64,000 nucleotides of DNA from Amycolatopsis jejuensis. GTDB lineage: Bacteria; Actinomycetota; Actinomycetes; Mycobacteriales; Pseudonocardiaceae. The stretch is taken from assembly GCF_000717335.1 (NCBI RefSeq), contig NZ_JNYZ01000019.1, positions 170,894 through 234,893 on the forward strand. The letters are read 5' to 3'. Below the pieces are notes generated by a model. That model made no database searches, was not told the origin of the DNA, and saw only the letters and a program-made list of their open reading frames with translations. The translations under genes were made by a program, and so were the position numbers. This document shows positions 1 to 64,000 of the stretch, piece by piece (position 1 is the first letter of the stretch; each line of letters opens with the position of its first letter).

Positions 1-1
1 G

Positions 2-229
2 AAAACCCCGATGGACGACCGCTTCGCGTGGGACATCTGGGATCGCACCGCGGAACAGCCCGTCCTGCGCGAAGCTCAGGTGGCCGCCGTCGGGACCATC
101 TGCGACCGCAAGGAAATCGGCTCGCACACGGTGCTGTTCGTGCAGATCGAGCACATGACGACGCGCGCGGAGGTGGACAGCCTGGTGTACGTGAACCGGC
201 AGTTCCACCGGATTCTCGGCCACAGCTGA
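2..229 (+). CDS. Flavin reductase family protein, C-terminal fragment
   Basis: Only the last 75 residues are inside the window; the reading frame is open to the left edge, so the gene starts upstream. The tail contains DRKEIGSHTVLFVQIE followed by LVYVNRQFHRI, which resembles the end of the flavin reductase-like (FMN-binding split barrel) domain, where a DSHT-type stretch is followed by a short Y/F-R-R-x-H/Y end. Such proteins supply reduced FMN or FAD to a partner monooxygenase, which would lie outside the window. It ends 1 nt before the convergent PadR gene. The family call rests on this short tail alone. Confidence 0.65.
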   Translation, partial: KTPMDDRFAWDIWDRTAEQPVLREAQVAAVGTICDRKEIGSHTVLFVQIEHMTTRAEVDSLVYVNRQFHRILGHS

Positions 230-230
230 T

Positions 231-824
231 TCACCCGGACATCTTCGCCACCAGCGCCAATCCCCGCTCTGCCCAGGCGATTTCCGTCCGGGCACGCTCG
301 GCCATGCCTTCGTACACGTGCACCTTGTACGCCACGATCGCCTCGTGCCCGGACTCCGGCGCACCCGCGAGCCGCTTGCGGAGCAGTTCCGGTTCCCGGG
401 CCCGCAGCAGCTCCGCGTGCCGTTCCCAGCGCCGCAGCTGCTCCTCATGGCAGGCCCGGTGCACCTCGAACTGGCGGCGGACCACGTCCGGTTCCGGATA
501 CTCGAAGTACGACGCCTTCAGGTAGGCCGCGTCCCGGAACCGTTGCGGCTCCTCGACTTCCGACGCCCAGCGGCGCAGCTCCCGCTCCCCGGCCGCGGTG
601 AGCCGGTAGGCGCGCTTGACCGCCTTCGTGCCCCGGAGCTGCTCGTCCGCGGCCACGAGCTCCTCGCGTTCGAGTTTCCGCAGCTCCGTGTAGATCTGCG
701 GATGCGGGGCGTGCCAGATCTGGCTGGCCGACTGGTCGAACTGCTTGGCCAGCTCGTAGCCCGTCATCGGCCCGGCGTCGAGCACGGCCAGCAGAGCGTG
801 GCGAAGGGACATCCGGTCCTCCAT
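231..824 (-). CDS. PadR family transcriptional regulator
   Basis: A 197-residue protein with an N-terminal winged helix (SLRHALLAVLDAGPMTGYEL, then HPQIYTELRKLE and a basic wing) and an Arg/Glu-rich C-terminal helical domain typical of the PadR-s1/Vir class. PadR proteins are usually repressors of phenolic-acid or drug-export genes. The divergent neighbour is an MFS exporter. A perfect palindrome, TATGTA-TC-TACATA, lies directly before the start codon and next to the exporter promoter, so autoregulation and control of the pump are likely. The start ATG is at 824; a second Met (MSLRH) five codons later is possible. Confidence 0.9.
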   Translation of the reverse strand: MEDRMSLRHALLAVLDAGPMTGYELAKQFDQSASQIWHAPHPQIYTELRKLEREELVAADEQLRGTKAVKRAYRLTAAGERELRRWASEVEEPQRFRDAAYLKASYFEYPEPDVVRRQFEVHRACHEEQLRRWERHAELLRAREPELLRKRLAGAPESGHEAIVAYKVHVYEGMAERARTEIAWAERGLALVAKMSG

Positions 825-825
825 T

Positions 826-839
826 TATGTATCTACATA
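826..839. promoter_or_regulatory. Probable PadR operator
   Basis: TATGTA-TC-TACATA is a perfect 14-bp inverted repeat just upstream of the padR start and about 10 bp from the -35 box of the divergent MFS gene. Further ATGT/ACAT half-sites follow at 827-848, the kind of half-site reported for PadR proteins. Assignment to this regulator is inferred from position. Confidence 0.6.
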
Positions 840-847
840 CGTAAACA

Positions 848-877
848 TTGACATACTTTGACGCCCGCCGCTAGCGT
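848..877 (+). promoter_or_regulatory. Predicted promoter of the MFS gene
   Basis: TTGACA (848-853) is separated by 18 bp from TAGCGT (872-877), a fair sigma-70-type promoter pointing at the MFS start at 911. It abuts the PadR palindrome. Confidence 0.5.
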
Positions 878-910
878 ACGGCCGCCTCGATCCTCGACGA
901 TCGGAATTCC

Positions 911-2299
911 ATGAAGAGACCCGGCGCTGCCGTCGCCACGCTCACCTACCTCGGCTTCGCCCTCCAGCTCGTCCAGGTCGGCCTGCTGCCGCTGCTGCCC
1001 GCGATCGGCCGTGACCTGCACACCTCCCCCGCCGGTACGTCGTGGATCCTCACCTCCGGGCTGCTGTCCGGCGCGGTCTTCCTCGCCGTGCTCACCCGGC
1101 TCGCGGACCTGATCGGCAAGAAGCCGGTGATCCTGCTGGCGATGGGCCTGGTGCTGGCGGGCTGCCTGATCGACAGCTTCGCGACGAACCTCCCGCTGGT
1201 CCTCCTCGGCCGGGTCCTGATCGGCGCGCAACTGCCGATGCTCGCGCTGCCGGAAGCGATCGCGAACGACACCATGCCCCCGAAACAGGCACACACCGCG
1301 ATCAGCGCGATCCACGTCGGCACCGGGCTGGGGGTCGCCGCAGGCCTGTTGCTGGGAGCCGCCGTCGGCGTCCACTGGCACGTGTTCTTCATGTGCGGCG
1401 CGGTGGCGAGCCTCCTCGGGCTCATCGCGACCGCAGTGTTCGTCCGAGACTCTCCAGAACGCGCCCGCGGCGGCCTCGACGTGCCCGGTGCCGTCCTGCT
1501 CACGCTGGCTCTGGTCGCCCTGCTGCTCGGACTGAGCCAAGGACCTTCCTGGGGCTGGGGTTCCGCCCAGGTCCTCGGCCTGCTTCTGGGCGGCGTCGCG
1601 TCCGGCGGCCTGTGGTGGTGGCGCGAACGCGTCGCCCGCCACCCCTTGCTGGACGTCTCCTACCTGCTGCGGCCGCAGGTCGCCCTCCCCTACGCCATGA
1701 CGTTCCTGATGGCGTTCGGCATCTACGGTTCGCTGTCCGCCGTCACGAGGCTGGCGCAGACCCCGGTGTCGGCAGGCTTCGGGTACGGGTGGAACAGCCT
1801 TGCCGCAGGCTGGTTCGCGGTGCCACAGGCGGTGGGCAGCCTGCTCGGCATCGTCGTCCTGCGCACCCTGCGCCCGTGTGGCCTGGTACTCACCTCGGCA
1901 GCTGCTTTTGTCTTGATCACGATCGGGTTCGCCGGATTCGCCTTCGGCCATGCTGTTCCACTGGTCGAGCTGATCGCCCTCGGGTTCGATTCGATGGGCC
2001 TGGCTACCGGTCTTGCCGCTACGCAGTTGCTCGTGCTGCGCGCAGTTCCGGCCGCGGAGTCGGGCATCGCACTGGGGCTGTCGGTGGTGCTGTACGCGGT
2101 GGGAAACTCGTTGGGCAGCGCGGTTTTCGGGGTGCTGTTCGCGAGTATTCGCACTCCGGCCGGGATTCCGGGGTTGAACGCGTATCTGGCGGGGTTCGCC
2201 GCGTGTGGGTTGTGTGCGGTGATCGGGCTGGTGCTCTGTCTCCCACTGGCCCGCCGCCTGCGGACTGCCCCGGCGGTGCTTGAGGGAGCGGCGGTGTGA
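911..2299 (+). CDS. MFS drug-type exporter (DHA2-like)
   Basis: A 462-residue integral membrane protein of the major facilitator superfamily with many hydrophobic segments. The loop after the second helix carries the MFS signature RLADLIGKKPVI. Proteins of this length and pattern (central LTLALVALLLGLSQGPSWGWG region) belong to the 14-helix DHA2 drug:H+ antiporters, acting at the cytoplasmic membrane. It is divergent from the PadR gene with an operator and promoter between them, the usual layout of a PadR-controlled efflux pump. The substrate cannot be told from sequence. The ATG at 911 fits the start of helix 1. Confidence 0.88.
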   Translation: MKRPGAAVATLTYLGFALQLVQVGLLPLLPAIGRDLHTSPAGTSWILTSGLLSGAVFLAVLTRLADLIGKKPVILLAMGLVLAGCLIDSFATNLPLVLLGRVLIGAQLPMLALPEAIANDTMPPKQAHTAISAIHVGTGLGVAAGLLLGAAVGVHWHVFFMCGAVASLLGLIATAVFVRDSPERARGGLDVPGAVLLTLALVALLLGLSQGPSWGWGSAQVLGLLLGGVASGGLWWWRERVARHPLLDVSYLLRPQVALPYAMTFLMAFGIYGSLSAVTRLAQTPVSAGFGYGWNSLAAGWFAVPQAVGSLLGIVVLRTLRPCGLVLTSAAAFVLITIGFAGFAFGHAVPLVELIALGFDSMGLATGLAATQLLVLRAVPAAESGIALGLSVVLYAVGNSLGSAVFGVLFASIRTPAGIPGLNAYLAGFAACGLCAVIGLVLCLPLARRLRTAPAVLEGAAV

Positions 2300-2580
2300 G
2301 CGATTCCTTGGTGGGCAACGACTTTGTTGTCCACTCATCCCAGAATGAGCTGTGCCTGCAGACCGGCGGCGGTACGTTGCACGTCGCCGGCGCTTGCGCC
2401 CCGCCGACCCGGCGCGGCAATTCCGAACGAAGCCACCGTATACCTCGATTCCCGGCGAAACGAACGTCACCTTCGGACAGTGACAAGTCTCGCGGTTTCC
2501 GGGGCATTTCGGGGGCTACGGCTGTTGCCGATCCGGCGGGTGATCCGCCACGTGTGTTGCCGCGGATTCCCGCTGCGGGA

Positions 2581-4092
2581 TCAGAGGAAGCTCACGTTCT
2601 GTGCGAGGGTCAACCGGCTCGAATAGTTCACCGTGTTCGTAGCCCGGCGCATGTAGGCGCGCCAGGCGTCCGAACCTGATTCCCGGCCTCCGCCGGTTTC
2701 CTTTTCCCCGCCGAATGCGCCGCCGATCTCGGCACCGGACGTGCCGATGTTGACGTTCGCGATTCCGCAGTCGGAACCGTCCGCGGCGAGGAAGCGTTCG
2801 GCCTCCTGCTGGTCACGGGTGAAAATCGACGACGACAATCCTTGCGGCACGTCGTTGTGCAGCGCAATGGCTTCCTCGAAGGAATCGTAGGTGAGCACGT
2901 ACAGAATCGGCGCGAACGTTTCCTCGCGCACCACCGGAGTCTGGCCGGTACACCGCACGATCGCCGGTTCCACATACGCGCCGCCGAGCCGGTTCCCGCC
3001 CGCGAGCACCTTGCCGCCCTCGGCCTGGGCCTGTTCGAGTGCGGCGGTCATCTTGCCGGCAGCCTGGTCGGTGATCAGCGGACCGACCAGGGTGGCCTCG
3101 TCGAACGGGTCGCCGATGGGCAGATTTCCGTACGCCGAAACGAGACGTGCGGTCAGGTCGTCGGCGATGTCTCGGTGCACGATGAGCCGGCGCAGCGTCG
3201 TGCACCGCTGTCCGGCGGTACCCGCGGCAGCGAACACGATGCCCGGGATGGCCAGGTCGAAGTCGGCGCTCGGGGCGACGACCGCCGCGTTGTTGCCACC
3301 GAGTTCCAGCAGCGTACGGCCGAAGCGGGCGGCCACCCGGGGTCCGATTTCCCGGCCCATCCGCGTGGAACCGGTGGCGCTGACGAGCGCGACCCGAGGG
3401 TCGTCGACCAGCTGCTCGCCGATCGCGCGATCCCCCAGCAGAAGCCGGTGGACACCCTGCGGCGCACCGGTTTTCGCGATCGCCACCTCGAGAAGATGGC
3501 TCACCGCCAGCGAGATCAGCGGCGTGAGCTCGCTCGGCTTCCACACCACGCTGTCGCCACACACCAGCGCGATCGCCGTGTTCCACGACCACACCGCGGC
3601 CGGGAAGTTGAACGCCGAAATCACCCCGACGACGCCAAGCGGATGCCAGGTTTCGGTGAGCCGGTGCCCGGGCCGCTCGGAGGCGATCGACCGGCCATAC
3701 AGCTGCCGCGACAACCCGGCCGCGAAATCGCAGACGTCGATCATTTCCTGGATTTCGCCGAGTGCCTCGGAACGGATCTTGCCGACCTCGACGGTGATCA
3801 GGTCGGCCAGCCCGGATTTGTGCTGCCGCAGCAGGTCCCCCAGCGTCCGGACCAGTTCGCCGCGTACCGGGGCGGGCGTGGTCCGCCAGGTCCGGAACGC
3901 TTCGCCGGCCGCCGCGATCGCCTGATCGACGTCGGCCGCGGTACTGGCGCGGAGCCCGAAAAGATCGCCGCCGGTGATGGGAGTCCGGGCTTGGCGGTCA
4001 TCGCCGTCCGGGATCGTGACGTCCCGCAAGGCCGCCCGGGCTCGGGCGCGGACCTCGTCGGTGGTGGGCAGGGCCGCGGTGTGGTCGGGCAT
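2581..4092 (-). CDS. ALDH7-type aldehyde dehydrogenase (piperideine-6-carboxylate/aminoadipate-semialdehyde dehydrogenase)
   Basis: NAD(P)+-dependent oxidation of alpha-aminoadipic semialdehyde, which is in equilibrium with piperideine-6-carboxylate, is the known role of the ALDH7 (antiquitin) family. The match is strong: LELGGNNAAVV with the general-base Glu, GTAGQRCTT with the catalytic Cys, and the family's characteristic end SGAEIGGAFGGEKETGGG followed by an ESGSDAW stretch. I start it at ATG 4092 (MPDHTAAL), where AAAGGAC lies just upstream, not at the longer in-frame ATG at 4146, which would run into the upstream gene. It lies 19 nt after the FAD oxidoreductase stop and probably uses its product. 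Confidence 0.9.
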   Translation of the reverse strand: MPDHTAALPTTDEVRARARAALRDVTIPDGDDRQARTPITGGDLFGLRASTAADVDQAIAAAGEAFRTWRTTPAPVRGELVRTLGDLLRQHKSGLADLITVEVGKIRSEALGEIQEMIDVCDFAAGLSRQLYGRSIASERPGHRLTETWHPLGVVGVISAFNFPAAVWSWNTAIALVCGDSVVWKPSELTPLISLAVSHLLEVAIAKTGAPQGVHRLLLGDRAIGEQLVDDPRVALVSATGSTRMGREIGPRVAARFGRTLLELGGNNAAVVAPSADFDLAIPGIVFAAAGTAGQRCTTLRRLIVHRDIADDLTARLVSAYGNLPIGDPFDEATLVGPLITDQAAGKMTAALEQAQAEGGKVLAGGNRLGGAYVEPAIVRCTGQTPVVREETFAPILYVLTYDSFEEAIALHNDVPQGLSSSIFTRDQQEAERFLAADGSDCGIANVNIGTSGAEIGGAFGGEKETGGGRESGSDAWRAYMRRATNTVNYSSRLTLAQNVSFL

Positions 4093-4111
4093 CGGAAGTC
4101 CTTTCGCCGGC

Positions 4112-5269
4112 TCAGACGATGTGGGATTCGGGACGGACGGCCGCACCGGCGAACCGGTCCGCGCCGAGTGGGCCGACGTCGACGAACGGCTCGCGGCCGA
4201 AATACAGGTCGCGGATCACCTCGCCGACCGCCGGGGCCTGCAGGAACCCGTGCCCGGAAAACCCGGTGGCGTACAGGAAATTCGGGGTCTGCGCGGACCG
4301 GCCGATCAGCGCATTGTGGTCCGGCGTGACCTCGTACAGCCCGGCCCACCCGTTGCCGAGGCCGATCCCGAGCAGGCTCGGCGTGCGCGTGGCGACCGCA
4401 TTCCCCAGCCGCGGCAGCCACGCGTCGGAGTACTGCAGGTGGTAGCCGGGCGCCTGATCCGGGTCCGACATGCCCATCAGCAGGCCCAGGCCTTCGCGGT
4501 GGAAGTAGTACGACGTGGCGAAATCGATCGTGAACGGCACGACCGGAGCCAGATCGGGCATCGGCTCGGTGAAGATGATCTGGCGCCGGACGGGCGTCAC
4601 CGGCAACGCGGTACCCACCATCTCGCCGAGCGGCTGCGACCAAGCGCCGGCCGCGCAGATGACCGTACCTGCGTTGATGGCACCGCGGTCCGTGTGCACG
4701 ACCCGCGCCTCCCCAGCGATGACGTCGATGCCGGTGACCGTGACCTCGGTGTGCAGCTGGGCTCCGTAACGACGCGCGGCGGTCGCGTACCCGAGCACTA
4801 CCGATTCCGGCGTGCAATGCCCGTCATCCGGGGAAAACGCGGCGGCCAGCAGCCCGTCGGTGGCGATCAGCGGGGACAACCGTTTCGCCTCGGCCACGTC
4901 GATCATCCGGCTGGTCACGCCGAGCTCGTTCTGCAGCCGGACGTCACGCTCGAACGACTCGACGTCTTCCGCGGTCGACAGCAGGAACAGGTAGCCGACG
5001 CGGTGCAGGTCGATCTCCTGTCCCGGACGGTGGCCGAAGCGGGCGAACGCCGCCAGGCTGCGGGCGCCGAGCCGGATGTTGATCTCGTCCGAAAACTGCG
5101 CCCGGACGCCGCCTGCGGCCCTGCACGTGGACCCCGCGCCGAGCCGGTCCCGTTCGAGGAGCACGACGTCCGGCACCCCGGCTTCGCCCAGGTGGAAGGC
5201 GATGCTGGTCCCGATCGCGCCACCGCCGACGATCACGACCCCGGCGGACGGCGGAAGCACGCGGGTCAC
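4112..5269 (-). CDS. FAD-dependent amino acid/amine oxidoreductase (DAO family)
   Basis: 385 residues with an N-terminal Rossmann FAD-binding motif (VVIVGGGAIGTSIAFHLGE) and a C-terminal DAO-family end (ATGFSGHGFLQAPAVGE), as in sarcosine oxidase/SoxB-like flavoenzymes. These oxidise secondary or primary amino acids to imines. Because the next gene encodes an ALDH7 enzyme, L-pipecolate (giving piperideine-6-carboxylate) or a similar cyclic or lysine-derived substrate is plausible, but this is inferred from context. The start is GTG 5269, preceded by GAAGGAGAAC. A LysR gene is divergent. Confidence 0.85.
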   Translation of the reverse strand: MTRVLPPSAGVVIVGGGAIGTSIAFHLGEAGVPDVVLLERDRLGAGSTCRAAGGVRAQFSDEINIRLGARSLAAFARFGHRPGQEIDLHRVGYLFLLSTAEDVESFERDVRLQNELGVTSRMIDVAEAKRLSPLIATDGLLAAAFSPDDGHCTPESVVLGYATAARRYGAQLHTEVTVTGIDVIAGEARVVHTDRGAINAGTVICAAGAWSQPLGEMVGTALPVTPVRRQIIFTEPMPDLAPVVPFTIDFATSYYFHREGLGLLMGMSDPDQAPGYHLQYSDAWLPRLGNAVATRTPSLLGIGLGNGWAGLYEVTPDHNALIGRSAQTPNFLYATGFSGHGFLQAPAVGEVIRDLYFGREPFVDVGPLGADRFAGAAVRPESHIV

Positions 5270-5349
5270 GGTGTTCTCCTTCGAACCGGAGGAGAACTCA
5301 TGGTCCCGCGTGCCGAAGGTTCACGTCCAGTGACGAAAAATGCGGAGAA

Positions 5350-5364
5350 AGCTTTAGCAAAGCT
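5350..5364. promoter_or_regulatory. Probable LysR operator
   Basis: AGCTTT-AGC-AAAGCT is a perfect inverted repeat in an AT-richer island between the FAD oxidoreductase and the divergent LysR gene. A TTGACA follows at 5372-5377. Binding by the neighbouring LysR is inferred. Confidence 0.45.
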
Positions 5365-5389
5365 GTCGCTTTTGACAGAATACCCGGTT

Positions 5390-6283
5390 GTGGAGTGGTC
5401 GAGTGTGCAGCTGCGGTCTTTCGTCGAACTACGGCGCCGCGGCACGATCAGCGCGGTCGCCGAGGCGCTCGGGTACACCGCGGGCGGGGTGTCGCAGCAG
5501 CTCACGGCGCTGGAACGGGCTGCGGGCACGGCGCTCACCCGCCGAGTCGGACGCCGCGTCGAGCTCACCGACGCCGGGCTGACGCTCGCCGAGCACGCCC
5601 AGCGCATCCTCGACATCGAGGCGGAGGCCGCCGCCGCACTGGAGCGCGACGACATCGCCGGGCAGCTGCGGGTCGCCATGTTCGCCACCGCCGCGGCGGA
5701 CATCCTGCCGCTGATGCTGACCCGGGTCGAACAGCAGTATCCGCGGCTGACGGTGCGCAGCCAGGAAATGGACGTCGACGAGGTCCACGACGCCGTCGCT
5801 TCCGGAGCCGTGGACCTCGCGGTCGGCCTCGACTACCCGGACGTCCCGATCCGCCGGGACCCGGCACTGCACCTGATCCGGCTCTACCGCGAACGGTTCT
5901 CGCTCGCGGTACCGGCGGGTTCGCTGCCGGGCGCCCGGAGGATCAGCCTGCGGGACACGGCGTCGCTGGGCTGGATTCTGCCGCCCGAAGCCAGTTACTA
6001 CGGCCTGGCGATCCGCACCGTGTGCCGGCGGGCGGGGGTGGAACCGCAGCTGCGGCACGAGGTCACCGACACTGCCGCGTCGCTGGCGCTCGTGGAAGCC
6101 GGGGTCGGCATCGGCCCGGTCACCGACCTCATGCTGCGGCTCCGCCCGTCCCGCTTCGACGTGCTCGCCCTGACCGAGGTGTTCGAACGGCACATCGTCG
6201 CGGTCGTCCGGTCGGCCGCCCGCAACCGGCCGAGCGTGGCGGCACTGGTGGGGGTATTACGCGGGCTGGCCGAGGAAACCTAG
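5390..6283 (+). CDS. LysR family transcriptional regulator
   Basis: An N-terminal winged helix (QLRSFVELRRRGTISAVAEA, VSQQLTALER) is followed by a LysR substrate-binding domain; about 297 residues is the usual length. It is divergent from the FAD oxidoreductase/ALDH7 pair and probably activates it in response to the substrate. The start is uncertain. An ATG at 5300 has a good GGAGGAG box, but the 30 codons it adds run through a palindrome and contain a TTA codon and AT-rich codons unlike real genes here. I prefer GTG 5390 (VEWSSVQL); GTG 5405 is also possible. It overlaps the convergent membrane protein by 4 nt. Confidence 0.85.
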   Translation: MEWSSVQLRSFVELRRRGTISAVAEALGYTAGGVSQQLTALERAAGTALTRRVGRRVELTDAGLTLAEHAQRILDIEAEAAAALERDDIAGQLRVAMFATAAADILPLMLTRVEQQYPRLTVRSQEMDVDEVHDAVASGAVDLAVGLDYPDVPIRRDPALHLIRLYRERFSLAVPAGSLPGARRISLRDTASLGWILPPEASYYGLAIRTVCRRAGVEPQLRHEVTDTAASLALVEAGVGIGPVTDLMLRLRPSRFDVLALTEVFERHIVAVVRSAARNRPSVAALVGVLRGLAEET

Positions 6284-6672
6284 CCGACGCCGAGGGTCGC
6301 GAGCAGCACGAGCACCACGGTCGCGACCGCCACGAGCCCGTGCGCACCGACCACCACCACCGGGAAATGCCGTTCCGCCACCTCGGCCGTCGCGCGGGTG
6401 CGGTAGGTCGGAATCCAGCGGGCGAGCATCGCAAACCCCAGCGCGGCAACGGGAACGAGCAGGATGAAGGCAATCCACGCCAGTACCCGGGAATCGGCGA
6501 CCAGGTAGACGATCCACACGACCAGCCCGGCGGCAGCGAGCGCGAAGTGCCCGAACAGCACCGCGGGCGGGAGGTGGCTGCGCTTGGTTCCCCCCTTCGC
6601 GACCCAGGTCCCGAGCAGGACGAACCCGCCCCCGGCAGTGACCAGCCACGCAATCAACGCGGCAATACTCAT
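6280..6672 (-). CDS. Small membrane protein, unknown function
   Basis: 130 residues with about four predicted membrane helices (IAALIAWLVTAGGGFVLLGT, FALAAAGLVVWIVYLVA, WIAFILLVPVAALGFAM, ALVAVATVVLVLLATLGVG). A loop holds charged and His residues (TAEVAERHFPVV). The ATG at 6672 has AAGGAG seven bases upstream. It follows the DUF2231 gene by 26 nt and is probably cotranscribed with it. I recognise no catalytic motif; a role with the DUF2231 partner, perhaps in respiration or redox, would be a guess. Confidence 0.75.
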   Translation of the reverse strand: MSIAALIAWLVTAGGGFVLLGTWVAKGGTKRSHLPPAVLFGHFALAAAGLVVWIVYLVADSRVLAWIAFILLVPVAALGFAMLARWIPTYRTRATAEVAERHFPVVVVGAHGLVAVATVVLVLLATLGVG

Positions 6673-6698
6673 AGTGTTTCTCCTTGTTCCATGACAGG

Positions 6699-7217
6699 TC
6701 AGCGGGCGGTCTGGAAACCTTCGGCCTGCGTTGCTTCGTCGGCGACGCGGACGCCGTAGCGGTAGGCCAGTTTGCCGCCGAGATAACCGGAAACCCCGAG
6801 CGCGAGCACACTGGCGACGGACAGCATGAGCGGACCGGTGGCGACCGGTCCGGGCAGGTCGTAGGTGGTGCGGCGCCAGAAGAAGTTGCCGACGTAGGCA
6901 CCGGTGATCACCAGGTTCAGGGTCATGTGCACGAGCCCGGTGCGGAACGCGGGCGTGCCCGCCGGGATGCCCAGCAGGTCGAGCATCCCGACGAGCGCCG
7001 CGGCCAGCGCCCCGACCACCCCGATCGCGATGAGCCACAACGACCCCTTCGCGAGAAACCCGGGCCCGGCCACGATCCGCGACGCGACGTCGAACACCAC
7101 CGCGCACACCCAGGCACCGATCGGCACGGTGACGAGGATCGGATGGAACGGATGCCCGTACGGCCCCGCCATCGCGGGGCTCACCGGCTGCTTTGCCGCA
7201 TGGACGTCCTCGATCAC
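6699..7217 (-). CDS. DUF2231 domain membrane protein
   Basis: 172 residues with four predicted helices. The N-terminal motif GHPFHPILVTVPIGAWVCAV is typical of DUF2231, an uncharacterised membrane domain sometimes found with haem or redox proteins. Conserved histidines sit at the start of helix 1 and in the central loop (GLVHMTLNL). It begins at GTG 7217 behind AGGAG and is the first gene of a two-gene unit with the small membrane protein downstream. It is divergent from another membrane protein gene; the 143 bp between them contain CTGGTG-N5-CACCAG at 7233-7249. Confidence 0.8.
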   Translation of the reverse strand: MIEDVHAAKQPVSPAMAGPYGHPFHPILVTVPIGAWVCAVVFDVASRIVAGPGFLAKGSLWLIAIGVVGALAAALVGMLDLLGIPAGTPAFRTGLVHMTLNLVITGAYVGNFFWRRTTYDLPGPVATGPLMLSVASVLALGVSGYLGGKLAYRYGVRVADEATQAEGFQTAR

Positions 7218-7360
7218 GACCGGCTCCTGACCCTGGTGGATATCACCAGCAAAGTTTGGTCTTATTCACCGTGCCGGTCAAGATGGGCAGGCCAGTACGT
7301 ACCCATTCGAGATATGACCCATCTTTCCCGGTGCAACCCGCGGGCCCGTATCGTGGTGCG

Positions 7361-7807
7361 ATGGCTTCCCCGAGCGCGGGCGTGGTTTTCGAGCTGCTGT
7401 ACCTCGCGCTGACCACCCTGTGGCTGGGCTCGATGGCCTACAGCCTGGTCGTCGTGCAGCCGAAGGTCGCCAAGTTCTTCCCGGATGCCGAACAGCGCGA
7501 GGAATTCCTGGTCACCCTCGCCCACGGCAACCGGCGGCCGGTCGTGGCGCTCGTCGCCGCCCTGGTGCTCAGCGGGGGCGCCGCCGCGCTCACCGGGTCC
7601 GGCACCGGCTACTTCATCGCGGTGGGGCTCGATGTCATCGCAGCCGGGATCTTCGCCGACGTCTCATGGCGGCACTGGCCCGCCCGCGTCTTCGCGCTGC
7701 CCGAGGAACTCCCCCGGTTCCGCCGCGCGCTCGCCGTCCGCGCCTGGACCATGACCGTCCTCATCGGACTCTCCTACGCGGTCGCGCTGACGGTGAGCCT
7801 GTCATGA
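7361..7807 (+). CDS. Small integral membrane protein, unknown function
   Basis: 148 residues with about four hydrophobic helices (FELLYLALTTLWLGSMAYSL, VVALVAALVLSGGAAAL, FIAVGLDVIAAGIFADVSW, AWTMTVLIGLSYAVALTVSL) and a charged loop between helices 1 and 2 (VVQPKVAKFFPDAEQREEF), a pattern like DUF4149-type proteins. It overlaps the following epimerase start by 4 nt (ATGA), so the two are translationally coupled. No catalytic residues are evident. The ATG at 7361 is chosen because upstream codons run through the divergent promoter region. Confidence 0.75.
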   Translation: MASPSAGVVFELLYLALTTLWLGSMAYSLVVVQPKVAKFFPDAEQREEFLVTLAHGNRRPVVALVAALVLSGGAAALTGSGTGYFIAVGLDVIAAGIFADVSWRHWPARVFALPEELPRFRRALAVRAWTMTVLIGLSYAVALTVSLS

Positions 7808-8694
7808 GGATCGTGATCGCGGGTTCGAGCGGCCTGATCGGGACCGCGCTGCGCCGGTCCTGGGCCGCGGACGGGCACACCGTCATCCGGCTGGTCCGCC
7901 GGAATGCCGCGGCCCCCGATGAACGATTCTGGGACCCGACGGGTTCGCCGGACCCTGGGTTGCTGTCCGGCGCGGACGTAGTGGTCAACCTCGCCGGAGC
8001 CGGTCTCGGTGCCCGCCGGTGGACACGCGCCTACCGGGAAGTGCTGCGGCACAGCAGAATCGGCCCGGCCCGCGCACTCGCCGAGATGACCGCACGCGCC
8101 GACCCGCCACCCCGGATCATGCTGGCGGCGTCGGGAATGCGCTACTACGGCGTCGACCGCGGAGACCGCGAACTGACCGAATCCGACGACCCCGGCCGCT
8201 CCGGTTTCCTGCCCGCGATCACCCGCGAATGGGAAGCCGCCACGGACCCGGCCGCGATTCCGGTGTGCCACCTGCGAATGGGCCTGGTCCTCGCCCAGGA
8301 CGGCGGGGTACTGACCCAGCTGCTCCCCCTGTTCCGCCGCGGCCTCGGCGCACGACTGGGAACCGGCCGCGAGTTCTGGAGCTACACCGGCCTCACCGAC
8401 GCCGTACGCGCGATCCGCCACCTCGCCGAACTGCCCAGCGCGCAGGGTCCGTACAACATCACGACCCCGGATCCGGTACGCAGCGCCGAATTCACCCGCA
8501 CCCTGGCCGAGGTGCTCGGCCGCCGCGCGTTATTGCGCGTTCCGACCTGGGCCTTGCGGCTGTCACTTGGCGACGTCGCCCCGGAGGTGCTCGGCAGCCT
8601 GCGAGTCCTGCCCACCCGGCTGACCGAAGCCGGGTTCGGGTTCACGCAACCGCACCTTCACCAGGTCCTGCGCCACGAACTCCGGCCGGGCTGA
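7804..8694 (+). CDS. TIGR01777-type NAD(P)-dependent epimerase/SDR39U1-like protein
   Basis: 296 residues with an extended SDR Rossmann start (MRIVIAGSSGLIGTALRRSW) and the family's WDP and VVNLAGAGLGARRW motifs near residues 40-75. It also has the SGMRYYG segment and a DUF1731-like C-terminus (PTWALRLSLGD...APEVLGS). Homologues include E. coli YfcH and human SDR39U1, whose substrates are not established. It is coupled to the upstream membrane protein. Its last 57 codons are duplicated and decayed immediately downstream. Confidence 0.9.
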   Translation: MRIVIAGSSGLIGTALRRSWAADGHTVIRLVRRNAAAPDERFWDPTGSPDPGLLSGADVVVNLAGAGLGARRWTRAYREVLRHSRIGPARALAEMTARADPPPRIMLAASGMRYYGVDRGDRELTESDDPGRSGFLPAITREWEAATDPAAIPVCHLRMGLVLAQDGGVLTQLLPLFRRGLGARLGTGREFWSYTGLTDAVRAIRHLAELPSAQGPYNITTPDPVRSAEFTRTLAEVLGRRALLRVPTWALRLSLGDVAPEVLGSLRVLPTRLTEAGFGFTQPHLHQVLRHELRPG

Positions 8695-8707
8695 GCATTT
8701 CCGCCAC

Positions 8708-8873
8708 GCGGTATTGCACGCACCCACCTGAGCCCCGCGGCTGCCCCTCGGCCACCTCCCCGAAGTACTCGGCAGCCTCCGGGTCCGCCTGCTTGACCGG
8801 AACCGGGTCCACATTCACACCTCGACCAAGCCCCCGCGCCACGAACTCCGGCCACACTGAACATTTCCGCCAC
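8708..8873 (+). pseudogene. Decayed tandem duplicate of the epimerase 3' end
   Basis: This stretch aligns with 8527-8707, first at an offset of 181 bp and later 166 bp. In the same frame it reads RHAVLHAPT-stop-APRLPLGHLPEVLGSL and ends PRHELRPH-stop, against RRALLRVPTWALRLSLGDVA and ending LRHELRPG-stop in the intact gene. The Trp codon TGG became TGA at 8729, and about 15 nt are lost net. The following noncoding bases (acatttccgccac) are also duplicated, so this is a DNA duplication, not a paralogous gene. Confidence 0.75.
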
Positions 8874-9089
8874 CAGGTCCAGACCGGCGTACCGGGCATT
8901 TCACCCATTACCTCGATATCCGGCACCCCATTCCGGAGCGTGACCGGGAAATTCGCCCGGATGATTCTTGTGCGACGGAAAAACCCCGCAGATTCCCAAA
9001 GAATGGATTTCGCGTTCGAGGTGTTCACGTCGCGCACATCTTGCGGCCTCGGGCAATTCGGGTCGGCGACCGGGTCGGTTCTCACCATT

Positions 9090-9116
9090 GACCGGCCCTG
9101 GCGTCCAGGGCCGGTC
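9090..9116 (+). promoter_or_regulatory. Perfect stem-loop just before the phosphoesterase RBS
   Basis: GACCGGCCCTGG-CGT-CCAGGGCCGGTC is a perfect 12-bp stem with a 3-nt loop ending 10 nt before the AGGAGG box at 9127. Without a T-run it could be a 5'-UTR stability or control hairpin, or a terminator for the upstream genes. Confidence 0.55.
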
Positions 9117-9136
9117 ATCCACCCTCAGGAGGATTC

Positions 9137-9985
9137 GTGGCACGGAAACGCATCGCGGCCGCCCTTGCGGCGGCTGCGGCACTCATCGGCTCCGCAGCGG
9201 CCTTCGCCGTCACCTCGTCCACCGCGCAGGCGGCGACGAGCGTGCCGGCGTTCGACCACATCGTGCTCGTGATGTTCGAGAACCACTCCTACTCCCAGAT
9301 CAGCAGCTCGAGCGCGCCGTACTTCACCAGCCTCGCCGGGCAGGGCGCGAAGTTCACCCAGTCCTACGCCATCACGCACCCGAGCGAACCGAACTACCTC
9401 GCGATCTTCTCCGGCTCGACCCAGGGCGTGACCAACGACGCCTGCCCGCTGACCTTCAACGGCAACAACCTCGGCAACCAGCTGAAGACCGCGGGCAAAA
9501 CCTTCAAGAGCTACTCGGAAAGCATGCCCTCGGACGGCTACACCGGTTGCACCAGCGGGAAATACGCCCGCAAGCACAACGCCGCCCCTGACTTCCCCAA
9601 CGTGGCCGCGAGCAGCAACGTGATGTACTCCGAATTCCCCTCCTCCGCCAACTACGCAAGCCTGCCGACCGTCTCGTACGTCGCCCCGAACCTGTGCAAC
9701 GACATGCACGACTGTTCGGTCGGCACCGGGGACACCTGGCTGAAGAACAACATGGACGCCTACGCGCAGTGGGCCAAGACCCACAACAGCCTGCTCATCG
9801 TCACCTTCGACGAGGACAACGGCGGGTCGTCGAACCACATCTACACCGCGTTCGTGGGCGCGCACACCCAGGTCGGCTCGTTCTCGAGCCAGATCAACCA
9901 CTACAACGTGCTGAGCACGATCGAAAGCGCCACCGGGTTGTCCCACCTCAACCCGGCCACCGAGATCAGCACCGTCTGGAACTGA
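9137..9985 (+). CDS. Secreted phosphoesterase family protein (acid phosphatase/phospholipase C-like)
   Basis: 282 residues with a signal peptide (MARKRIAAALAAAAALIG..., likely cleaved after STAQA), then the phosphoesterase domain. Metal or phosphate-binding motifs are visible: FDHIVLVMFENHSYSQI, ITHPSEPNYLAIFSGST and LLIVTFDEDNGG. Four Cys residues could form disulfides, consistent with export. The family includes acid phosphatases (AcpA) and nonspecific phospholipases C. The GTG start at 9137 follows a perfect AGGAGG box. It is followed by a strong hairpin and an MFS/TolB pair on the same strand. Confidence 0.88.
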   Translation: MARKRIAAALAAAAALIGSAAAFAVTSSTAQAATSVPAFDHIVLVMFENHSYSQISSSSAPYFTSLAGQGAKFTQSYAITHPSEPNYLAIFSGSTQGVTNDACPLTFNGNNLGNQLKTAGKTFKSYSESMPSDGYTGCTSGKYARKHNAAPDFPNVAASSNVMYSEFPSSANYASLPTVSYVAPNLCNDMHDCSVGTGDTWLKNNMDAYAQWAKTHNSLLIVTFDEDNGGSSNHIYTAFVGAHTQVGSFSSQINHYNVLSTIESATGLSHLNPATEISTVWN

Positions 9986-9995
9986 CCCGCTCACC

Positions 9996-10023
9996 GGGAC
10001 CCCTGGCCGCGGCCAGGGGTCCC
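9996..10023 (+). terminator. Perfect 28-nt palindromic hairpin (likely terminator)
   Basis: GGGACCCCTGGCCG is followed directly by its exact complement CGGCCAGGGGTCCC, starting 11 nt after the phosphoesterase stop. There is no T-run, as is common for actinobacterial terminators. It ends 8 nt before the GGAGGT box of the next gene. Confidence 0.65.
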
Positions 10024-10043
10024 ACCCCCCCGGAGGTGCCCAC

Positions 10044-11303
10044 GTGTATCTGTCCACAGTAGACAACCCACACCGCGACGCGCCGGAACCGCCCCGTAAC
10101 CGCGCCCTGTTCCTGGTGAGCGGCAACGTGTTCGCCCTCGGCGCGGTCAGCCTGGTCACCGACATTTCCTCGGAGATGGTGACCGCCGTGCTGCCGGTGT
10201 ACCTCGTGCTCGGGTTGCATCTCAGCCCGGCGCTGTACGGCGTGGTCGACGCCACCTACACCGGAGCGACGGCGCTGCTGCGGCTCGCCGGTGGGTACGT
10301 CGCGGACCGGGTGCGCCGCCGCAAGCTCATTGCCGGGCTGGGCTATGGATTATCGGCCGTGGCGAAGCTCGGCCTGCTGGCCGCGGGCAACGCCGTCGGC
10401 GCGATCGGCGCGGTGATCGCCGTCGACCGCACCGGCAAGGGACTTCGCACGGCACCTCGCGACGCGCTCATCACCCTTTCCACGCCACCACACCTGTACG
10501 GTCGCGCGTTCGGCGTGCACCGGATGATGGACACGATCGGGGCTTTCGCCGGACCGCTGGTCGCGCTCGGGATCCTGGCCGTCACCGCGCAGGCGTACGA
10601 CGCGGTCTTCGTCGCCAGCTTCTGTGTTGCCGCGTTCGCCGTGCTCCTGCTCGTCCTCTTCGTCCGCGACCGGCGCGGCGAACAACCACCGAAAGGCACG
10701 GTGTCCCCGAGAGCGCTGGGCGGCCTGATCCGGATGGCCCCGGTACGGCGGCTCGTGCTGGCCGCCTGCCTGGCCGGACTCGTGACGATCGGCGACGGTT
10801 TCGTGTACCTGCTGCTGCAGCGCCGCGAAGAGCTTAGCGTCGGCTGGTTTCCGTTGCTCGCCGTCGGGACGAACCTGTCGTACCTGGTGCTGGCCGTGCC
10901 GCTGGGTATGCTGGCGGACAAGATCGGCCGGCTGAAGGTGGTACTCGGCGGGTACGGCGCTCTCGTGGTGGTGTACCTGCTGCTTTTCGGCCCGCTGGAC
11001 GGCTGGCTGCTGCTCGTCGTGGTGCTCGCGCTGTACGGCCTGTTCTACGCCGCCACCGACGGCGTCCTGATGGCGCTGGCCGGACCGGTACTGCCCAAAG
11101 CCTTGCGTACCACCGGAATCGCCTTGATCCAAACCGGACAGGCGTTGTCCTACCTGGTCTCCTCAGTCCTCTTCGGACTGGCCTGGACAGTCTGGGGGCC
11201 GGAGAGCGCGAGCCGGTTCGTCGCCGTGCTGGTCGCGGTGGCGGTGGTCGGAATGGCCCTGTTGTTACGCAGTATTCCGGCCACCAGCAAGGAAACCGCA
11301 TGA
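10044..11303 (+). CDS. MFS transporter
   Basis: 419 residues with about 12 membrane helices. MFS signatures are GGYVADRVRRRKLIAG after helix 2 and GMLADKIGRLKVVLGG at the matching place in the second half. The DRTGKGLRTAPRDALI stretch is typical of a bacterial MFS subfamily of unknown substrate. The GTG start at 10044 has GGAGGT six bases upstream. It overlaps the TolB-like gene by 4 nt (ATGA), which suggests a functional link, perhaps export of a product sensed or bound by that protein. Confidence 0.88.
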   Translation: MYLSTVDNPHRDAPEPPRNRALFLVSGNVFALGAVSLVTDISSEMVTAVLPVYLVLGLHLSPALYGVVDATYTGATALLRLAGGYVADRVRRRKLIAGLGYGLSAVAKLGLLAAGNAVGAIGAVIAVDRTGKGLRTAPRDALITLSTPPHLYGRAFGVHRMMDTIGAFAGPLVALGILAVTAQAYDAVFVASFCVAAFAVLLLVLFVRDRRGEQPPKGTVSPRALGGLIRMAPVRRLVLAACLAGLVTIGDGFVYLLLQRREELSVGWFPLLAVGTNLSYLVLAVPLGMLADKIGRLKVVLGGYGALVVVYLLLFGPLDGWLLLVVVLALYGLFYAATDGVLMALAGPVLPKALRTTGIALIQTGQALSYLVSSVLFGLAWTVWGPESASRFVAVLVAVAVVGMALLLRSIPATSKETA

Positions 11304-12274
11304 CCCGCCGGACGCTCTTCACCCTGCTCGGGGCCATGCTGCTGACCGCCGTGGCCGCCGGGTACGGCATCCTCGCCTCGACCCGCGACGCCCCCGCGGT
11401 CGCCGCCGCCGACGGCCTGAACCTCGACACCGGAATCCTCTTCGTGAGCACCGCCCCTGACAGCAAGGGCCGGTTGGCGTTGGTACCCAAGAACAATCCC
11501 GGCGGTCCCCGCGCCCTGTCCGCCCTGACCTGCCTCCGCGCCTACGCCGCCGGTGGCACCGGTGTGTGCCTGCGCCAAGACGGCGCCTTGGCGACCTTCC
11601 AGGCCGCCATCCTGGACCGCAAGCTGGCCGTCGAGCGCACCATTCCGCTGGTCGGGGTACCCAACCGAACCCGCATTTCCGCCGACGGCCGCCGAGTGGC
11701 CTGGACCGTTTTCGTCGCCGGTGACTCGTACAACAACGGCCGGTTCTCCACCCGCGCCGGACTGATCGATCTGAAACGCGAGGACACCGTCGATTCGCTG
11801 GAATTCCTTTCGGTGACCCTGGACGGCCATCCCTACACCGCCGCCGACCTCAATTTCTGGGGAATCACCTTCGCCGCCGACGAAAACACATTCTACTCCA
11901 CGATGTCCACGGCAGGCCATCGTTATCTGGTGAAAGGCGACATCGCCGCGAAAAGCGTGCACACCATCGCGCAAAACGTGGAATGCCCGTCCCTTTCCCC
12001 GGACGGCACGCGAATCGCCTTCAAATCGGCCATCGACGGCGATCCGGCGAAAGGCTGGCGCCTGTCCGTCTTGGACCTGGCCTCCGGCAGGCGAACGGAA
12101 CTCGCCGAAACCCGCAGCGTCGACGACCAGCCCGCCTGGCTGACCGCCAACGCCATCGGCTACGCCGTCCCGAGAAACACCAGTGACGCCGACGTATGGA
12201 CAGTCCCGGCTGACGGTACCGGTGCCCCGCACCTGCTGATCCCCCACGCCGAATCCCCCGCCGCAGTGGACTGA
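11300..12274 (+). CDS. TolB-like beta-propeller protein, membrane-anchored
   Basis: 324 residues. An N-terminal hydrophobic segment (LFTLLGAMLLTAVAAGYGIL) probably anchors or exports it; there is no lipobox Cys. The rest holds WD40-like PD40 repeats such as RISADGRRVAWTVF, CPSLSPDGTRIAFKSAIDG and VDDQPAWLTANAIGYAV, as in TolB-type propellers. It is coupled to the upstream MFS gene by ATGA overlap. No enzymatic motif was seen; binding or scaffolding outside the membrane is likely. It ends one base before the convergent pabB stop. Confidence 0.8.
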   Translation: MTRRTLFTLLGAMLLTAVAAGYGILASTRDAPAVAAADGLNLDTGILFVSTAPDSKGRLALVPKNNPGGPRALSALTCLRAYAAGGTGVCLRQDGALATFQAAILDRKLAVERTIPLVGVPNRTRISADGRRVAWTVFVAGDSYNNGRFSTRAGLIDLKREDTVDSLEFLSVTLDGHPYTAADLNFWGITFAADENTFYSTMSTAGHRYLVKGDIAAKSVHTIAQNVECPSLSPDGTRIAFKSAIDGDPAKGWRLSVLDLASGRRTELAETRSVDDQPAWLTANAIGYAVPRNTSDADVWTVPADGTGAPHLLIPHAESPAAVD

Positions 12275-13435
12275 CTACCGGCTCCCGCGCACGCGCTGCC
12301 CGGCACGCAGAATGGCAGTCTTGGCCAGGATTTCGTCGTGCTCGGCATCGGGGTCGGAGCTCCAGGTAATGGCGCTGCCGGTGCCGTAGACAGCCGAGCC
12401 GTCGTGAGTGTCGATCACAGCCGTGCGGATCGCGACGGCAAACCGCATCGAGACCGGCTGCGACGGTGGTGCGACCCAGCCGATCGCGCCGCAGTAAACA
12501 CCGCGTGGGGTGTCCTCGAGCTCGGTGATCAGTGCCATCGTGGAGACCTTCGGTGCACCGGTGACCGAGCCGCACGGAAACAACGCGGTGAACAGTGCGG
12601 TCAGCCCGGTGCCAGGGCGCAGCGTCGCGGTGACGTCAGAAGTGAGCTGGAGAACGGTGCCGAAGCGCTCGACCGTCAGCAGCGACGGCACCCGGACGGT
12701 CCCGGCGATCGCGAGGCGGGCAATGTCGTTGCGGATCAGATCGACGATCATGATGTTCTCGGCACGTTCCTTGGCATCGGAACGCAACGCGTGTGCACGA
12801 ACCCGGTCCTCGGCGGCGTCAGCGCCCCGCCTGCTGGTGCCCTTCATCGGCCGGAGCAGCACCCGGTCCGCCCGGCGTTCGAAGAACAGTTCGGGGCTGG
12901 CACTGGCGATGACGTACCGGCCCAGCTCCAGGTACGCGTTACCGGCGCCGTGCTGAGCCAGGGCGAGATCACGGTAGAACGCGAACAAGTCCCCCTCGAC
13001 CCGGCCGCGCATGCGCACCGTCAGGTTCGTCTGGTACGTGTCCCCCGCCGCGATGCGGGCCCGCACCGCCTGCACCCGGGACCGGTAGCCGCTCCGGTCC
13101 CATCCGGGTCGCCACCGGCTGCGGTACGTCCCGCACACCGCGGTTTCGAGCGGCGCGCCGGTCGACGGAGCCCCGGTAAGGGCAAACCAGGCCAAGGGCA
13201 AGCCAGCGGCGTGATGCGTAGCGAGGCTTCGGTCCAGCCCGGCGGCGGCCTCGTAGGCGACATAGCCGTAGGCCCACGATCCTCGCGCGGTGGCTTCCTC
13301 GACCGCGGCCAGGACCGGAAGGACGTCGGCGGCACGATCCGCGCGAAGGATCCGCGCCGGGACCGGGAAACACAGGGACGTTCTGGCCTGAAGGTCGTCG
13401 AATCGGGCACCGCCCCAGCGCCCGGCTCCCCTCAT
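12275..13435 (-). CDS. pabB: Aminodeoxychorismate synthase component I (PabB)
   Basis: 386 residues of the chorismate-binding family. PabB adds ammonia to chorismate on the way to p-aminobenzoate for folate. PabB rather than TrpE is indicated by RPMKGTSRRG (about residues 195-204), whose Lys is the PabB active-site nucleophile; TrpE has a different residue there. DLIRNDIARLA, FGTVLQLTSDV, LFPCGSVTGAPK and RGVYCGAIGWV also match. No glutaminase domain is fused, so a separate PabA is needed. ATG 13435 overlaps the LysR stop by 4 nt (ATGA), making it the last gene of the folate/NCS1 run; the longer frame to 13678 lies inside the LysR gene. Confidence 0.9.
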   Translation of the reverse strand: MRGAGRWGGARFDDLQARTSLCFPVPARILRADRAADVLPVLAAVEEATARGSWAYGYVAYEAAAGLDRSLATHHAAGLPLAWFALTGAPSTGAPLETAVCGTYRSRWRPGWDRSGYRSRVQAVRARIAAGDTYQTNLTVRMRGRVEGDLFAFYRDLALAQHGAGNAYLELGRYVIASASPELFFERRADRVLLRPMKGTSRRGADAAEDRVRAHALRSDAKERAENIMIVDLIRNDIARLAIAGTVRVPSLLTVERFGTVLQLTSDVTATLRPGTGLTALFTALFPCGSVTGAPKVSTMALITELEDTPRGVYCGAIGWVAPPSQPVSMRFAVAIRTAVIDTHDGSAVYGTGSAITWSSDPDAEHDEILAKTAILRAGQRVRGSR

Positions 13436-14337
13436 CCGCGATCGGCCAGGGCGGCGGCGCACGCGTCGGCCAGCGCCTGCGCCCGGCCGGTCGGGCGGAC
13501 CTTGGTCAACCGCGTCAGGACGATCGGCAGCGAGGACAGCTCGTCCAGCAACGGGACGGCGACGACCGATCGTCCGCCATAGGTGGTGTCCACCGAAGGC
13601 CGCTGGTTGAGCACGGCATAGCCGAGCCCCTCGGCGACCATGCCCCGCACCGTCTCGTAGCTGGAGCTGCGGAAGCACACCTTCGGCTCGACGCCAGCGG
13701 AATGCAGCAGCCCTTCGAAGTATTCCGCGCTGCGGGGAATGTCCAGGATGATCATCGGCTCGTCCTCGAGCTCGGCCAGGTGGATGCCCGGCGACGTCGA
13801 CAGCGGATGGCCGGCCGGCACGATGACATACGGCGGCGCGGCAGCGATCCGCCGGCGCTTCAGGTCCTCGCCGAGCCCGAGGTCGTACATCAGGGCCACC
13901 TCGATCTTGCCTTCCTTCAGCTCCGCCAGAAGCTCGTCGGTGTCGAGCTCACGGGCCTGGATGTGCAGCTGCGGGTAACGATCGGCGCAGCTGCGCAGGA
14001 TCTGCGGCATCAGGAACGGCGCGAGCGTGACGAAGCAACCGAACCTGATGTCGCCGCTGACCGCATCCGCGATTCCGCGGGCCACCTCACCGAGTTCGGT
14101 GGCGTGCGCGAGCAAATCCTGCGCCGCCACGCACAGCCGCTCCCCGGCATCGGTGAGGCACAACCCGCGAGCGTGCCGGCGAATGAAGAGCTGGACGCCG
14201 AGCGCACGTTCGAGCGTGGCCACCGCTGACGACACCGCGGACTGGGCGATCCTCAGTTCGGCGGCAGCAGCGGTCATACTGCCGCTGGACGCCGCGACGA
14301 CGAAATAGCGAAGCTGCGCCAAGGTGAAATCGGCCAT
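13432..14337 (-). CDS. LysR family transcriptional regulator (paralogue A)
   Basis: 301 residues. The winged helix begins TLAQLRYFVVAASSGSMTAA with QSAVSSAVATLERALGVQLF, followed by a LysR effector-binding domain. It is clearly related to the LysR at 33517-34428: both have LxQLRYF, SMTAA, QSAVS, RRHARGL or RHHARGL, LxLxxxGxEP and FAVLNQRP or YAVLNQRP. Each lies next to an NCS1 permease gene. It sits 12 nt after the NCS1 stop and overlaps pabB by 4 nt, so it appears to be within the operon rather than divergent from it. It probably senses the transported compound. Confidence 0.9.
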   Translation of the reverse strand: MADFTLAQLRYFVVAASSGSMTAAAAELRIAQSAVSSAVATLERALGVQLFIRRHARGLCLTDAGERLCVAAQDLLAHATELGEVARGIADAVSGDIRFGCFVTLAPFLMPQILRSCADRYPQLHIQARELDTDELLAELKEGKIEVALMYDLGLGEDLKRRRIAAAPPYVIVPAGHPLSTSPGIHLAELEDEPMIILDIPRSAEYFEGLLHSAGVEPKVCFRSSSYETVRGMVAEGLGYAVLNQRPSVDTTYGGRSVVAVPLLDELSSLPIVLTRLTKVRPTGRAQALADACAAALADRG

Positions 14338-14349
14338 TCCGAGCCACCC

Positions 14350-15789
14350 TCACCGCCGGCGCCCGCCGGAACGCGGTGCCTCGGCGGTTTCCGCGAGAAC
14401 CGCGCTGCCCGCGACCGACGTCTCGGCGACGCGTCCGTACCTGCGCATGAGCACCAGGTATAGCGGCGAGGTGATCACGAGACCGACAATCCACGAGAGG
14501 TCGATCCCGCCGAGAGCCGCGGCGGCCGGGCCGGTGTACAGGGTGGTGCTGAGGAACGGGATCTGCACGCCGATCCCGGCGACGTAGGAGACGATCGCCG
14601 GGCGGTTGAACCGGCCGTACCGGCCACCGTCCCGCTGGAACATCGCGGCGATGTCGTATTCGCCGTGCCTGATCACGTAGTAGTCGATCAAGTTGATCGC
14701 GGTCCACGGGGTCAGCACGCAGAGGAGGATGAGCAGGAAATTGGTGTAGAAGGTGAGGAAATCTCCCTGGCCGGCGATCGCCATCACCGCGGCTGCCGCG
14801 AAGACCACCACTGCGGCGACCGTTCTGGCCGACGCGCGCGGCGTCCACTTCTCGAAGAGCGTCTGACCGATGGTGATGATGGAAAGCGACCCGCAGTACA
14901 CATACATCGCCGACTGCGAAACCAGTGCGACGCTCAGGACGACGATGACGATGCCGCTGACCCCTCGCGTGAGCGTGGCCAGGCCGGTGACCGTATCGGT
15001 TGCGGTGAGCGCCGACCCGATCAAGGCGCCGAGTGCCATCGGCAGGATCGCGCCCAGAACCGCGCCCCAGTAGGTCGCCCAGAAGGCCGAGCGGACTCCG
15101 GTGTCTTTGGGCAGGTAGCGCGTGTAGTCGGAGACGAACGGGGCACAGGCGATCATCCACAGGCTGCCCAGCGAGAGGGCACCCATGACGCCGACGACGG
15201 TGACGGTGCCCCCGGTCCACGTCGTACCGGACACGCCGTTCACGCCGAGCGCCCAGACGAAGGCGAGCACGAGCGCCAGTCCGGCGACCACGCTCATCAG
15301 CCCGGCGAGCCGGTGGATCAGGGTGTACCCGACGATGGCCGCCAGTGTGGAGACCGCGCCGATGAAGAGAATCGCCGGGGTGGTGCCGATCGACGTCAGC
15401 GCCGCGATCGACTGCCCGCCGAGGACCAGGTTCGAAGCGAAGAACCCGACATACATGAAGACGACGAGCACGATCACCAGCAGGCTGCCATAGGACCCGA
15501 ACTGGGCCCGGGTCTGCAGCATCTGGGGAACGCCGGTCTGCGGCCCCTGTGCCGCGTGCAACGCCATCACGATGCCGCCCACGAGGCAACCGGCGAACAA
15601 GGCCAGCACCGCGACCCACCACGGCAGCCCGTACAACGAGGTGGACACGAACCCGGTGGCGGCTGCCGCAAGCGTCAGCCCGGTGCCGAACCAGATCGTG
15701 AACATCTGGCGTGCCTTGCCGTGCCGTTCGCCGAGCGGAATGTGCTCGACGGTCCGCGTTTCGATGGCCGGGCCCGATTCCGTCTTCAC
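14350..15789 (-). CDS. NCS1 family permease (cytosine/allantoin/hydantoin type)
   Basis: 479 residues with about 12 helices. NCS1 markers are visible: LHAAQGPQTGVPQMLQTRAQ, PFVSDYTRYLP and PWTAINLIDYYVIRHGEYD. The family imports nucleobases, allantoin, hydantoins, pyridoxine and related N-heterocycles with H+ or Na+. GTG 15789 overlaps the MTHFR stop (GTGA) and has AGGGAG upstream. Placement inside a folate one-carbon operon suggests that it imports the methylated nitrogen compound processed there. It is paralogous to the permease at 30422-31831. Confidence 0.9.
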   Translation of the reverse strand: MKTESGPAIETRTVEHIPLGERHGKARQMFTIWFGTGLTLAAAATGFVSTSLYGLPWWVAVLALFAGCLVGGIVMALHAAQGPQTGVPQMLQTRAQFGSYGSLLVIVLVVFMYVGFFASNLVLGGQSIAALTSIGTTPAILFIGAVSTLAAIVGYTLIHRLAGLMSVVAGLALVLAFVWALGVNGVSGTTWTGGTVTVVGVMGALSLGSLWMIACAPFVSDYTRYLPKDTGVRSAFWATYWGAVLGAILPMALGALIGSALTATDTVTGLATLTRGVSGIVIVVLSVALVSQSAMYVYCGSLSIITIGQTLFEKWTPRASARTVAAVVVFAAAAVMAIAGQGDFLTFYTNFLLILLCVLTPWTAINLIDYYVIRHGEYDIAAMFQRDGGRYGRFNRPAIVSYVAGIGVQIPFLSTTLYTGPAAAALGGIDLSWIVGLVITSPLYLVLMRRYGRVAETSVAGSAVLAETAEAPRSGGRRR

Positions 15790-16670
15790 TGTGCTGCTCC
15801 CTGGTCGGTGTCTCCGTCGAGATAGCGGTGAAACCACTCCACGGTCGGCGCGACATTGTTGAAAGAGAAGACATGCAGGCCCTCGATGCCGGCCCGGCGG
15901 TCGGCGCCGAGCACCTCGTCCACGATCCCGGCCGGTTCGAACGTGGCCGACTTCAGCAGTTTCTTCACCGAGGACCGGTTGCTCTTGAGGAACCGCAGCG
16001 AGCTGCCGACGCCCAGCCTGCTCGAAATCGCCATCAGCTTCAATCGATCGACGTGCCCTGGTACGCCGAGGCGCAGCGGGAGGGTGAGCCCCCGGTCGCG
16101 CTCGCGCAGCGCCCACTCCACGATCGCCGCCCCGGAGAAGCACATCTGCGTCGAGACATATCCGTGCAGCCCACGGGATTCCACGAAGTCCTGCTTCGCG
16201 TGGAGCGCGGCTGCGACCTGCTCCCCGGAAATCGCCGAATGGCCCTCCGGATATCCGGCGAAACCGAAACACCGGACGACGTCGCTCACCTCTGCATAAC
16301 CGGTCGCGAGGTCGAGCGCCGCCGCATAAGGACCGGCTTCCTTGGCGTCGCCGCCGATGCAGAAGACCTCCTCGATGCCCATGGCGTCACAGCGGCGCAC
16401 GATGTCCGCCAGCTGCGCGCGGCTGCCGATCTGCCGCGCCGCGAGGTGCGGGATCGCGTCGTGCCCGAGCTTGCGCAGCGCGGCGGTGACGTCGATGGTC
16501 GCGTCGATGCCGTGGGCGGGCGAGCACGTCACCGACAACCGGCTTCCGGCGGGGATCTCGGGGAAACGGCGACGAAGCGATGGCAGCGGGATCAGTTCCA
16601 TCCGGGACCGTTCGCGCAGGTGCCGGACCGAAGCAGCGGCCGGTCGTACCCGATCGGGATCGATGCTCAT
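15786..16670 (-). CDS. Methylenetetrahydrofolate reductase family protein
   Basis: 294 residues of the FAD-dependent MetF barrel family, which interconverts 5-methyl-THF and 5,10-methylene-THF. Visible features are LSVTCSPAHGIDATIDVTAA near residue 45, the HLAARQI segment (folate/FAD site), EVFCIGGDAKEAGPY, FGFAGYPEGHSAI and a conserved C-terminal FNNVAPTVEW. Adjacent to a GcvT/DmdA-like demethylase, it would run in the oxidative direction, converting methyl-THF to methylene-THF, as with the MetF partner of LigM-type O-demethylases. ATG 16670 follows AAGGAGG. It overlaps the NCS1 start. Confidence 0.88.
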   Translation of the reverse strand: MSIDPDRVRPAAASVRHLRERSRMELIPLPSLRRRFPEIPAGSRLSVTCSPAHGIDATIDVTAALRKLGHDAIPHLAARQIGSRAQLADIVRRCDAMGIEEVFCIGGDAKEAGPYAAALDLATGYAEVSDVVRCFGFAGYPEGHSAISGEQVAAALHAKQDFVESRGLHGYVSTQMCFSGAAIVEWALRERDRGLTLPLRLGVPGHVDRLKLMAISSRLGVGSSLRFLKSNRSSVKKLLKSATFEPAGIVDEVLGADRRAGIEGLHVFSFNNVAPTVEWFHRYLDGDTDQGAAQ

Positions 16671-16696
16671 GATGCTCCTCCTTCCGCTCGGACCGG

Positions 16697-17812
16697 TCAG
16701 ACGAAGGGGATGGCGTGGATGCTCGCCTTGTGCTCGCCGGCCGGGCTCCTGACCGTGAGCTCGGCGTCGTCGGCCACGGCCGAATCGACCAGGGCGACGG
16801 CGATGTTGCGGTCGAGGGCGTAGGACCACACCGCCCACCGGACGACCCCGACCTCCTTCCCGGTCGCGGAATCCTCGACCGGCCAGAACCATTCGAACAG
16901 CGGCCACTCGGCGGTGTCGGAGACCAGCCCGACCGTCTTGCGCTTCGGACCGCTTTCCCGCACCTTCCGCAGTGCGTCGCGGCCGATGAAGTCGTTCTTG
17001 TCCAGGTCGACGAGGCCGCCGAGACCGGCTTCGAAGAGGTCCATCCCGGAGTTGGTGGCGTACTGGGTGTCGAGGATTCCCTGCTCGACCGCGCGGTTGA
17101 GGTTCGGGCCGGTCACCAGGATGTCGTGTGCCCGGCCCGCCTCGCGAACGGCGTCCCAGGCTTCCGCGGCGCGGGCGGAGCCGAGCGGGTACACCTCGTA
17201 GCCCGACTCCTTGCTCCAGCCGGTGTTGGAAATGACGACGTCGACACCGGCCAGTTCGGTCACCACACAGCGAAAACGGCGAAGAGCATCCAGGTCGGCC
17301 GCGACGAGCGGGGCGAGCACCGCACGCGCCTTCGGACCCTGTACCTGGAACGGCGCGACATCCGCCTCGGCGACCTGCACGTCGTAACCACCGGCGAGGG
17401 CGAGCCCGTAGGCCCACAGGCTGACGTCCACATCGGAATGGGAGAACCAGATCACGTCCTCGTAGGGCCGGAGGATGATGATCTCGGACATGATCCGGCC
17501 GTGCTGATCGCAGAGCGGGGTGTACTTGCATCCGCCCACCGGCAGCCCGGACAGGTCCCGCGGGGCGAGGTAGTCCGCGAATTTCAGGGCGTCGGGCCCG
17601 CGGAATTCGGCCTGCCGTTCCGCGCCGACATCCCACAGCGTCACTCCGTGCACGATCGCGTCGTACTCGGCACGCGGGTCGTTGTCGTAGACGAACGGCA
17701 TGTACGTGTGGTTGTAGACGCCCCATTCGAGGGCGCCTTCGCGCAGCGTCCGGTCGAAATACGGGGAGCGGCGCGTGGTGTACATCAGGTTCTGGCGAAG
17801 GGGCTTGGACAC
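16697..17812 (-). CDS. GcvT/DmdA-like tetrahydrofolate-dependent demethylase
   Basis: 371 residues of the aminomethyltransferase (T-protein) fold: folate-binding domain about residues 15-260, C-terminal barrel about 280-370. The N-terminal pattern RRSPYFDRTLREG, WGVYNHTYMP, LWDVGAERQAEFRG and APRDLSGLPVGGCKY resembles DmdA (DMSP demethylase) more than glycine-cleavage GcvT. The position of the catalytic Asp of GcvT (GxxxDD) reads GRIMSE here, so the chemistry is unlikely to be glycine cleavage; no gcvH or gcvP is nearby. It probably moves a methyl from N, O or S to THF. Start GTG 17812 has AGGGAGA upstream. Confidence 0.82.
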   Translation of the reverse strand: MSKPLRQNLMYTTRRSPYFDRTLREGALEWGVYNHTYMPFVYDNDPRAEYDAIVHGVTLWDVGAERQAEFRGPDALKFADYLAPRDLSGLPVGGCKYTPLCDQHGRIMSEIIILRPYEDVIWFSHSDVDVSLWAYGLALAGGYDVQVAEADVAPFQVQGPKARAVLAPLVAADLDALRRFRCVVTELAGVDVVISNTGWSKESGYEVYPLGSARAAEAWDAVREAGRAHDILVTGPNLNRAVEQGILDTQYATNSGMDLFEAGLGGLVDLDKNDFIGRDALRKVRESGPKRKTVGLVSDTAEWPLFEWFWPVEDSATGKEVGVVRWAVWSYALDRNIAVALVDSAVADDAELTVRSPAGEHKASIHAIPFV

Positions 17813-17841
17813 GATGGGTCTCCCTGGTGTCGGTCGGGCTT

Positions 17842-18897
17842 TCAGTGCCGTAGTGGCGCGGTGTCGAAGTACTCGGTGAGCCGGGTGATCCGCCCGTCGG
17901 CGGTCTCGGCGATCATGGTGAACTCGAAGTCCAGGACGCTGCCGTCGGCGACGACCGTGGCCGTCATCCGGCCCTCGGCGCAGGCGCGGGCACCCGTACC
18001 GAGAACGGAATAGAGCTCGATCCGCACGTCGGCCAGCTCGTCCACGGCAGCCTGGTTGGTGGCGAGAATGTCGTCCGGTCCGATCAGCGGCCGTTCGTGC
18101 AGCGGATCGGTGAAGACCCCCTCGTCGGCGAAGAGACGGGCGATCGCCGCGTTGTCCTGCTTGATCCAGGCATCGCAAAGGCGGCGGATGGCTGCCGGTG
18201 CGTCCATGGCCGGTTCCTCCGTGTTCCGGGCGCGCAGGGGTGAATTGAGCACGGTGATGCGCGCGGGGTCACCGGTCAGGGAGCCGTCGGAGATCGGTCC
18301 GGAGCCCAATGCCCGCGCGAACTCGAGGTGCTCCCGAGTCGTGGCCGGGTGGAAACCGGTGTCGTGCAGCAAGACGACGCTCGACTCGCTCACCCCGCAC
18401 CATCCGAGCACCCCGGTCCGCAGGAGCGAGTCGAGCCCGTCGGCGTAGCCGCGCCGGGCGAAGCTCCCGGCGGAACCACCGGTGGTCAGAAGGATCAGGT
18501 AGGGCCGCGGTGGCAGCAAGCTGCCTTCGGGGTCGTTGGCGAACTCGTAGGCCCACCCGTTGCTCCAGACCCGGTCGAACCAGCCTTTGAGCATTGCGGG
18601 AAATCCGAGCCACCACAGCGGGCTCATGATCACGATGGCATCGGCCCGTTCGATCCGCGCCTGCTCGTCGAGAATGCGGCGGGACAGCGCACCACCCTCG
18701 AACTGGACGTAGTCCCCGGCGTGGAACACCGGGTCGAACTTCTCCCGGTAAAGGTCCGCGACCTCGTAGGTCCGCCCCGTTTCGGCGAGCCCGGCCGTGT
18801 ACTCGGCGAGCAGCTGCGCACCGAAGGAATCGTCGCGCGGGTGGCAGAACACGACGAGGACGTGCTCGGCGGTGGTCTCCGCATCCGGTTCAGACAT
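17842..18897 (-). CDS. Flavodoxin-fold NAD(P)H dehydrogenase fused to a SnoaL-like domain
   Basis: 351 residues. Residues about 12-215 match NAD(P)H:quinone oxidoreductase/flavodoxin-2 proteins (HVLVVFCHPRDDSFGAQLL, IVIMSPLWWLGFPAMLKGWF, LLTTGGSAGSF). Residues about 231-351 form a SnoaL/NTF2-like domain (IRRLCDAWIKQDNAAIARLF, FTDPLHERPLIG). The junction encodes a Met with a GGAGG box seven bases before it (ATG 18207), so a free 121-residue SnoaL protein may also be made. The start overlaps the purU stop by 8 nt. It probably delivers electrons or reduces an intermediate; the substrate is unknown. Confidence 0.85.
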   Translation of the reverse strand: MSEPDAETTAEHVLVVFCHPRDDSFGAQLLAEYTAGLAETGRTYEVADLYREKFDPVFHAGDYVQFEGGALSRRILDEQARIERADAIVIMSPLWWLGFPAMLKGWFDRVWSNGWAYEFANDPEGSLLPPRPYLILLTTGGSAGSFARRGYADGLDSLLRTGVLGWCGVSESSVVLLHDTGFHPATTREHLEFARALGSGPISDGSLTGDPARITVLNSPLRARNTEEPAMDAPAAIRRLCDAWIKQDNAAIARLFADEGVFTDPLHERPLIGPDDILATNQAAVDELADVRIELYSVLGTGARACAEGRMTATVVADGSVLDFEFTMIAETADGRITRLTEYFDTAPLRH

Positions 18898-19774
18898 GGA
18901 TGATGGTCCGGTTGCGATGCACGTGGACGCGGTCCTCCACGTGCAGTTCGACCGCTCTGGCCAGCACGGTCCGTTCGATGTTCTTGCCCCGCTTGGCCAT
19001 CGTGGCCGCGTCGTCGGTGTGGCCGACGTGCTCGACGTCCTGTGCGATGATGGGGCCCGCGTCGAGTTCCGGCGTCGCGTAGTGCGCGGTGGCGCCGATG
19101 ATCTTCACCCCGCGTTCGTAAGCCCGCCGATACGGCTGTGCTCCCACGAAGGCGGGAAGCAGTGAATGGTGGATGTTGATGACCGGCACGCGGGCCCGGT
19201 CGAGAAAATCGTCCGTGAGGATTTGCATGTAGCGCGCCAGCACGACGAAATCCACCGCCGATTCCCGGAGCAGATCCAGGATCTGCGCCTCGGGCCGTTT
19301 CCTGTTCTCCGGGTCGGCGGGAACATAGTGGTACGGCACCCCGAAATGCTCCGCGGCCGAACGCAGCTTGTCGTGGTTCGAGATGACGAGGGGAATGTCG
19401 ACGGCCAGATCGTCGTTGCGGGCGCGCCAGAGCAGATCGAGGACGCAGTGGTCACTGGTCGAGCAGAGCACCGCCATTCTCTTGCGCCGAGCGGCGGGCC
19501 AGACCTGGTATTCCAGGTCGAGCGTCTCGGCGAGCTGAGCCAGCCGGGCATGGACCGCGTCGGCTTTTCCCGGCCGGACGTCGACCACGAGGCGGAGGAA
19601 GAACGCGCCGCCCTCGGGTTCGGTGCTGAACTGGCTGGACTCGCGGATGTTGCAGCCGAGCTCGCTCAGCGCGGTCGAAAGCGCGGACACCAGACCGGGC
19701 CGGTCGGCGCACGACGCCCGGATCCGCAGTGTCCCGGCCCCCGTCTGCGCAGGGCCCGCGAAGTGATTGTTCAT
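18890..19774 (-). CDS. purU: Formyltetrahydrofolate deformylase PurU
   Basis: Hydrolyses 10-formyl-THF to formate and THF. 294 residues: N-terminal ACT domain (about 16-90, CADRPGLVSALSTALSELG) and formyl transferase domain with RKRMAVLCSTSDHCVLDLLW, the catalytic NIHHSLLPAF and HYATPELDAGPIIAQ. I start it at ATG 19774 (MNNHFAG); the longer frame reaches into the divergent PucR gene. There is no clear ribosome site, so the transcript may be leaderless. It is the first gene of the minus-strand folate run. With FolD and MTHFR nearby it would complete release of a one-carbon unit as formate. Confidence 0.92.
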   Translation of the reverse strand: MNNHFAGPAQTGAGTLRIRASCADRPGLVSALSTALSELGCNIRESSQFSTEPEGGAFFLRLVVDVRPGKADAVHARLAQLAETLDLEYQVWPAARRKRMAVLCSTSDHCVLDLLWRARNDDLAVDIPLVISNHDKLRSAAEHFGVPYHYVPADPENRKRPEAQILDLLRESAVDFVVLARYMQILTDDFLDRARVPVINIHHSLLPAFVGAQPYRRAYERGVKIIGATAHYATPELDAGPIIAQDVEHVGHTDDAATMAKRGKNIERTVLARAVELHVEDRVHVHRNRTIIHV

Positions 19775-19909
19775 GATGTGTTTCGCCACCGGAGGGTCGA
19801 AGGTGGGCGGGCGGTGGAAGCCACGCCGTAATGCGGGACAACTATCCGGGACCGCCTGCCGGGGCCGCATTGTGCACGCGACCAACGATCGGGCCGTCGC
19901 ACCGGGCGG

Positions 19910-21100
19910 ATGAACGACCAGCCGGTACGGACCGCTCCGGAGTGGACGAATCGCCGCGGGCGGATGAAGATGCAGTCCGTGACCCAAGCGGACGACATGC
20001 TCGCGATGAGCCGGGCGCTCACCGACGGGACCGGGCTCGCGGGCGTGGTCACCATCCTGCGGCGGGTCACGTCGGCCCCCGCCGCATTCGTGGACCTGCG
20101 GGGAAGCCTGCTCGCGTCGGCACCCACGCGCGCCCAGTGGCCGTTGCCGGAACTGCGGTCCTGGCGGCCCGGAGTCCGCCACGTCGGTGACCCGGCGCTG
20201 GCGGTGGAGCCGGTGGCGCTGGACGGCGACGTGGTCGCGCTGCTGGTGGTCCGCCCCTGCGCCGGGCAGGAGGCCGTGTTCCGGGTCGCCGCCGAACTGG
20301 CTTCTCTCGAGCTCGCCCGGCTGCAGGCCCTCCTCACCGGCCGGCGCGAGATGGCCGGTCAGATCCTCGAGGACGTCTTCACCGGACGCAGCCGGGGCCG
20401 CGAGGCCAGGGAGCGGCTGGCCTCGCTCGGGATCGAATCCGGGGCACCGGCAGGACATTCGGTGCTCGTCGGCCGGACGGCCCGGTCCGGCGCGCAGCTG
20501 CGGACCCGGCCGTGGAACCTGCACTCGCTGCTTGCCGGGCGTGGCGATCCCTACGTCCGGGCCACCGTCGGGAACGATCTCGTGCTGGTGGTACCGGGCT
20601 CGGACTCACTCGTCACGGTCGCCCGCATGCTGCTGCAGCACCTGCGAATGCTGGACAGCGCGGCCTCGGTCGGGATCGGCCCGGCCGCATCCGACCCGGT
20701 GTCCCTCTCGATGAGCTATCACCAGGCACGGGATGCGGCGGCACCGGACGGAGTGCACCACGCCCGGCCGCTCAACCTGGGGTACCTGCTGCTCGGCTCG
20801 GCCGACACGCTGCCGATGCGGGAGTTCGTGGAGCGCGCGCTGGAACCGCTGACCGCCCACGACACGCGCACCGGCAGCGAACTGCTCCGTTCACTGGTCG
20901 TCTACCTCGACTGCGACTGCTCGATTTCCCAGGCCGCCGACCGGCTGTTCGTCCATCGGAACACCCTTCGCCACCGGCTGAACATCATCAGCGAGCTGAC
21001 CGGATGGTCACCGGACACCTTCGACGGGCGCATGCACTTCTGGATCGCCACCCGGCCTGCCGCTAGGGTGGGTTTCGAGAGCGAGGGGACGATCGAATGA
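19910..21100 (+). CDS. PucR/CdaR family transcriptional regulator
   Basis: 396 residues with a GGDEF-like central region and a C-terminal PucR-type helix-turn-helix (SISQAADRLFVHRNTLRHRL, then SELTGW). Such regulators often control purine, allantoin or amino acid catabolism. It is divergent from the purU-pabB run across 135 bp and is the best candidate regulator of that operon. The start is uncertain: ATG 19910 or ATG 19964 (MKMQSVTQ), each behind gggcgg. It overlaps the VOC gene by 4 nt. Confidence 0.85.
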   Translation: MNDQPVRTAPEWTNRRGRMKMQSVTQADDMLAMSRALTDGTGLAGVVTILRRVTSAPAAFVDLRGSLLASAPTRAQWPLPELRSWRPGVRHVGDPALAVEPVALDGDVVALLVVRPCAGQEAVFRVAAELASLELARLQALLTGRREMAGQILEDVFTGRSRGREARERLASLGIESGAPAGHSVLVGRTARSGAQLRTRPWNLHSLLAGRGDPYVRATVGNDLVLVVPGSDSLVTVARMLLQHLRMLDSAASVGIGPAASDPVSLSMSYHQARDAAAPDGVHHARPLNLGYLLLGSADTLPMREFVERALEPLTAHDTRTGSELLRSLVVYLDCDCSISQAADRLFVHRNTLRHRLNIISELTGWSPDTFDGRMHFWIATRPAARVGFESEGTIE

Positions 21101-21843
21101 CCACCGAGCAGCCGCCCTGGTGCGTCGGCGTGCGCACGCTGCGGCTCGATACGCCGGATCCCGGTGCCGCGGAAGCCTTCTACGAAACTCTCACCTACCC
21201 GGCGGAACGTGCCGCGGTGCGCGTGCAGGTCAGCCCGCACCGCCACCCCGGCACCGCGCGATGGATCGTCGGGTTCGGTGTCACCGATCTCGCCGGTGCG
21301 GCCGGTGTATGTGCGGACCTCGGCGCGAAAGTCGTTGCCGGGCCGGACGGGTCGTACCTCGTGGCGGACCCGCAGGGAATCACCTTCGAGCTGGTCGGTG
21401 CCGAGCCCGCACCGGGCGAGCCGGCCGGGCGCGGCGACGTCGTCCTCGCCGATGTCTACACCCGCGATGTCGAAACGGCGACGGCCTTCTACTCGGCCGC
21501 GCTCCGGTTGCGGGTCGATCTCCTGCCCGACGAGCCCGTCGACTACACGATGTTGTCCGCAGGCGGGCAGCACCTCGCCGGGGTGCTCGACATGACGTCG
21601 TTTCTCGACCCGGCGACCGAGGACCACTGGATGCCGTACTTCCATTTTCCGGACATCGACGCGGGGATCGAACGGGCCACCGCGCTCGGCGCTTGGGTGG
21701 TCGTGCCGAGAACGGCCAGCCCGACCGGAGACTACGCACTGCTGCAGGACAGCTGGGGATGCCTCTTCGGGATCTGGGACGCCCAGACCCGGCACCGCAG
21801 CCCCGGAAGCCACGGCGCCGCGGCGCATCCGTCAGCCCGGTGA
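21097..21843 (+). CDS. VOC superfamily protein (glyoxalase/dioxygenase fold), two domains
   Basis: 248 residues with two vicinal-oxygen-chelate modules, about 8-110 (VRTLRLDTPDPGAAEAFYET) and 122-230 (VYTRDVETATAFYSAALRL... DSWGCLFGIWD). The second module keeps the usual FxFxVxDID-like strand (YFHFPDIDAGIERATALG). Members include glyoxalases, epimerases and extradiol-type dioxygenases; some, like this one, lack a clear full metal triad, so a binding role is also possible. It is coupled to the PucR gene and its 3' end overlaps the convergent folP end by 12 nt. Confidence 0.85.
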   Translation: MTTEQPPWCVGVRTLRLDTPDPGAAEAFYETLTYPAERAAVRVQVSPHRHPGTARWIVGFGVTDLAGAAGVCADLGAKVVAGPDGSYLVADPQGITFELVGAEPAPGEPAGRGDVVLADVYTRDVETATAFYSAALRLRVDLLPDEPVDYTMLSAGGQHLAGVLDMTSFLDPATEDHWMPYFHFPDIDAGIERATALGAWVVVPRTASPTGDYALLQDSWGCLFGIWDAQTRHRSPGSHGAAAHPSAR

Positions 21844-22686
21844 CCCGGCCGCCGACTGCCACGCGGCCCACGTACCGAGCGCGATCCTGGTCATTTCCAC
21901 ATCATGCACGCGCACTCCCCACACCTGGTGCTGCGCGGCAAGCACGCTCAAGACCGCGGTCGGCAGGTCCCGGCCGCTCGGCGCGGCACCGGCCGGGACC
22001 AGGCCGGCGAGGAAACGCTTGCGCGACGCGCCGATCAGCACCGGATGGCCGAGCTCCTGCAGCCGGTCCAAGCGGCTGAGCAGGTGCCAGTTGTGCGGCG
22101 CCCGTTTGGCGAACCCGAGGCCCGGGTCCAGCACGATCCGGCCGGGCGGGACCCCGGCCTGCACCGCCGCAGCCGCGCGCGCCGCGAGTTCCCGGCAGAC
22201 CTCCTCGACCGGGTCGGCGTAGTCCGCGTAGTTGCGCATCGTCTGCGGCGTGCCGCGCCAATGCCCGATGACGTAAGCGATCCCGGCGTCGGCGACTGCT
22301 GCTGCCATCGCGGGGTCGGCGAGACCTCCCGAAACGTCATTGACGAAGGACGCGCCAAGCTCAGCCGCCGCCTTCGCCGTTTCCGCGTGCAGCGTGTCGA
22401 TCGAGACGACAACACCTGCGGCAGCAAGGTTTTTCACGACGCCGAGCACTCGCGCCTGCTCCTCCGCCGCGGAGATCGGCCGGGCACCCGGCCGGGTCGA
22501 CTCGCCGCCGACGTCGATGATGTCGGCGCCCGCCGCGACGAGCGCCTTGCCGTGCGCAATCGCCGCCGACTCCGCAAGGTGCGCACCGCCGTCGCTGAAC
22601 GAATCAGGCGTGACGTTGACGATGCCCATGATCAACGGTCTCCGCGGGTACGTGTCCCATGTGGACATAGTGGGTGCGGGCAGCAT
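21832..22686 (-). CDS. folP: Dihydropteroate synthase FolP
   Basis: Condenses p-aminobenzoate with hydroxymethyl-dihydropterin diphosphate. 284 residues with the two DHPS signatures IMGIVNVTPDSFSDGG and DIIDVGGESTRPGA, plus FVNDVSGG, the HW segment, LDPGLGFAKR and IGASRKRFL. The start ATG 22686 overlaps the folD stop (TGATG). The usual folE, folB and folK partners are not here; instead it is paired with folD, so it serves this local folate island or is a second copy. Whether a housekeeping folP exists elsewhere in the genome cannot be seen here. Confidence 0.92.
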   Translation of the reverse strand: MLPAPTMSTWDTYPRRPLIMGIVNVTPDSFSDGGAHLAESAAIAHGKALVAAGADIIDVGGESTRPGARPISAAEEQARVLGVVKNLAAAGVVVSIDTLHAETAKAAAELGASFVNDVSGGLADPAMAAAVADAGIAYVIGHWRGTPQTMRNYADYADPVEEVCRELAARAAAAVQAGVPPGRIVLDPGLGFAKRAPHNWHLLSRLDRLQELGHPVLIGASRKRFLAGLVPAGAAPSGRDLPTAVLSVLAAQHQVWGVRVHDVEMTRIALGTWAAWQSAAGSPG

Positions 22687-23534
22687 CAACCCAGGCCGGC
22701 CGCGGCCTGCAGGGTGTTCGCCAGGAGCATGGCGATGGTCATCGGCCCCACCCCGCCCGGCACCGGCGTGATCCACGACGCACGGGCCGCGACCTCGTCG
22801 AACTGCACGTCCCCGGCGAGCCCGTCCGGAGTGCGATGGATGCCGACGTCCACGACCACCGCGCCCTCGCGGACGTGCTTCGCCGTGATCAGCCCCTCCC
22901 GTCCGGCCGCGGCGACCACGATGTCCGCCTCGCGCGTGACTGCGGCGAGGTCGGCAGTGCGGGAGTGCGCGACCGTCACCGTCGCGTTGCGGTGCAGGAG
23001 CATCTGCGCGAGCGGAGCTCCCACGAGCTGCGACCGCCCGACCACCGCGACGTGCTTTCCCGGCAGGTCGATGCCCGCTGCGTCGAGGAGTGCGATCACC
23101 CCCGACGGGGTGCAGGGCCGCAGGCCGGGGGCGGCGCGGCTGAGCAGCCCGGCGCTCGTCGTAGTCAGGCCGTCGACATCCTTCCCCGCCGGAATGCGCT
23201 CGATCAGCGACGCGCTGTCCTTGCCGGCAGGCAAGGGAAGCTGGAGGAGAATGCCCGACACGCGCGGGTCGGCCGCGAGGTCGTCGAGTACCGCCGCGAT
23301 CTCCCGTTCCGGCGCCGGACCCGGCAGATGGTGGTGGAAATCGGCGATCCCTGCCGCCGCCGCCATCTTGCGCTTGCTGGCGACGTAAACGTGGCTCGCC
23401 GGGTCGTCGCCGACGAGCACCGTCGCCAGCCCGGGCGCGGTTCCGGTCCGGCCGGTGAAGGCGGCGGCCTTCTCCCGGGTCTGCGCACGGACCTCGGCAG
23501 CCAGCCGCTTCCCGTCCAGGATCTGGGCGTTCAT
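22686..23534 (-). CDS. folD: Methylenetetrahydrofolate dehydrogenase/cyclohydrolase FolD
   Basis: Bifunctional NADP-dependent oxidation of 5,10-methylene-THF to methenyl-THF and hydrolysis to 10-formyl-THF. 282 residues, the normal length. Motifs: SHVYVASKRKMAA with the catalytic Lys, GILLQLPLP, GKDVDGLT, CTPSGVIALL, the Rossmann HVAVVGRSQLVGAPLA and the end PVPGGVGPMTIAML. The start ATG 23534 has GGGAGG about ten bases upstream. With MTHFR and PurU in the neighbouring run it completes methyl-THF oxidation to formate. It is followed by folP with a 1-nt overlap. Confidence 0.93.
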   Translation of the reverse strand: MNAQILDGKRLAAEVRAQTREKAAAFTGRTGTAPGLATVLVGDDPASHVYVASKRKMAAAAGIADFHHHLPGPAPEREIAAVLDDLAADPRVSGILLQLPLPAGKDSASLIERIPAGKDVDGLTTTSAGLLSRAAPGLRPCTPSGVIALLDAAGIDLPGKHVAVVGRSQLVGAPLAQMLLHRNATVTVAHSRTADLAAVTREADIVVAAAGREGLITAKHVREGAVVVDVGIHRTPDGLAGDVQFDEVAARASWITPVPGGVGPMTIAMLLANTLQAAAGLG

Positions 23535-23657
23535 GCCGGAAAAGCCTCCCTTGGCTCGACATCTACCAAGGAACAGCATGACAATCCCACCGGGATCCGC
23601 ATAACATCGATCCGCGGCGCAGCCCATCGATTTCCGCGATACTGCTTCGGTCCCGCG

Positions 23658-24608
23658 TCACAAATCGAGGACCAGCAACGGTCCCTTGCTGCGCGACACA
23701 CACGGCAGGATGACGTCGCCGCGCTGTTGTTCCTCGTCGGTCAGGACGTCGTCTCGGTGGTCCGGTTCGCCCGACAGCACGCGGACCTCGCAGGTGCCGC
23801 AGATACCCGCCCGGCACGAGTTGTCCAGTTCCACTCCGGCCGCTTCGATCGCGTCCAGCAACGGCTCGTACTCGCCGACGGTGAGGCGGATTCCAGTGCG
23901 CTGCAACAACACCTCGAAGCTACCAGCGACCGGAGGCACCTCCGCAGCGAAGCGCTCCCGGTGCAGTGCACCCGCTGGCCACGCGGCACACGCGCGCTCC
24001 ACGGCGGACAGCATCGGGCCTGGCCCGCAGGAGTAGACCACCGTGCCGTCCGAGGGGACTGCGAGCAGCCCGTCGAGATCGGGCAGCCCGGCCTCGTCCT
24101 GCGGGACGATCGTGAGTTCGCCGCCCGGAACGGCCGACAGCTCGTCGGCGAAAGCCATCGACGTCCGGGTCCGCCCGCCGTAGACGAGGTGCCACGGGCG
24201 GCCCAGCTCGGCTGCCCGGCGCACCATCGGCAGGATCGGCGTGATCCCGATGCCCCCGGCGACGAACAGGTACCGCTCGGCGTCGACGAGCGGAAACCGG
24301 TTGCGCGGGCCGCGAACCCGCAGCCGGTCCCCCGCGCGGACCTCGTCGTGGATCCGGGCCGACCCGCCTTGCCCGTCCGGCTCGCGCAGCACCGCGATCC
24401 GCCAAGTGCCCGAAGACTGCAGGCCGCACAAGGAGTACTGCCGCAGCAAGCCCGGGCCGAGGTCGACGTCGAGGTGCGCACCCGGCTCCCACCGAGGCAG
24501 GTCCGCAGCGATGAGCGTCAACGCCACGACGTCGTCGGCGCACCTTTCGACTGCCGCCACCACGACCGTGCGCCAGTCGTCCGGGGCGGGCACCGGCTCA
24601 CCGGTCAC
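23658..24608 (-). CDS. VanB-type flavin/[2Fe-2S] oxidoreductase (oxygenase reductase)
   Basis: 316 residues in the class IA reductase order: flavin domain (about 10-100, with RQYSLCG), NAD domain (about 108-215, LFVAGGIGITPILPM, YSCGPGPML) and a C-terminal plant-type [2Fe-2S] ferredoxin domain with CRAGICGTC and a fourth Cys in LPCVSRSKG. Such proteins pass electrons from NADH to an oxygenase. The upstream gene, which overlaps by 11 nt, encodes a ferritin-like diiron protein, the likely partner, although VanB-type reductases usually serve Rieske oxygenases. Confidence 0.88.
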   Translation of the reverse strand: MTGEPVPAPDDWRTVVVAAVERCADDVVALTLIAADLPRWEPGAHLDVDLGPGLLRQYSLCGLQSSGTWRIAVLREPDGQGGSARIHDEVRAGDRLRVRGPRNRFPLVDAERYLFVAGGIGITPILPMVRRAAELGRPWHLVYGGRTRTSMAFADELSAVPGGELTIVPQDEAGLPDLDGLLAVPSDGTVVYSCGPGPMLSAVERACAAWPAGALHRERFAAEVPPVAGSFEVLLQRTGIRLTVGEYEPLLDAIEAAGVELDNSCRAGICGTCEVRVLSGEPDHRDDVLTDEEQQRGDVILPCVSRSKGPLLVLDL

Positions 24609-25290
24609 TGCCGGCCTTGACCGACTCGGGGGTGAACGTCCGCCAGGCGATGTCCCGCATCCCGCGCATGGCGTACAGGATTTCCTCGCGGTCCTCGTCG
24701 GTCTCGACGTAGGTCGCCATCATCTGCAGTCCGAGGCCGACGTGGAACTTCTCGTCCTTCTCGATCTGCCGGTAGATCCGCGTGACCTCGGTCAGCTGGT
24801 GCCGCTCCGCACCGCGGAAGGTCGGTTCGAAGCTGCCCGACGCCGAGGTCTCGGAGAGGTTCCACGCGGCGACCGCGGAAAGCGGGTGCCGGTCGAGGCA
24901 TTCCCACAGGAACCGGCTCCACGGCTCGGCTTCCGCGGGCACGGTCGTGGGCACCTTCCCGCCCAGCGACTCGATCGCCTTGCCGACCATGTCGTAGTGC
25001 TCGGCCTCCTGGAACGACTGCTTGGCCAGCAACGTGAGGTGCCGCCGCTCGAACTGCATGCCGTACCGGCTGATCTCCTCGTTGAGCAGGTACACGTAGT
25101 CGATCTCGCGCCAGCACCGCGGGACCAGCCAGGCGGCCAGCCGCGCCGGGTCCGGGTCCTCGTCGTAGGAGGCGAAGAACGCCTCGGTCGCCTCGGCGGT
25201 GGCGACCTGCACCGACTCCAGCAGCTCGTCCAGCTCGGCCTTGATCGGCTCCAGCCCGTTCCCGCCCCTGACGTTGCGCACGTCGGCCAT
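24598..25290 (-). CDS. Ferritin-like diiron protein, probable oxygenase component
   Basis: 230 residues, predicted all-helical. Two ExxH motifs are visible (E95-x2-H98 in SFQEAEHYD; E180-x2-H183 in KDEKFHVG) with further Glu residues in the preceding helices (REIDYVYLLNEE; NLSETSASGSFE), the ligand pattern of a carboxylate-bridged diiron four-helix bundle. It is coupled to a VanB-type reductase, suggesting an O2-activating oxygenase or N-oxygenase. ATG 25290 with GGAGG six bases upstream is preferred to the in-frame ATGs at 25323 and 25362, which lie in the operator. The substrate is unknown. Confidence 0.78.
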   Translation of the reverse strand: MADVRNVRGGNGLEPIKAELDELLESVQVATAEATEAFFASYDEDPDPARLAAWLVPRCWREIDYVYLLNEEISRYGMQFERRHLTLLAKQSFQEAEHYDMVGKAIESLGGKVPTTVPAEAEPWSRFLWECLDRHPLSAVAAWNLSETSASGSFEPTFRGAERHQLTEVTRIYRQIEKDEKFHVGLGLQMMATYVETDEDREEILYAMRGMRDIAWRTFTPESVKAGSDR

Positions 25291-25310
25291 CGCGTCCTCC
25301 ACTTCGAGGT

Positions 25311-25342
25311 AGATTGTATCCATGTATTTGTGGATACAATCT
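25311..25342. promoter_or_regulatory. GntR-type operator (32 bp, perfect 12-bp arms)
   Basis: AGATTGTATCCA and TGGATACAATCT are exact inverted copies separated by 8 nt (TGTATTTG). The repeat lies between the diiron-protein gene and the divergent GntR gene and covers the -10 region of the predicted minus-strand promoter, as expected for repression. Binding by the adjacent GntR protein is inferred. Confidence 0.75.
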
Positions 25343-25362
25343 GACAGACCGGCCGATGTCAA
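25334..25362 (-). promoter_or_regulatory. Predicted promoter of the diiron/reductase operon
   Basis: On the minus strand TTGACA (25362-25357) is followed after 17 bp by TTGTAT (25339-25334), which overlaps the first operator arm. The -10 is weak by consensus. Confidence 0.45.
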
Positions 25363-25445
25363 CCCCGCCGGTCCGCCGAGCCGGGGGGTGACTGTCCTAA
25401 GATTCGGCGGGATTCGGCCACAGAAGCGAAAGGGGCGACCACGTC

Positions 25446-26162
25446 GTGAGCGGAGCGGAGGCGTTGCGGGCCCCGGACAGCCTGGCCGACCAGATCGCGC
25501 AGATCCTCGAAGACGAGATTCTCGAAGGGCGTTACCCCGACGGCACCCACCTGCAGCAGGAGGAAATCTGCGGGCGCTTCGGGGTCAGCCGCACCCCGGC
25601 CCGCGAGGCGCTGCGGAAGCTTCAGGCGCACAACCTCGTCGAGCTGGTACCCAATCGCGGGGCCCGGGTCCGGATGCCGACGTTGCGCGAGCTCAACGAC
25701 GTCTACCAGCTGCGTGCCGAGCTCGAAGGATTCGCCGCCGATCTCGCCGCCCGCTCCCGCGCGCCCGAGATGCTCGCCGCGCTCGAGAAGGCACACGAGG
25801 CGCTGCGGCAGGTCGTGCCGCTCGCCGAGGGAACCCTCGCCGATCCTGACGACACCGAGACCACCGAACGGCTGCGCCGGTTCAACGACATGTTCCACCG
25901 GGTCATCCACGACGCGGGCGGAAACCAGCGGCTCGGCAGCATGATCCAGGAACTGCACCGGTACTTCCCGAAGGACACCGTCCGGCTGGCGATCCGGTCC
26001 CCGGAAACCCTGCGCTCGCTGTACATCGACGAGCATGCGGCGATTCTCGGCGAGATCACCCGCGGACGGCCCGGCGCGGCAAGGGATTCGATGCGCGAGC
26101 ACATCCGCGGTTCGCAGGCGATGCTGGTGGACTATCTCCGCGAACGCGGCTTCCCCGACTGA
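25446..26162 (+). CDS. GntR family regulator (FadR/FCD subfamily)
   Basis: 238 residues: N-terminal winged helix (LADQIAQILEDEILEGRYPD, FGVSRTPAREALRKL) and an all-helical FCD ligand domain with metal-type residues (FHRVIHDAGGN; DEHAAILGEI; EHIRGSQ). Regulators of this class normally repress catabolic operons until a carboxylic-acid ligand binds. A perfect 32-bp inverted repeat overlaps the divergent promoter of the diiron/reductase genes. GTG 25446 follows an AAAGGGGCGA purine stretch. The ALDH gene downstream on the same strand could also be controlled by it. Confidence 0.9.
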   Translation: MSGAEALRAPDSLADQIAQILEDEILEGRYPDGTHLQQEEICGRFGVSRTPAREALRKLQAHNLVELVPNRGARVRMPTLRELNDVYQLRAELEGFAADLAARSRAPEMLAALEKAHEALRQVVPLAEGTLADPDDTETTERLRRFNDMFHRVIHDAGGNQRLGSMIQELHRYFPKDTVRLAIRSPETLRSLYIDEHAAILGEITRGRPGAARDSMREHIRGSQAMLVDYLRERGFPD

Positions 26163-26240
26163 CCCCTGCATCTATCGGACAGATGCACAGCCGCGGAAAG
26201 ATCCGCTTTATCAAACCCCGCCGCACCTTCGATAGTGAAC

Positions 26241-26262
26241 GGCACCTGCGACGAAAGGTGCC
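26241..26262 (+). promoter_or_regulatory. Hairpin that would mask the ALDH ribosome site
   Basis: GGCACCT-N8-AGGTGCC forms a 7-bp stem whose right arm contains the AAAGGTG that would serve the ALDH start at 26269. It could reduce translation unless opened. A second inverted repeat, TGCATCT-N7-AGATGCA, lies upstream at 26167-26187. Confidence 0.35.
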
Positions 26263-26268
26263 TCGACG

Positions 26269-27726
26269 ATGAATCACGCCGACTGGGTACGGGAGGCCGC
26301 ACAGCTGCGCCCCCGCACTGCGGCCTTTGTGGACGGCGAACGGCTGGAAGCCAAGTCCGGCAAGACGTTCGCCGACGTCAACCCCGCCACCGGGCAGGTG
26401 GTCGCCGAGGTGGCGGAATGCGGTGCGGACGAGGTGGACCTGGCGGTCGCCGCCGCGCGCCGGGCGTTCGACGACGGCCGCTGGTCGCGGCTGGCGCCTG
26501 CCGAGCGGAAACGGCGGCTGCTCGCGCTCGCGGAGTCGGTCGCCGCACACGGCAAGGAACTGGCGCTGTGCGACACCGTCGACGTCGGCCGCCCGATCTC
26601 CGACACGCACGGCGTGGACATCCCCGCCATCGCGGATTGTTTCGCCTGGCACGCCGAGGCGATCGACAAGCTCTACGACGAGGTCGCGCCTGCCCCGCCG
26701 GGCAACTTCGCGACGATCCGCCGGGTTCCGCTGGGGGTCGTCGGTGCGGTCGTGCCGTGGAACTTCCCGCTGGACATCGCCGGGTGGAAGCTCGCCCCGG
26801 CGCTGGCCGCGGGCAACAGCGTGGTCCTCAAGCCCGCCGAGCAGTCCCCGCTTTCCGCGCTGCGGCTGGCCGAACTGGCCGTCGAAGCCGGGATCCCGGA
26901 CGGCGTGCTCAACGTGGTACCCGGTTTCGGCGCAGCGGGCAAAGCACTGGGCCGGCATCCGGACGTCGACGTCCTCGCCTTCACCGGCTCGACCCCGGTG
27001 GGCGGACTGTTCCTGCAGTACGCCGGTGAGTCGAACCTCAAGCAGGTCTGGCTCGAATGCGGCGGCAAGAGCCCGATCGTGGTGTTCAAGGACGCCGATC
27101 TCGACGCAGCCGCGGAGCGAGCGGCCTTCGGGTTCTGCGCGAACTCCGGACAGGTCTGCTCGGCCACGACCCGCTTGCTCGTACACCGGTCGGTCGCCGA
27201 CAGCTTCCTCGCCCTGCTGGCCGCGAAGGTCGCCGAATGGGTACCCGGCGATCCCCTCGACCCGGCCACCCGGCTCGGCCCCATGATCGACGAGGATGCG
27301 GCAACCCGGGTACTGGCGGCCGTGCAGGCGAGTTCCGGCACCGTCCTGACCGGCGGAACCCGCCGCGGCGCGTTCCTGGACCCGACTGTCGTCACCGGCC
27401 TGCGCCCGGACGACCCCCTGGTCACCGACGAACTCTTCGGCCCGGTCCTCGCCACGCTGACCTTCGACAGCGAAGCGGAAGCGGTCCGCCTCGCGAACGA
27501 CAGCGCCTACGGCCTCGCCGCCTCGGTCTGGACCCGCGACCTCGCCCGCGCGCACCGCGTGTCCGACGCAATCCACGCCGGCACGGTTTCGGTCAACACC
27601 GTCGACGCGCTGAGCACGGTCACCCCGTTCGGCGGGTTCAAGCAGTCCGGCTTCGGCCGCGACCTGTCCCTGCATTCGTTCGCCAAGTACACCGGCCTCA
27701 AGACCGTCTGGACCAGCTACGCCTGA
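26269..27726 (+). CDS. NAD-dependent aldehyde dehydrogenase (PuuC/amino-aldehyde type)
   Basis: 485 residues of the ALDH superfamily. Visible: GAVVPWNFPLDIAGWKLAPA, the NAD-site FTGSTPVGG, WLECGGKSP with the general base at about residue 263, and NSGQVCSATT with the catalytic Cys at about 297. The pattern resembles gamma-glutamyl-aminobutyraldehyde/betaine-aldehyde types. Beside a copper amine oxidase it probably oxidises the aldehyde formed from a primary amine to its acid. It lies between the GntR gene and a convergent TetR, overlapping the latter by 10 nt. Confidence 0.9.
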   Translation: MNHADWVREAAQLRPRTAAFVDGERLEAKSGKTFADVNPATGQVVAEVAECGADEVDLAVAAARRAFDDGRWSRLAPAERKRRLLALAESVAAHGKELALCDTVDVGRPISDTHGVDIPAIADCFAWHAEAIDKLYDEVAPAPPGNFATIRRVPLGVVGAVVPWNFPLDIAGWKLAPALAAGNSVVLKPAEQSPLSALRLAELAVEAGIPDGVLNVVPGFGAAGKALGRHPDVDVLAFTGSTPVGGLFLQYAGESNLKQVWLECGGKSPIVVFKDADLDAAAERAAFGFCANSGQVCSATTRLLVHRSVADSFLALLAAKVAEWVPGDPLDPATRLGPMIDEDAATRVLAAVQASSGTVLTGGTRRGAFLDPTVVTGLRPDDPLVTDELFGPVLATLTFDSEAEAVRLANDSAYGLAASVWTRDLARAHRVSDAIHAGTVSVNTVDALSTVTPFGGFKQSGFGRDLSLHSFAKYTGLKTVWTSYA

Positions 27727-28328
27727 TCCCCCAGTGCACATCCGGTCTCGGCGCTGAGGTACCCGAGCACCAGCGCCCGTACCGAGGCCGCCGAGAGGCT
27801 GGTGTTGCGCCCGGCGATATGCAGGCCGTATGCGTCTTCCAGGGCCACCGCGTTGGTCGCGACCGCAGTGACCGGCGAACGCATCCGGAACGCGCCGACG
27901 TCGCGCCCGTGCGCCAGCACCGCCGAATACAGCGAGACCTCGCGGTCCCACAACGCGGTCATCAGGACGGCGTGCGTCCGGCTGCGGGCCGCGTGGACGT
28001 GCATTTCGTACAGCACCCTGCTGAGCGGGTCTTCCCCGTCCCCGGGAAGACCCGCTTCGGCCAGCCGCACGAGACGGCGAACCGGGTCCGCCTCCTCCTC
28101 GGCCGCCTTCGCGCGCGCCCAGTAGAACCGGTCGACGGCGTCCCGGTGCAGTTCGTGCAGCAGATCGTCGAGATCCGGGTAGTAGTAGCTGACGGAGCCC
28201 GCCGACAGCCCGGCCTCCTCCGCGACGTCCCGGATGCGGAGCCCGGCCAGTCCGCGGGTGAGAATCGCGCGCCCGGCCGCCGCGACGAGCTCGTCGCGGC
28301 GCTTCGCCTGGTCCTTGGGTCGTGCCAT
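27717..28328 (-). CDS. TetR family transcriptional regulator
   Basis: 203 residues. The N-terminal HTH reads ELVAAAGRAILTRGLAGLRI, then AGLSAGSVSYYYPDLDDLL, with a helical ligand domain resembling BetI-type repressors. ATG 28328 (MARPKDQAKRRDEL) is the natural start; the longer frame runs antisense through the amine oxidase gene. It is divergent from the copper amine oxidase gene across 132 bp and probably represses it. It overlaps the convergent ALDH 3' end. Confidence 0.9.
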   Translation of the reverse strand: MARPKDQAKRRDELVAAAGRAILTRGLAGLRIRDVAEEAGLSAGSVSYYYPDLDDLLHELHRDAVDRFYWARAKAAEEEADPVRRLVRLAEAGLPGDGEDPLSRVLYEMHVHAARSRTHAVLMTALWDREVSLYSAVLAHGRDVGAFRMRSPVTAVATNAVALEDAYGLHIAGRNTSLSAASVRALVLGYLSAETGCALGDQA

Positions 28329-28422
28329 GTTCTGGATTATTGATGATCTGCATCGAAAAACCGAGCCCACCCCCCGGTAACCAAGACGACACAAGGTCTT
28401 GCCCTGCGGGACCGCGCCAGTC

Positions 28423-28448
28423 ATTCTTTCCGCTACATCGCAAAGAAT
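28423..28448. promoter_or_regulatory. Inverted repeat before the copper amine oxidase gene
   Basis: ATTCTTT-N12-AAAGAAT, with exact 7-bp arms, ends 12 nt before the start codon and two bases before the GGAGG. It may be an operator for the divergent TetR or an mRNA stem. Confidence 0.35.
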
Positions 28449-28460
28449 ACGGAGGACCGG

Positions 28461-30395
28461 ATGCGCCACCCCCTCTCCCGGCTGACCGAAGACGAGGTCG
28501 CCCGCAACCGCGCACTGCTGGTCGAGGCGGGAATCGCGACGTCGGTCACCCGGTTTGCGCTCGTGTCGCTGCTGGAGCCCGCCAAGGCCGGAGTGCTGTC
28601 CTGGCCGGAGGGCGAGCCGGTCGGGCGCCGGGTCCGCTCGCTGCTGCTGGACCGCGGGACCGGCGAGGTACGCGAGGTCGTCGTGTCGCTGACGGACGGC
28701 ACGGTCGTGGCGGACCGGGTGGTCGACGTCGTCGCCGAGGGCCAGCCGCCGATCCTGCACGAGGAGTTCGACCTCGTCGAGGAAATCCTGTGGAAGGACG
28801 AGACCTGGAATGCCGCGATGCGCCGTCGCGGTATCGACGAACCGCGCTCCGTGCGCATCTCGGCACTGAGCGCGGGCTGCTTCGACCTTCCGGGCGAAGA
28901 GGGCCTCCGGCTGGTGCGCTGCCTGGCTTTTCTCCAGCTCGGCGAAGACGACAACGTCTGGGCACACCCGATCGACGGCGTCGTGGCCTATGTCGACCTC
29001 GTCGCCTGCCGCGTGCACGATCTCCTCGACGAAGGTCCCGCCGACATCCCGCGCACGCCGTACGACTACCACCTCGACGACCCCGCGCACCCGCCGCGGA
29101 CCACGCAGAAGCCGATCGTCATCACCCAGCCCGAAGGCCCGAGCTTCACCGTCGAGGACGACGTCGTGACGTGGGAGAAGTGGCAGTTCCGGATCGGGTT
29201 CAACGCGGTCGAAGGCCTCACGCTGCACCAGCTCGGCTTCCACGACGGCACCCGGCTCCGCCCGATCGTCTACCGGGCATCGGTTGCGGAAATGGTCGTG
29301 CCGTACGGCGATCCCAGCCCGGTGCGGTTCTGGCAGAACTACTTCGACGCCGGTGAGTACTCCCTCGGCAAGGAGGCGAACCCGCTCACGCTCGGCTGCG
29401 ACTGCCTCGGCGAAATCCGGTACTTCGACGCCACCCTGCACGACGACGACGGGCACCCGCGCACCATCCCCAACGCGATCTGCCTGCACGAAGAGGACGC
29501 GGGCGTGCTGTGGAAGCACACCGACGGTTACCACGGCAGCGTCTCGACCCGGCGGCAGCGGCGGCTGGTCATCTCCTTCTTCGTCACCGTCGGCAACTAC
29601 GACTACGGGTTCTACTGGTACCTCTACCTCGACGGCACGATCGAACTGGAGTGCAAGGCCACCGGCATCGTGTTCACGTCCGCCTACCCCGGCGACGGCC
29701 CGGACGGCACCGAGTACCCGTGGGCCAGCGAAATCGCTCCCGGAGTAGGCGCGCCCTTCCACCAGCACCTGTTCTCCGCCCGGCTCGACATGATGGTCGA
29801 CGGCCTCGCGAACGCGGTCGACGAGATCGACGTCCAGCGGGTCCCGATGGGCGACGGCAACCCGCACGGCAACGGGTTCACCCGCAAGATCACCCGGCTG
29901 GCCAAGGAATCCGAGGCCGCTCGCCTCGCCGCCGGGAACCTCGGCCGCACCTGGCGGATCAGCAGCACCGAGTCCCGCAACGCGCTCGGCAAACCGGTCG
30001 CCTACACCCTGCACCCCGAAGGCCTGCCCCCGCTGCTGGCCGACGACGCGTCGTCGATCGCCCGCCGGGCCGCTTTCACGCGCAAGCATCTCTGGGTGAC
30101 CGCCTACGACGAGAACGAACGGTTCCCGTCCGGCGAATACGTCAACCGGAACGACGGCACCACCGGCATCGACACGTGGGTCCGCGCGGACCGCCCGCTC
30201 GACGGCGCCGATCTCGTCGTGTGGCACACCTTCGGCCTGACGCACTACCCACGCACCGAGGACTGGCCGATCATGCCCGTCGACCACACCGGGTTCGTGC
30301 TCAAGCCCACCGGTTTCTTCGACCGCAACCCCGCATTGGACACCCCTGCTCCGCAACCGCACGAGACCGGCTGCTGCCACCCCGCGCAGCACTGA
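28461..30395 (+). CDS. Copper amine oxidase (TPQ cofactor)
   Basis: Oxidises primary amines to aldehydes with NH3 and H2O2. 644 residues, close in size to the Arthrobacter globiformis phenylethylamine oxidase. The TPQ site is GNYDYG (Tyr about 380 is the cofactor precursor); the catalytic base lies in YFDAGEY (Asp about 296). Two copper ligands are in FHQHLF (about 434 and 436), and the third is probably THYPRTEDWP near 595. Cysteines at about 315 and 341 fit the conserved disulfide. ATG 28461 follows GGAGG. The ALDH at 26269 would take the aldehyde and the NCS1 permease behind it would import the substrate. Confidence 0.94.
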   Translation: MRHPLSRLTEDEVARNRALLVEAGIATSVTRFALVSLLEPAKAGVLSWPEGEPVGRRVRSLLLDRGTGEVREVVVSLTDGTVVADRVVDVVAEGQPPILHEEFDLVEEILWKDETWNAAMRRRGIDEPRSVRISALSAGCFDLPGEEGLRLVRCLAFLQLGEDDNVWAHPIDGVVAYVDLVACRVHDLLDEGPADIPRTPYDYHLDDPAHPPRTTQKPIVITQPEGPSFTVEDDVVTWEKWQFRIGFNAVEGLTLHQLGFHDGTRLRPIVYRASVAEMVVPYGDPSPVRFWQNYFDAGEYSLGKEANPLTLGCDCLGEIRYFDATLHDDDGHPRTIPNAICLHEEDAGVLWKHTDGYHGSVSTRRQRRLVISFFVTVGNYDYGFYWYLYLDGTIELECKATGIVFTSAYPGDGPDGTEYPWASEIAPGVGAPFHQHLFSARLDMMVDGLANAVDEIDVQRVPMGDGNPHGNGFTRKITRLAKESEAARLAAGNLGRTWRISSTESRNALGKPVAYTLHPEGLPPLLADDASSIARRAAFTRKHLWVTAYDENERFPSGEYVNRNDGTTGIDTWVRADRPLDGADLVVWHTFGLTHYPRTEDWPIMPVDHTGFVLKPTGFFDRNPALDTPAPQPHETGCCHPAQH

Positions 30396-30421
30396 CCGAG
30401 TTCCAGGAAGGGGTCCCGCCC

Positions 30422-31831
30422 ATGACCACCACGAGCGACACCCGCGCCGCCGGTGCACCCGCGCCGCCGTCCGGGCTGATGGAGCGCAACACCATCGGGC
30501 CGATCCCGGCGAGCGAACGCACCGGTTCGGCCCGCGGGCTGTTCGGTATCTGGCTGGGCGTCAACATGCTCCCGCTCACCGTCGTCACCGGCGCGCTCGG
30601 GACGACGGTGTTCGCGCTGCCCGCCGGCTGGGCGATGCTCGCGATCGTGATCGGCAACCTGGTCGGCGGGGTCTTCATGGCACTGCACGCCTCGCAAGGC
30701 CCCCAGCTCGGGGTACCGCAGATGATCCAGGCGCGTGCCCAGTTCGGGACCAAGGGCGCGCTGCTGGTCGTCCTCGTGGCAACGGTGCTCTTCGTCGGGT
30801 TCTTCATCTCGAACCTCGTGGTCGGCGCCCAGTCTCTGCAAGGCGTGTTCCCCGCCGTGGACACGAAAGCCGCGATCATCGGCGCGGCCGTGCTCAGCAT
30901 GATCATCACGGTCTTCGGGCTCCGTGTGATCAAGGTCGTCATCACGGTCAGCGCGATCGTCATCGGCCTGCTGGTACTCGTCTCGCTGGGCTGGATCTTC
31001 GTGTCCGGGATGCCCGGCGGGAGCCTCTCCGCCGGGCACTTCACCGTCACCGGCTTCGTTTCCATGATCGCAGTGGGCGCGGTCTGGCAGGTCGCTTATG
31101 CCCCTTACGTTTCCGACTACTCGCGCTATCTGCCCGCCAATTCCGGGGCGAGGCCGGCGTTCTGGGCCACCTACGGCGGCTCGGTCCTCAGCGCGCTCGT
31201 GGTGATGGCGCTCGGCTGCCTGGTCGGGGCCGTCGCGCAGGACGGCAACGTCGCCGGCGGGCTCACGACCCTCACCGGCAAGTTCGCCACCGTGACCCTG
31301 CTCGGGTTCGCGGTCGTGTCCGGGCTGTCGAACGCCGGAAACGTCTACAGCGCAACGCTCAACACGCTCACCCTCATCGAGACCTTCCGCTCGGGCTGGA
31401 TCCCGGCCCTGCGCGGCAGGCTGGTCACCACGACGGTGGTGCACGTCCTCGGGGCGCTCGTCGCGCTCGTGGCCACCGACGGCTTCATCACGTCGTTCAC
31501 CAACTTCATCACCACGCTGCTGTACGTGCTGATCCCGTGGTCTGCCATCAACCTCGTCGACTATTTCGTGGTCCGGAAGGGCCACTACGACGTCGGTGCG
31601 TTCTTCCGGCCCGACGGCGGCCGCTACGGGACGTGGAACGTACCCGCCCTGGTCGTCTACGTCGTCGGGCTGGCCGTGCAGGTGCCCTTCGCGGTGCTGT
31701 CGTTCTACGTCGGCCCGATCGCGCGGGCCATCGGCGGGATCGACCTTGCCTGGCTGGTCGGGCTCGCCGTTTCCGGCGGCCTCTTCCTGCTCGTGACCCG
31801 CCGTTCCCGAACCGCCGAGGAGGCAGTGTGA
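30422..31831 (+). CDS. NCS1 family permease (second copy)
   Basis: 469 residues with about 12 helices and NCS1 motifs LHASQGPQLGVPQMIQARAQ, YVSDYSRYLPANSG and PWSAINLVDYFVVRKGHYD. It is clearly paralogous to the permease at 14350-15789 (the same motifs and PDGGRYG end). It starts at ATG 30422, 26 nt after the amine oxidase stop, and overlaps the amidohydrolase start (GTGA), forming a three-gene unit. A nitrogen-containing substrate for the amine oxidase or amidohydrolase is likely. Confidence 0.9.
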   Translation: MTTTSDTRAAGAPAPPSGLMERNTIGPIPASERTGSARGLFGIWLGVNMLPLTVVTGALGTTVFALPAGWAMLAIVIGNLVGGVFMALHASQGPQLGVPQMIQARAQFGTKGALLVVLVATVLFVGFFISNLVVGAQSLQGVFPAVDTKAAIIGAAVLSMIITVFGLRVIKVVITVSAIVIGLLVLVSLGWIFVSGMPGGSLSAGHFTVTGFVSMIAVGAVWQVAYAPYVSDYSRYLPANSGARPAFWATYGGSVLSALVVMALGCLVGAVAQDGNVAGGLTTLTGKFATVTLLGFAVVSGLSNAGNVYSATLNTLTLIETFRSGWIPALRGRLVTTTVVHVLGALVALVATDGFITSFTNFITTLLYVLIPWSAINLVDYFVVRKGHYDVGAFFRPDGGRYGTWNVPALVVYVVGLAVQVPFAVLSFYVGPIARAIGGIDLAWLVGLAVSGGLFLLVTRRSRTAEEAV

Positions 31832-33474
31832 CCGGGCATCCGGACCTCGTCATCGTCAACGCGGAGGTCCACTCGGACGTCCCCGGCGCGACCTCGGCCG
31901 CCATTGCGGGCGGGCGCATCGTCGCGGTCGACCGCGCACCGCTGACCGGGCTGGCCGGTCCCCGCACCGAGGTGATCGACGCACACGGCGGCACGCTCCT
32001 GCCCGGCTTCACCGACGCGCACGTCCACCCGCTCGCCGCCGGGATGCAGCTGCTGACGTGCGACCTCTCCCGCCTGCCGCATTCGCCGGACCGGTACCGG
32101 GACGCCATCCGTTCCTACGCCGACCGGAATCCGGGCCTGGAATGGATCACCGGAAACGGCTGGTACGGCGACACCTTCCCGGGCGGGCTGCCCGATCGCG
32201 CGTTCCTCGACGCGATCCTGCCGGACCGGCCCGCGGTATTCGTCAGCCACGACGGGCACGGTGTCCTGGCCAACACCGCGGCACTGGAGCGGGCCGGAAT
32301 CGGCGACACCCCGGATCCCCCGAACGGCAGGATCAACCGCGACCACGAAGGCCGGGCGACCGGGGTCCTGGTGGAACGCGCCGGAGACCTGGTCACCGCG
32401 CTGCTTCCGCCGACCACCGCCGCGTTGGCCGAGAAAGCATTGCTGGCCGCGCAGGCCCACCTGCACTCGATGGGCGTCACCGGCTGGCAGGACGCGTGTG
32501 TCGGATCGCTTTGGGGCCTGCCCGATCCCCTGCCGACCTACCGGACGCTCGCCGCGGACGGCCGGCTCACCGCCCGGGTCGTCGGCGCACTGTGGTGGTC
32601 GGCCGAAGACGGGCTGGACCAGCTCGGCTCGCTGGAGGAAAAGCGGTCCGGCAATGTCTTCGACCGGTTCCGCGCGACGTCGGTGAAGATCATGCAGGAC
32701 GGGGTCTGCGAGAACTGCACAGGCGCGATGCTCGAACCGTATGCGGGCAACGCCTGCCACGGCACGGCGTCCGGGCTCTCGTTCATCGATCCGGTGCAGC
32801 TGCAGCAGATCTGCGAAGAACTGGACCGCCGCCGGTTCCAGATCCACCTGCACGCAGTCGGGGACCGGGCGGTGCGCGAATGCCTGGACGCGCTCGAAGC
32901 GGCCGGGAAGGCGAATCCGGGCGGCGATCTCCGGCACCAGATCGCGCACGTCGACGTCGTCTCGCCGGTGGATGTCCCGCGCTTCGCCCGGCTCGGTGTC
33001 ATCGCGAACATCCAGGCGTTGTGGGCGCGCCGGGACCGCGAGATCGTCGAACGCAAGCTCCCGCTGCTCGGTCCGGAACGGGAAGCCCACCACTTCCCGT
33101 TCGGCGCGCTGCACCGCTCCGGCGCCCGCCTGGCGATGGGCAGCGACTGGCCGGTCACCGACCCGAACCCGCTGTGGGCGATCCACACGGCAAGCACCCG
33201 GCTCGGACCGCCGGAAGACCCGCACGCGGTCGGCGACGGCGTGCTCACCGAACCGCTGGAAGCCGCACAGGCCATCGCCTTCGACATCGCACTCGACGCG
33301 TACACGGCGGGCTCGGCCTTCGCCAACCACGCGGAGAAGGAGACCGGCCGGATCGCCCCCGGCATGCTGGCCGACCTGGCCCTCCTCGATCGCCCGGTGC
33401 TGGCCGGAAAAGACGTCAGCGCCGCCCGGACGGTACTGACCCTGGTCGGCGGACAGGCGGTGCATCGGCGCTGA
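31828..33474 (+). CDS. YtcJ-like metal-dependent amidohydrolase
   Basis: 548 residues of the amidohydrolase superfamily, YtcJ/AepA group. Metal site motif HVHP in LPGFTDAHVHPLAAG, then the HDGH segment, the IHLHAVGDRAVRECLDAL stretch, IAHVDVV and MGSDWPVTDPNP with the catalytic Asp. It hydrolyses amide-type bonds in cyclic or N-formyl/N-acyl compounds; the exact substrate is unknown. GTG 31828 overlaps the permease stop (GTGA). It is the third gene after the amine oxidase and before the LysR. Confidence 0.88.
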   Translation: MTGHPDLVIVNAEVHSDVPGATSAAIAGGRIVAVDRAPLTGLAGPRTEVIDAHGGTLLPGFTDAHVHPLAAGMQLLTCDLSRLPHSPDRYRDAIRSYADRNPGLEWITGNGWYGDTFPGGLPDRAFLDAILPDRPAVFVSHDGHGVLANTAALERAGIGDTPDPPNGRINRDHEGRATGVLVERAGDLVTALLPPTTAALAEKALLAAQAHLHSMGVTGWQDACVGSLWGLPDPLPTYRTLAADGRLTARVVGALWWSAEDGLDQLGSLEEKRSGNVFDRFRATSVKIMQDGVCENCTGAMLEPYAGNACHGTASGLSFIDPVQLQQICEELDRRRFQIHLHAVGDRAVRECLDALEAAGKANPGGDLRHQIAHVDVVSPVDVPRFARLGVIANIQALWARRDREIVERKLPLLGPEREAHHFPFGALHRSGARLAMGSDWPVTDPNPLWAIHTASTRLGPPEDPHAVGDGVLTEPLEAAQAIAFDIALDAYTAGSAFANHAEKETGRIAPGMLADLALLDRPVLAGKDVSAARTVLTLVGGQAVHRR

Positions 33475-33516
33475 CCGGATTCGCCAGAAGCCCACCACGC
33501 GAGGCAGGATGCACGG

Positions 33517-34428
33517 ATGAACGAGCCGTCCTTCACTCTCGTGCAGCTGCGGTACTTCGAGGCAGCAGCGCGGCATCTGAGCATGACCGCCGCCTCGAAG
33601 GAGCTGATGGTGTCGCAGTCGGCGGTGTCGACCGCGATCGCCCAGCTGGAAAAGGAGATGGGGGTGCAGTTCCTGCTGCGCCACCATGCCCGCGGGCTGA
33701 GCCTGACCACGGCGGGTGAGGAATTCTACAAGCGGGTGCTGGACTTTCTCGCCCACGGCACCGAACTCGTCGAAACCGCGCGGCAGTCCGGCACCGAGCT
33801 GATCGGGACGCTGACGGTCGGCTGTTTCTCCACGCTCGCGCCGTTCCGCCTGCCGCAGCTGCTGGCGGAGTTCGAAGCACGGCATCCGCGGGTACAGGTG
33901 TCGTTGCTGGAGAACGAGCACCACGCACTCAAAACCGCGCTACGGTCGGGGGAAACCGAGCTGGCGGTACTGTACGGCTACGACCTGGACGACGACATCG
34001 ACCGCGAGGCCGTAGGCACCGCTGCGCCGTACGCGCTGGTCGCCGAGAACCACCGGCTGGCCCGCAGCCGCGGTGGCAAAGTGTGGCTGTCCCAGCTCGC
34101 CGACGAGCCGATGGTACTGCTGGATCTGCCACACAGCCGGGAGTACCTGCAGTCGGTCCTGCGCGCCGCCGGGGTCGAGCCGCTAGTGCGCCACCGCACC
34201 CGCGGCTATGAGACCGTCCGGTCGCTCGTCGCGTGCGGGCACGGATTCGCGGTACTGAACCAACGCCCCCCGACGAGCACAACGTACGCGGGGACGGGAA
34301 TCGTCCCACTGGAACTGCGCGACGACGTGGCCGCGCTGGAGATCGTGGTGGCGTGGGTCCACGGAGTGCGGCTCACCCGGCGGGCACAGGAATTCCGCGC
34401 CCTGTGCCGCGCCCGTTACACCCTCTAA
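33517..34428 (+). CDS. LysR family transcriptional regulator (paralogue B)
   Basis: 303 residues. HTH: TLVQLRYFEAAARHLSMTAA, QSAVSTAIAQLEKEMGVQFL, RHHARGLSLTTAGEEF; effector domain to about residue 300. It is a paralogue of the LysR at 13432-14337, and both are neighbours of NCS1 permeases. It follows the amidohydrolase by 42 nt on the same strand and probably regulates the amine oxidase/permease/amidohydrolase unit. It is convergent with the flavin monooxygenase gene. Confidence 0.9.
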   Translation: MNEPSFTLVQLRYFEAAARHLSMTAASKELMVSQSAVSTAIAQLEKEMGVQFLLRHHARGLSLTTAGEEFYKRVLDFLAHGTELVETARQSGTELIGTLTVGCFSTLAPFRLPQLLAEFEARHPRVQVSLLENEHHALKTALRSGETELAVLYGYDLDDDIDREAVGTAAPYALVAENHRLARSRGGKVWLSQLADEPMVLLDLPHSREYLQSVLRAAGVEPLVRHRTRGYETVRSLVACGHGFAVLNQRPPTSTTYAGTGIVPLELRDDVAALEIVVAWVHGVRLTRRAQEFRALCRARYTL

Positions 34429-34468
34429 CCGGGCGGCCGAGCCGACCCCCGGCCCGGCCGCACCCCGG

Positions 34469-35704
34469 TCAATGCCGCAAATACCCGCGCTGAATCGCAA
34501 TGTGGTCAGCCACGAACTTCGCGTCGTGCCACACCCCCCAGATGAAACTCGAACCGCGCCGCGCCAGCCACGGCAGGCCGAGGAAATACACGCCAGCCTC
34601 GGCCGACACCCCGCGGTGGTGCCGAGGCTTACCCTGCTCGTCGAAAGCGTCGACCTGCAGCCAGCTGTAGTCGTTGACGAATCCCGTCGCCCACACGATC
34701 GACGTGACCCCCGCCTCCGCGAGGTTCAGCTCCCGGAGCGGATCGACGACACAAGCCGGGTCCGGGCCCAGTTCGCGTGCTGCGGGTTCCTCCGGGAGGT
34801 CGAGCCCGTTGCGCGCGACATACGCGTCGGCTTCGTCGAGCAGGGCCAGGTAGTTCTCGTCTCCGCGGGCGATGTTGGTCGCCAGGTCCGCGGCGAAACC
34901 GAGGGTGCCATTCCGGTACGACGTCGTCATGCCGACCAGGTCGATGCCGAGCCGCGCCAGTGCTCGGAAGTCCACTGTGGACCCTCCGCGCGCGCCGCTG
35001 ACCGCGATGGTGACGTGTTCCGCGCCGTGCGCCGGGGTTTCCGCGTCCCACTTTCCCAGCACGCCCAGCCACCAGCAGAAGTCCTGGCCGCGGTACCGGC
35101 GCGGCGGCCGCTCGTGCGGTCCGACCGACAGGTACACCCGGCGGCCGGCGCGGCGCAGTTCCTCGGCGATCTGCACCCCCGACGAACCGGCGCCGACGAC
35201 CAGCACCGCGCCCGCGGGCAACCGGTCCGGGTTGCGGTAGTCACTGGAGTGCAGCTGCACCGGCCCGTCCGGCACGATCGGCGGGATCGCCGGTCGCTGG
35301 AACGGCCCGGTCGCGGCGATGACGAACCGGGTGTCGAGGGTCCCGTCCGTGGTCTCGACGCGGAACCCGCGCTCGCCCTCCTTCTTGCGCACGGACGTGA
35401 CTTCCACGCCCGTACGCACCGGTGCGGCGATCTTTTCCGCATATGCCTCGAAATAATCCGCGACCTGGTCCTTCGACGCGAACGCATCCGGTGCCAGGTC
35501 GACGAACTCCAGGCCGGGAAACCGGTCGTGCCAGGCAGGCCCGTTCGCGACGAGCGAGTCCCACCGACCGGACCGCCACTTCTCCGCGATCCGGTCCCGC
35601 TCGACCACGAGGTGCGGCACGCCCTGCTCGCTCAGGTGCTCGCTCATCGCGATCCCGGCCTGCCCCCCTCCCACGACGAGGGCCTCCACCTCTTGGCTCG
35701 ACAT
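34469..35704 (-). CDS. Flavin-containing monooxygenase/NAD(P)-binding oxidoreductase
   Basis: 411 residues with an N-terminal FAD motif (VEALVVGGGQAGIAMSEHL) and a central NADP motif (AVLVVGAGSSGVQIAEELRR), in the order of class B flavin monooxygenases. The region between resembles the FMO fingerprint (PPRRYRGQDF is a variant). Such enzymes oxygenate N- or S-atoms or ketones. ATG 35704 with GGAGG five bases upstream is chosen over the longer frame. It is divergent from RidA and its operon, so it may act on the same nitrogen compounds. Confidence 0.82.
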   Translation of the reverse strand: MSSQEVEALVVGGGQAGIAMSEHLSEQGVPHLVVERDRIAEKWRSGRWDSLVANGPAWHDRFPGLEFVDLAPDAFASKDQVADYFEAYAEKIAAPVRTGVEVTSVRKKEGERGFRVETTDGTLDTRFVIAATGPFQRPAIPPIVPDGPVQLHSSDYRNPDRLPAGAVLVVGAGSSGVQIAEELRRAGRRVYLSVGPHERPPRRYRGQDFCWWLGVLGKWDAETPAHGAEHVTIAVSGARGGSTVDFRALARLGIDLVGMTTSYRNGTLGFAADLATNIARGDENYLALLDEADAYVARNGLDLPEEPAARELGPDPACVVDPLRELNLAEAGVTSIVWATGFVNDYSWLQVDAFDEQGKPRHHRGVSAEAGVYFLGLPWLARRGSSFIWGVWHDAKFVADHIAIQRGYLRH

Positions 35705-35981
35705 CCGGACCTCCGTTCGGCAACCGCGGGCGGCGGCACTGCCCGGCCGCCCGCCGGGATACGTCCCCTGGATCGTCACGCCCGTTCCTGGTCGTGTCCA
35801 ACAGATGTTTCCGGGTTTGAAGATCTGATTTCCGGATGCAGCACTGCCGGACACTGCATCGTATTTTGCGATGCGCTGCTTCCAAAACATCTACTGGACA
35901 GAAAAGCTGCCGGAGAGTCAGGCTGTGCCGGTCCCCGCCTCGGGCGGGATCGGACCCAGCGAATCCAGGGAAGGCCGAGAA

Positions 35982-36407
35982 GTGACTGTCCACCGGCGCA
36001 TCCGCCCGTTCAACACGCGAGACACCTACCCTGAGCAGAGCCTCGACAACGACCTGTGCCAGGCGGTCGTCGCGAACGGGACGGTCTACGTCCGCGGGCA
36101 GATCGGCCAGGACCTCGACACGAGCGAGTCCGTCGGGATCGGCGACGCCGCCGCGCAGGCCGAGCAGGCGATGGCCAACATCGCGATGCTGCTCGACGAG
36201 GCGGGCAGCCGGATGGAGCATCTGGTCAAGCTCACGATCTACCTGATCGACCCCCGCTACCGCGAGGACGTCTACCGCGTCGTCGGCCGCTGGACCAAAG
36301 GCGTGCACCCGATTTCGACCGGCCTGGTCGTTTCCGCACTCGCGCGGCCGGAGTGGCTGTGCGAGATCGACGCCATCGCGGTGCTCCCGAAGGAGGAAGA
36401 GCAGTGA
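35982..36407 (+). CDS. RidA/YjgF family imine or enamine deaminase
   Basis: 141 residues, the usual size of the trimeric RidA family, which hydrolyses reactive imine/enamine intermediates to ketones and ammonia. Visible motifs: LCQAVVANGTVYVRGQIGQD, QAEQAMANIAMLLDEAGS, HLVKLTIYLIDPRYRED. I do not see the RidA Arg105-type IEIEAIA motif; the corresponding end reads CEIDAIAVLP, so catalysis is less certain. I start it at GTG 35982 behind GGGAAGG; the earlier ATG at 35871 adds an unlikely N-terminus. It overlaps DUF1028 by 4 nt (GTGA). Confidence 0.88.
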   Translation: MTVHRRIRPFNTRDTYPEQSLDNDLCQAVVANGTVYVRGQIGQDLDTSESVGIGDAAAQAEQAMANIAMLLDEAGSRMEHLVKLTIYLIDPRYREDVYRVVGRWTKGVHPISTGLVVSALARPEWLCEIDAIAVLPKEEEQ

Positions 36408-37081
36408 CCCTTTCCGTTGTGGCCCGCGACGTTTCCGGCGGCACCGTGCGGTTCGGAGTCGCCGCGACGTCGTCCAGCCCCGCCGTCGCCGCCCGGGTCG
36501 CGCACCTGCGGCCCGGGGTCGGCGCCGCCGCCTCGCAGAACATCACCGACCCCCGGCTCGGCGGCCGGTTGCTCGGCCGGCTCGCCGAGCACGGCAATGC
36601 CGAGCAAGCACTTGCTAGTGTCACCACGGCCGCGGACGACATCGAATACCGGCAGCTGACCGTGGTCGGCCGGACCGGCCCCGGATTCGCCTACAGCGGG
36701 TCACGGACGCTCGGCAAGCACGCGGCCGCGACCGCCGACGGCGTGGTGGCAGCGGGAAACATGCTGGCGGGCGAACACATTCCGCAGGCGATGGTGGACG
36801 CGTTCGGCGCGGCCACCGGCGAACTGGAACGACGGCTGGTCGCCGCGGTACAGGCCGGTCTCGCCGCAGGCGGGGAAGAAGGCCCGGTGCGGTCCGCCGG
36901 ACTCGTCGTCGTGTCCGAAGTGGACTGGCCGGTCACGGATCTCCGCGTCGACTGGGCGGAGGACCCGGTCGACCGGCTCGCCGAACTGGTCGAGGTGTGG
37001 CTCCCCCAGCGCGACGACTACGTGACCCGCGGCCTCGACCCGGCCTCGGCGCCGTCGTACGGCGTACCGGGAGACGACTGA
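36404..37081 (+). CDS. DUF1028 domain protein (Ntn-hydrolase-like)
   Basis: 225 residues beginning TLSVVARDVSGGTVRFGVAA, with PGVGAAASQNITDPRLG and the GNMLAGEHIPQAMVDAF stretch typical of DUF1028. Known structures in this family resemble Ntn hydrolases, suggesting amide hydrolysis, but no function is established. Start GTG 36404 overlaps RidA; its stop overlaps the M20 start (TGATG). RidA, DUF1028, M20 amidohydrolase and aspartase are therefore one coupled operon that probably breaks down an amide or imine compound. Confidence 0.88.
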   Translation: MTLSVVARDVSGGTVRFGVAATSSSPAVAARVAHLRPGVGAAASQNITDPRLGGRLLGRLAEHGNAEQALASVTTAADDIEYRQLTVVGRTGPGFAYSGSRTLGKHAAATADGVVAAGNMLAGEHIPQAMVDAFGAATGELERRLVAAVQAGLAAGGEEGPVRSAGLVVVSEVDWPVTDLRVDWAEDPVDRLAELVEVWLPQRDDYVTRGLDPASAPSYGVPGDD

Positions 37082-38208
37082 TGACGGCCCGGAAAACGGC
37101 TGCCCGCCTGGCGATCGACCGCCATGCCGAAGATCTGGTCCGGCTGTCGGAACGCCTGCACGCCGACCCGGAAACCGCATGGGAGGAATACCGTGCCGCG
37201 GCGGCGGTACCGGAACTGCTCGACCGCGCCGGATTTGCCGTCACTGCCCGATATCTGGGCCTCGACACTGCCTTCCACGCGACTTACGGCACCGGCCCGC
37301 TGAAGATCGCGCTGTGCGCCGAGTACGACGCGCTGCCCGGCCTCGGCCATGCGTGCGGCCACAACCTCATCGCCGCTGGCTCGATCGGCGCGGCGCTCGG
37401 TCTGGCCGAGGTCGCCGACGAGGCCGGGCTCACCGTCGAGGTCTACGGCACCCCGGCCGAGGAAGGTGGTGGCGGGAAGATCGAGCTCCTCGACCGCGGT
37501 GCCTTCGACGGCGTCGACCTGGCGATGATGGCACACCCCGCGCCGGTGGACGTCGCCGAAGCGCGGCCGTTTGCCGTCAGCCACTCGAAAATCTCCTACC
37601 GCGGCAAATCCGCACACGCGGCCTCGTACCCCGAGGCCGGGGTCAACGCCGCGGACGCGTTCACCGTCGCCCAGGTCGCCATCGGGCTGCTGCGCCAGCA
37701 ACTGCCTTCGTCCGCGCGAGTACACGGCATCGTGACGCATGCCGGTGACGCGCCCAACGCGATTCCGGAGCAGGCGTCCGGCCGGTGGTACGTCCGGGCG
37801 GAAACCCTCGCCGAACTGGCCGAGCTCGAACCCCGCGTGCGGCGCGCGTTCGAGGCCGGCGCGCTGGCGACCGGCTGCGAGCTGACCGTGGAACCGGAAA
37901 GCAAGCCCTACGCCGAGTTCCGGGCCGACGAGACCGCGCTCGCGGCCTACCGCGCGAATGCCCGCGCGCTCGGCCGCGAGTTCGCCCCGGACGGGCAAGC
38001 CGCGCGGATGAACCGGGCGTCGACCGACATGGGCAACGTGTCCCAAGCCGTGCCCGCAATCCACCCGTATGTCGGCATCGGGTCCCTGCCCGCGACGAAC
38101 CATCAGCGCGAGTTCGCCGCGCACTGCGTCGGCGGCCCCGCCGAGCGCGCACTGCTCGACAGCGCGGTCGCGCTCGCCTGGACCGGGATCGACCGGGTGG
38201 CAGCATGA
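37081..38208 (+). CDS. M20 family amidohydrolase (AbgB/PM20D2-like)
   Basis: 375 residues. Metal and catalytic motifs: EYDALPGLGHACGHNLIAAG (about 81-100), YGTPAEEGGGGKIELLDRGA with the Glu pair at about 127-128, and a late His in HPYVGIGS. A dimerisation insert is present (KISYRGKSAHAASYPEAGVN). Close relatives include p-aminobenzoyl-glutamate and beta-alanyl-lysine hydrolases, so an N-acyl amino acid is the likely substrate. Its amino acid product could feed the next gene, an aspartase-like lyase, with which it overlaps by ATGA. Confidence 0.88.
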   Translation: MTARKTAARLAIDRHAEDLVRLSERLHADPETAWEEYRAAAAVPELLDRAGFAVTARYLGLDTAFHATYGTGPLKIALCAEYDALPGLGHACGHNLIAAGSIGAALGLAEVADEAGLTVEVYGTPAEEGGGGKIELLDRGAFDGVDLAMMAHPAPVDVAEARPFAVSHSKISYRGKSAHAASYPEAGVNAADAFTVAQVAIGLLRQQLPSSARVHGIVTHAGDAPNAIPEQASGRWYVRAETLAELAELEPRVRRAFEAGALATGCELTVEPESKPYAEFRADETALAAYRANARALGREFAPDGQAARMNRASTDMGNVSQAVPAIHPYVGIGSLPATNHQREFAAHCVGGPAERALLDSAVALAWTGIDRVAA

Positions 38209-39620
38209 CCGGCACCCGGCGCGAGCACGACATGCTCGGCGAGATCGACGTCCCCGCCGCGGTCTACTACGGCGCACACACCGCCCGCGCGCTCGTCAAC
38301 TTCCCCATCACCGGCGAGTCCCTCGCGGACCGCCCGCATCTCGTCGTCGCGCTGGCGACGGTCAAACAAGCCGCCGCCGCAGCAAACCTGGAGGTCGGAG
38401 CACTCGACCGGCAGCGCGCGGAAGCAATCATCAATGCCTGCACGGAGATCCGCTCCGGCCTGCTGCACGACCAGTTCGTCGTCGACCTGATCCAGGGCGG
38501 CGCCGGAACCTCGACCAACATGAACTCCAACGAGGTCATCGCGAACCGGGCGCTGGAACTGCTCGGCCGGGAACGCGGCGACTACGCGGCACTGCATCCG
38601 CTCGACCACGTCAACCTCGGTCAGAGCACCAACGACGTCTACCCCACCGCGGTGAAACTCGCGCTCGACCGCCATCTCGGCGAACTGCTCGCGGCGCTCG
38701 CCGTCCTGCGGGAAGCCTTCGCCGCCAAGGCACTGGAGTTCGCCGACGTCGTGAAGATGGGCCGTACCCAGCTGCAGGACGCCGTCCCGATGACGCTCGG
38801 ACAGGAGTTCGGCGCGTTCGCCGCCACGCTGGCCGAAGACGAGCAACGGCTGTCCGAGGCGCGGCTGCTGCTGCACGAGCTCAACCTCGGCGGCACCGCG
38901 ATCGGCACCGGCCTCAACGCCCGCCCCGGCTACCGCGAACGGGCCGTCGCGCACCTGCGCGACCTGACCGGGATCCCGACCCTGGTCTCCGCCGACGACC
39001 TCATCGAGGCCACCCAGGACGTCGGCGTTTTCGTCCAGCTGTCCGGGGTGCTGAAACGGGTCGCGGTCAAGCTGTCCAAGATCTGCAACGATCTCCGGCT
39101 GCTGTCCTCGGGACCGCAGGCCGGGTTCGGCGAGCTCGCCCTTCCCGCGCGGCAGGCGGGTTCGTCGATCATGCCGGGCAAGGTCAACCCGGTGATCCCC
39201 GAAGCGGTCAACCAGATCGCATTCGAGATCATCGGCAACGACGTCACCGTCACACTCGCGGCCGAAGGCGGGCAGCTGCAGCTCAACGCGTTCGAGCCGG
39301 TCATCGCCCGGGCCCTCACCGCCGGGCTCGACCACCTCACCGCCGGCATCGGCGTGCTGGCTACGCACTGTGTCCGCGGTATCACCGCGCACCGCGCCCG
39401 GCTCGCGGAGATCGTCGCCGAGTCCACCGGCCTGGTGACCGCGCTCAGCCCGGCGCTCGGCTACGAGGTGGCCTGCGCGGTCGCGGTCGAGGCCCACCGC
39501 ACCGGCCGTCCGGCACTCCAGCTGGTCCGCGAACGCCGGTTGCTCACCGACGAGCAGCTCGGCGCACTCACCACCCCGCGGGCGCTCACCGGTGGACCGG
39601 CCGAGTGCCCGTCCGGCTAG
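38205..39620 (+). CDS. aspA: Aspartate ammonia-lyase (aspartase/fumarase superfamily)
   Basis: 471 residues of the fumarase/aspartase family. Regions: GGAGTSTNMNSNEVIANRAL (about 98-117), LGQSTNDVYPTAVK, GRTQLQDAVPMTLGQEF and the flexible catalytic loop GSSIMPGKVNPVIPEAVNQ (about 319-337). It converts L-aspartate to fumarate and ammonia, or acts on a related amino acid. The N-terminal REHDMLGEIDVPAAVYYGAH and the TSTNMN motif fit AspA. It ends the four-gene coupled set, so aspartate or a similar amino acid released by the M20 enzyme may be the substrate. Confidence 0.88.
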   Translation: MTGTRREHDMLGEIDVPAAVYYGAHTARALVNFPITGESLADRPHLVVALATVKQAAAAANLEVGALDRQRAEAIINACTEIRSGLLHDQFVVDLIQGGAGTSTNMNSNEVIANRALELLGRERGDYAALHPLDHVNLGQSTNDVYPTAVKLALDRHLGELLAALAVLREAFAAKALEFADVVKMGRTQLQDAVPMTLGQEFGAFAATLAEDEQRLSEARLLLHELNLGGTAIGTGLNARPGYRERAVAHLRDLTGIPTLVSADDLIEATQDVGVFVQLSGVLKRVAVKLSKICNDLRLLSSGPQAGFGELALPARQAGSSIMPGKVNPVIPEAVNQIAFEIIGNDVTVTLAAEGGQLQLNAFEPVIARALTAGLDHLTAGIGVLATHCVRGITAHRARLAEIVAESTGLVTALSPALGYEVACAVAVEAHRTGRPALQLVRERRLLTDEQLGALTTPRALTGGPAECPSG

Positions 39621-39688
39621 CGGTTCTTTCTGCTCGTCCTGCTGCGGCGCCGGCTGTCCCGGCGCACGATCTGGTTCAAGGAGGCACC

Positions 39689-41035
39689 ATGACCACGCAG
39701 GATTCACCCGCCGGGGAACTGGCGGAAACCCGGACCGACCCGGCGACACTGCGGCGCAGTGTCGCGGCGGGCGCCGTCGGGGTGTTCGTCCACTGGTTCG
39801 ACTGGGCCGCCTACGCCTACCTCGCGAGCACCATCGCGACGGTGTTCTTCCCCGCCGGAAATCCCACCGCCGGACTGCTCGCCGTGTTCGGCGTCTTCGC
39901 CGTGTCGTTCGGCATCCGGCCGGTCGGCGCGCTCGTGTTCGGCCCGCTGGGCGACCGGATCGGCCGCAAGCGCACGCTGTCGATCGTCATTTTCGTGATG
40001 TCCGGGGCGACGCTGGTAATCGGGCTGCTGCCCGGCTATGCCACGATCGGGATCGGCGCTCCCCTTGCGCTGGTATTCCTGCGGCTGCTGCAGGGATTCG
40101 CCGCGGGCGGCGAGTTCGGGAGCGCCGCGAGCTTCCTCGCCGAGTACGCGCCCCGGCGCCGCCGCGGGTTCGGGGTCAGCTGGCTCGAGGTCGGGTCCCT
40201 GCTCGGGTTCCTCGCCGGGTCGTTCGTCTTCTTCCTCCTGTCGACCGGTCTCAGCGAAGCGCAGCTGGTCTCGTGGGGCTGGCGGGTGCCGTTCCTCATC
40301 GCCGCGCCGCTCGGCATCGTCGGCTTCGTCATCCGCACCAAGATCGAGGACACGCCCGAGTACCGCGCCCTCGAAGCGACCGACAACGTGCCGCGCAGCC
40401 CGGTCCGGGAACTCTTCCGCAACAACAAGAAGGAGCTCTTCCAGGCGGCCGGGCTGATGACGATGATGCACGTGCCGTTCTACGCGGTGCTCACCTACCT
40501 CGTCACCTACGAAACCGATTATCTCGGCCATTCGGCAGGCAGCGCCGCGCTGCTGTCCACGGTGATCTCGCTCGTCGGGCTGGTACTCGTGCCCTCGTTC
40601 GGCAGGCTGTCCGACCGCGTCGGGCGCCGCCCGGTGCTGATCGGCGCGGGGATCGCGCTGTTCGTGCTCGCGACCCCCGCGTACCTGCTGATGCGCACCG
40701 GCCTCATCGGCACGTGGGTCGGCGGCCTGGCACTCGGCGTCATCCTCGCGGCGATCCTGGGTACGTACGCCGTGTGGTCCGCCGAGATCTTCCCGACCCG
40801 CACGCGCCAGGGCGGACTGTCCATTTCGTACAACGTGGTCGCGGCCCTGTTCGCGGGCACCGTGCCGTACCTGATGACCGTACTGATCTCGGCCACCGGC
40901 AGCACCCTGGTACCCGGCCCGTACCTGATGGTCGCCGCAGTGGTCGGGCTGACCGCGGCCTTCTCGATGAAGGAAACCGCGGGAAACCCGTTGCTGCAGA
41001 AGGAAGACCTGCCCGCCGCCGGCCGAGGGCGGTGA
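39689..41035 (+). CDS. MFS transporter, metabolite:H+ symporter (MHS) type
   Basis: 448 residues with 12 helices. MHS signatures are GDRIGRKRTLSIVIFVMSGA and RLLQGFAAGGEFGSAASFLA followed by EYAPRRRRGF. WGWRVPFLIAAPLGIVGFVIR and the RLSDRVGRRPVL motif also match. Family members import small carboxylates, proline/betaine and similar compounds. ATG 39689 follows AAGGAGG. It is 68 nt downstream of the aspartase gene and 3 nt upstream of an APC permease, so it probably imports a substrate of this operon. Confidence 0.9.
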   Translation: MTTQDSPAGELAETRTDPATLRRSVAAGAVGVFVHWFDWAAYAYLASTIATVFFPAGNPTAGLLAVFGVFAVSFGIRPVGALVFGPLGDRIGRKRTLSIVIFVMSGATLVIGLLPGYATIGIGAPLALVFLRLLQGFAAGGEFGSAASFLAEYAPRRRRGFGVSWLEVGSLLGFLAGSFVFFLLSTGLSEAQLVSWGWRVPFLIAAPLGIVGFVIRTKIEDTPEYRALEATDNVPRSPVRELFRNNKKELFQAAGLMTMMHVPFYAVLTYLVTYETDYLGHSAGSAALLSTVISLVGLVLVPSFGRLSDRVGRRPVLIGAGIALFVLATPAYLLMRTGLIGTWVGGLALGVILAAILGTYAVWSAEIFPTRTRQGGLSISYNVVAALFAGTVPYLMTVLISATGSTLVPGPYLMVAAVVGLTAAFSMKETAGNPLLQKEDLPAAGRGR

Positions 41036-41038
41036 AGC

Positions 41039-42535
41039 GTGCCCGATCCCGCCGGAAGCGAATTCCTCCACAGCGAATCCGGCAACCTGCGCCGGAACCT
41101 GCGTCGCATCGACTCGATCTTCCTCGCCATCGCCGCCATCATCTCGGTGGATACGATCGGGCAGATCGCCACCTCCGGGGCACAGGCGATCACCTGGACC
41201 GTGGTCCTGCTCGTGCTTTTCCTGTTCCCCTACGGCCTCGTGATGGCCGAGCTCGGCAGCACCTTCCCCGCGGAAGGCGGCCCGTTCGTGTGGCTGCGGC
41301 TGGCTTTCGGCAAGCTGCCCGCCGCCCTCGGCACCCTGCTGTACTGGATCACCAACCCCGTGTGGCTCGGCGGCTCGATCACGTTCCTCGCCGCCGCCAC
41401 CTGGCAGCAGTACCTCGCGCCCGCCACGCCCGGCGGTTTCGCCGACTACGTGTTCAAGCTCGTCTTCATCTGGCTGGCGATCCTCGGCGCGGTCGTGAGC
41501 CTGCGCTACGGCAAGTGGTTCATCGCGGCCGGGGCACTGCTCAAGGTCGGTCTCGTCGTGCTGTTTGCCATCACCGTCGCGATCTATGCCGCGCGCAACG
41601 GTGTACCAGGCTCACTCACCGACGGGCTTTCCCCCACCGTCGGCGGCTTCCTCGCCGTCGTGCCCGTTCTCATGTTCGCGCTCGTCGGCTTCGAGGCCCC
41701 CAACGGTGCCGCCGAGGAAATGCACAACCCACGCCGCGACGTGCCGATCACCGTCGGCGTCTCGGGAATCGTGTCAGCACTCTGTTACCTCGTCCCGGTC
41801 GTCGGCATCGTGCTGGTCATGCCCGCCGACCGGATCAGCGGCCTCGGCGGCTTCCTCGACGCGGTGAAACAGGTCTTCTCCGTCTACGGCGGCGCCGCCG
41901 GCCCGATGCTCGCCTTCGCGGCGGTCGCGTTCGTCCTGGTCCTGCTCAACCAAGGCTGTTCGTGGATGATCGCCTCCGACCGCATCCAGGCCATGGCCGC
42001 CGTCGACGGCGCATTCCCCCGCTGGTTCGGCGCTTTCCACCCGAAGCTGAACACCCCATTGCGGGTCAACCTGCTCTCCGGCGTCGTCGCGACCGCGTTC
42101 ACCGTCGTGGCCACGGTGGTGCAGAGCAGCTCCGCATCGGCGGTGTTCGCGGTCGTGCTGAACATCGCCGTCAGCACCCTGCTGCTGTCCTACCTCGTGA
42201 TCTTCCCGACGATCGTCGTGCTCCGCCGCCGCTACCCCGACGTCGAACGCCCGTTCCGCGTCCCCGGCGGGAAGGCCGGACTGTGGATCAGCGCAGTGCT
42301 CATCTACCTGTGGATCCTGCTCGGCGCCTGGCAGACCATCGCCCCCGGTGTCCTCGACCGGGCACTGGGCGTGGACTACGACTTCGAAGGCACCTGGGGC
42401 GTTTCCCGGCTGACATTCGAGTTGTTCACCATCGGAACGCTCGCGGTACTGGTCAGCTTCGGGGTCATCGGCTACCTCGTCGCCCGCAGGCAACCAGCGC
42501 GTACTCCGGAATCCAGTGCGCAGCTAGTCGCGTGA
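41039..42535 (+). CDS. APC family amino acid/amine permease
   Basis: 498 residues with about 12 helices; N-terminal FLAIAAIISVDTIGQIATSG, VMAELGSTFPAEGGPFVWL, LVGFEAPNGAAEEMHNPRRD are characteristic of amino acid-polyamine-organocation transporters. Start GTG 41039, with GGGCGGTGAAG upstream. Together with the MFS gene directly before it, it may supply two related amines or amino acids to the catabolic operon. Its 3' end overlaps the convergent wHTH gene by 12 nt. Confidence 0.88.
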   Translation: MPDPAGSEFLHSESGNLRRNLRRIDSIFLAIAAIISVDTIGQIATSGAQAITWTVVLLVLFLFPYGLVMAELGSTFPAEGGPFVWLRLAFGKLPAALGTLLYWITNPVWLGGSITFLAAATWQQYLAPATPGGFADYVFKLVFIWLAILGAVVSLRYGKWFIAAGALLKVGLVVLFAITVAIYAARNGVPGSLTDGLSPTVGGFLAVVPVLMFALVGFEAPNGAAEEMHNPRRDVPITVGVSGIVSALCYLVPVVGIVLVMPADRISGLGGFLDAVKQVFSVYGGAAGPMLAFAAVAFVLVLLNQGCSWMIASDRIQAMAAVDGAFPRWFGAFHPKLNTPLRVNLLSGVVATAFTVVATVVQSSSASAVFAVVLNIAVSTLLLSYLVIFPTIVVLRRRYPDVERPFRVPGGKAGLWISAVLIYLWILLGAWQTIAPGVLDRALGVDYDFEGTWGVSRLTFELFTIGTLAVLVSFGVIGYLVARRQPARTPESSAQLVA

Positions 42536-42832
42536 ACGGCGCGCGCTGTTCTCGACGATCCGCTGCAGGCCTGCCACGTGCGTACGCAGTGCGTCGTGCC
42601 CGGAATCGCTGAGGTTGAGCCAAGTTCGCGGCCGCTTCCCCACGTACCCTTTCTTGACCTCGACATACCCGGCACCGGCCAGATTCGTGATCTGCTTCGA
42701 CAGCGCGGAATCCGACAACCCGGCCGCATCGCGGACCCAGCCGAACTCGGCCCACTCGGTACCGGACAACAGCGCCACGATGGACAGCCGGGTGGGGTCC
42801 AGCAGGAGCGGATCCAGGTCAGGCGTGGCCAT
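42524..42832 (-). CDS. Small winged-helix transcriptional regulator
   Basis: 102 residues forming one winged-helix domain: LLDPTRLSIVALLSGTEWAE, VRDAAGLSDSALSKQITNLA, GYVEVKKGYVGKRPRTWLNL. This resembles the PF13601-type (MarR/ArsR-like) small regulators. It follows the membrane-protein gene with a 14-nt overlap, so the two are coupled and it probably controls its own operon through the palindrome at 43336-43356. Its end overlaps the APC gene. Confidence 0.88.
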   Translation of the reverse strand: MATPDLDPLLLDPTRLSIVALLSGTEWAEFGWVRDAAGLSDSALSKQITNLAGAGYVEVKKGYVGKRPRTWLNLSDSGHDALRTHVAGLQRIVENSARRSRD

Positions 42833-43310
42833 CGGGCGCGCCTCCCGCCCGGCCGGGCCGGACCAGCGCCCTCCGCAGATGCGGCCCGAAGCCGATCAGC
42901 CCGATCGCCAGTACCGCGCCCAGAATCGTGCTCCCGTACGGAATCCGCACGGGCACCAGCGCCACAGCCAACGCCGCTGCCACACACACCACGACGAAAA
43001 CCAGCCCGACGACGGCGATCCTCGGCCGGACGGCGGACTTGTCCACCCGCACCCGGTGCCCCAGCCACGCCCCACCCCGTCGGGTACGCAGCATGAGCAC
43101 GTAACCCACGACGAGCACAGCCAGCACCAGCCCCTTCCACGCGGCCGCACTGGGCAGGAAATCCGCGGAAGCCAGGTACAGAAAAACCACGAGGGCGAAC
43201 ACGACGTCCACCCACCTCGCCCCGTGCCGCGCCCCGAGCGCCTGCTCCCGCCGACGGCCGACGTCCTGCAGAGCGCGCGCCGCCTCGTCCGCGGAGGGAT
43301 GTTCGCCCAT
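42819..43310 (-). CDS. Membrane protein paired with the wHTH regulator
   Basis: 163 residues. A charged N-terminal part (HPSADEAARALQDVGRRREQAL) is followed by four hydrophobic helices (VVFALVVFLYLAS, LVLAVLVVGYVLML, VVGLVFVVVCVAAALAVALV, ILGAVLAIGLIGFG). Such proteins often lie with a small PadR/wHTH regulator; their function is not known. ATG 43310 has AAGGAGG upstream. Divergent AT-rich operator DNA precedes it. Confidence 0.8.
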   Translation of the reverse strand: MGEHPSADEAARALQDVGRRREQALGARHGARWVDVVFALVVFLYLASADFLPSAAAWKGLVLAVLVVGYVLMLRTRRGGAWLGHRVRVDKSAVRPRIAVVGLVFVVVCVAAALAVALVPVRIPYGSTILGAVLAIGLIGFGPHLRRALVRPGRAGGAPDGHA

Positions 43311-43335
43311 GGCCGCCTCCTTGTCTCGGTGACAT

Positions 43336-43356
43336 TACTTTCCCAAGGGGAAAGTA
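43336..43356. promoter_or_regulatory. Operator palindrome of the membrane-protein/wHTH operon
   Basis: TACTTTCCC-AAG-GGGAAAGTA is a perfect inverted repeat 26 nt upstream of the membrane-protein start. A further half-site, ACTTTCCC, is at 43364. It overlaps the -10 element of the predicted promoter, as expected for autorepression by the wHTH protein. Confidence 0.65.
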
Positions 43357-43380
43357 CCCCAGCACTTTCCCTTCAGGCAA
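43351..43380 (-). promoter_or_regulatory. Predicted promoter of the membrane-protein operon
   Basis: On the minus strand TTGCCT (43380-43375) is followed after 18 bp by TACTTT (43356-43351), which lies inside the palindrome. Confidence 0.5.
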
Positions 43381-43517
43381 GTACTGGCTTGACGGGAAGC
43401 TGCGCACCGTGATCCCGAGACCGGCCGCCCGCCTCCAGCGCGGGACATCGGCCACTCACCACCTCGAAGGCCCCGAATTCCGTTGCCCTGCACGATGATC
43501 GGCACATGCGCAGCGGA

Positions 43518-43725
43518 CCCGACCACCGATCGAGGCCCACCTTCGACATACCTACACACCCACACCGAACCCGACCACCGATCGAGGCCCACCTTCGACA
43601 TACCTACACACCCACACCGAACCCGACCACCGATCGAGGCCCACCGTCGACATACCTACACACCCACACCGAACCCGACCACCGATCGAGGCCCACCGTC
43701 GACATACCTGCACACCCACACCGGT
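43518..43725. repeat. Tandem repeat: four copies of a 52-bp unit
   Basis: Units start at 43518, 43570, 43622 and 43674. Each begins CCCGACCACCGATCGAGGCC and ends ACACACCCACACCGAA; copies differ at one base in the middle (CACCTTCG in units 1-2, CACCGTCG in units 3-4), and the last unit is slightly diverged at its end. The copies adjoin with no spacers, so this is not CRISPR. The period is not a multiple of three, arguing against coding. Confidence 0.92.
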
Positions 43726-43923
43726 CCCGGCCGCCCCGAGCGAGACCCAGGCTCACCACGCCCGCAATGGGCCTGACCACCCCGAGCGAACTGCACCCCC
43801 AGCACACCATCACCGGACCGGCCGCCCCGACCGAGACTCAGCACGCCCGCAATCGACCTGCCACCCCAGCCGAGGCCCACGTCCGCACGCCCCGCCCCGG
43901 CGAGCGCGCGAGACCACGCGGGC

Positions 43924-43978
43924 GTCCGTGAAGGGAACCATCACGGAATCTGATTCCGTGATGGTTCCCTTCACGGAC
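43924..43978. repeat. Perfect 55-nt palindrome (27-bp stem, 1-nt centre)
   Basis: The left arm begins GTCCGTGAAGGGAACCATCA and runs to GGAATC; the right arm is its exact complement, ending ATGGTTCCCTTCACGGAC. I checked the pairing at every position. It lies about 30 bp before the SDR promoter and could be a strong bidirectional terminator or a dispersed repeat element. Confidence 0.85.
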
Positions 43979-44009
43979 AACCGAGACCACATCTCTCCGA
44001 AACCCGGCC

Positions 44010-44057
44010 TTGACATCCCTAACTAGATAGTTACTCTAGTATCTAACCGGATAGTTA
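44010..44057 (+). promoter_or_regulatory. SDR operon promoter with two TetR-type operator sites
   Basis: TTGACA (44010-44015) and TACTCT (44032-44037) are 16 bp apart. TAACTAGATAGTTA (44020-44033, perfect palindrome around GA) and TAACCGGATAGTTA (44044-44057) are 24 bp apart and flank the -10. The decamer TAACCGGATA recurs, inverted, before the TetR gene at 46084. Confidence 0.6.
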
Positions 44058-44071
44058 CCCGAGGAGACGAC

Positions 44072-44947
44072 ATGAGCACCAGCCAGAAGACCGACAAGAC
44101 CCAGAAGACCTGGTTCATCACCGGCGCCTCGCGTGGGATCGGCCGCGAGCTGACCGAACAGGCGCTTCGCCGGGGTGACCGGGTCGCCGCCACCCTCCGC
44201 AACCCCTCCGTACTCGACGAGCTGCGCGAAACCTACGGTGACCAGCTCTGGACGGCCCGGCTGGACGTGACCGACGACGACGCCATGCGGGACGTCGTGG
44301 GCAGGGCGTTCGCCGAGCTCGGGCGGATCGACGTCGTCGTGTCCAATGCCGGGTACGGCCTCATCGGGGCTGCCGAGGAGTTCACCGACGAGCAGGTCGC
44401 CGCGATGATCTCGACGAACCTCACCGCCAGCATCCAGCTCGCCCGCACCACGACCCCGTACCTGCGCAAGCAGGGCGGTGGCCACTTCGTCCAGATGTCG
44501 AGCATGGGCGGGTTCATCACCTACACCGGGTTCGCCATGTACCACGCCACCAAGTTCGGCCTCGAGGGGTTCTTCGAGGCGTGGTCCAGCGAGGTCGAGC
44601 CGTTCGGCATCCGCACCACGCTGGTGGAGCCCGGCCAGATCCGGACGTCGTTCTACGAGACGACGCAGATCGCCGAGACCTCCGACGTCTACCGCGACCA
44701 CCCCTCGATGTGGCGTGGTGAGGTCGACCTCACCACGATGCCCGGCGACCAGGCCAAGGTCGCGGCCGCGATGATCGAGGCCGCCGACGCGCCGGCCCCG
44801 CCGAGCCGGCTGCTGCTCGGTTCGGACGCCTTCGCGATGGTCACCGGCGCGCTCGCCGAGCGGCTCGCCTACTTCCAGGCGCACGAGGCCGTGTCCCGCA
44901 GCACCGACATCGACGGGTTCGTGGCCACCGCCGCAACCGCGTCCTGA
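44072..44947 (+). CDS. Short-chain dehydrogenase/reductase
   Basis: 291 residues of the classical SDR family: NAD(P) site TWFITGASRGIGRELTEQAL, NAGYG after strand 4, catalytic Ser in MSSMGGF and YHATK (Tyr and Lys) near residues 155-160. A C-terminal extension (MPGDQAKVAAAMIEAADAPA) is shared with the SDR at 51796-52632. ATG 44072 follows GGAGACGAC. It is the first gene of an operon with an ABM monooxygenase, another SDR and a TetR whose operator sites flank the promoter. The substrate is unknown. Confidence 0.9.
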   Translation: MSTSQKTDKTQKTWFITGASRGIGRELTEQALRRGDRVAATLRNPSVLDELRETYGDQLWTARLDVTDDDAMRDVVGRAFAELGRIDVVVSNAGYGLIGAAEEFTDEQVAAMISTNLTASIQLARTTTPYLRKQGGGHFVQMSSMGGFITYTGFAMYHATKFGLEGFFEAWSSEVEPFGIRTTLVEPGQIRTSFYETTQIAETSDVYRDHPSMWRGEVDLTTMPGDQAKVAAAMIEAADAPAPPSRLLLGSDAFAMVTGALAERLAYFQAHEAVSRSTDIDGFVATAATAS

Positions 44948-44962
44948 CCGAGGACGGCCTCG

Positions 44963-45259
44963 TTGATTCTCATCACCAAGTTCCATCCCAATTCGGAAGA
45001 ATCCGCCGCGGAACTGCGTCAAAGGCTCCTCAAGGCCGCGACCGCAGTCCCGGCCGAGCAGGGAAACCTCGGCTACGAGGTCTGCGAACTCGACGGAACC
45101 CCCGGAACCCTGTACGTCGTCGAGTCCTGGCAGACCGCCGCGGACGCCGACCGGCATGTGCGGCTCATGACGGAGTCCGGCGCGATTGCCGGGCTGACAC
45201 CGCTCCTGGCCGAGCCACTGCACACGACCACCCTGAACGAGCTGAGGAAACAACCATGA
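44963..45259 (+). CDS. Antibiotic biosynthesis monooxygenase (ABM) domain protein
   Basis: 98 residues, one ABM ferredoxin-like domain: LITKFHPNSEESAAELRQRL, a central QGNLGYEVCELDGTPGTLYV and ESWQTAADADRHV with the usual late His. Such small proteins act as cofactor-independent monooxygenases or as binding subunits. It starts at TTG 44963 and overlaps the following SDR start by ATGA. Confidence 0.85.
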   Translation: MILITKFHPNSEESAAELRQRLLKAATAVPAEQGNLGYEVCELDGTPGTLYVVESWQTAADADRHVRLMTESGAIAGLTPLLAEPLHTTTLNELRKQP

Positions 45260-46008
45260 AACTCAAGGGAAATCGCGTCCTCGTCACCGGTGCCGGAACC
45301 GGCATGGGTCTGGAAGCCGCAAAGCAACTGACCGCACTCGGCAACGAAGTACTGATGGTCGCCCGGAACGAAGACCGGCTGCGGGAGGAGGCCGCCCGGC
45401 TGGCGAACGCCACCGTGTTCGCGTGCGACCTGTCCGACCCGGCGCAGATCGACGCGCTCGTCGCGCACGTCAGAGCAAACGTGCCCGGCCTCAACTGGGT
45501 CTTCCTCAATGCCGGGGTCACGCACACGTACAAGCTGTTCGGCACCGAGGACACCATCGGGCACGCGGCCAGGGAAATGGCGACCAACTACCTGTCGGCC
45601 GTCCGGATCCTGACCCTGCTCGAGCCCGTCCTCGCGCAGCAGGCCGACCCGGCGTTCATCCTCACCACCTCCGGGACGGCACTCGTCCCCGACATCTCGA
45701 ACCCGACCTACAGCGCGACGAAAGCCGCCCTGCACTCGCTCGCCCAGTCCGCCCGGCTCACGCTGGAGCGCAAGGGCTCGGCCATCAAGGTGTTCGAGAT
45801 CCTGGCCCCGCTGGTCGACTCGCCGTTCGCCAAGGACGTGCAGTCCGAGCACAAGCTGCCGCCCGCCGACGTCATCCGCGACGTGCTCGCCGACCTCGGC
45901 AAGGACGTCTACCAGATCCATCCGGGACCGGCCGTCAACCTGTACCGGCAGTTCCTCGAATCACCGGAGAAGGCACTTCACCTGATCAACCAGATGACGA
46001 ACGCCTAG
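45256..46008 (+). CDS. SDR family oxidoreductase (DltE-like)
   Basis: 250 residues: NAD(P) site RVLVTGAGTGMGLEAAKQL, NAGVTH, catalytic region TTSGTALVPDISNPTYSATK with Tyr and Lys. The pattern resembles DltE-type short-chain dehydrogenases. ATG 45256 overlaps the ABM gene by 4 nt. It ends 75 nt before the TetR gene of the same strand. The role is probably linked to the first SDR and the ABM protein; the substrate is unknown. Confidence 0.9.
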   Translation: MKLKGNRVLVTGAGTGMGLEAAKQLTALGNEVLMVARNEDRLREEAARLANATVFACDLSDPAQIDALVAHVRANVPGLNWVFLNAGVTHTYKLFGTEDTIGHAAREMATNYLSAVRILTLLEPVLAQQADPAFILTTSGTALVPDISNPTYSATKAALHSLAQSARLTLERKGSAIKVFEILAPLVDSPFAKDVQSEHKLPPADVIRDVLADLGKDVYQIHPGPAVNLYRQFLESPEKALHLINQMTNA

Positions 46009-46049
46009 CCGGAACCCGTGGTGGCCCGATGTGACACACTCGGGTCACC

Positions 46050-46063
46050 TATCCGGTTAGTTA
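46050..46063 (-). promoter_or_regulatory. Operator before the TetR gene
   Basis: TATCCGGTTAGTTA is the inverse of TAACTAACCGGATA and shares TAACCGGATA with the SDR promoter site. It is 20 nt before the TetR start, so the TetR protein probably represses itself and the SDR operon. Confidence 0.6.
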
Positions 46064-46083
46064 CCTACGAAGGGAGAGGCGCC

Positions 46084-46671
46084 GTGGCCTCGAAGCAGTC
46101 CCCCGATCCCGAGTCCAGCCGCGAACGCCTCCTCAAGGCCGCGTTCGCCGAGTTCACCGCGCACGGCCTGGCCGGCGGCCGCGTCGACCGCATAGCCGAA
46201 GCCGCCGGTTGCAACAAACGCCTCATCTACCTGTACTTCACCGACAAGAACGGGTTGTTCGACGCGGTGGTCAGCAGGCACATCGAGGCGATGATGGACG
46301 GGGTCAGCTTCGACGCAGACGACCTTCCCGCCTACGCCGGACGGCTGTTCGACTGGCTGTACGACCGGCCGGACGTGCTCCGGCTGTTCGGCTGGCGGAA
46401 CCTGGAGACGGACGAAACCTCCGACGTGGAGCGGCTTTCCTACGACCGGAAGCTCCAGGCGCTCACCACTGCGGCGGACAAGGAAAAGCTGGTGTCCGGC
46501 ATCGATCTCCGTGACCTGCTGACCCTGGTGATCGGGATGGTGACGGCGTGGGCCCGGCCGTCCCCGGCGCTGCTGGACACGGTCGGCCGGCTCACCGAGG
46601 CACCAGTCCGGCAGCGGGCCAGGGCTTCCCTGGTGGCCGCGGTGGAGCTCCTGGCTCCGGTGCAGTCCTGA
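46084..46671 (+). CDS. TetR family transcriptional regulator
   Basis: 195 residues. HTH: RERLLKAAFAEFTAHGLAGG, then AAGCNKRLIYLYFTDKNGLF; helical ligand domain after about residue 60. I start it at GTG 46084 (VASKQSPD) behind GGGAGAGG; the longer frame would include the operator. It likely represses the SDR-ABM-SDR operon and itself through the shared operator. It is convergent with the SDR at 46679. Confidence 0.88.
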   Translation: MASKQSPDPESSRERLLKAAFAEFTAHGLAGGRVDRIAEAAGCNKRLIYLYFTDKNGLFDAVVSRHIEAMMDGVSFDADDLPAYAGRLFDWLYDRPDVLRLFGWRNLETDETSDVERLSYDRKLQALTTAADKEKLVSGIDLRDLLTLVIGMVTAWARPSPALLDTVGRLTEAPVRQRARASLVAAVELLAPVQS

Positions 46672-46678
46672 GCGGTAC

Positions 46679-47461
46679 TCAAATGCCGGTCTTGCCGCCA
46701 TCGACGGCAAGAGTCTGCGCGGTGATGTAGGAACTCTCGTCCGAGAGAAAGAACAGTGCCGCATAAGCGATGTCCCACGCGGTGCCCATCCGCCGCAATG
46801 GCAACCCGGCGGTGCTTCGTTCCGGACGCCCCGCCGCGGCCCGGCGGCCGTTGGGCGTGTCGATCAATCCCGGCGCGACCATGTTCACCCGGATGTCCCG
46901 GTCGCCCAGCTCGCGCGCGGCGTGCCGCAGCAGACCGGCGAGAGCCGCCTTCGACGCCTCGTACGCCACCAGCCTGCTCCCCGACCGGAGGCCCGCGATG
47001 GACGAGATCAGCACGATCGAACCGCCGGGCGGCAGATGTGGAACGGCCGCCCGGACCGAGAGCATCGCGCCCCGGACGTTGACCCGGAACACGTCGTCCC
47101 AGGCATCCGGATCGGCACCGGCGAGATCGAGCCCCGCGATGCCGATGCCGACGTTGTAGATGATCCCGTCCAGGCCGCCCAGCCGCCGGTTCGCGGTTTC
47201 CACCATGGCCGCGATCTCCTCCGGCTCACGAGTGTCCGCACGGAGGGCGAATCCGCTGCCGGGTTCTGCTTCGAGCAGCGCGACGGTGGCCTCGGCCCGG
47301 TCGAGATGGTGGTCGGCCACGGCGACATCGGCACCCTCGCGGGCACACACGATCGCCATGGCCCGCCCGTTCCCGACCGGGTCGGTCGCCGCGTCGTGGA
47401 CGGTCTGCCCGCCCCCGACGACGAGGATCTTCCTGCCCGGCAACCGTCCCCTGCCGGTCAT
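46679..47461 (-). CDS. SDR family oxidoreductase
   Basis: 260 residues: N-terminal glycine motif KILVVGGGQTVHDAATDPVG, followed by GNGRAMAIVCAREGADVAVA; catalytic SSIAGLRSGSRLVAYEASKA (Ser, Tyr, Lys); C-terminal SSYITAQTLAVDGGK. It is close to the SDR at 48044-48841. ATG 47461 overlaps the CMD stop by 4 nt (ATGA). It is the last gene of the long minus-strand run beginning at the ABC substrate-binding protein. Confidence 0.9.
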   Translation of the reverse strand: MTGRGRLPGRKILVVGGGQTVHDAATDPVGNGRAMAIVCAREGADVAVADHHLDRAEATVALLEAEPGSGFALRADTREPEEIAAMVETANRRLGGLDGIIYNVGIGIAGLDLAGADPDAWDDVFRVNVRGAMLSVRAAVPHLPPGGSIVLISSIAGLRSGSRLVAYEASKAALAGLLRHAARELGDRDIRVNMVAPGLIDTPNGRRAAAGRPERSTAGLPLRRMGTAWDIAYAALFFLSDESSYITAQTLAVDGGKTGI

Positions 47462-48018
47462 CGCGGGAACCCGACGAGCCCGGGATCGAGCGCGACCCCG
47501 AACGCGTTCAGCATCATCGCGGTGAGCCGGTAGGTACCGGCGACCGCCACGATCTCCATCACCGTCTCGGCCGGGTAATGGGCGGTGAGCTCATCCCAGG
47601 TCCCGTCGGAAACCGTTGCGGTGTCGTGGAGTTCGTCGGCTGCCCGCAGTACCACCGCTTCGGCGGGTGGCCATTCCGCCTCGGCGAACTCCGCGACCGC
47701 CGCGATCTCCCGCTCCTCGACCCCGGCCCGGGCGGCGATCTTGCGGTGCTGTGCCCACTCGTATTCGCAGCCACAGCGAATCGCGGTCCGGAGGATCAAC
47801 AGCTCCCGGACCCGATCGGGCAAGGCGCCGTCGAACAGCAGGCCGTGGGCGAGGCCCAGCCATCGCTCGTACACGTGCGGGTTCCGCACGAACGTCGAGT
47901 AGATGTTCACCTCTCGCGGGGTCTTGGTGGCCTTCAGCAGCAGTGCGTCCTGTTCGGGAGTGCGGGCGTCCGGCGGCAGCGGGGCAAGGCGAACGGGCCG
48001 GGGCGTGGCCGTCGTCAT
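47458..48018 (-). CDS. Carboxymuconolactone decarboxylase (CMD/AhpD) family protein
   Basis: 186 residues of the AhpD-like helical fold. The motif LLILRTAIRCGCEYEWAQH matches the family's E/R-x-A-C-x-C-EYEW-x-x-H region. Members include carboxymuconolactone decarboxylases and peroxidase-like AhpD proteins; this class in CoA-type clusters is mostly uncharacterised. ATG 48018 (MTTATPRP) with GGAGAC six bases upstream is preferred to the longer frame, which would cover the operator at 48034. A TGAC-N5-GTCA site directly precedes it, so it may have its own promoter. Confidence 0.88.
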   Translation of the reverse strand: MTTATPRPVRLAPLPPDARTPEQDALLLKATKTPREVNIYSTFVRNPHVYERWLGLAHGLLFDGALPDRVRELLILRTAIRCGCEYEWAQHRKIAARAGVEEREIAAVAEFAEAEWPPAEAVVLRAADELHDTATVSDGTWDELTAHYPAETVMEIVAVAGTYRLTAMMLNAFGVALDPGLVGFPR

Positions 48019-48033
48019 CAGGTCTCCAATTCT

Positions 48034-48046
48034 TGACATAATGTCA
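48034..48046. promoter_or_regulatory. TGAC-N5-GTCA operator, site 1
   Basis: TGACAT-A-ATGTCA lies between the upstream SDR stop, whose TGA is part of the site, and the CMD start. On the minus strand it reads TGACATTATGTCAAGAAT, close to site 2. Confidence 0.6.
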
Positions 48047-48841
48047 GCCGATGTTGAGTGCCTGTCCCCCGTCAATGGGAATGGCGGCGCCGGTGATGAA
48101 CGAGGCATCGTCCGACGCGAGGAACAGCGCGGCGTTCGCGACATCCCACGCCGTACCCATCAACCCGCGCAAGGGGACCCGGGCGTTGCGCTCCGCGACC
48201 AGCTCGTCCCTCGGCCGTCCCCGGCGCACCGGATTGTCGATTGCCATCGGGGTGGCGATCAGCCCCGGGAGCAGGCAATTGACGCGGATGCCGTACGGGG
48301 CGTTCGTGATCGCCAGGTGCTCGGTGAGGGACACGACCGCGGCCTTCGTGGTGCGGTAGGCGACCAGCGGGTGGTTGATCGCGGAGGCGATCGAGCCGAT
48401 GTTGGTGATGACGCCGCTCTCCTGCGCCCGCATGTGCGGCAGGACGTACTTGCAGGTCAGCACCATGCCCTGCAGGTTGATCGCGGTGATTGCCGCGAAC
48501 GCTTCGGCGGTGATCTCGGTGACCGGCGCGTCGCCGGCGCTGAGGCTGACGCCGACGTTGTTGTGCAGCACGTCGATCCGGCCGAATCCGGACACCACGT
48601 CCTCGACCAGGGCGGCGAGGTCGGCCTCGCTGGTGACGTCGGCGCGCCGGGCAACGCACCGGCCGCCCTCCGCCACGATCATCGCCGCGGTCGCTTCGGC
48701 CGATTCGAGATCCCGGTCGGCCGCGATCACGGTCGCGCCGGAGCGGGCGTACCGCATCGCGCTCGCCCGCCCGTTTCCGACCGTCTCCCCTGGCGTTTGT
48801 CCCGCACCCAGCACGAGTGCGATGCGTCCGTCGAGTTTCAT
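48044..48841 (-). CDS. SDR family oxidoreductase
   Basis: 265 residues: start LDGRIALVLGAGQTPGETVG is an SDR glycine motif variant; NNVGVS; catalytic IGSIASAINHPLVAYRTTKA; end SFITGAAIPIDGGQ. It closely resembles the SDR at 46679-47461, including the long insertion after the first strand. ATG 48841 overlaps the flavin reductase stop (ATGA). Its stop codon lies inside operator site 1. It probably oxidises or reduces a hydroxy intermediate of the local pathway. Confidence 0.9.
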   Translation of the reverse strand: MKLDGRIALVLGAGQTPGETVGNGRASAMRYARSGATVIAADRDLESAEATAAMIVAEGGRCVARRADVTSEADLAALVEDVVSGFGRIDVLHNNVGVSLSAGDAPVTEITAEAFAAITAINLQGMVLTCKYVLPHMRAQESGVITNIGSIASAINHPLVAYRTTKAAVVSLTEHLAITNAPYGIRVNCLLPGLIATPMAIDNPVRRGRPRDELVAERNARVPLRGLMGTAWDVANAALFLASDDASFITGAAIPIDGGQALNIG

Positions 48842-49488
48842 GATGCGGCGTTCCCTGCCGGGAAGGACTCGCGATGAGCGTCGGCGGAAGGCGGATCCAT
48901 CCGGAACACGTCCCCGAACGAGGTGTAGAAAGGCCCGCCGATCCGGGCGACGGGATCGAGCCCGGCGGGGTCCACGCGGTGCCCGTCGAAAGCGCGCGAC
49001 GCAAGGTGGAACCACACGACCCGGCCGAAGACCATCGTCCCGTTCCCGATGTCCAGCGTCTGCTGCACAGTGCATTCGATGGCCGCCGGAGCATCCCGGA
49101 CGTACGGCGGCGCGACGAGCGTGCCCGGCGCGGCCGCGACGCGGGCCCAGCTGAACTCGTCCTCTTCGGCCGCCAGCTCGGCGCTGGTCAGGTTCATCGA
49201 GGCGGCAAGGGACCGGTCGACGAGGTTCACCACGAACTCCCCGGTTTCGACGACGTTGGCGAGCGTGTCCTTGATGTGATCGTCCCGCCTGCTGCTGGTG
49301 AAATGCACGATCGGCGGGTCGAGCGAGGCAATGTTGAAGAAGCTGTGCGGCGCGAGGTTGCGCACGCCGTCGCCGCTCACCGACGACACCCACGCGATCG
49401 GGCGCGGAACGACGAGCGAGGTCAGAATCGACCGCACGCGCCGGTCGGGCAGCTCGGCCGCGGCTAGTTCGTATCCGTCCGGGTTCAT
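48838..49488 (-). CDS. Flavin reductase family protein
   Basis: 216 residues of the FMN-binding split-barrel fold: VVPRPIAWVSSVSGDGVRNL, SFFNIASLDPPIVHFTSSRR, KDTLANVVETGEFVVNL, and the middle Y-V-R-D-A-P-A-AIECT segment. These proteins bind FMN and reduce it with NAD(P)H or act as flavin oxidoreductases themselves. ATG 49488 is 1 nt after the MBL stop. No partner monooxygenase is visible in the operon, so the electron acceptor is unknown. Confidence 0.87.
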   Translation of the reverse strand: MNPDGYELAAAELPDRRVRSILTSLVVPRPIAWVSSVSGDGVRNLAPHSFFNIASLDPPIVHFTSSRRDDHIKDTLANVVETGEFVVNLVDRSLAASMNLTSAELAAEEDEFSWARVAAAPGTLVAPPYVRDAPAAIECTVQQTLDIGNGTMVFGRVVWFHLASRAFDGHRVDPAGLDPVARIGGPFYTSFGDVFRMDPPSADAHRESFPAGNAAS

Positions 49489-49489
49489 G

Positions 49490-50254
49490 TCAGAACACCG
49501 GCCTCGGAGCGTGCGGAAGGTCGTCCCAGCAGCCGGGTTCGTGCCCGTAGACGACGAGCGCGCCGGCCGCCCGCAGGTCACGGAGCATCGCGAGCGAGGC
49601 GAGCGCGGCGGCGCGGTCGGCGACGATCCCGGCCATCCGGAGCCCGTCGAGATTGTCCTTGGTGTAGCAGGCATCCCCGCAGAGGACGACGTCCCGGCCG
49701 GGCCCCCGGACGACCAGGGACTGGTGCCCCGGGGTGTGGCCGTGGGTGGGCACGCAGACCACGGAACCGTCGCCGAAGACGTCGTACCGCCCATCGAGCA
49801 GCGTGACCTGCCGGCTGCTCGCGAAGTCGACCTGCCGGTATCCGCGGTGGGTGTCCGGGACCCTGGTCGCGTGGTCCCATTCGGCCCGCTGGATCAGGAT
49901 CTCGGCCTCCGGCAGCAGGGCATTGCCGCCGCAATGGTCGTAGTGCAGATGGGAATTCACCACGAAGTCGATGCTTTCCGGGGCCCGGCCCAGCTCGGCG
50001 AGCCGTTCGGCGACACTGTGGCCGCGCGGCAGGTCGACGCCGATCTCGGCGAGCCCGGCGGCCGAGAAGTAGGCCGGGAGATCGTCCCGTACCAGCGGGT
50101 TGAGCCCGGTGTCGAACACGACGGTGCCGCGCTCGTGCACCACCAGCACGGACAGGATCGGCACGGTGACCGGGTCGCGGCTCGCCCCGTCCCGCAGGAA
50201 GGACTGCGGGACCGTGGTGGTTCCGGTCTGGAAGGCGTACAGGCCAAGGGACAT
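49490..50254 (-). CDS. MBL-fold hydrolase, AHL-lactonase-like
   Basis: 254 residues of the metallo-beta-lactamase fold: VFDTGLNPLV, the metal motif SHLHYDHCGGN, THGHTPGHQSLVV, LCGDACY and a final GHEPG with the last His. The arrangement resembles N-acyl homoserine lactonases (AiiA-like) and also other lactone hydrolases, so ring-opening of a lactone intermediate fits this cluster. Site 2 of the TGAC-N5-GTCA set lies 23 nt upstream of its start. It is coupled to the flavin reductase by a 1-nt gap. Confidence 0.87.
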   Translation of the reverse strand: MSLGLYAFQTGTTTVPQSFLRDGASRDPVTVPILSVLVVHERGTVVFDTGLNPLVRDDLPAYFSAAGLAEIGVDLPRGHSVAERLAELGRAPESIDFVVNSHLHYDHCGGNALLPEAEILIQRAEWDHATRVPDTHRGYRQVDFASSRQVTLLDGRYDVFGDGSVVCVPTHGHTPGHQSLVVRGPGRDVVLCGDACYTKDNLDGLRMAGIVADRAAALASLAMLRDLRAAGALVVYGHEPGCWDDLPHAPRPVF

Positions 50255-50277
50255 CGAAACTCCCGGAGCGAGATTTT

Positions 50278-50290
50278 TGACATGATGTCA
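50278..50290. promoter_or_regulatory. TGAC-N5-GTCA operator, site 2
   Basis: TGACAT-G-ATGTCA lies between the acyl-CoA ligase stop (TGA inside the site) and the MBL gene. On the minus strand it reads TGACATCATGTCAAAAAT, nearly the same extended sequence as site 1. Confidence 0.6.
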
Positions 50291-51787
50291 GTCGAATGGA
50301 GAATGGTCCAGCTCGCGCTTGGCCACCTTCCCCGTGGCGGTCATCGGCAGCGCATCGACGAACTCGACGATCCGCGGATACTTGTAGGCGGCAATGCGCT
50401 CCCGCGCCCAGGCGACCAGGTCCGGCTCGGTGAGCGGCGCTTCCGGCATCCGGATCACGAACGCCTTCACCTCTTCCCCGTGCGAGGGATGCGGAACGCC
50501 CCGCACCGCGGCCAGCGACACCTGCGGGTGCGCCATGAGAAGCTCCTCCACCTCCCGCGGATACACATTGAATCCACCGCGGATGATGACGTCCTTGACC
50601 CGGTCGACCAGGTAGTAGTCGCCGTCCGCGTCACGCCGGGCGAGGTCGCCGGTCCGCAGCCATCCGTCGTGGAACGCGGCGGCGGTCGCTTCCGGCATCC
50701 CGAAGTACCGCTTCATCACCCCGGTCCCGCGTACCTCGATCTCGCCGACGACGCCGGGTTCGTGGATCACTTGCCCGTCGAGGTCCACGAGCCGCATTTG
50801 GACGCCCCAGATCGGCCGTCCGATGGAGCCGATCTTTCGAGTGCCGACCGGATCCCCCATGGCCACCACGGGGGAAGTCTCGGTGAGGCCGTATCCCTCG
50901 ACCACCGGCACTCCGAAGAGCCGCTCGAACTCCCGCAGCAGCTCCTCGGGCAGGCTCGCGCCGCCAGCCCCGGCGATGCGCACGTTCAGCTCCGGACGCT
51001 CGGCCGCGGCCGCGTGTCGCACGAGCTGCCAGTACATCGTGGGTACGCCCGCGAAGAACGTCACCTGCTCGCGGGCCATCAGCTCCAGCACCGCGGACGC
51101 ATCGAACCTCGAGACGAGCACCAGGGTCGCGCCGACCGCGATCCCGGCGTTCAGGTGCACCGTCGCGCCGTAGGAATGGAACAACGGCAAGGCAACCAGG
51201 TGCACGTCGCCACAGATCTCGTTGCGGTACTGGCGATTCACCGCGATGGCATTGAGGACCAGGTTCGCGTGTGTCAGCTCGGCGCCCTTGGGCCGTCCGG
51301 TCGTACCCGAGGTGTAGAGGATGACAGCAGTGGTGTCCGGGGAGGTCGGATGCACCGGAAAGCCTTGGCTGCCATCGGATTCGCAGTCGTCGATCAGCAC
51401 GAACCGCTCGCAGCCGGAATCCGCTGCCGCCGCTTCGGCCTCGGCAAGCCACTCGGCATGGTCCGGCGCGTGCACGAGATACGCCGCGGCCCCCGATTGG
51501 CGGAGCTGATAGGCGATTTCGTCCCGGCGCAGCAGGACGTTCAGCGGAACCACGATCGCCCCGAGCTTGAGGATGCCGTAGTAGACGACCGGGAATTCCG
51601 GCGTGTTGGGGCACGTCACAGCCACCCGGTCACCGGGGGCGACCCCGAGCTGGTGCAATCGGCGGGCGATGCCGTCCGATGCCCGGTCGAGCTCCCGGTA
51701 GGTCAGGCGCCGTCCGTCGTGGACGAGCGCTTCCCGGTCGGGATGGTTGCTCGCCGCGTCGCCGAGGAAGGTCGCTAGGTTCAGCAT
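50288..51787 (-). CDS. Acyl-CoA synthetase (AMP-dependent ligase)
   Basis: 499 residues of the ANL superfamily. Motifs: TAVILYTSGTTGRPKGAELT (P-loop-like A3), GYGLTETSPVV, WLRTGDLARRDADGDYYLVD, KDVIIRGGFNVYPREVEELL and the final PMTATGKVAKRELD with the catalytic Lys. It activates a carboxylic acid to its CoA thioester, the probable first step of the pathway after uptake by the ABC transporter. ATG 51787 is used; it lies 8 nt after the SDR stop. Its substrate is not readable from sequence. Confidence 0.9.
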   Translation of the reverse strand: MLNLATFLGDAASNHPDREALVHDGRRLTYRELDRASDGIARRLHQLGVAPGDRVAVTCPNTPEFPVVYYGILKLGAIVVPLNVLLRRDEIAYQLRQSGAAAYLVHAPDHAEWLAEAEAAAADSGCERFVLIDDCESDGSQGFPVHPTSPDTTAVILYTSGTTGRPKGAELTHANLVLNAIAVNRQYRNEICGDVHLVALPLFHSYGATVHLNAGIAVGATLVLVSRFDASAVLELMAREQVTFFAGVPTMYWQLVRHAAAAERPELNVRIAGAGGASLPEELLREFERLFGVPVVEGYGLTETSPVVAMGDPVGTRKIGSIGRPIWGVQMRLVDLDGQVIHEPGVVGEIEVRGTGVMKRYFGMPEATAAAFHDGWLRTGDLARRDADGDYYLVDRVKDVIIRGGFNVYPREVEELLMAHPQVSLAAVRGVPHPSHGEEVKAFVIRMPEAPLTEPDLVAWARERIAAYKYPRIVEFVDALPMTATGKVAKRELDHSPFD

Positions 51788-51795
51788 GATTGCTC

Positions 51796-52632
51796 TCAGG
51801 CTCGAGTGAAGCCGTCGTAGTCGGTGGTCAGGGCGACTTCCCGCTGCGTTTCCACGGCCGCCAGCCGGTCGGTCAGGGCAGCGTGGACCAGCCGATAGGC
51901 GTCCGAGCCGAGGAGCTGGCGGCGCGGCATCGGGTCGGACTCCGCGGTCCGGATGATCGCCGCGGCGACTTTGGCCTGGTCCCCCGGCATGGTCTCGGGG
52001 GGAACCGGCGGGTGGTCGACGGCCGGATTGCCCAGGTACGGCTCGCTCAGCGCGGTACGGACGGCCGACTCGAAGAACTCGGTCCGCACCATGCCCGGTT
52101 CGATCAGGCTGGTCTGGATGCCGAACGGGCCGACCTCCGCCGCGAGACATTCGAAGAAGCCCTCGATCCCCCATTTCACCGCGTGGTAGATGGAGAAACC
52201 CGGGTACCCGATCTGGCCGCCCATGCTGGAGGTCTGCAGGATGCGGCCGCCACCTTGTGCACGCAGATGCGGAATGACCGCACGGACGAGCTGAATCGGA
52301 CCATTGAGGTTCACTTCGATCATGCCGTCGATGTCGCCGTCGGCCAAATCCTCGGCGGTACCGAAGACGCCGTAACCCGCGTTCGACAGGACGACGTCGA
52401 TCCGTCCGAGCTCCGCGAACGCTTCCCCGACGACGGAACGGATCCCGTCGACGTCGGTGACGTCGAGGCGGCGCACCCAGAGCTGGTCGTCGTAGCGCTT
52501 CACCAGGTCGTCGATCGCTTCGGGGCGGCGCAGGGTCGCGGCCACCCGGTCACCCCGTTCGAGCAGCTGCTCGGTCACCTGCCGCCCGAAACCACTGGAG
52601 GTACCGGTGATGAACCACGTTTTCCCGGTCAT
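51796..52632 (-). CDS. Short-chain dehydrogenase/reductase, paralogue of 44072
   Basis: 278 residues: start TWFITGTSSGFGRQVTEQLL; NAGYG; SSMGGQIGYPGFSIYHAVKW with catalytic Ser, Tyr and Lys; end MPGDQAKVAAAIIRTA. The shared MPGDQAKVAAA motif and size mark it as a paralogue of the SDR at 44072-44947, which is under a different TetR. ATG 52632 overlaps the LivM stop by 4 nt, tying it to the transporter operon. Confidence 0.9.
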   Translation of the reverse strand: MTGKTWFITGTSSGFGRQVTEQLLERGDRVAATLRRPEAIDDLVKRYDDQLWVRRLDVTDVDGIRSVVGEAFAELGRIDVVLSNAGYGVFGTAEDLADGDIDGMIEVNLNGPIQLVRAVIPHLRAQGGGRILQTSSMGGQIGYPGFSIYHAVKWGIEGFFECLAAEVGPFGIQTSLIEPGMVRTEFFESAVRTALSEPYLGNPAVDHPPVPPETMPGDQAKVAAAIIRTAESDPMPRRQLLGSDAYRLVHAALTDRLAAVETQREVALTTDYDGFTRA

Positions 52633-53729
52633 TGCTTGGTAATCCCTTCATACGAGCGAGCGGAGAGGCGGGGTGCGGTCATGGCCGTCCGCCGCCGTAC
52701 GGTCTTTCCCCGTCCGGTCAGGATCGACGCCAATCCGCCGGGGACGAACAGGACGATGAGCACGAACAGCACCCCGAGAATGAAGCCCGGTTGCGACAGC
52801 GGCGCCCGGATCACCTCGGGCAGGCTCGCGAAGCCCGGCGAGTCGGACACCGCGGCGAGCCGCAGGTTGAGATACGTGTAAAGGAGCCCGCCGAGCACGG
52901 CTCCCCAGAGGGTGCCACGGCCGCCGAGGATGACCATCAGGATGAAGGAAACCGAGAACGTCAGCACGACCACGCTCGGGTTGGCCTCACTCATCACCAC
53001 CGAGTAGCCGATCCCGCAGACCCCGGCGAGAGTGGACGAGAAGACCCCCGAGGCCAGGCGATAGCGGTAGACGTCGTAGCCGAGCACGTTGGCCCGTAAC
53101 GGATTCTCCCGGATCGCCTGCCAGACGTGCCCGGCCCGGCTCCGCACCGCCAGCAGGGAAACGAGGTAGACGAACACCAGCAGGCCCAAGGCGAGCCAGT
53201 AGGTGTTACGCGTGTTCGCCAGGCCCACGAAGGCATGCGGCAACCCGTTCAGCCGGTAGGGAAGACCGAACTCGCCACCGGTGCCGAGGTACCCGCGTTC
53301 CACGGCGATGTACGCGATCTGGGCCAGGGCCAGGGTCGCCATGCTGAACCCGATCCCGGACAACCGCAGGCTCAGTGCATTGCCCGCGACGGCGGCGACG
53401 GCGGTGATCAGCACGGCGAGGCCCGCGCTGGCGTAGAAGCCGAGGCCGGTGGTGTTGGTGAGCAGAACCGTGGCGTAGCAGCCGATGCCGAAGTAGAGCG
53501 CGTGCCCGAACGACAGCAGGCCGGTGAAGCCGAACATCACGCTGAACGTGACGGCGGCGGCCGCGGAGATCAGCATCAACGCGAGCAGCTGGAGGCTGCC
53601 CGGACTGTCCACCGGGCCGGGCAGCAGCCCGCCGACGGTGCGATGGAGAAGCGGGAGCACCGCGAGCAGCGCCACGAGCGCGACCGCCAGGATTCCCTTC
53701 AGCCACGGCGAAGTGCGGATGCGGCTCAT
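52629..53729 (-). CDS. LIV-type ABC transporter permease (LivM-like)
   Basis: 366 residues with about 9-10 helices; LSFGHALYFGIGCYATVLLT and EANPSVVVLTFSVSFILMVI are LivM features. It forms the channel with the LivH-like partner for a branched-chain amino acid-type transporter that often carries aromatic or other organic acids. ATG 53729 overlaps the LivH stop (ATGA). The C-terminal tail is longer than usual (RGKTVRRRTAMTAPRLSARS). Confidence 0.9.
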   Translation of the reverse strand: MSRIRTSPWLKGILAVALVALLAVLPLLHRTVGGLLPGPVDSPGSLQLLALMLISAAAAVTFSVMFGFTGLLSFGHALYFGIGCYATVLLTNTTGLGFYASAGLAVLITAVAAVAGNALSLRLSGIGFSMATLALAQIAYIAVERGYLGTGGEFGLPYRLNGLPHAFVGLANTRNTYWLALGLLVFVYLVSLLAVRSRAGHVWQAIRENPLRANVLGYDVYRYRLASGVFSSTLAGVCGIGYSVVMSEANPSVVVLTFSVSFILMVILGGRGTLWGAVLGGLLYTYLNLRLAAVSDSPGFASLPEVIRAPLSQPGFILGVLFVLIVLFVPGGLASILTGRGKTVRRRTAMTAPRLSARSYEGITKQ

Positions 53730-54616
53730 GCCAGCCTCTCCTTGCGTCCGAGGAGCCCCTGCGGACGCAGGAGCAAAACGGCCGCCAGCAGGACGACGGC
53801 GAGCACGTCCCCCAGCCCGGCGGAAATGTAGTAGTTGGCCAGTGATTGCAGGAGGCCCAGCGCGGCGGCGGCGATGGCCGCGCCGCCGATCGACCCGAGC
53901 CCGCCGATGATCACGACGATGAACGCGTACAGCATCGTCTGGTCCCCGACCATCGGGTTGACGCCGTGGTAGTAGCAGGCGGCGAGCGCGCCGCCGAGGC
54001 CGGCGAGCAGTCCGCCGACGGTGAAGACCAGGGTGAACGAGCGGTTCACGTTGATCCCGAGCGCCGAAACCATCTCGCTGTTCTCCACGCCGGCCCGGAT
54101 GACCAGGCCGTAGCGGGTGTAGGAGAGGAAAGCGCGGATCGCGACCAGCACGATCACGGACCCGATCATCAGCAGGAACCGGTTGGTCGGGATGGCCGCC
54201 CCGAACACGTGGGTAGTCCCGGTGACCCACGACGGCAGCGGCACGTTCCGCTCGTCCGGACCCCAGAAACCGGTCAGCAGCGCGACGATCGCCGTGCCGA
54301 GCCCGACGGTGGCCATCAGCTGTTCCAGGGTACGGCCCTTGAGCGGCCGGATGATCAGGACTTCGGTGCCGAAGGCCAGCACGCCGCCCGCGAGGACGGC
54401 GGTCGCGATGGCCAGTACCAGCCGTCCGGTGGAAGCACCGTCGCCGACCGTCCGCATGATCGACCACGCCACGTACGCGCTGACCGTGAGGAAGGCGCCG
54501 TGCGCGAAGCTCAGTACCCGCATGAGCCCGAAGATCAGGGAAAGGCCCGAAGCGAGCAGGAAATACAGCGAGCCGAGGCCGAGCCCGGTGATCGCGATGA
54601 GCAGGAAGGTGTCCAT
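53726..54616 (-). CDS. LIV-type ABC transporter permease (LivH-like)
   Basis: 296 residues with about 8 helices. LivH hallmarks: LGSLYFLLASGLSLIFGLMR, LSFAHGAFLTVSAYVAW, LGTAIVALLTGF and GGLGSIGGAAIAA. ATG 54616 (MDTFLL) is one base after the LivF stop; the longer frame is unlikely. It acts with LivM, LivG, LivF and the binding protein at 56156-57367. Confidence 0.9.
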   Translation of the reverse strand: MDTFLLIAITGLGLGSLYFLLASGLSLIFGLMRVLSFAHGAFLTVSAYVAWSIMRTVGDGASTGRLVLAIATAVLAGGVLAFGTEVLIIRPLKGRTLEQLMATVGLGTAIVALLTGFWGPDERNVPLPSWVTGTTHVFGAAIPTNRFLLMIGSVIVLVAIRAFLSYTRYGLVIRAGVENSEMVSALGINVNRSFTLVFTVGGLLAGLGGALAACYYHGVNPMVGDQTMLYAFIVVIIGGLGSIGGAAIAAAALGLLQSLANYYISAGLGDVLAVVLLAAVLLLRPQGLLGRKERLA

Positions 54617-54617
54617 G

Positions 54618-55382
54618 TCAGCCTCGGCCTCCGGTGGTCTTGACCCCGAGCAAGCGGCTGAGCTCCTCGCTGTCGGCAAGGACCTGCTCGACCGGGCCAC
54701 TGCGGGCGACCCGGCCCTCGGCGAGCACGACGACATGGTCGGCGAGGCGGCGGGTCACCGCGAGGTTCTGCTCGACGAGCACGACCGTCGTCCGCCCGGC
54801 GAGGCGTTCGAGGACCTCGACGAGTTCGGTCACCAGCCGGGGCGCCAGGCCCTTGGTCGGTTCGTCGATGAGCAGCAGCCGGTAGTCGTGCAGGAGCGCC
54901 CTTGCGAGGGACACCATCTGCTGCTGTCCGCCGGAGAGGGTCCCGGCTGCCTGCCGCCGACGCTGCTGCAGCTCGGGGAAGAGCTCGTAGACCCGGTCGT
55001 AGTGCGGGACCTGGCCACGCCGTTCGGCAAGGCGCAGATTCTCCTCGATGGTGAGGCCGTGGAACACATCCCGGTTTTCGGGCACGTACGCAATTCCCAG
55101 CCGGGCGATCCGGTGGGTGGGCAGCGCGGTGAGGTCGTGCCCGGCAAAGGTGATGGTGCCCGTGCGTTCCATCAGCCCCAGCACCGACCGGAGCGTCGAG
55201 GTCTTCCCGACCCCGTTGCGTCCGATGAGGACAGTCGTCTGCGCGGCCGGGACCCCGAACCCGACGGAATGCAGGATCCGGGACGATCCGACGTGCGCGC
55301 AGACGTCGTCTAGCTCCAGCAGTACCTCCGGTCCTTGCCGGGCCGGAGCGGCGTGCTCGTCCGTCGATGACTGCGTTGGCAT
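54618..55382 (-). CDS. LIV-type ABC transporter ATPase (LivF-like)
   Basis: 254 residues. Walker A GRNGVGKTSTLRSV, signature TLSGGQQQMVSLARALL, Walker B LLLIDEPTKGLAP with the catalytic Glu, and the His-loop region VVLVEQNLAVTRRLADHVVV. It powers the transporter together with LivG. The N-terminal 20 residues before VLLELDDVCAHV are an extra Ser/Ala-rich tail. ATG 55382 follows GGAGG. Confidence 0.93.
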   Translation of the reverse strand: MPTQSSTDEHAAPARQGPEVLLELDDVCAHVGSSRILHSVGFGVPAAQTTVLIGRNGVGKTSTLRSVLGLMERTGTITFAGHDLTALPTHRIARLGIAYVPENRDVFHGLTIEENLRLAERRGQVPHYDRVYELFPELQQRRRQAAGTLSGGQQQMVSLARALLHDYRLLLIDEPTKGLAPRLVTELVEVLERLAGRTTVVLVEQNLAVTRRLADHVVVLAEGRVARSGPVEQVLADSEELSRLLGVKTTGGRG

Positions 55383-55391
55383 CGTGGCCTC

Positions 55392-56159
55392 CTAAAGGGA
55401 TTCGCCGATGTAGGCCGACTGGACGGTTTCGTTGGCGGTGATCCCTTCCGGGGTGTCCACGGCCAGCAGCTCGCCGTGATGCATGACGGCGACGCGTTCG
55501 GCCAGGTCGAGCACCACGTCCATGTGGTGTTCCACCATGACGATCGTCAAGCCTTGCGTCGCGTGCAGCGCGCGGATGACCTCCACCAGGTCGTGGATGT
55601 CGGCGCTGTTCACCCCCGCCATCGGTTCGTCGAGCAGGAGACAGGTCGCGCCCTGGGCGATCACCATCGCCAGTTCCAGCTTTCGGCGCTCCCCGTGGGA
55701 AAGTGCGTCGGCCTTCTCCTCCGCGCGATCGGAAAGGCCGACGGCACCGAGGGCTTCCCGCGCGTCGCCGATCCCGGGGTCACTGCGGCGGACCGGCGGC
55801 AGGGCGGCGAGGAATCCGGTCGTGCGGCTGCTTCCGGCGAGCCGGACGTTCTCGAGCACCGTGCGGCCGAGGAAGAGCGTGGACGTCTGGAAGGTGCGGC
55901 CGAGACCGGCCCGGGCCCGTCGATGCGGTGGCCACTTGCGGATTTCGTTGCCGTCGAAGCGAACCGAGCCCGCCGTGGGTGTCATCGCTCCACTGAGGAC
56001 ATTGATGAGACACGTCTTCCCGGCGCCGTTCGAACCGATCACGCCGAGGAATTCGCCGGGGGCGGCGGCGAGGGAGACCCCGGAGAGGATCCGGTTCCCG
56101 GCGATGACCAGGTCAAGACCGGCGCAGGCGATCCGTGGGGCCGAGTTCGTGGTGGTCAC
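55392..56159 (-). CDS. LIV-type ABC transporter ATPase (LivG-like)
   Basis: 255 residues. Walker A IGSNGAGKTCLINVLSG, a LivG-type GRTFQTSTLFLGRTVLENVR, signature ALSHGERRKLELAMVI, Walker B CLLLDEPMAGVN and H-loop MVEHHMDVVLDLAERVAVM. Start GTG 56159 overlaps the binding-protein stop (GTGA). It ends 9 nt before the LivF gene. It belongs to the same transporter as the neighbouring four genes. Confidence 0.93.
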   Translation of the reverse strand: MTTTNSAPRIACAGLDLVIAGNRILSGVSLAAAPGEFLGVIGSNGAGKTCLINVLSGAMTPTAGSVRFDGNEIRKWPPHRRARAGLGRTFQTSTLFLGRTVLENVRLAGSSRTTGFLAALPPVRRSDPGIGDAREALGAVGLSDRAEEKADALSHGERRKLELAMVIAQGATCLLLDEPMAGVNSADIHDLVEVIRALHATQGLTIVMVEHHMDVVLDLAERVAVMHHGELLAVDTPEGITANETVQSAYIGESL

Positions 56160-57367
56160 TGGATTTTCCTCCCGACCGGGGTGGCGATGTCTTCGGCATC
56201 GAAGGTGCGGACCAGCCGCTGGCGCCACTGACCGTCCTGCCGGACGAGGCGGGTTTCGATGTTGGGGCTGAGCACGAGATGGTCCTCGGGGCGGATGGTG
56301 ATGTCGCCCTCGACGCTCTGGAAGGTCGTCCCGGACAACGCGCGGTTCACGGTCGCGACGTCGAGCCCGGCGCCCGCGGCCTTGATCGCGGCCACGGTCA
56401 TCTGCGCGGCGAGGTACCCGTCGGCCTGTTGGTAGTCGATCGGCGGACGCCGCCCGGCGATCTGCTGCAGCATCTGCCGTTCCGCGTCGGTGCCCGCCGT
56501 GCCCTCGGCGTAGTGGCTGATCAGGACCATATTGGGCAGCGCCTCCGGTCCGACCGCCGCCGCGAACTGCTCGTACGTGGGGCGGTCCGGCGCGCCGGAC
56601 ATCACCTTCATCCCGGAACCGGGGTCGAGCGCGCCCTGTGCGTGCAGTGCGCCGAGGAGCTGGTTGAGGCCTTTTCCGGCCCATCCCACGAAAACGGCGC
56701 CCGGCCGCTCGGACATGAGCCGCGCGACACCGGCGGTGAAGTCCTGGGTTCCGGTCGGGAGAAGGAGCTGCCCGCCGGTCATGCCGAGGTCCCGGGCGGC
56801 GGCGGTGAGTTCGGCGGCCGCGGTCTGGCCGTAGGCGTAGTCCTGGCCGACATAGGTGATCGACTTGGCCCCGGCGTCCTTCGCCGCTTTCACCGCGGTG
56901 CGGACCAGCTGGCCGCTGTTCTGCCCCGACCGGAAGATCCCCGGGCCCATGCCGAGGATCTGCGACGTACCGGTGGGTCCGGCGATGAAGATGCTCTCGT
57001 TCTCCTGCGCAAGCTGAGCGACGCGGAGCACCACCGGGGTCACCGTCGTTCCGGCGATGATCTTGGCGCCGGTGCCGAGGAGTTCCTTGGCCGCGTTGGA
57101 GCCCGTCGCCGGATCGCCGTTGTCGTTCCGGACCTCGATCTCGATGCGGATGCCGTCCACGGTGCCGGTCCCGCCGGTCAGCACGGCAAGGCCCGCCCGG
57201 TAACCGGCCTCCCAAGCCGGGCCGAAGTTCGCGAGGGCGCCGGAGTAGGAGTTGATGATGCCCACGGTGACCTTGTGCCGGTCGGCCTCGCTCGGCGGTT
57301 CGACGGCACAGCTCGTGGTGACCGTCAATCCGGCGAGCAAAGCAATCAAGCGGAGCCTGCACTTCAT
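56156..57367 (-). CDS. ABC transporter substrate-binding lipoprotein (LIV type)
   Basis: 403 residues of the Leu/Ile/Val-binding periplasmic-protein fold. The N-terminus has a lipoprotein signal peptide ending LTVTTSC (lipobox Cys), so it is tethered outside the membrane. VGIINSYSGALANFGPAWEA, RNDNGDPATGSNAAKELLG and YVGQDYAYGQTAAAEL are typical type I binding-protein segments. ATG 57367 (MKCRLRL) with GGGGAAG upstream is preferred to the ATG at 57409. It is the first gene of the long minus-strand run; operator site 3 is about 80 nt upstream. Confidence 0.92.
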   Translation of the reverse strand: MKCRLRLIALLAGLTVTTSCAVEPPSEADRHKVTVGIINSYSGALANFGPAWEAGYRAGLAVLTGGTGTVDGIRIEIEVRNDNGDPATGSNAAKELLGTGAKIIAGTTVTPVVLRVAQLAQENESIFIAGPTGTSQILGMGPGIFRSGQNSGQLVRTAVKAAKDAGAKSITYVGQDYAYGQTAAAELTAAARDLGMTGGQLLLPTGTQDFTAGVARLMSERPGAVFVGWAGKGLNQLLGALHAQGALDPGSGMKVMSGAPDRPTYEQFAAAVGPEALPNMVLISHYAEGTAGTDAERQMLQQIAGRRPPIDYQQADGYLAAQMTVAAIKAAGAGLDVATVNRALSGTTFQSVEGDITIRPEDHLVLSPNIETRLVRQDGQWRQRLVRTFDAEDIATPVGRKIQ

Positions 57368-57693
57368 CGTGACTTCCCCATCCCGTGTGATCGCCGAGCT
57401 GTGGCCCACTTCGTCGGGTGACGCAGCCCATTCAAAGCGGGCGGTTGACGTTTTGTCAAGCGAGTCTGGGTGAGGCGTACTGCGGGAAGATCAGCTATTT
57501 GACGGGTTGGCCCACGATTTCTGCTCCGGCGGGCAGCCTGGGGTCATCGGCTGTGCGAGGTGGTTGTGCCACATGTTGACGTTGCGCCAGCTTCGACCGC
57601 CAGCGGACACCTGTAAGGTCCGCGCAACAGGCCCTCGACCTGCAGGTACGCGGAATTCAGCCCGCTTGAACCGCGGGCAGTGATGGAGCGGGC
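57368..57693. other. Intergenic region before the ABC transporter operon
   Basis: About 326 bp with no credible gene. It contains operator site 3 (57446-57458) for the transporter operon. A minus-strand frame at 57491-57739 overlaps the TetR gene end, has no recognisable motif and is not called. No terminator or RNA gene was recognised. Confidence 0.6.
57446..57458. promoter_or_regulatory. TGAC-N5-GTCA operator, site 3
   Basis: TGACGTTTTGTCA lies 79 nt upstream of the substrate-binding protein start, in the region expected for the ABC operon promoter. Confidence 0.5.
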
Positions 57694-58296
57694 TCAGTCG
57701 TCGCCCGGTTCGCCCTTCGGGCCGCCACGCGGCTCCCACATGCGCGCGATCATCTCGAGCACGTCGGCATCCAGGTCCTCGGGGGCCCGCCCGAGCGCAG
57801 CCGCGAACGACCGGCGGTAGACCGCCCAGCCGTATGTGGCGGCGAGCAGCCCGGCTTGCAGTGCGTCGACGTCGATGTCGTCGGCCAGCAGCCCCTTGCC
57901 CACGTCGCGGACGTTCGCCTCGCGCGCGTACTCGGCATACGGCAGCGCACTCACCCCCTGGTCACCGTCGAGGATGAGCAGGGTCATCAGCTGAATGCTT
58001 TCCGGATCCTTGACCGCCCAGGAGAAGAACGCTTCCAGCCGTTCCCGCGCGCGAAGCTTCTCCCGGCGGACGACCGCGGAGCGCCTGCTCAGCACGGAGC
58101 GCGAAAGCGCGGAACGCAGCAGCGACCGGCGAGAACCGAAGTGGTGGTACACCAGGCCCCGGGCAACCTTGGCCTCCTGCGCGACCTCGCGCAGGTTGAG
58201 GCCCGCGAGGACACCGTGTTTCCGGAGAAGCCGCAGCGCGGCGTCCTCCAGCCGGGCCTCGGTTGACTGATTGTCAGGTTCCGGCCGCGAAGTCAG
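57694..58296 (-). CDS. TetR family transcriptional regulator, likely CTG start
   Basis: 200 residues if begun at CTG 58296. Reading starts LTSRPEPDNQSTEARLEDAA, then LRLLRKHGVLAGLNLREVAQ, EAKVARGLVYHHFGSRRSLL, a normal TetR HTH. The first ATG/GTG/TTG in frame is GTG 58152, which would cut off most of the HTH, and a TAG stop lies further upstream. GGAGGA precedes the CTG at close spacing. The divergent acyl-CoA dehydrogenase and the minus-strand cluster carry TGAC-N5-GTCA sites, one of which lies inside this gene's first codons, so it is their likely regulator. Confidence 0.8.
   Translation of the reverse strand: MTSRPEPDNQSTEARLEDAALRLLRKHGVLAGLNLREVAQEAKVARGLVYHHFGSRRSLLRSALSRSVLSRRSAVVRREKLRARERLEAFFSWAVKDPESIQLMTLLILDGDQGVSALPYAEYAREANVRDVGKGLLADDIDVDALQAGLLAATYGWAVYRRSFAAALGRAPEDLDADVLEMIARMWEPRGGPKGEPGDD
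58264..58276. promoter_or_regulatory. TGAC-N5-GTCA operator, site 4 (within the TetR 5' end)
   Basis: TGACTGATTGTCA falls within the TetR N-terminal codons (PDNQST on the minus strand). It could allow autorepression. Confidence 0.45.
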
Positions 58297-58432
58297 GATT
58301 CCTCCAAGGTCGACTCGTCCACCGCCAGGACGTCTGGTTTCAGACTACCTGCAGGCCTGCGGAACCCAGGTCCATGGATCCCGCCGGGTGTGGTCCAGGC
58401 AACAGAGTACACCACCTCCTCGGAAGCTACAC

Positions 58433-58445
58433 TGACATTCTGTCA
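58433..58445. promoter_or_regulatory. TGAC-N5-GTCA operator, site 5
   Basis: TGACATTCTGTCA ends 24 nt before the acyl-CoA dehydrogenase start at 58470. Its arms are exact (TGACA/TGTCA). Confidence 0.6.
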
Positions 58446-58469
58446 ACGCACCGAAGCATGGGAGGCGTC

Positions 58470-59705
58470 GTGGACTTCGCATTCGACGGGCGCACGGAGG
58501 AACTTCTCGGCGCCGTCCGCGCTTTCCTGGCGGAGCACGTCTACCCCGCGGAGCCGGTGTTCGCCAGGCAACTGGCCGCGCGCGAAAACCCTTGGGCAGC
58601 ACCGCCGATCATCGGCGAGCTCCAGTCCCGCGCCCGCGATCTCGGGCTGTGGAACCTGTTCCTGCCCGGTGACCGGGGAGCCGGGCTGACGAACCTGCAG
58701 TACGCGCCGCTGGCGGAGGAAATGGGGCGCAGCCTGGCCCTCGCTCCCCCGGCGTTCAACTGCGCCGCGCCCGACACCGGGAACATGGAGGTACTGGCCC
58801 GGTTCGGCACCCCCGAACAGCAAGAGAACTGGCTGACCCCCTTGCTCGCCGGCGAAATCCGGTCGAGCTTCGCGATGACTGAACCGGCCGTTGCCTCGTC
58901 CGACGCCACGAACATCGAGACGTCCATCGTCCGCGACGGCGACGACTACGTCATCAATGGGCGCAAATGGTGGATCACCGGCGCACTGAACCCCGCGGCC
59001 GAGATCTTCATCGTGATGGGCAAGACCGACCCGTCGGCCGACCGGCACCGCCAGCAGAGCATGGTCCTCGTGCCCCGCAGCACGAAAGGCGTGCACATCG
59101 AACGCGGCATGACGATTTTCGGGTACGACGACTCCGACCACGGCGGCCACGCGGAAATCCTCTTCGACGAGGTGCGCGTACCGGCGTCGAACCTCATCGG
59201 CGAGGAGGGCTCCGGCTTCGCCATCGCGCAGGCCAGGCTCGGCCCCGGCCGCATCCACCACTGCATGCGCCTGATCGGCATCGCCGAACGGGCAATCGAC
59301 CTGATGTGCGATCGCGTGGACACCCGGGTCGCATTCGGGTCGGCGCTCGCGGAGAAAGGCGTGATCCAGGACTGGATCGCCGAAGCCAGGGTACGCGTGG
59401 AGCAGCTCCGCCTGCTGGTCCTGAAAACCGCGTGGCTGATGGACAGGTCCGGCAACAAGGCAGCCCACCGGGAAATCCAGGCGATCAAGATCGCCACCCC
59501 GCGCACGGTCGAATGGATTGTGGACAAAGCCATCCAGACCCACGGCGCCGCCGGTTTGTCACAGGACTTCCCCCTCGCGGAGGCATTCGCGCAGGTCCGC
59601 ACGCTACGCTTCGCAGACGGCCCGGACGAGGTACACAAGTCCGCCTATGCACGGTCGGAACTGCGCGCGCGACGTACGCGACGCTCTGGCGTTGCGGCCT
59701 CCTGA
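58470..59705 (+). CDS. Acyl-CoA dehydrogenase
   Basis: 411 residues with the three ACAD parts: N-terminal helical domain (GLWNLFLPGDRGAGLTNLQY), beta domain with the FAD-contact FAMTEPAVASSDATN and WWITGALNPAAEIF, and C-terminal helices ending IQTHGAAGLSQDFPLAEAF. It oxidises an acyl-CoA at the alpha-beta bond, passing electrons to ETF. GTG 58470 with GGGAGG just upstream gives the usual VDFAFDGRTEELL start; ATG 58458 is also possible. It is divergent from the TetR and sits behind site 5. Confidence 0.9.
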   Translation: MDFAFDGRTEELLGAVRAFLAEHVYPAEPVFARQLAARENPWAAPPIIGELQSRARDLGLWNLFLPGDRGAGLTNLQYAPLAEEMGRSLALAPPAFNCAAPDTGNMEVLARFGTPEQQENWLTPLLAGEIRSSFAMTEPAVASSDATNIETSIVRDGDDYVINGRKWWITGALNPAAEIFIVMGKTDPSADRHRQQSMVLVPRSTKGVHIERGMTIFGYDDSDHGGHAEILFDEVRVPASNLIGEEGSGFAIAQARLGPGRIHHCMRLIGIAERAIDLMCDRVDTRVAFGSALAEKGVIQDWIAEARVRVEQLRLLVLKTAWLMDRSGNKAAHREIQAIKIATPRTVEWIVDKAIQTHGAAGLSQDFPLAEAFAQVRTLRFADGPDEVHKSAYARSELRARRTRRSGVAAS

Positions 59706-59894
59706 TCATCGCCGGGTTCACGCGAGCTGCGGACCCGCGATCGGGACTGTGCTTCGCCTTCGGGCTGACCCAGGTGATGAACAACGTCGTATGGACGGTT
59801 CCCGCCGACCGCACGTCCAGCTGCGAGCGCGGCCGCCTTGCTGATCACCTTCGCCCTCCCATCTCTCCGCGCCGCTCGCCGAGTGACGCCAGCC

Positions 59895-60536
59895 TCAGCC
59901 GATTTCGACCGGAACGCCCGCCTCAGCCTGCTGATAAGGGGCACCGAGACCGGGTCCGTTCTCGCCCAGGAAACCGGCGACCATCGCGGTGCCGACCTCG
60001 TTGAGAGCGCCGTCGTGAATGGCGAAAGCCTGGCGGGGAGCCACTTCCCGCACGTAGTCGATCAGCTGCCCGGTGGTGGACCAGGGCCCGTGCACCGGCA
60101 GCAGCAGGGTGTCGACCGCGGCATCCGGGACGGTGAGCGCGTCGCCGGGATGGAACAGGGCATCGCCGATCAGGAAGCCGATGTTGCCGACCCGCGGGAG
60201 GTCGGGGTGGATGACGGCATGCCAGGTGCCGTACACCTGCACCGGAAACCCGGCCGCGGTGAACGTCGCGCCGTCGCCGACCACGGTGACCCGGGCCCCG
60301 AGGTCGTCCAGCTTCCTGGCGACCGAGGTGCTGGTCCAGATCCGCAACGCCGGATTCCGTTGCAGGGCTTGGCGAAGCGTGTCCGCGGAGAAGTGGTCGA
60401 AATGCTCGTGGGTGACCAGGACCGCGTCGGCGCCGTCGAGCGCATGGGGGTCGCTGAGGCCACCGGGATCGACCACCAGACGGCGGCCCTCGCTCTCGAC
60501 GCGGATGCAGGCGTGCCCGAACTTGGTGAACTGCAC
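59895..60536 (-). CDS. MBL-fold metal-dependent hydrolase
   Basis: 213 residues of the beta-lactamase superfamily, UlaG/RomA-like group: FTKFGHACIRVE, metal motif THEHFDHFSADT, then GDALFHPGDALT, LLPVHGPW and a final FAIHDGAL. Its activity is unknown; members cleave phosphodiesters, lactones or similar bonds. GTG 60536 behind GGAGAG is chosen over ATG 60557, which overlaps the promoter. It is divergent from a MarR gene with a repeat-rich operator between them. Confidence 0.85.
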   Translation of the reverse strand: MQFTKFGHACIRVESEGRRLVVDPGGLSDPHALDGADAVLVTHEHFDHFSADTLRQALQRNPALRIWTSTSVARKLDDLGARVTVVGDGATFTAAGFPVQVYGTWHAVIHPDLPRVGNIGFLIGDALFHPGDALTVPDAAVDTLLLPVHGPWSTTGQLIDYVREVAPRQAFAIHDGALNEVGTAMVAGFLGENGPGLGAPYQQAEAGVPVEIG

Positions 60537-60552
60537 GGGGTTCTCTCCAATA

Positions 60553-60584
60553 TACAACTAAACTGTACAACTAAACTGTACAGT
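60553..60584. promoter_or_regulatory. Repeat-rich operator between MBL and MarR genes
   Basis: TACAACTAAACTG occurs twice in tandem (60553-60565, 60566-60578), followed by TACAGT; the junction forms the palindrome ACTGTACAGT (60575-60584). It fits a MarR operator placed over both divergent promoters. Confidence 0.6.
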
Positions 60585-60614
60585 AAAGGTTCACCACTCC
60601 GCTAGGATGGCGCG

Positions 60615-61043
60615 ATGGACGACAGCCTGGCCGAGGAACTGCGGCAGACGATCGGCGCCTTGGTCCGCGCAGCGCGGACGGTCGACACCATGCCCGCCGG
60701 CGAGGCAGGCATCCTCGGCTACCTCGACCGCGACGGCCCGCTCACCACGGCCGAGCTGGCCCACCGCCGCGCGGTGACACACCAATCGGCGGCCAAGTCC
60801 GTCCACGCACTGCTCGACGCCGGCCTGCTGCGCACCGAACCCCATCCGGACGACGGCCGGAAGGTGCTGCTGCACGTCACCGCCCGCGGCCGCACCCGTC
60901 TGACCAGGGAACGCACCCAGCGCGCAACCTCACTCGACAGCGCCATCCACGGCGCACTGACCCCCCGAGAACAACAGCAACTGCGGGAATGCGTACCCCT
61001 CCTGGCCCGGCTCACCACCCACCTGACCGCGCGCCCGCACTGA
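60615..61043 (+). CDS. MarR family transcriptional regulator
   Basis: 142 residues with the MarR winged helix: AGILGYLDRDGPLTTAELAH, RRAVTHQSAAKSVHALLDAG, then PHPDDGRKVLLHVTARGRTR as the wing. It is divergent from the MBL hydrolase and probably represses it through the ACTGTACAGT palindrome. ATG 60615. It is convergent with the enoyl-CoA hydratase gene 9 nt away. Confidence 0.9.
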   Translation: MDDSLAEELRQTIGALVRAARTVDTMPAGEAGILGYLDRDGPLTTAELAHRRAVTHQSAAKSVHALLDAGLLRTEPHPDDGRKVLLHVTARGRTRLTRERTQRATSLDSAIHGALTPREQQQLRECVPLLARLTTHLTARPH

Positions 61044-61051
61044 CGCAGGCG

Positions 61052-61894
61052 TCACCAGGGCAGCGGTTCCCCGAAGTTCGGTGGGCGGTTCTCGGCTTGG
61101 GCGGTGAGCGCCTCCGCGAGATCGGGTCCGAAGAAGCTCAGCGCCTCGAAGCCGATGGAGGCTTCGAAGGCGGGGGTCGCGGTCCGTAGCCAGTGGTTGA
61201 GCGAACGTTTGGTCCAGCGCAAAGCATGTTGCGGACCGGTCGCCATGCGTTGTGCGATGCCCAGCGCGGTGTCGAGTACCTCGCCCGGTGGGACGGCGAG
61301 GCTCACCAGGCCGATGCGCTCGGCCATTTCGCCGGTGAGGGGCGCTGAGGCGAGCAGGTGGAGCTTGGCCTTGGCCAGTCCGCACAACAGCGGCCAGATC
61401 ATCACGGAGTGATCGCCCGCGACGATGCCCTGGAGGAGATGCCCGTCGATGAGGGGCGCGTCTTCCGAGGCGACGCTGATATCCGCGAGCAGTCCGGTCG
61501 CGAGCCCGGATCCCATGGCCTCGCCGTTGATGGCGGAGACGATCGGCTTGTCACAGTCGACGATGCCGCGTGCGTTGACGAGACCTTCCCGGATGAGATC
61601 GACGGTGGTGCCGTAGTTGCCGGAGTTGGCGAGCATCTCGTCGATGCCGTCGTTGCCTTCGACCGTCCAGAACTTGTCGCCCCGGCCGGTGATGACCGCG
61701 ACGCGCAACTCGGGGTCGTCGGCGAAATCGCGCCAGAGGTGACTGATTTCGGTGTGCCGGCGGGTGAGGGTGGCGGCTGGGTAGCCCTCGGGCTCGGCGA
61801 TCGTGATGAGCAGGATCCCGTTGTCGCGTCGGTCGAGGGTGAGGGTCCGGTACTTGCTCCAGTCGATGGCGGGGCGCAGGTCTTCGATGGGCAT
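61052..61894 (-). CDS. Enoyl-CoA hydratase/isomerase family protein
   Basis: 280 residues of the crotonase fold: AVITGRGDKFWTVEGNDGID and CDKPIVSAINGEAMGSGLAT form the oxyanion-hole regions. The catalytic Glu usual in hydratases is not obvious in the IVAGDHSVMIWPLLCG segment, so it could act as another crotonase (hydrolase, isomerase or lyase). ATG 61894 follows GGAAGGAAGG. It lies near, but is not joined to, the acyl-CoA dehydrogenase cluster; the next gene upstream on this strand, 41 nt away, is the epimerase. Confidence 0.88.
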   Translation of the reverse strand: MPIEDLRPAIDWSKYRTLTLDRRDNGILLITIAEPEGYPAATLTRRHTEISHLWRDFADDPELRVAVITGRGDKFWTVEGNDGIDEMLANSGNYGTTVDLIREGLVNARGIVDCDKPIVSAINGEAMGSGLATGLLADISVASEDAPLIDGHLLQGIVAGDHSVMIWPLLCGLAKAKLHLLASAPLTGEMAERIGLVSLAVPPGEVLDTALGIAQRMATGPQHALRWTKRSLNHWLRTATPAFEASIGFEALSFFGPDLAEALTAQAENRPPNFGEPLPW

Positions 61895-61935
61895 GGTCGA
61901 CCTTCCTTCCGGGTTTGCGTCTTCAGGGGTGCGGA

Positions 61936-62886
61936 TCAGTTCCGGTGGCGCGGCAACCAGATTTCCTCCGCGCGTTTGGTCGCCTCCGGGGTGAAGTAGT
62001 CGCCGGTCTCGAGGTCGTCGAGCAAGGTCGCGTGCTTCGGTACCCAGCCGAGGAGTGCCTGGGTGTGCTCGCTCGACACGGGCACGTCGAGAGAGAAGAA
62101 CCGGGCCAGGAAAGGGTTTCCGAGGTGCTCGGCGGCCTGCTCGATGGTCAGCGAGACGGTAGGGATGCCGAGAATCTGCGCGATCCGCCCGGCGATGCTC
62201 TTGATCGTCACGGCGCTTTCGCCGGTACCGTGCAGCACGCTGCCGCCGGGGGCCTTCTCCAATGCCAGCCGGAAGAGGCGGGCGGCGTCGAAGCGGTGGA
62301 CGGCCGGCCAGCGATTGGTACCGTCGCCGACGTACGCCGAGACGCCCGCTCTGCGCGCGGCCGCGATGAGAGCCGGAATGAACCCGTAGTCGCCCGGGCC
62401 GTGCACGGTCGCGGCAAGTCGCACGACGCTGGCTCGGACCCCCCGATCGGCAAAGCCCAGACAGGCTTGCTCGCCCGGGATCCGGAAGGCCGCGACCGAC
62501 CCGGAATCCGGCGCGTCCTGCTCGGTACTGACCCGGCCCGCCCTGGTCACCAAGGTGCCCGACGTGCTGATGAACGGTTTGCCGGACCCGGCCAGCGGCT
62601 GCCCGAGTGCCTCGATCGCGGCGCAGTCGCGGCGGATGAGGTCGTCCGGATCGGCGAAATCGCCGGCGAGGGCCAGGTGCACGACGCCGTCGGCGTTCTC
62701 CGCCCCGCGGCGCAGGCTGTCGAGATCGTCGAGGGAGCCGCGGTGCGGAGTGGCGCCCAGTGACTCCAGCCGGGCGGCGGCAGTGTCCGAGCGGGCCAGG
62801 CCGCTGACAGTGTGGCCGGCGGCGACGAGCTCGGCGACGACGGCGGGACCGGTCTGACCGGTGCCACCGGTGACGAAGACATGCAT
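61936..62886 (-). CDS. NAD(P)-dependent epimerase/dehydratase (extended SDR)
   Basis: 316 residues: MHVFVTGGTGQTGPAVVAEL (NAD site), VVHLALAGDFADPDDL, STSGTLV, then RLAATVHGPGDYGFIPALIA with the catalytic-tail residues and the VHRFDAARLFRLALEKAP segment. The Tyr-x3-Lys motif is not evident, so a NAD(P)-binding or atypical reductase function is possible. ATG 62886 follows GGGAG. Four TetR-type operator sites lie between it and the divergent TetR gene, the probable repressor. Confidence 0.87.
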   Translation of the reverse strand: MHVFVTGGTGQTGPAVVAELVAAGHTVSGLARSDTAAARLESLGATPHRGSLDDLDSLRRGAENADGVVHLALAGDFADPDDLIRRDCAAIEALGQPLAGSGKPFISTSGTLVTRAGRVSTEQDAPDSGSVAAFRIPGEQACLGFADRGVRASVVRLAATVHGPGDYGFIPALIAAARRAGVSAYVGDGTNRWPAVHRFDAARLFRLALEKAPGGSVLHGTGESAVTIKSIAGRIAQILGIPTVSLTIEQAAEHLGNPFLARFFSLDVPVSSEHTQALLGWVPKHATLLDDLETGDYFTPEATKRAEEIWLPRHRN

Positions 62887-62902
62887 GGAACACTCCCAGT
62901 TA

Positions 62903-62990
62903 ACGCCAGTGACTGACACTAAGTAGTGCCAGTCACTGACTCTACGCGTAGTGTCAGCGACTGACGCAACGTGACGCCAGTCACTGACAC
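62903..62990. promoter_or_regulatory. Four phased TetR-type operator sites
   Basis: 17-bp sites at 62903-62919, 62926-62942, 62951-62967 and 62974-62990 match consensus GTGYCAGT-N-ACTGACAC (ACGCCAGT or GTGTCAGC in some left halves). Centre spacing is 23, 25 and 23 bp. They fill the 123-bp region between the epimerase and the divergent TetR gene. Confidence 0.75.
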
Positions 62991-63009
62991 CTTGCGGTAA
63001 CCTCGGGGG

Positions 63010-63588
63010 GTGCCACGGAGCGGAGCAGACGCGCGTCGCCGCCTTCAGCAGGCGGCCTTGGAGCTGTACCAGGAACGGGGGTTCGACCAGACGACGGCAG
63101 CGGAGATCGCCGCCCGGGCAGGCGTCAACGAGCGCACGTTCTTCCGGCACTTCCCGGACAAGCGCGAAGTCCTCTTCGACGGCGAAGCCGAACTCCGCGC
63201 GGCGCTGATGCAAGCAGTGGCCGAAGCGCCCGACGGGCTGGAGCCGTTCGAGGTATTACTGCGCGCCTTCCGGAAGTCCGCGCGGAATCTGGAGAACAAC
63301 CGCCCGTTCTCCGAACCCCGCTGGAAAGTCATCGCGGTGACACCGGCGCTGCGCGAACGTGAACTGGCCAAACACGCATGGCTCACCGACGCGGTGGCGG
63401 AGGCGCTACGTCAGCGCGGCGCCGGTGACGGCTTGGCCGACCTGGCCGCCCGCACCGGCTGGGCCGCCTACCAGCACGCAGTCCAAGCCTGGATCGACGA
63501 CCCCGCACAAAGTCTGGCCGTGCAATTGCGGCGAGCGTTCAACGATCTGCGCGTCCTCTCCACGACCACCTCCGAACGCGAGCGCTAG
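63010..63588 (+). CDS. TetR family transcriptional regulator
   Basis: 192 residues: HTH RRRLQQAALELYQERGFDQT, then AARAGVNERTFFRHFPDKRE; ligand domain to the end. It starts at GTG 63010 with no good ribosome site, so the transcript may be leaderless. It is divergent from the NAD(P)-dependent epimerase gene and probably represses both through the four sites between them. Confidence 0.88.
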   Translation: MPRSGADARRRLQQAALELYQERGFDQTTAAEIAARAGVNERTFFRHFPDKREVLFDGEAELRAALMQAVAEAPDGLEPFEVLLRAFRKSARNLENNRPFSEPRWKVIAVTPALRERELAKHAWLTDAVAEALRQRGAGDGLADLAARTGWAAYQHAVQAWIDDPAQSLAVQLRRAFNDLRVLSTTTSERER

Positions 63589-63767
63589 GCCTCGATCGCC
63601 GCCACGGCGAACGCCAGGTTCGAGAGATCGGCCCCGCTAACGACAACCGGTACGCCCCAATGCCTTCTCGGTCACCTGCGGGTACGACCACTGGCAAGCC
63701 TCGGCCATGGGGTGGGCCCGGCGTTGCGCATCAGCTGCACGCCGCGCCGCTTGGCGAGGTCCAGTAG

Positions 63768-64000
63768 TCAGGCCCCAGGTGCTGCTGCGCGGCCAGGCAC
63801 AGCTGTACCGGTGACCGGCGGCGCCGCGGGGTAGTCGAGGCCGGTGGACAGCAGGTCGAACGCCTGCTTGGTCAGCTCGGATTCCGGCGCCTGCCAGCCA
63901 GCCGCGCGCCACGCGACGACTGCCGTCTGCACCGCACACAGCGCCACCGACGCGACCAGATGGGGCCGGGGGTCCACACCCGGGTCGACGCCCATCCGGG
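63768..64000 (-). CDS. TetR family regulator, C-terminal fragment (runs off the window)
   Basis: The frame is open at the right edge; the part seen reads GVDPGVDPRPHLVASVALCA, then VQTAVVAWRAAGWQAPESEL and TKQAFDLLSTGLDYPA, typical of the last helices of a TetR ligand domain. It ends at 63768. The HTH and start lie beyond position 64000. The family call rests on this tail only. Confidence 0.6.
   Translation of the reverse strand, partial: RMGVDPGVDPRPHLVASVALCAVQTAVVAWRAAGWQAPESELTKQAFDLLSTGLDYPAAPPVTGTAVPGRAAAPGA

Follow-up and report, generated by a model that had tools for sequence, protein, structure and literature searches.

The O-demethylation clusters of the LigM/DesA-MetF type combine a tetrahydrofolate (THF) demethylase of the GcvT superfamily with MTHFR, PurU and FolD. 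The chloromethane (cmu) and nicotine/dimethylglycine C1 clusters also carry folD-purU and thus dispose of folate-bound one-carbon units in the same way as the locus described here, but their demethylase chemistry differs from that of this locus. Histamine is degraded to fumarate by the Hin pathway of Pseudomonas putida U and P. aeruginosa. According to the parts of PMC8231116 and PMC6467879 considered here, HinF is an FAD-monooxygenase (EC 1.14.13.5; PMC6467879 Table 3), HinL an enamine deaminase and HinG EC 3.5.1.8 (PMC6467879), while the gene order hinF-L-H-G corresponds to PA5393-PA5390 (PMC8231116/PMC6467879) and HinK is responsive to imidazoleacetate (PMC8231116).

In the window, a 64,000-nucleotide stretch of Amycolatopsis jejuensis DNA, a gene module resembling the former clusters lies next to counterparts of the latter pathway. 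The main new finding is that a demethylation module is linked to genes for histamine degradation. In contrast, the same parts of PMC8231116 and PMC6467879 mention no demethylation module with the Hin systems, and two are attached here.

Gene content of the region

The first-pass annotation had read 12275..25290 as a folate one-carbon island, and all gene families it named were recovered there with Pfam and NCBIfam profiles or, for the diiron protein, by motif. The interval and the regulator gene beyond it encode:

12275..13435, minus strand, PabB-like protein (aminodeoxychorismate synthase I type), extra copy; PF00425, 265 bits
13432..14337, minus, LysR1, HinK-like regulator of the GcvT module; PF00126/PF03466
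14350..15789, minus, NCS1a, NCS1-family permease; PF02133, 158.7 bits
15786..16670, minus, MTHFR-like protein, proposed 5-methyl-THF oxidase; PF02219, 24.7 bits
16697..17812, minus, DmdA-like protein P0001 of the GcvT superfamily, proposed THF-dependent demethylase; GCV_T, 110 bits, and GCV_T_C
17842..18897, minus, Flavodoxin_2 (NAD(P)H oxidoreductase type) fused in frame with a SnoaL-like domain; PF02525, 137 bits, and PF12680, 61.5 bits
18890..19774, minus, PurU, 10-formyl-THF hydrolase; TIGR00655, 340.8 bits (cut-off 285.95)
19910..21100, plus, PucR-type regulator; PF13556, 76 bits, and PF17853
21097..21843, plus, two-domain glyoxalase-like protein; PF18029, two stretches
21832..22668, minus, FolP, extra dihydropteroate synthase; TIGR01496, 290.4 bits (cut-off 162.6)
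22686..23534, minus, FolD; NF010783, 344.7 bits (cut-off 333)
23658..24608, minus, FAD/2Fe-2S reductase (PaaE-like among others), diiron partner; PF00111 (Fer2) and PF00175 (NAD_binding_1)
24598..25290, minus, P0003, diiron oxygenase-type protein without a named family, proposed oxidative demethylase
25446..26162, plus, GntR-FCD regulator, divergent to the diiron module; PF00392/PF07729

The following 16 kb (26.3-42.5 kb) hold a counterpart of every catabolic role of the Hin pathway as given in Table 3 of PMC6467879:

26269..27726, plus, aldehyde dehydrogenase, HinD role; PF00171, 530 bits
28461..30395, plus, copper amine oxidase, histamine/methylhistamine oxidase role by context; PF01179, 517 bits, and NF008559, 858.8 (cut-off 651)
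30422..31831, plus, second NCS1 permease; PF02133, 172.5 bits
31828..33474, plus, amidohydrolase family 3; PF07969, 270 bits
33517..34428, plus, LysR2, HinK role
34469..35704, minus, FAD monooxygenase, HinF role (imidazoleacetate 4-monooxygenase); TIGR04046, 356 bits, below the cut-off of 498
35871..36407, plus, Rid-family enamine deaminase, HinL role; PF01042
36419..37081, plus, DUF1028 protein, HinH role from its place in the F-L-H-G order; PF06267, 187 bits
37081..38208, plus, M20 amidohydrolase, HinG role (N-formylaspartate amidase); TIGR01891, 194 bits (cut-off 153.75)
38205..39620, plus, aspartate ammonia-lyase, HinI role; NF008909, 687.9 (cut-off 510), and TIGR00839, 617.7, below 681.2
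39689..41035, plus, MFS metabolite:H+ symporter; TIGR00883, 362 bits, below the cut-off of 443
41039..42535, plus, APC amino-acid permease, HinA role; PF13520

The FAD-monooxygenase, Rid deaminase, DUF1028/amidase and M20 amidase thus occur together, along with an aspartase, and the F, L, H and G genes are ordered as in PA5393-PA5390; these roles were assigned at the level of protein families. With the Pseudomonas pathway (parts of PMC8231116 and PMC6467879) the window has in common the FAD-monooxygenase, enamine deaminase, two amidases and aspartase as well as the aldehyde dehydrogenase, LysR and permease, while a copper amine oxidase replaces the aminotransferase, as proposed there for the putative pathway of Brevibacterium.

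All 27 loci around HinG contained the FAD-monooxygenase, Rid, DUF1028/amidase and M20 genes, 19 an aspartase and eight relatives of the HinD-role aldehyde dehydrogenase. The copper amine oxidase, whose nearest solved protein is a phenylethylamine oxidase, was present in only two (L088 and L091, adjoining hin genes in both), and these two also carry 87-88% relatives of the APC permease. The amidohydrolase has a 77% relative in hin locus L105, and the MFS symporter is found in hin clusters. For LysR2 the closest solved structures are 3fzv and 6m5f (197 bits), annotated only as 'probable transcriptional regulator'. The histamine genes downstream of 25290 had been absent from the first-pass annotation.

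P0001 and the route from methyl-THF to formate

P0001 belongs to the DmdA-like clade of the GcvT superfamily. Its best curated model is the DmdA equivalog NF009133 (239.6 bits, under the cut-off of 410), its nearest solved fold is DmdA, and in the tree it groups with DmdA, apart from the genome's top-scoring GCV_T protein (321.6 bits with Pfam, a 374-aa frame at C41, assumed from this score to be its GcvT). The signatures VYN[HR] and G-[WY]-S-K-x-x-G-[YF]-E-[VI]-Y are common to P0001 and the DmdA rows of the alignment and are missing in that GCV_T protein. Curated profiles, tree and signatures therefore all place P0001 outside ordinary GcvT, and in the profile comparison suggested earlier DmdA scored best, with the DmdA, LigM and GcvT models all below cut-off. 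DmdA proper was rejected since the NF009133 cut-off was not reached; unlike DmdA, P0001 has no acyl-CoA or methylmercaptopropionate genes seen adjoining it. Also rejected were glycine-cleavage GcvT (NF001567, 129 bits, cut-off 300; TIGR00528, 113.6, cut-off 235.85) and LigM/DesA (NF047885, 48.1 bits, cut-off 580; NF047633, 49.7, cut-off 800).

Because P0001 is DmdA-like and not an ordinary GcvT, the methyl-THF-to-formate route claimed earlier is well supported; FolD and PurU both exceed their curated cut-offs and the MTHFR-like protein has a Pfam match. This match is barely above the PF02219 cut-off of 24, and with 31.8 bits against TIGR00676 (cut-off 293.7) the protein falls far short of MTHFR (MetF) itself. 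P0001 would load methyl groups onto THF, the presumed direction of methyl flow.

The same genome contains a separate LigM/DesA-like cluster at C35, whose MTHFR-like protein is 33% identical to that of the island. Unlike LigM/DesA-MetF clusters, the island has a demethylase on the DmdA side (48 bits to LigM) and is linked to hin genes. The MTHFR-like protein and PurU of Psychromicrobium are 55% and 64% identical to the copies of the LigM/DesA-like cluster versus 30% and 51% to those of the window, which indicates that the same functions were recruited separately.

Conservation of the GcvT module and its ties to hin genes

In Sciscionella marina the genes follow the same order (FolD, glyoxalase, PucR, PurU, Flavodoxin-SnoaL, GcvT, MTHFR, NCS1 and LysR), so the arrangement of the island is more than chance. 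Its module and hin cluster are on separate contigs, each well inside its contig. Psychromicrobium silvestre carries a 15.4-kb single cluster (contig positions 1436664-1452108) comprising FolD, LysR, ALDH, HinF, HinL, HinH and HinG as well as glyoxalase, PucR, SnoaL, GcvT, NCS1, flavodoxin, MTHFR-like and PurU genes; an amine oxidase or aspartase match was absent within the 39.8 kb fetched. A lack of conserved co-occurrence had been named as grounds for abandoning the island; the module genes occur together in these two other genomes. Furthermore, eight of the 11 first-listed GcvT relatives (P0005-P0015, 76-84%) have an MTHFR-like match (50-69% identity) apparently on the same contig, as judged from the equal length of the longest contigs carrying the two. 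These observations support a conserved module of a GcvT-superfamily protein other than GcvT with MTHFR-like, FolD and PurU proteins. On a Lichenihabitans plasmid, MTHFR, purU and folD accompany a relative of the GcvT protein (37.6%), and a 65% HinF is encoded some 8 kb away; a 48% DUF1028 protein is also nearby, hutH and urocanate hydratase are further out, and the region had no match to HinL or HinG.

Co-location of demethylation genes with hin genes is likewise conserved. The GcvT orthologue was found in only three genomes, all with HinG of at least 69%; the counts are therefore tiny (p 0.012 for two of two in the family) and the genomes non-independent. The regulator and permease of the module are kin to those of hin loci. 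Among 96 scored candidates of its own genome, the best paralogue of LysR1 is the hin-cluster LysR2 (258.7 bits), closely followed by one outside hin at C11 (239 bits), and LysR1 groups with hin-cluster LysRs at 88/86 support in a tree of almost only hin-locus LysRs, hence a weak control. NCS1a is 76% and 68% identical to the module permeases of Sciscionella and Psychromicrobium, respectively, and has relatives (52-60%) within three of the 27 hin loci (L056, L101 and L105), which had no GcvT match.

The diiron/reductase module

P0003 had no Pfam match over cut-off (best ribonucleotide-reductase, 16.2 of 33.6 bits) and no NCBIfam match, and every NCBIfam match of its reductase was under cut-off. 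The protein has two copies of the motif E-x32-E-x2-H (E62/E95/H98 and E147/E180/H183), and among 28 aligned sequences, the window's included, E62 is conserved in 27, E95 in 26 and the other four residues in all. The diiron ligand set of four Glu and two His is thus complete, as in ferritin-like oxidases. The fold of P0003 may be akin to that of CADD, UndA, AetD and HrmI and of diiron oxidases of the aldehyde-deformylating type, a place among the heme-oxygenase-like diiron oxidases (CADD, UndA, AetD) being putative. Unlike these it has no sequence family and has a dedicated FAD/2Fe-2S reductase, and one genus ties it to the disposal of formaldehyde.

The module was present in seven of 297 family genomes, six of them among the 33 of 294 with HinG (hypergeometric p 8e-6; by genus p 3e-4, with g18 counted though its two genes sit in different genomes). 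The diiron gene of the seventh (G018) is at a contig start with an internal stop. Reductase and diiron genes are neighbors throughout L024-L029, and the GntR-FCD gene is kept in L024-L028. The module also travels with hin genes, adjoining them in the window, L024 and L028, which represent three genera; in L089 a C-terminal 94-residue reductase fragment is followed by a hin LysR. In one genus only, it adjoins a zinc alcohol dehydrogenase (L025, L026 and L027), which in L025 and L027 is S-(hydroxymethyl)mycothiol dehydrogenase (700.6 and 656 bits, cut-off 512.9) and in L026 is 99% identical to that of L025. The diiron/reductase pair does lie in the island as first annotated, but it is a separate module that occurs without GcvT genes elsewhere: the other six diiron genomes are all absent from those listed with a GcvT orthologue (E 1e-100), and Sciscionella (G074) has the GcvT module without a diiron match.

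Predicted function and alternative readings

The hin linkage suggests a substrate class that had been left open, and on balance we favor the prediction that the genes of 12.3-42.5 kb serve to break down N-methylated imidazoles that arise in histamine metabolism, with methylimidazoleacetate or methylhistamine as presumptive substrate. Uptake would proceed via the NCS1, APC and MFS permeases. If N-methylhistamine is the substrate, the copper amine oxidase and aldehyde dehydrogenase would yield N-methylimidazoleacetate. From this compound, as the protonated imidazolium, the DmdA-like protein would pass the N-methyl group to THF and so produce imidazoleacetate and 5-methyl-THF. The latter could be oxidized to methylene-THF by the MTHFR-like protein and converted by FolD to 10-formyl-THF and by PurU to formate and THF, while HinF-L-H-G would open the ring to aspartate and formate and HinI produce fumarate. 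The diiron protein and its reductase are probably a second, oxidative demethylase, whose formaldehyde may be disposed of by FolD/PurU here and by the mycothiol-dependent dehydrogenase in relatives. Counting against the imidazole prediction are the split of module and hin genes in Sciscionella, the missing amine oxidase and aspartase matches in Psychromicrobium, the rarity of the copper amine oxidase among hin loci and its nearness to phenylethylamine oxidase, the small number of genomes with the GcvT orthologue, the low score of the MTHFR-like protein with the curated MTHFR model, the missing HinL and HinG matches in Lichenihabitans, the diiron genome G018 outside the HinG set and the restriction of the formaldehyde dehydrogenase neighborhood to one genus. 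We found no literature description of a pathway for methylated histamine metabolites, and only tentatively, as a rather unlikely extension, do we propose one for methylhistamine and tele-/pros-methylimidazoleacetate in which two new demethylases of unrelated kinds would act, one a DmdA-like, THF-dependent enzyme for N-methylimidazoles and the other an oxidative diiron enzyme, perhaps one per ring-nitrogen isomer.

There is some chance, though it is the less expected outcome, that the GcvT module demethylates another cationic or N-methyl compound (sulfonium, betaine, N-methyl pyrimidine, purine or hydantoin); its position near hin genes would then reflect the tendency of catabolic genes to cluster. 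The usual cargo of NCS1 permeases is nucleobase- or hydantoin-like, and PucR regulators are often tied to the use of purine or proline; the sister group of the P0001 clade includes DmdA, which demethylates a sulfonium; and Phaeobacter and Loktanella proteins whose genes adjoin acyl-CoA synthetase and enoyl-CoA hydratase genes, a DMSP-like context, share about 57-58% identity with the Lichenihabitans GcvT. The separation of module and hin genes in Sciscionella points the same way, whereas the contiguous Psychromicrobium cluster with HinFLHG, the HinK-like regulator and the hin-linked NCS1 relatives argue for imidazoles.

It is quite improbable that the diiron protein, reductase and P0001 form one oxidative N-demethylase, modelled on dimethylglycine oxidase or the heme-dependent oxidative N-demethylase, with the GcvT part trapping formaldehyde as methylene-THF. 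Their genes are near each other in the window, and in dimethylglycine oxidase and sarcosine oxidase, both structural neighbors of P0001, the GcvT domain captures formaldehyde on THF in this way. The two modules occur apart, however, both in Sciscionella and in the other six diiron genomes, three diiron genomes have the formaldehyde dehydrogenase beside the diiron gene, and the MTHFR-like gene would serve no purpose. Least credible is a biosynthetic island in which folP, pabB, folD and purU set the levels of folate and formate, with P0001 working in the direction of methylation. The folP and pabB genes are indeed extra copies: a second FolP is encoded at C21, behind FolE in a row of genes arranged like an operon, and a second PabB at C3 reaches 534 bits (cut-off 383), while the island PabB-like protein scores 361 bits against NF005698 (cut-off 452) and 322.2 against TIGR00553, narrowly below 328.4. 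Yet neither was matched in the stretches fetched around the Sciscionella and Psychromicrobium modules, the loci covered being L013/L014 and L058, L059, L062 and L063, so the folate supply of its own once ascribed to the island looks like a local addition; the dedicated permease and HinK-like LysR indicate catabolism.

Within 12275..25290 the LysR, Flavodoxin_2-SnoaL, PucR-type and glyoxalase genes had likewise been missing from the first-pass annotation. The SnoaL, flavodoxin and glyoxalase genes are conserved, and their roles, like those of FolP and PabB here, are conjectural. SnoaL is a gene of its own in Psychromicrobium and joined to GcvT in P0010, and the PucR-type regulator and two-domain glyoxalase are both kept in L013 and L014.

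Gene content of the island and its surroundings

The window occupies C19:170894-234893 of a 10.1-Mb genome whose GTDB family takes in Sciscionella marina and is accordingly taken as Pseudonocardiaceae. The first-pass annotation had read 12275-25290 as a demethylation-to-formate route with its own folate supply, and domain and curated-model matches confirmed every gene family it named there. From 26269 on these genes are followed by counterparts of the Hin histamine pathway (hin genes), a context that it had missed. The features are arranged as follows:

Minus strand, tightly packed run: PurU, Flavodoxin-SnoaL (17842-18897), GcvT-like protein (16697-17812), MTHFR-like protein, NCS1 permease, LysR regulator (LysR1), PabB
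19910-21843, plus strand, between the two minus-strand runs: PucR regulator, glyoxalase
Minus strand, second run, same strand as the PurU-to-PabB run: diiron protein, reductase, FolD, FolP
26269-42535, one gene on the minus strand: ALDH, copper amine oxidase, second NCS1 permease, amidohydrolase, LysR, FAD monooxygenase, Rid, DUF1028, M20 amidase, aspartase, MFS and APC permeases

The PucR regulator and the two-domain glyoxalase were kept in all three module-bearing genomes read.

The GcvT-like protein

An ordinary GcvT was ruled out by model scores, tree and motifs, and a LigM-type aryl O-demethylase by score. From 442 relatives 120 were listed and 24 were read, all 24 of which aligned with the protein of the window and 12 of which entered the tree. 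A scan of the genome collection returned four loci. Two are orthologues, with 82% identity in S. marina and 76% in Psychromicrobium silvestre; the others are more distant (L015, 30%; L016, 25%) and were used only in the tree, plus L015 in one comparison. The Sciscionella module follows the gene order of the window without FolP and PabB. The orthologue is rare, being present in 2 of 294 family genomes with the query genome counted; searches of a phylum sample (E 1e-100, 396 genomes) and of the family of Psychromicrobium (E 1e-80, 295 genomes) recovered the query and Psychromicrobium itself, respectively, and no further genome. Among the matches listed, 8 of the first 11 relatives were taken as having an MTHFR-like match on the same contig, since their longest contig equals in length that of such a match. 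Two plasmid loci (L110, Phaeobacter; L115, Loktanella) carry DmdA-like GcvT proteins, distinct from annotated DmdA, with genes for an Lrp regulator, OsmC, enoyl-CoA hydratase and acyl-CoA synthetase.

The SnoaL-like domain is joined to flavodoxin in the window; Psychromicrobium has it as a separate gene, and in the metagenomic protein P0010 it is fused to the GcvT part. Because of these arrangements it probably works with the demethylase. DMSP, the substrate of DmdA, and a protonated N-methylimidazole bearing an acetate substituent both combine a methylated cation with a carboxylate; by this resemblance the latter would suit a DmdA-like pocket.

The adjacent hin genes

Two published descriptions of the Hin proteins (PMC6467879, PMC8231116) list HinF (FAD-monooxygenase), HinL (enamine deaminase), HinH and HinG (amidases), HinI (aspartase), HinD (ALDH), HinA (permease) and HinK (LysR regulator responding to imidazoleacetate), with hinF, L, H and G consecutive in P. 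aeruginosa. Every role listed there is matched by a window gene, and the F-L-H-G order is alike, the matching being to the protein families and gene order given in these descriptions. The DUF1028 protein was assigned the putative HinH role from its position. Among solved proteins, phenylethylamine oxidase comes closest to the copper amine oxidase, whose putative role in histamine breakdown therefore rests on gene context.

Around HinG, 27 loci were read, one in Psychromicrobium and the others in 26 of the 33 family genomes that have HinG (the window itself and six genomes were not among them). All 27 contain F, L, H and G as a set. Aspartase accompanies this set in 19 of the loci, ALDH in 8, and copper amine oxidase in no more than 2. 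The second NCS1 permease and the amidohydrolase, a family 3 member, lie at 30422-33474; a 77% relative of the amidohydrolase sits in a different hin locus (L105), which hints that the substrate is a conjugated imidazole.

Linkage of the GcvT module to the hin genes

The first-pass proposal that methyl groups from an imported N-, O- or S-methyl compound are loaded onto THF was partly right and can be sharpened: we infer, with somewhat better than even confidence, that the island demethylates methylated histamine metabolites. Methylimidazoleacetate and methylhistamine are main products of mammalian histamine breakdown. Among the titles listed for methylated imidazoles in the open-access literature, none dealt with a bacterial demethylase for these compounds.

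In Psychromicrobium the GcvT module and hin genes share a single stretch of about 15.4 kb, a cluster with no amine oxidase or aspartase match. The module NCS1 permease has relatives of 52-60% within 3 of the 27 hin loci. On a Lichenihabitans plasmid, a GcvT relative (37.6%) is encoded together with MTHFR, purU and folD. Nearby are a HinF (65%) and a DUF1028 protein (48%), and hutH and urocanate hydratase lie further along; no HinL or HinG match was found in this region. Two observations count against linkage, namely that the Lichenihabitans GcvT relative shares about 57-58% identity with proteins of Phaeobacter and Loktanella whose setting is DMSP-like, and that the GcvT module and hin genes of Sciscionella lie on separate contigs. 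Alternatively, the module may act on another cationic or N-methyl compound and lie near the hin genes by catabolic clustering, which we regard as rather unlikely. The grouping of LysR1 with hin-cluster LysRs (support 88/86) argues against this alternative, in a tree that held few LysRs from outside hin clusters and is thus a weak control. Among 96 scored candidates in its own genome, the best paralogue of LysR1 is the hin LysR (258.7 bits), followed by one outside hin (239 bits). Should demethylation of methylated histamine metabolites prove true, THF-dependent demethylation would reach beyond sulfonium and aryl-ether methyl groups to one on an aromatic nitrogen, a function would be suggested for a diiron family without a Pfam entry, and the whole gene cluster would gain a directly testable substrate.

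The diiron protein and its reductase

The diiron protein has a complete ligand set in the alignment and is confidently predicted as all-helical (pLDDT 93.4); it gave matches to CADD/UndA/AetD-type diiron oxidases, whose fold it may share. From 219 relatives 120 were listed, 29 read and 27 aligned with the window's protein, leaving out P0214 (near-duplicate) and P0231 (odd middle). It was found in 7 of 297 family genomes, one of which has a broken gene where the contig begins; the other six all fall within the 33 of 294 family genomes with HinG (p = 8e-6; by genus 3e-4, counting one genus that has the diiron and HinG genes in different genomes; kinship ignored in both). A search across the order matched 2 of 397 genomes, neither of them new, and no plasmid-borne homologues were found at E 1e-5.

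Hin genes lie next to the diiron module in three genomes, each from a different genus. In three genomes of a single genus its neighbour is formaldehyde dehydrogenase. Since formaldehyde disposal is encoded next door, the diiron protein would be an oxidative demethylase. A C-terminal 94-residue reductase fragment (73%), probably a remnant, directly precedes the hin LysR in another locus (L089, 5832-6113) that has no diiron match. Two short reductase pieces (49% and 63%) in different frames lie on the far side of the hin cluster in L107 (16807-17153). A heme-dependent dimethylamine demethylase was considered because the reductase has a DmmA-like match, though a weak one (30.4 bits against a cut-off of 33). 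It was dropped because the heme-subunit family, DUF3445, was absent from the 30 ORF entries scanned.

Folate genes and a second demethylation cluster

Outside the island the genome encodes a FolP that follows FolE in an operon-like run, as well as a PabB over its curated cut-off, so the island genes are extra copies. Neither had a match beside the GcvT module in the Sciscionella and Psychromicrobium stretches, and both are therefore treated as a local addition. Genome-wide, six chorismate-binding and four pterin-binding places were considered, all but C7 in each set being named by a curated model.

Elsewhere in this genome (L030, C35:36000-55900), a LigM/DesA-like demethylase is encoded with MTHFR-like, PurU and FolD genes at 6198-10213 of that stretch. 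It scored under both cut-offs (DesA, 512 vs 800; LigM, 475 vs 580), and the locus is a second THF demethylation cluster of the genome.
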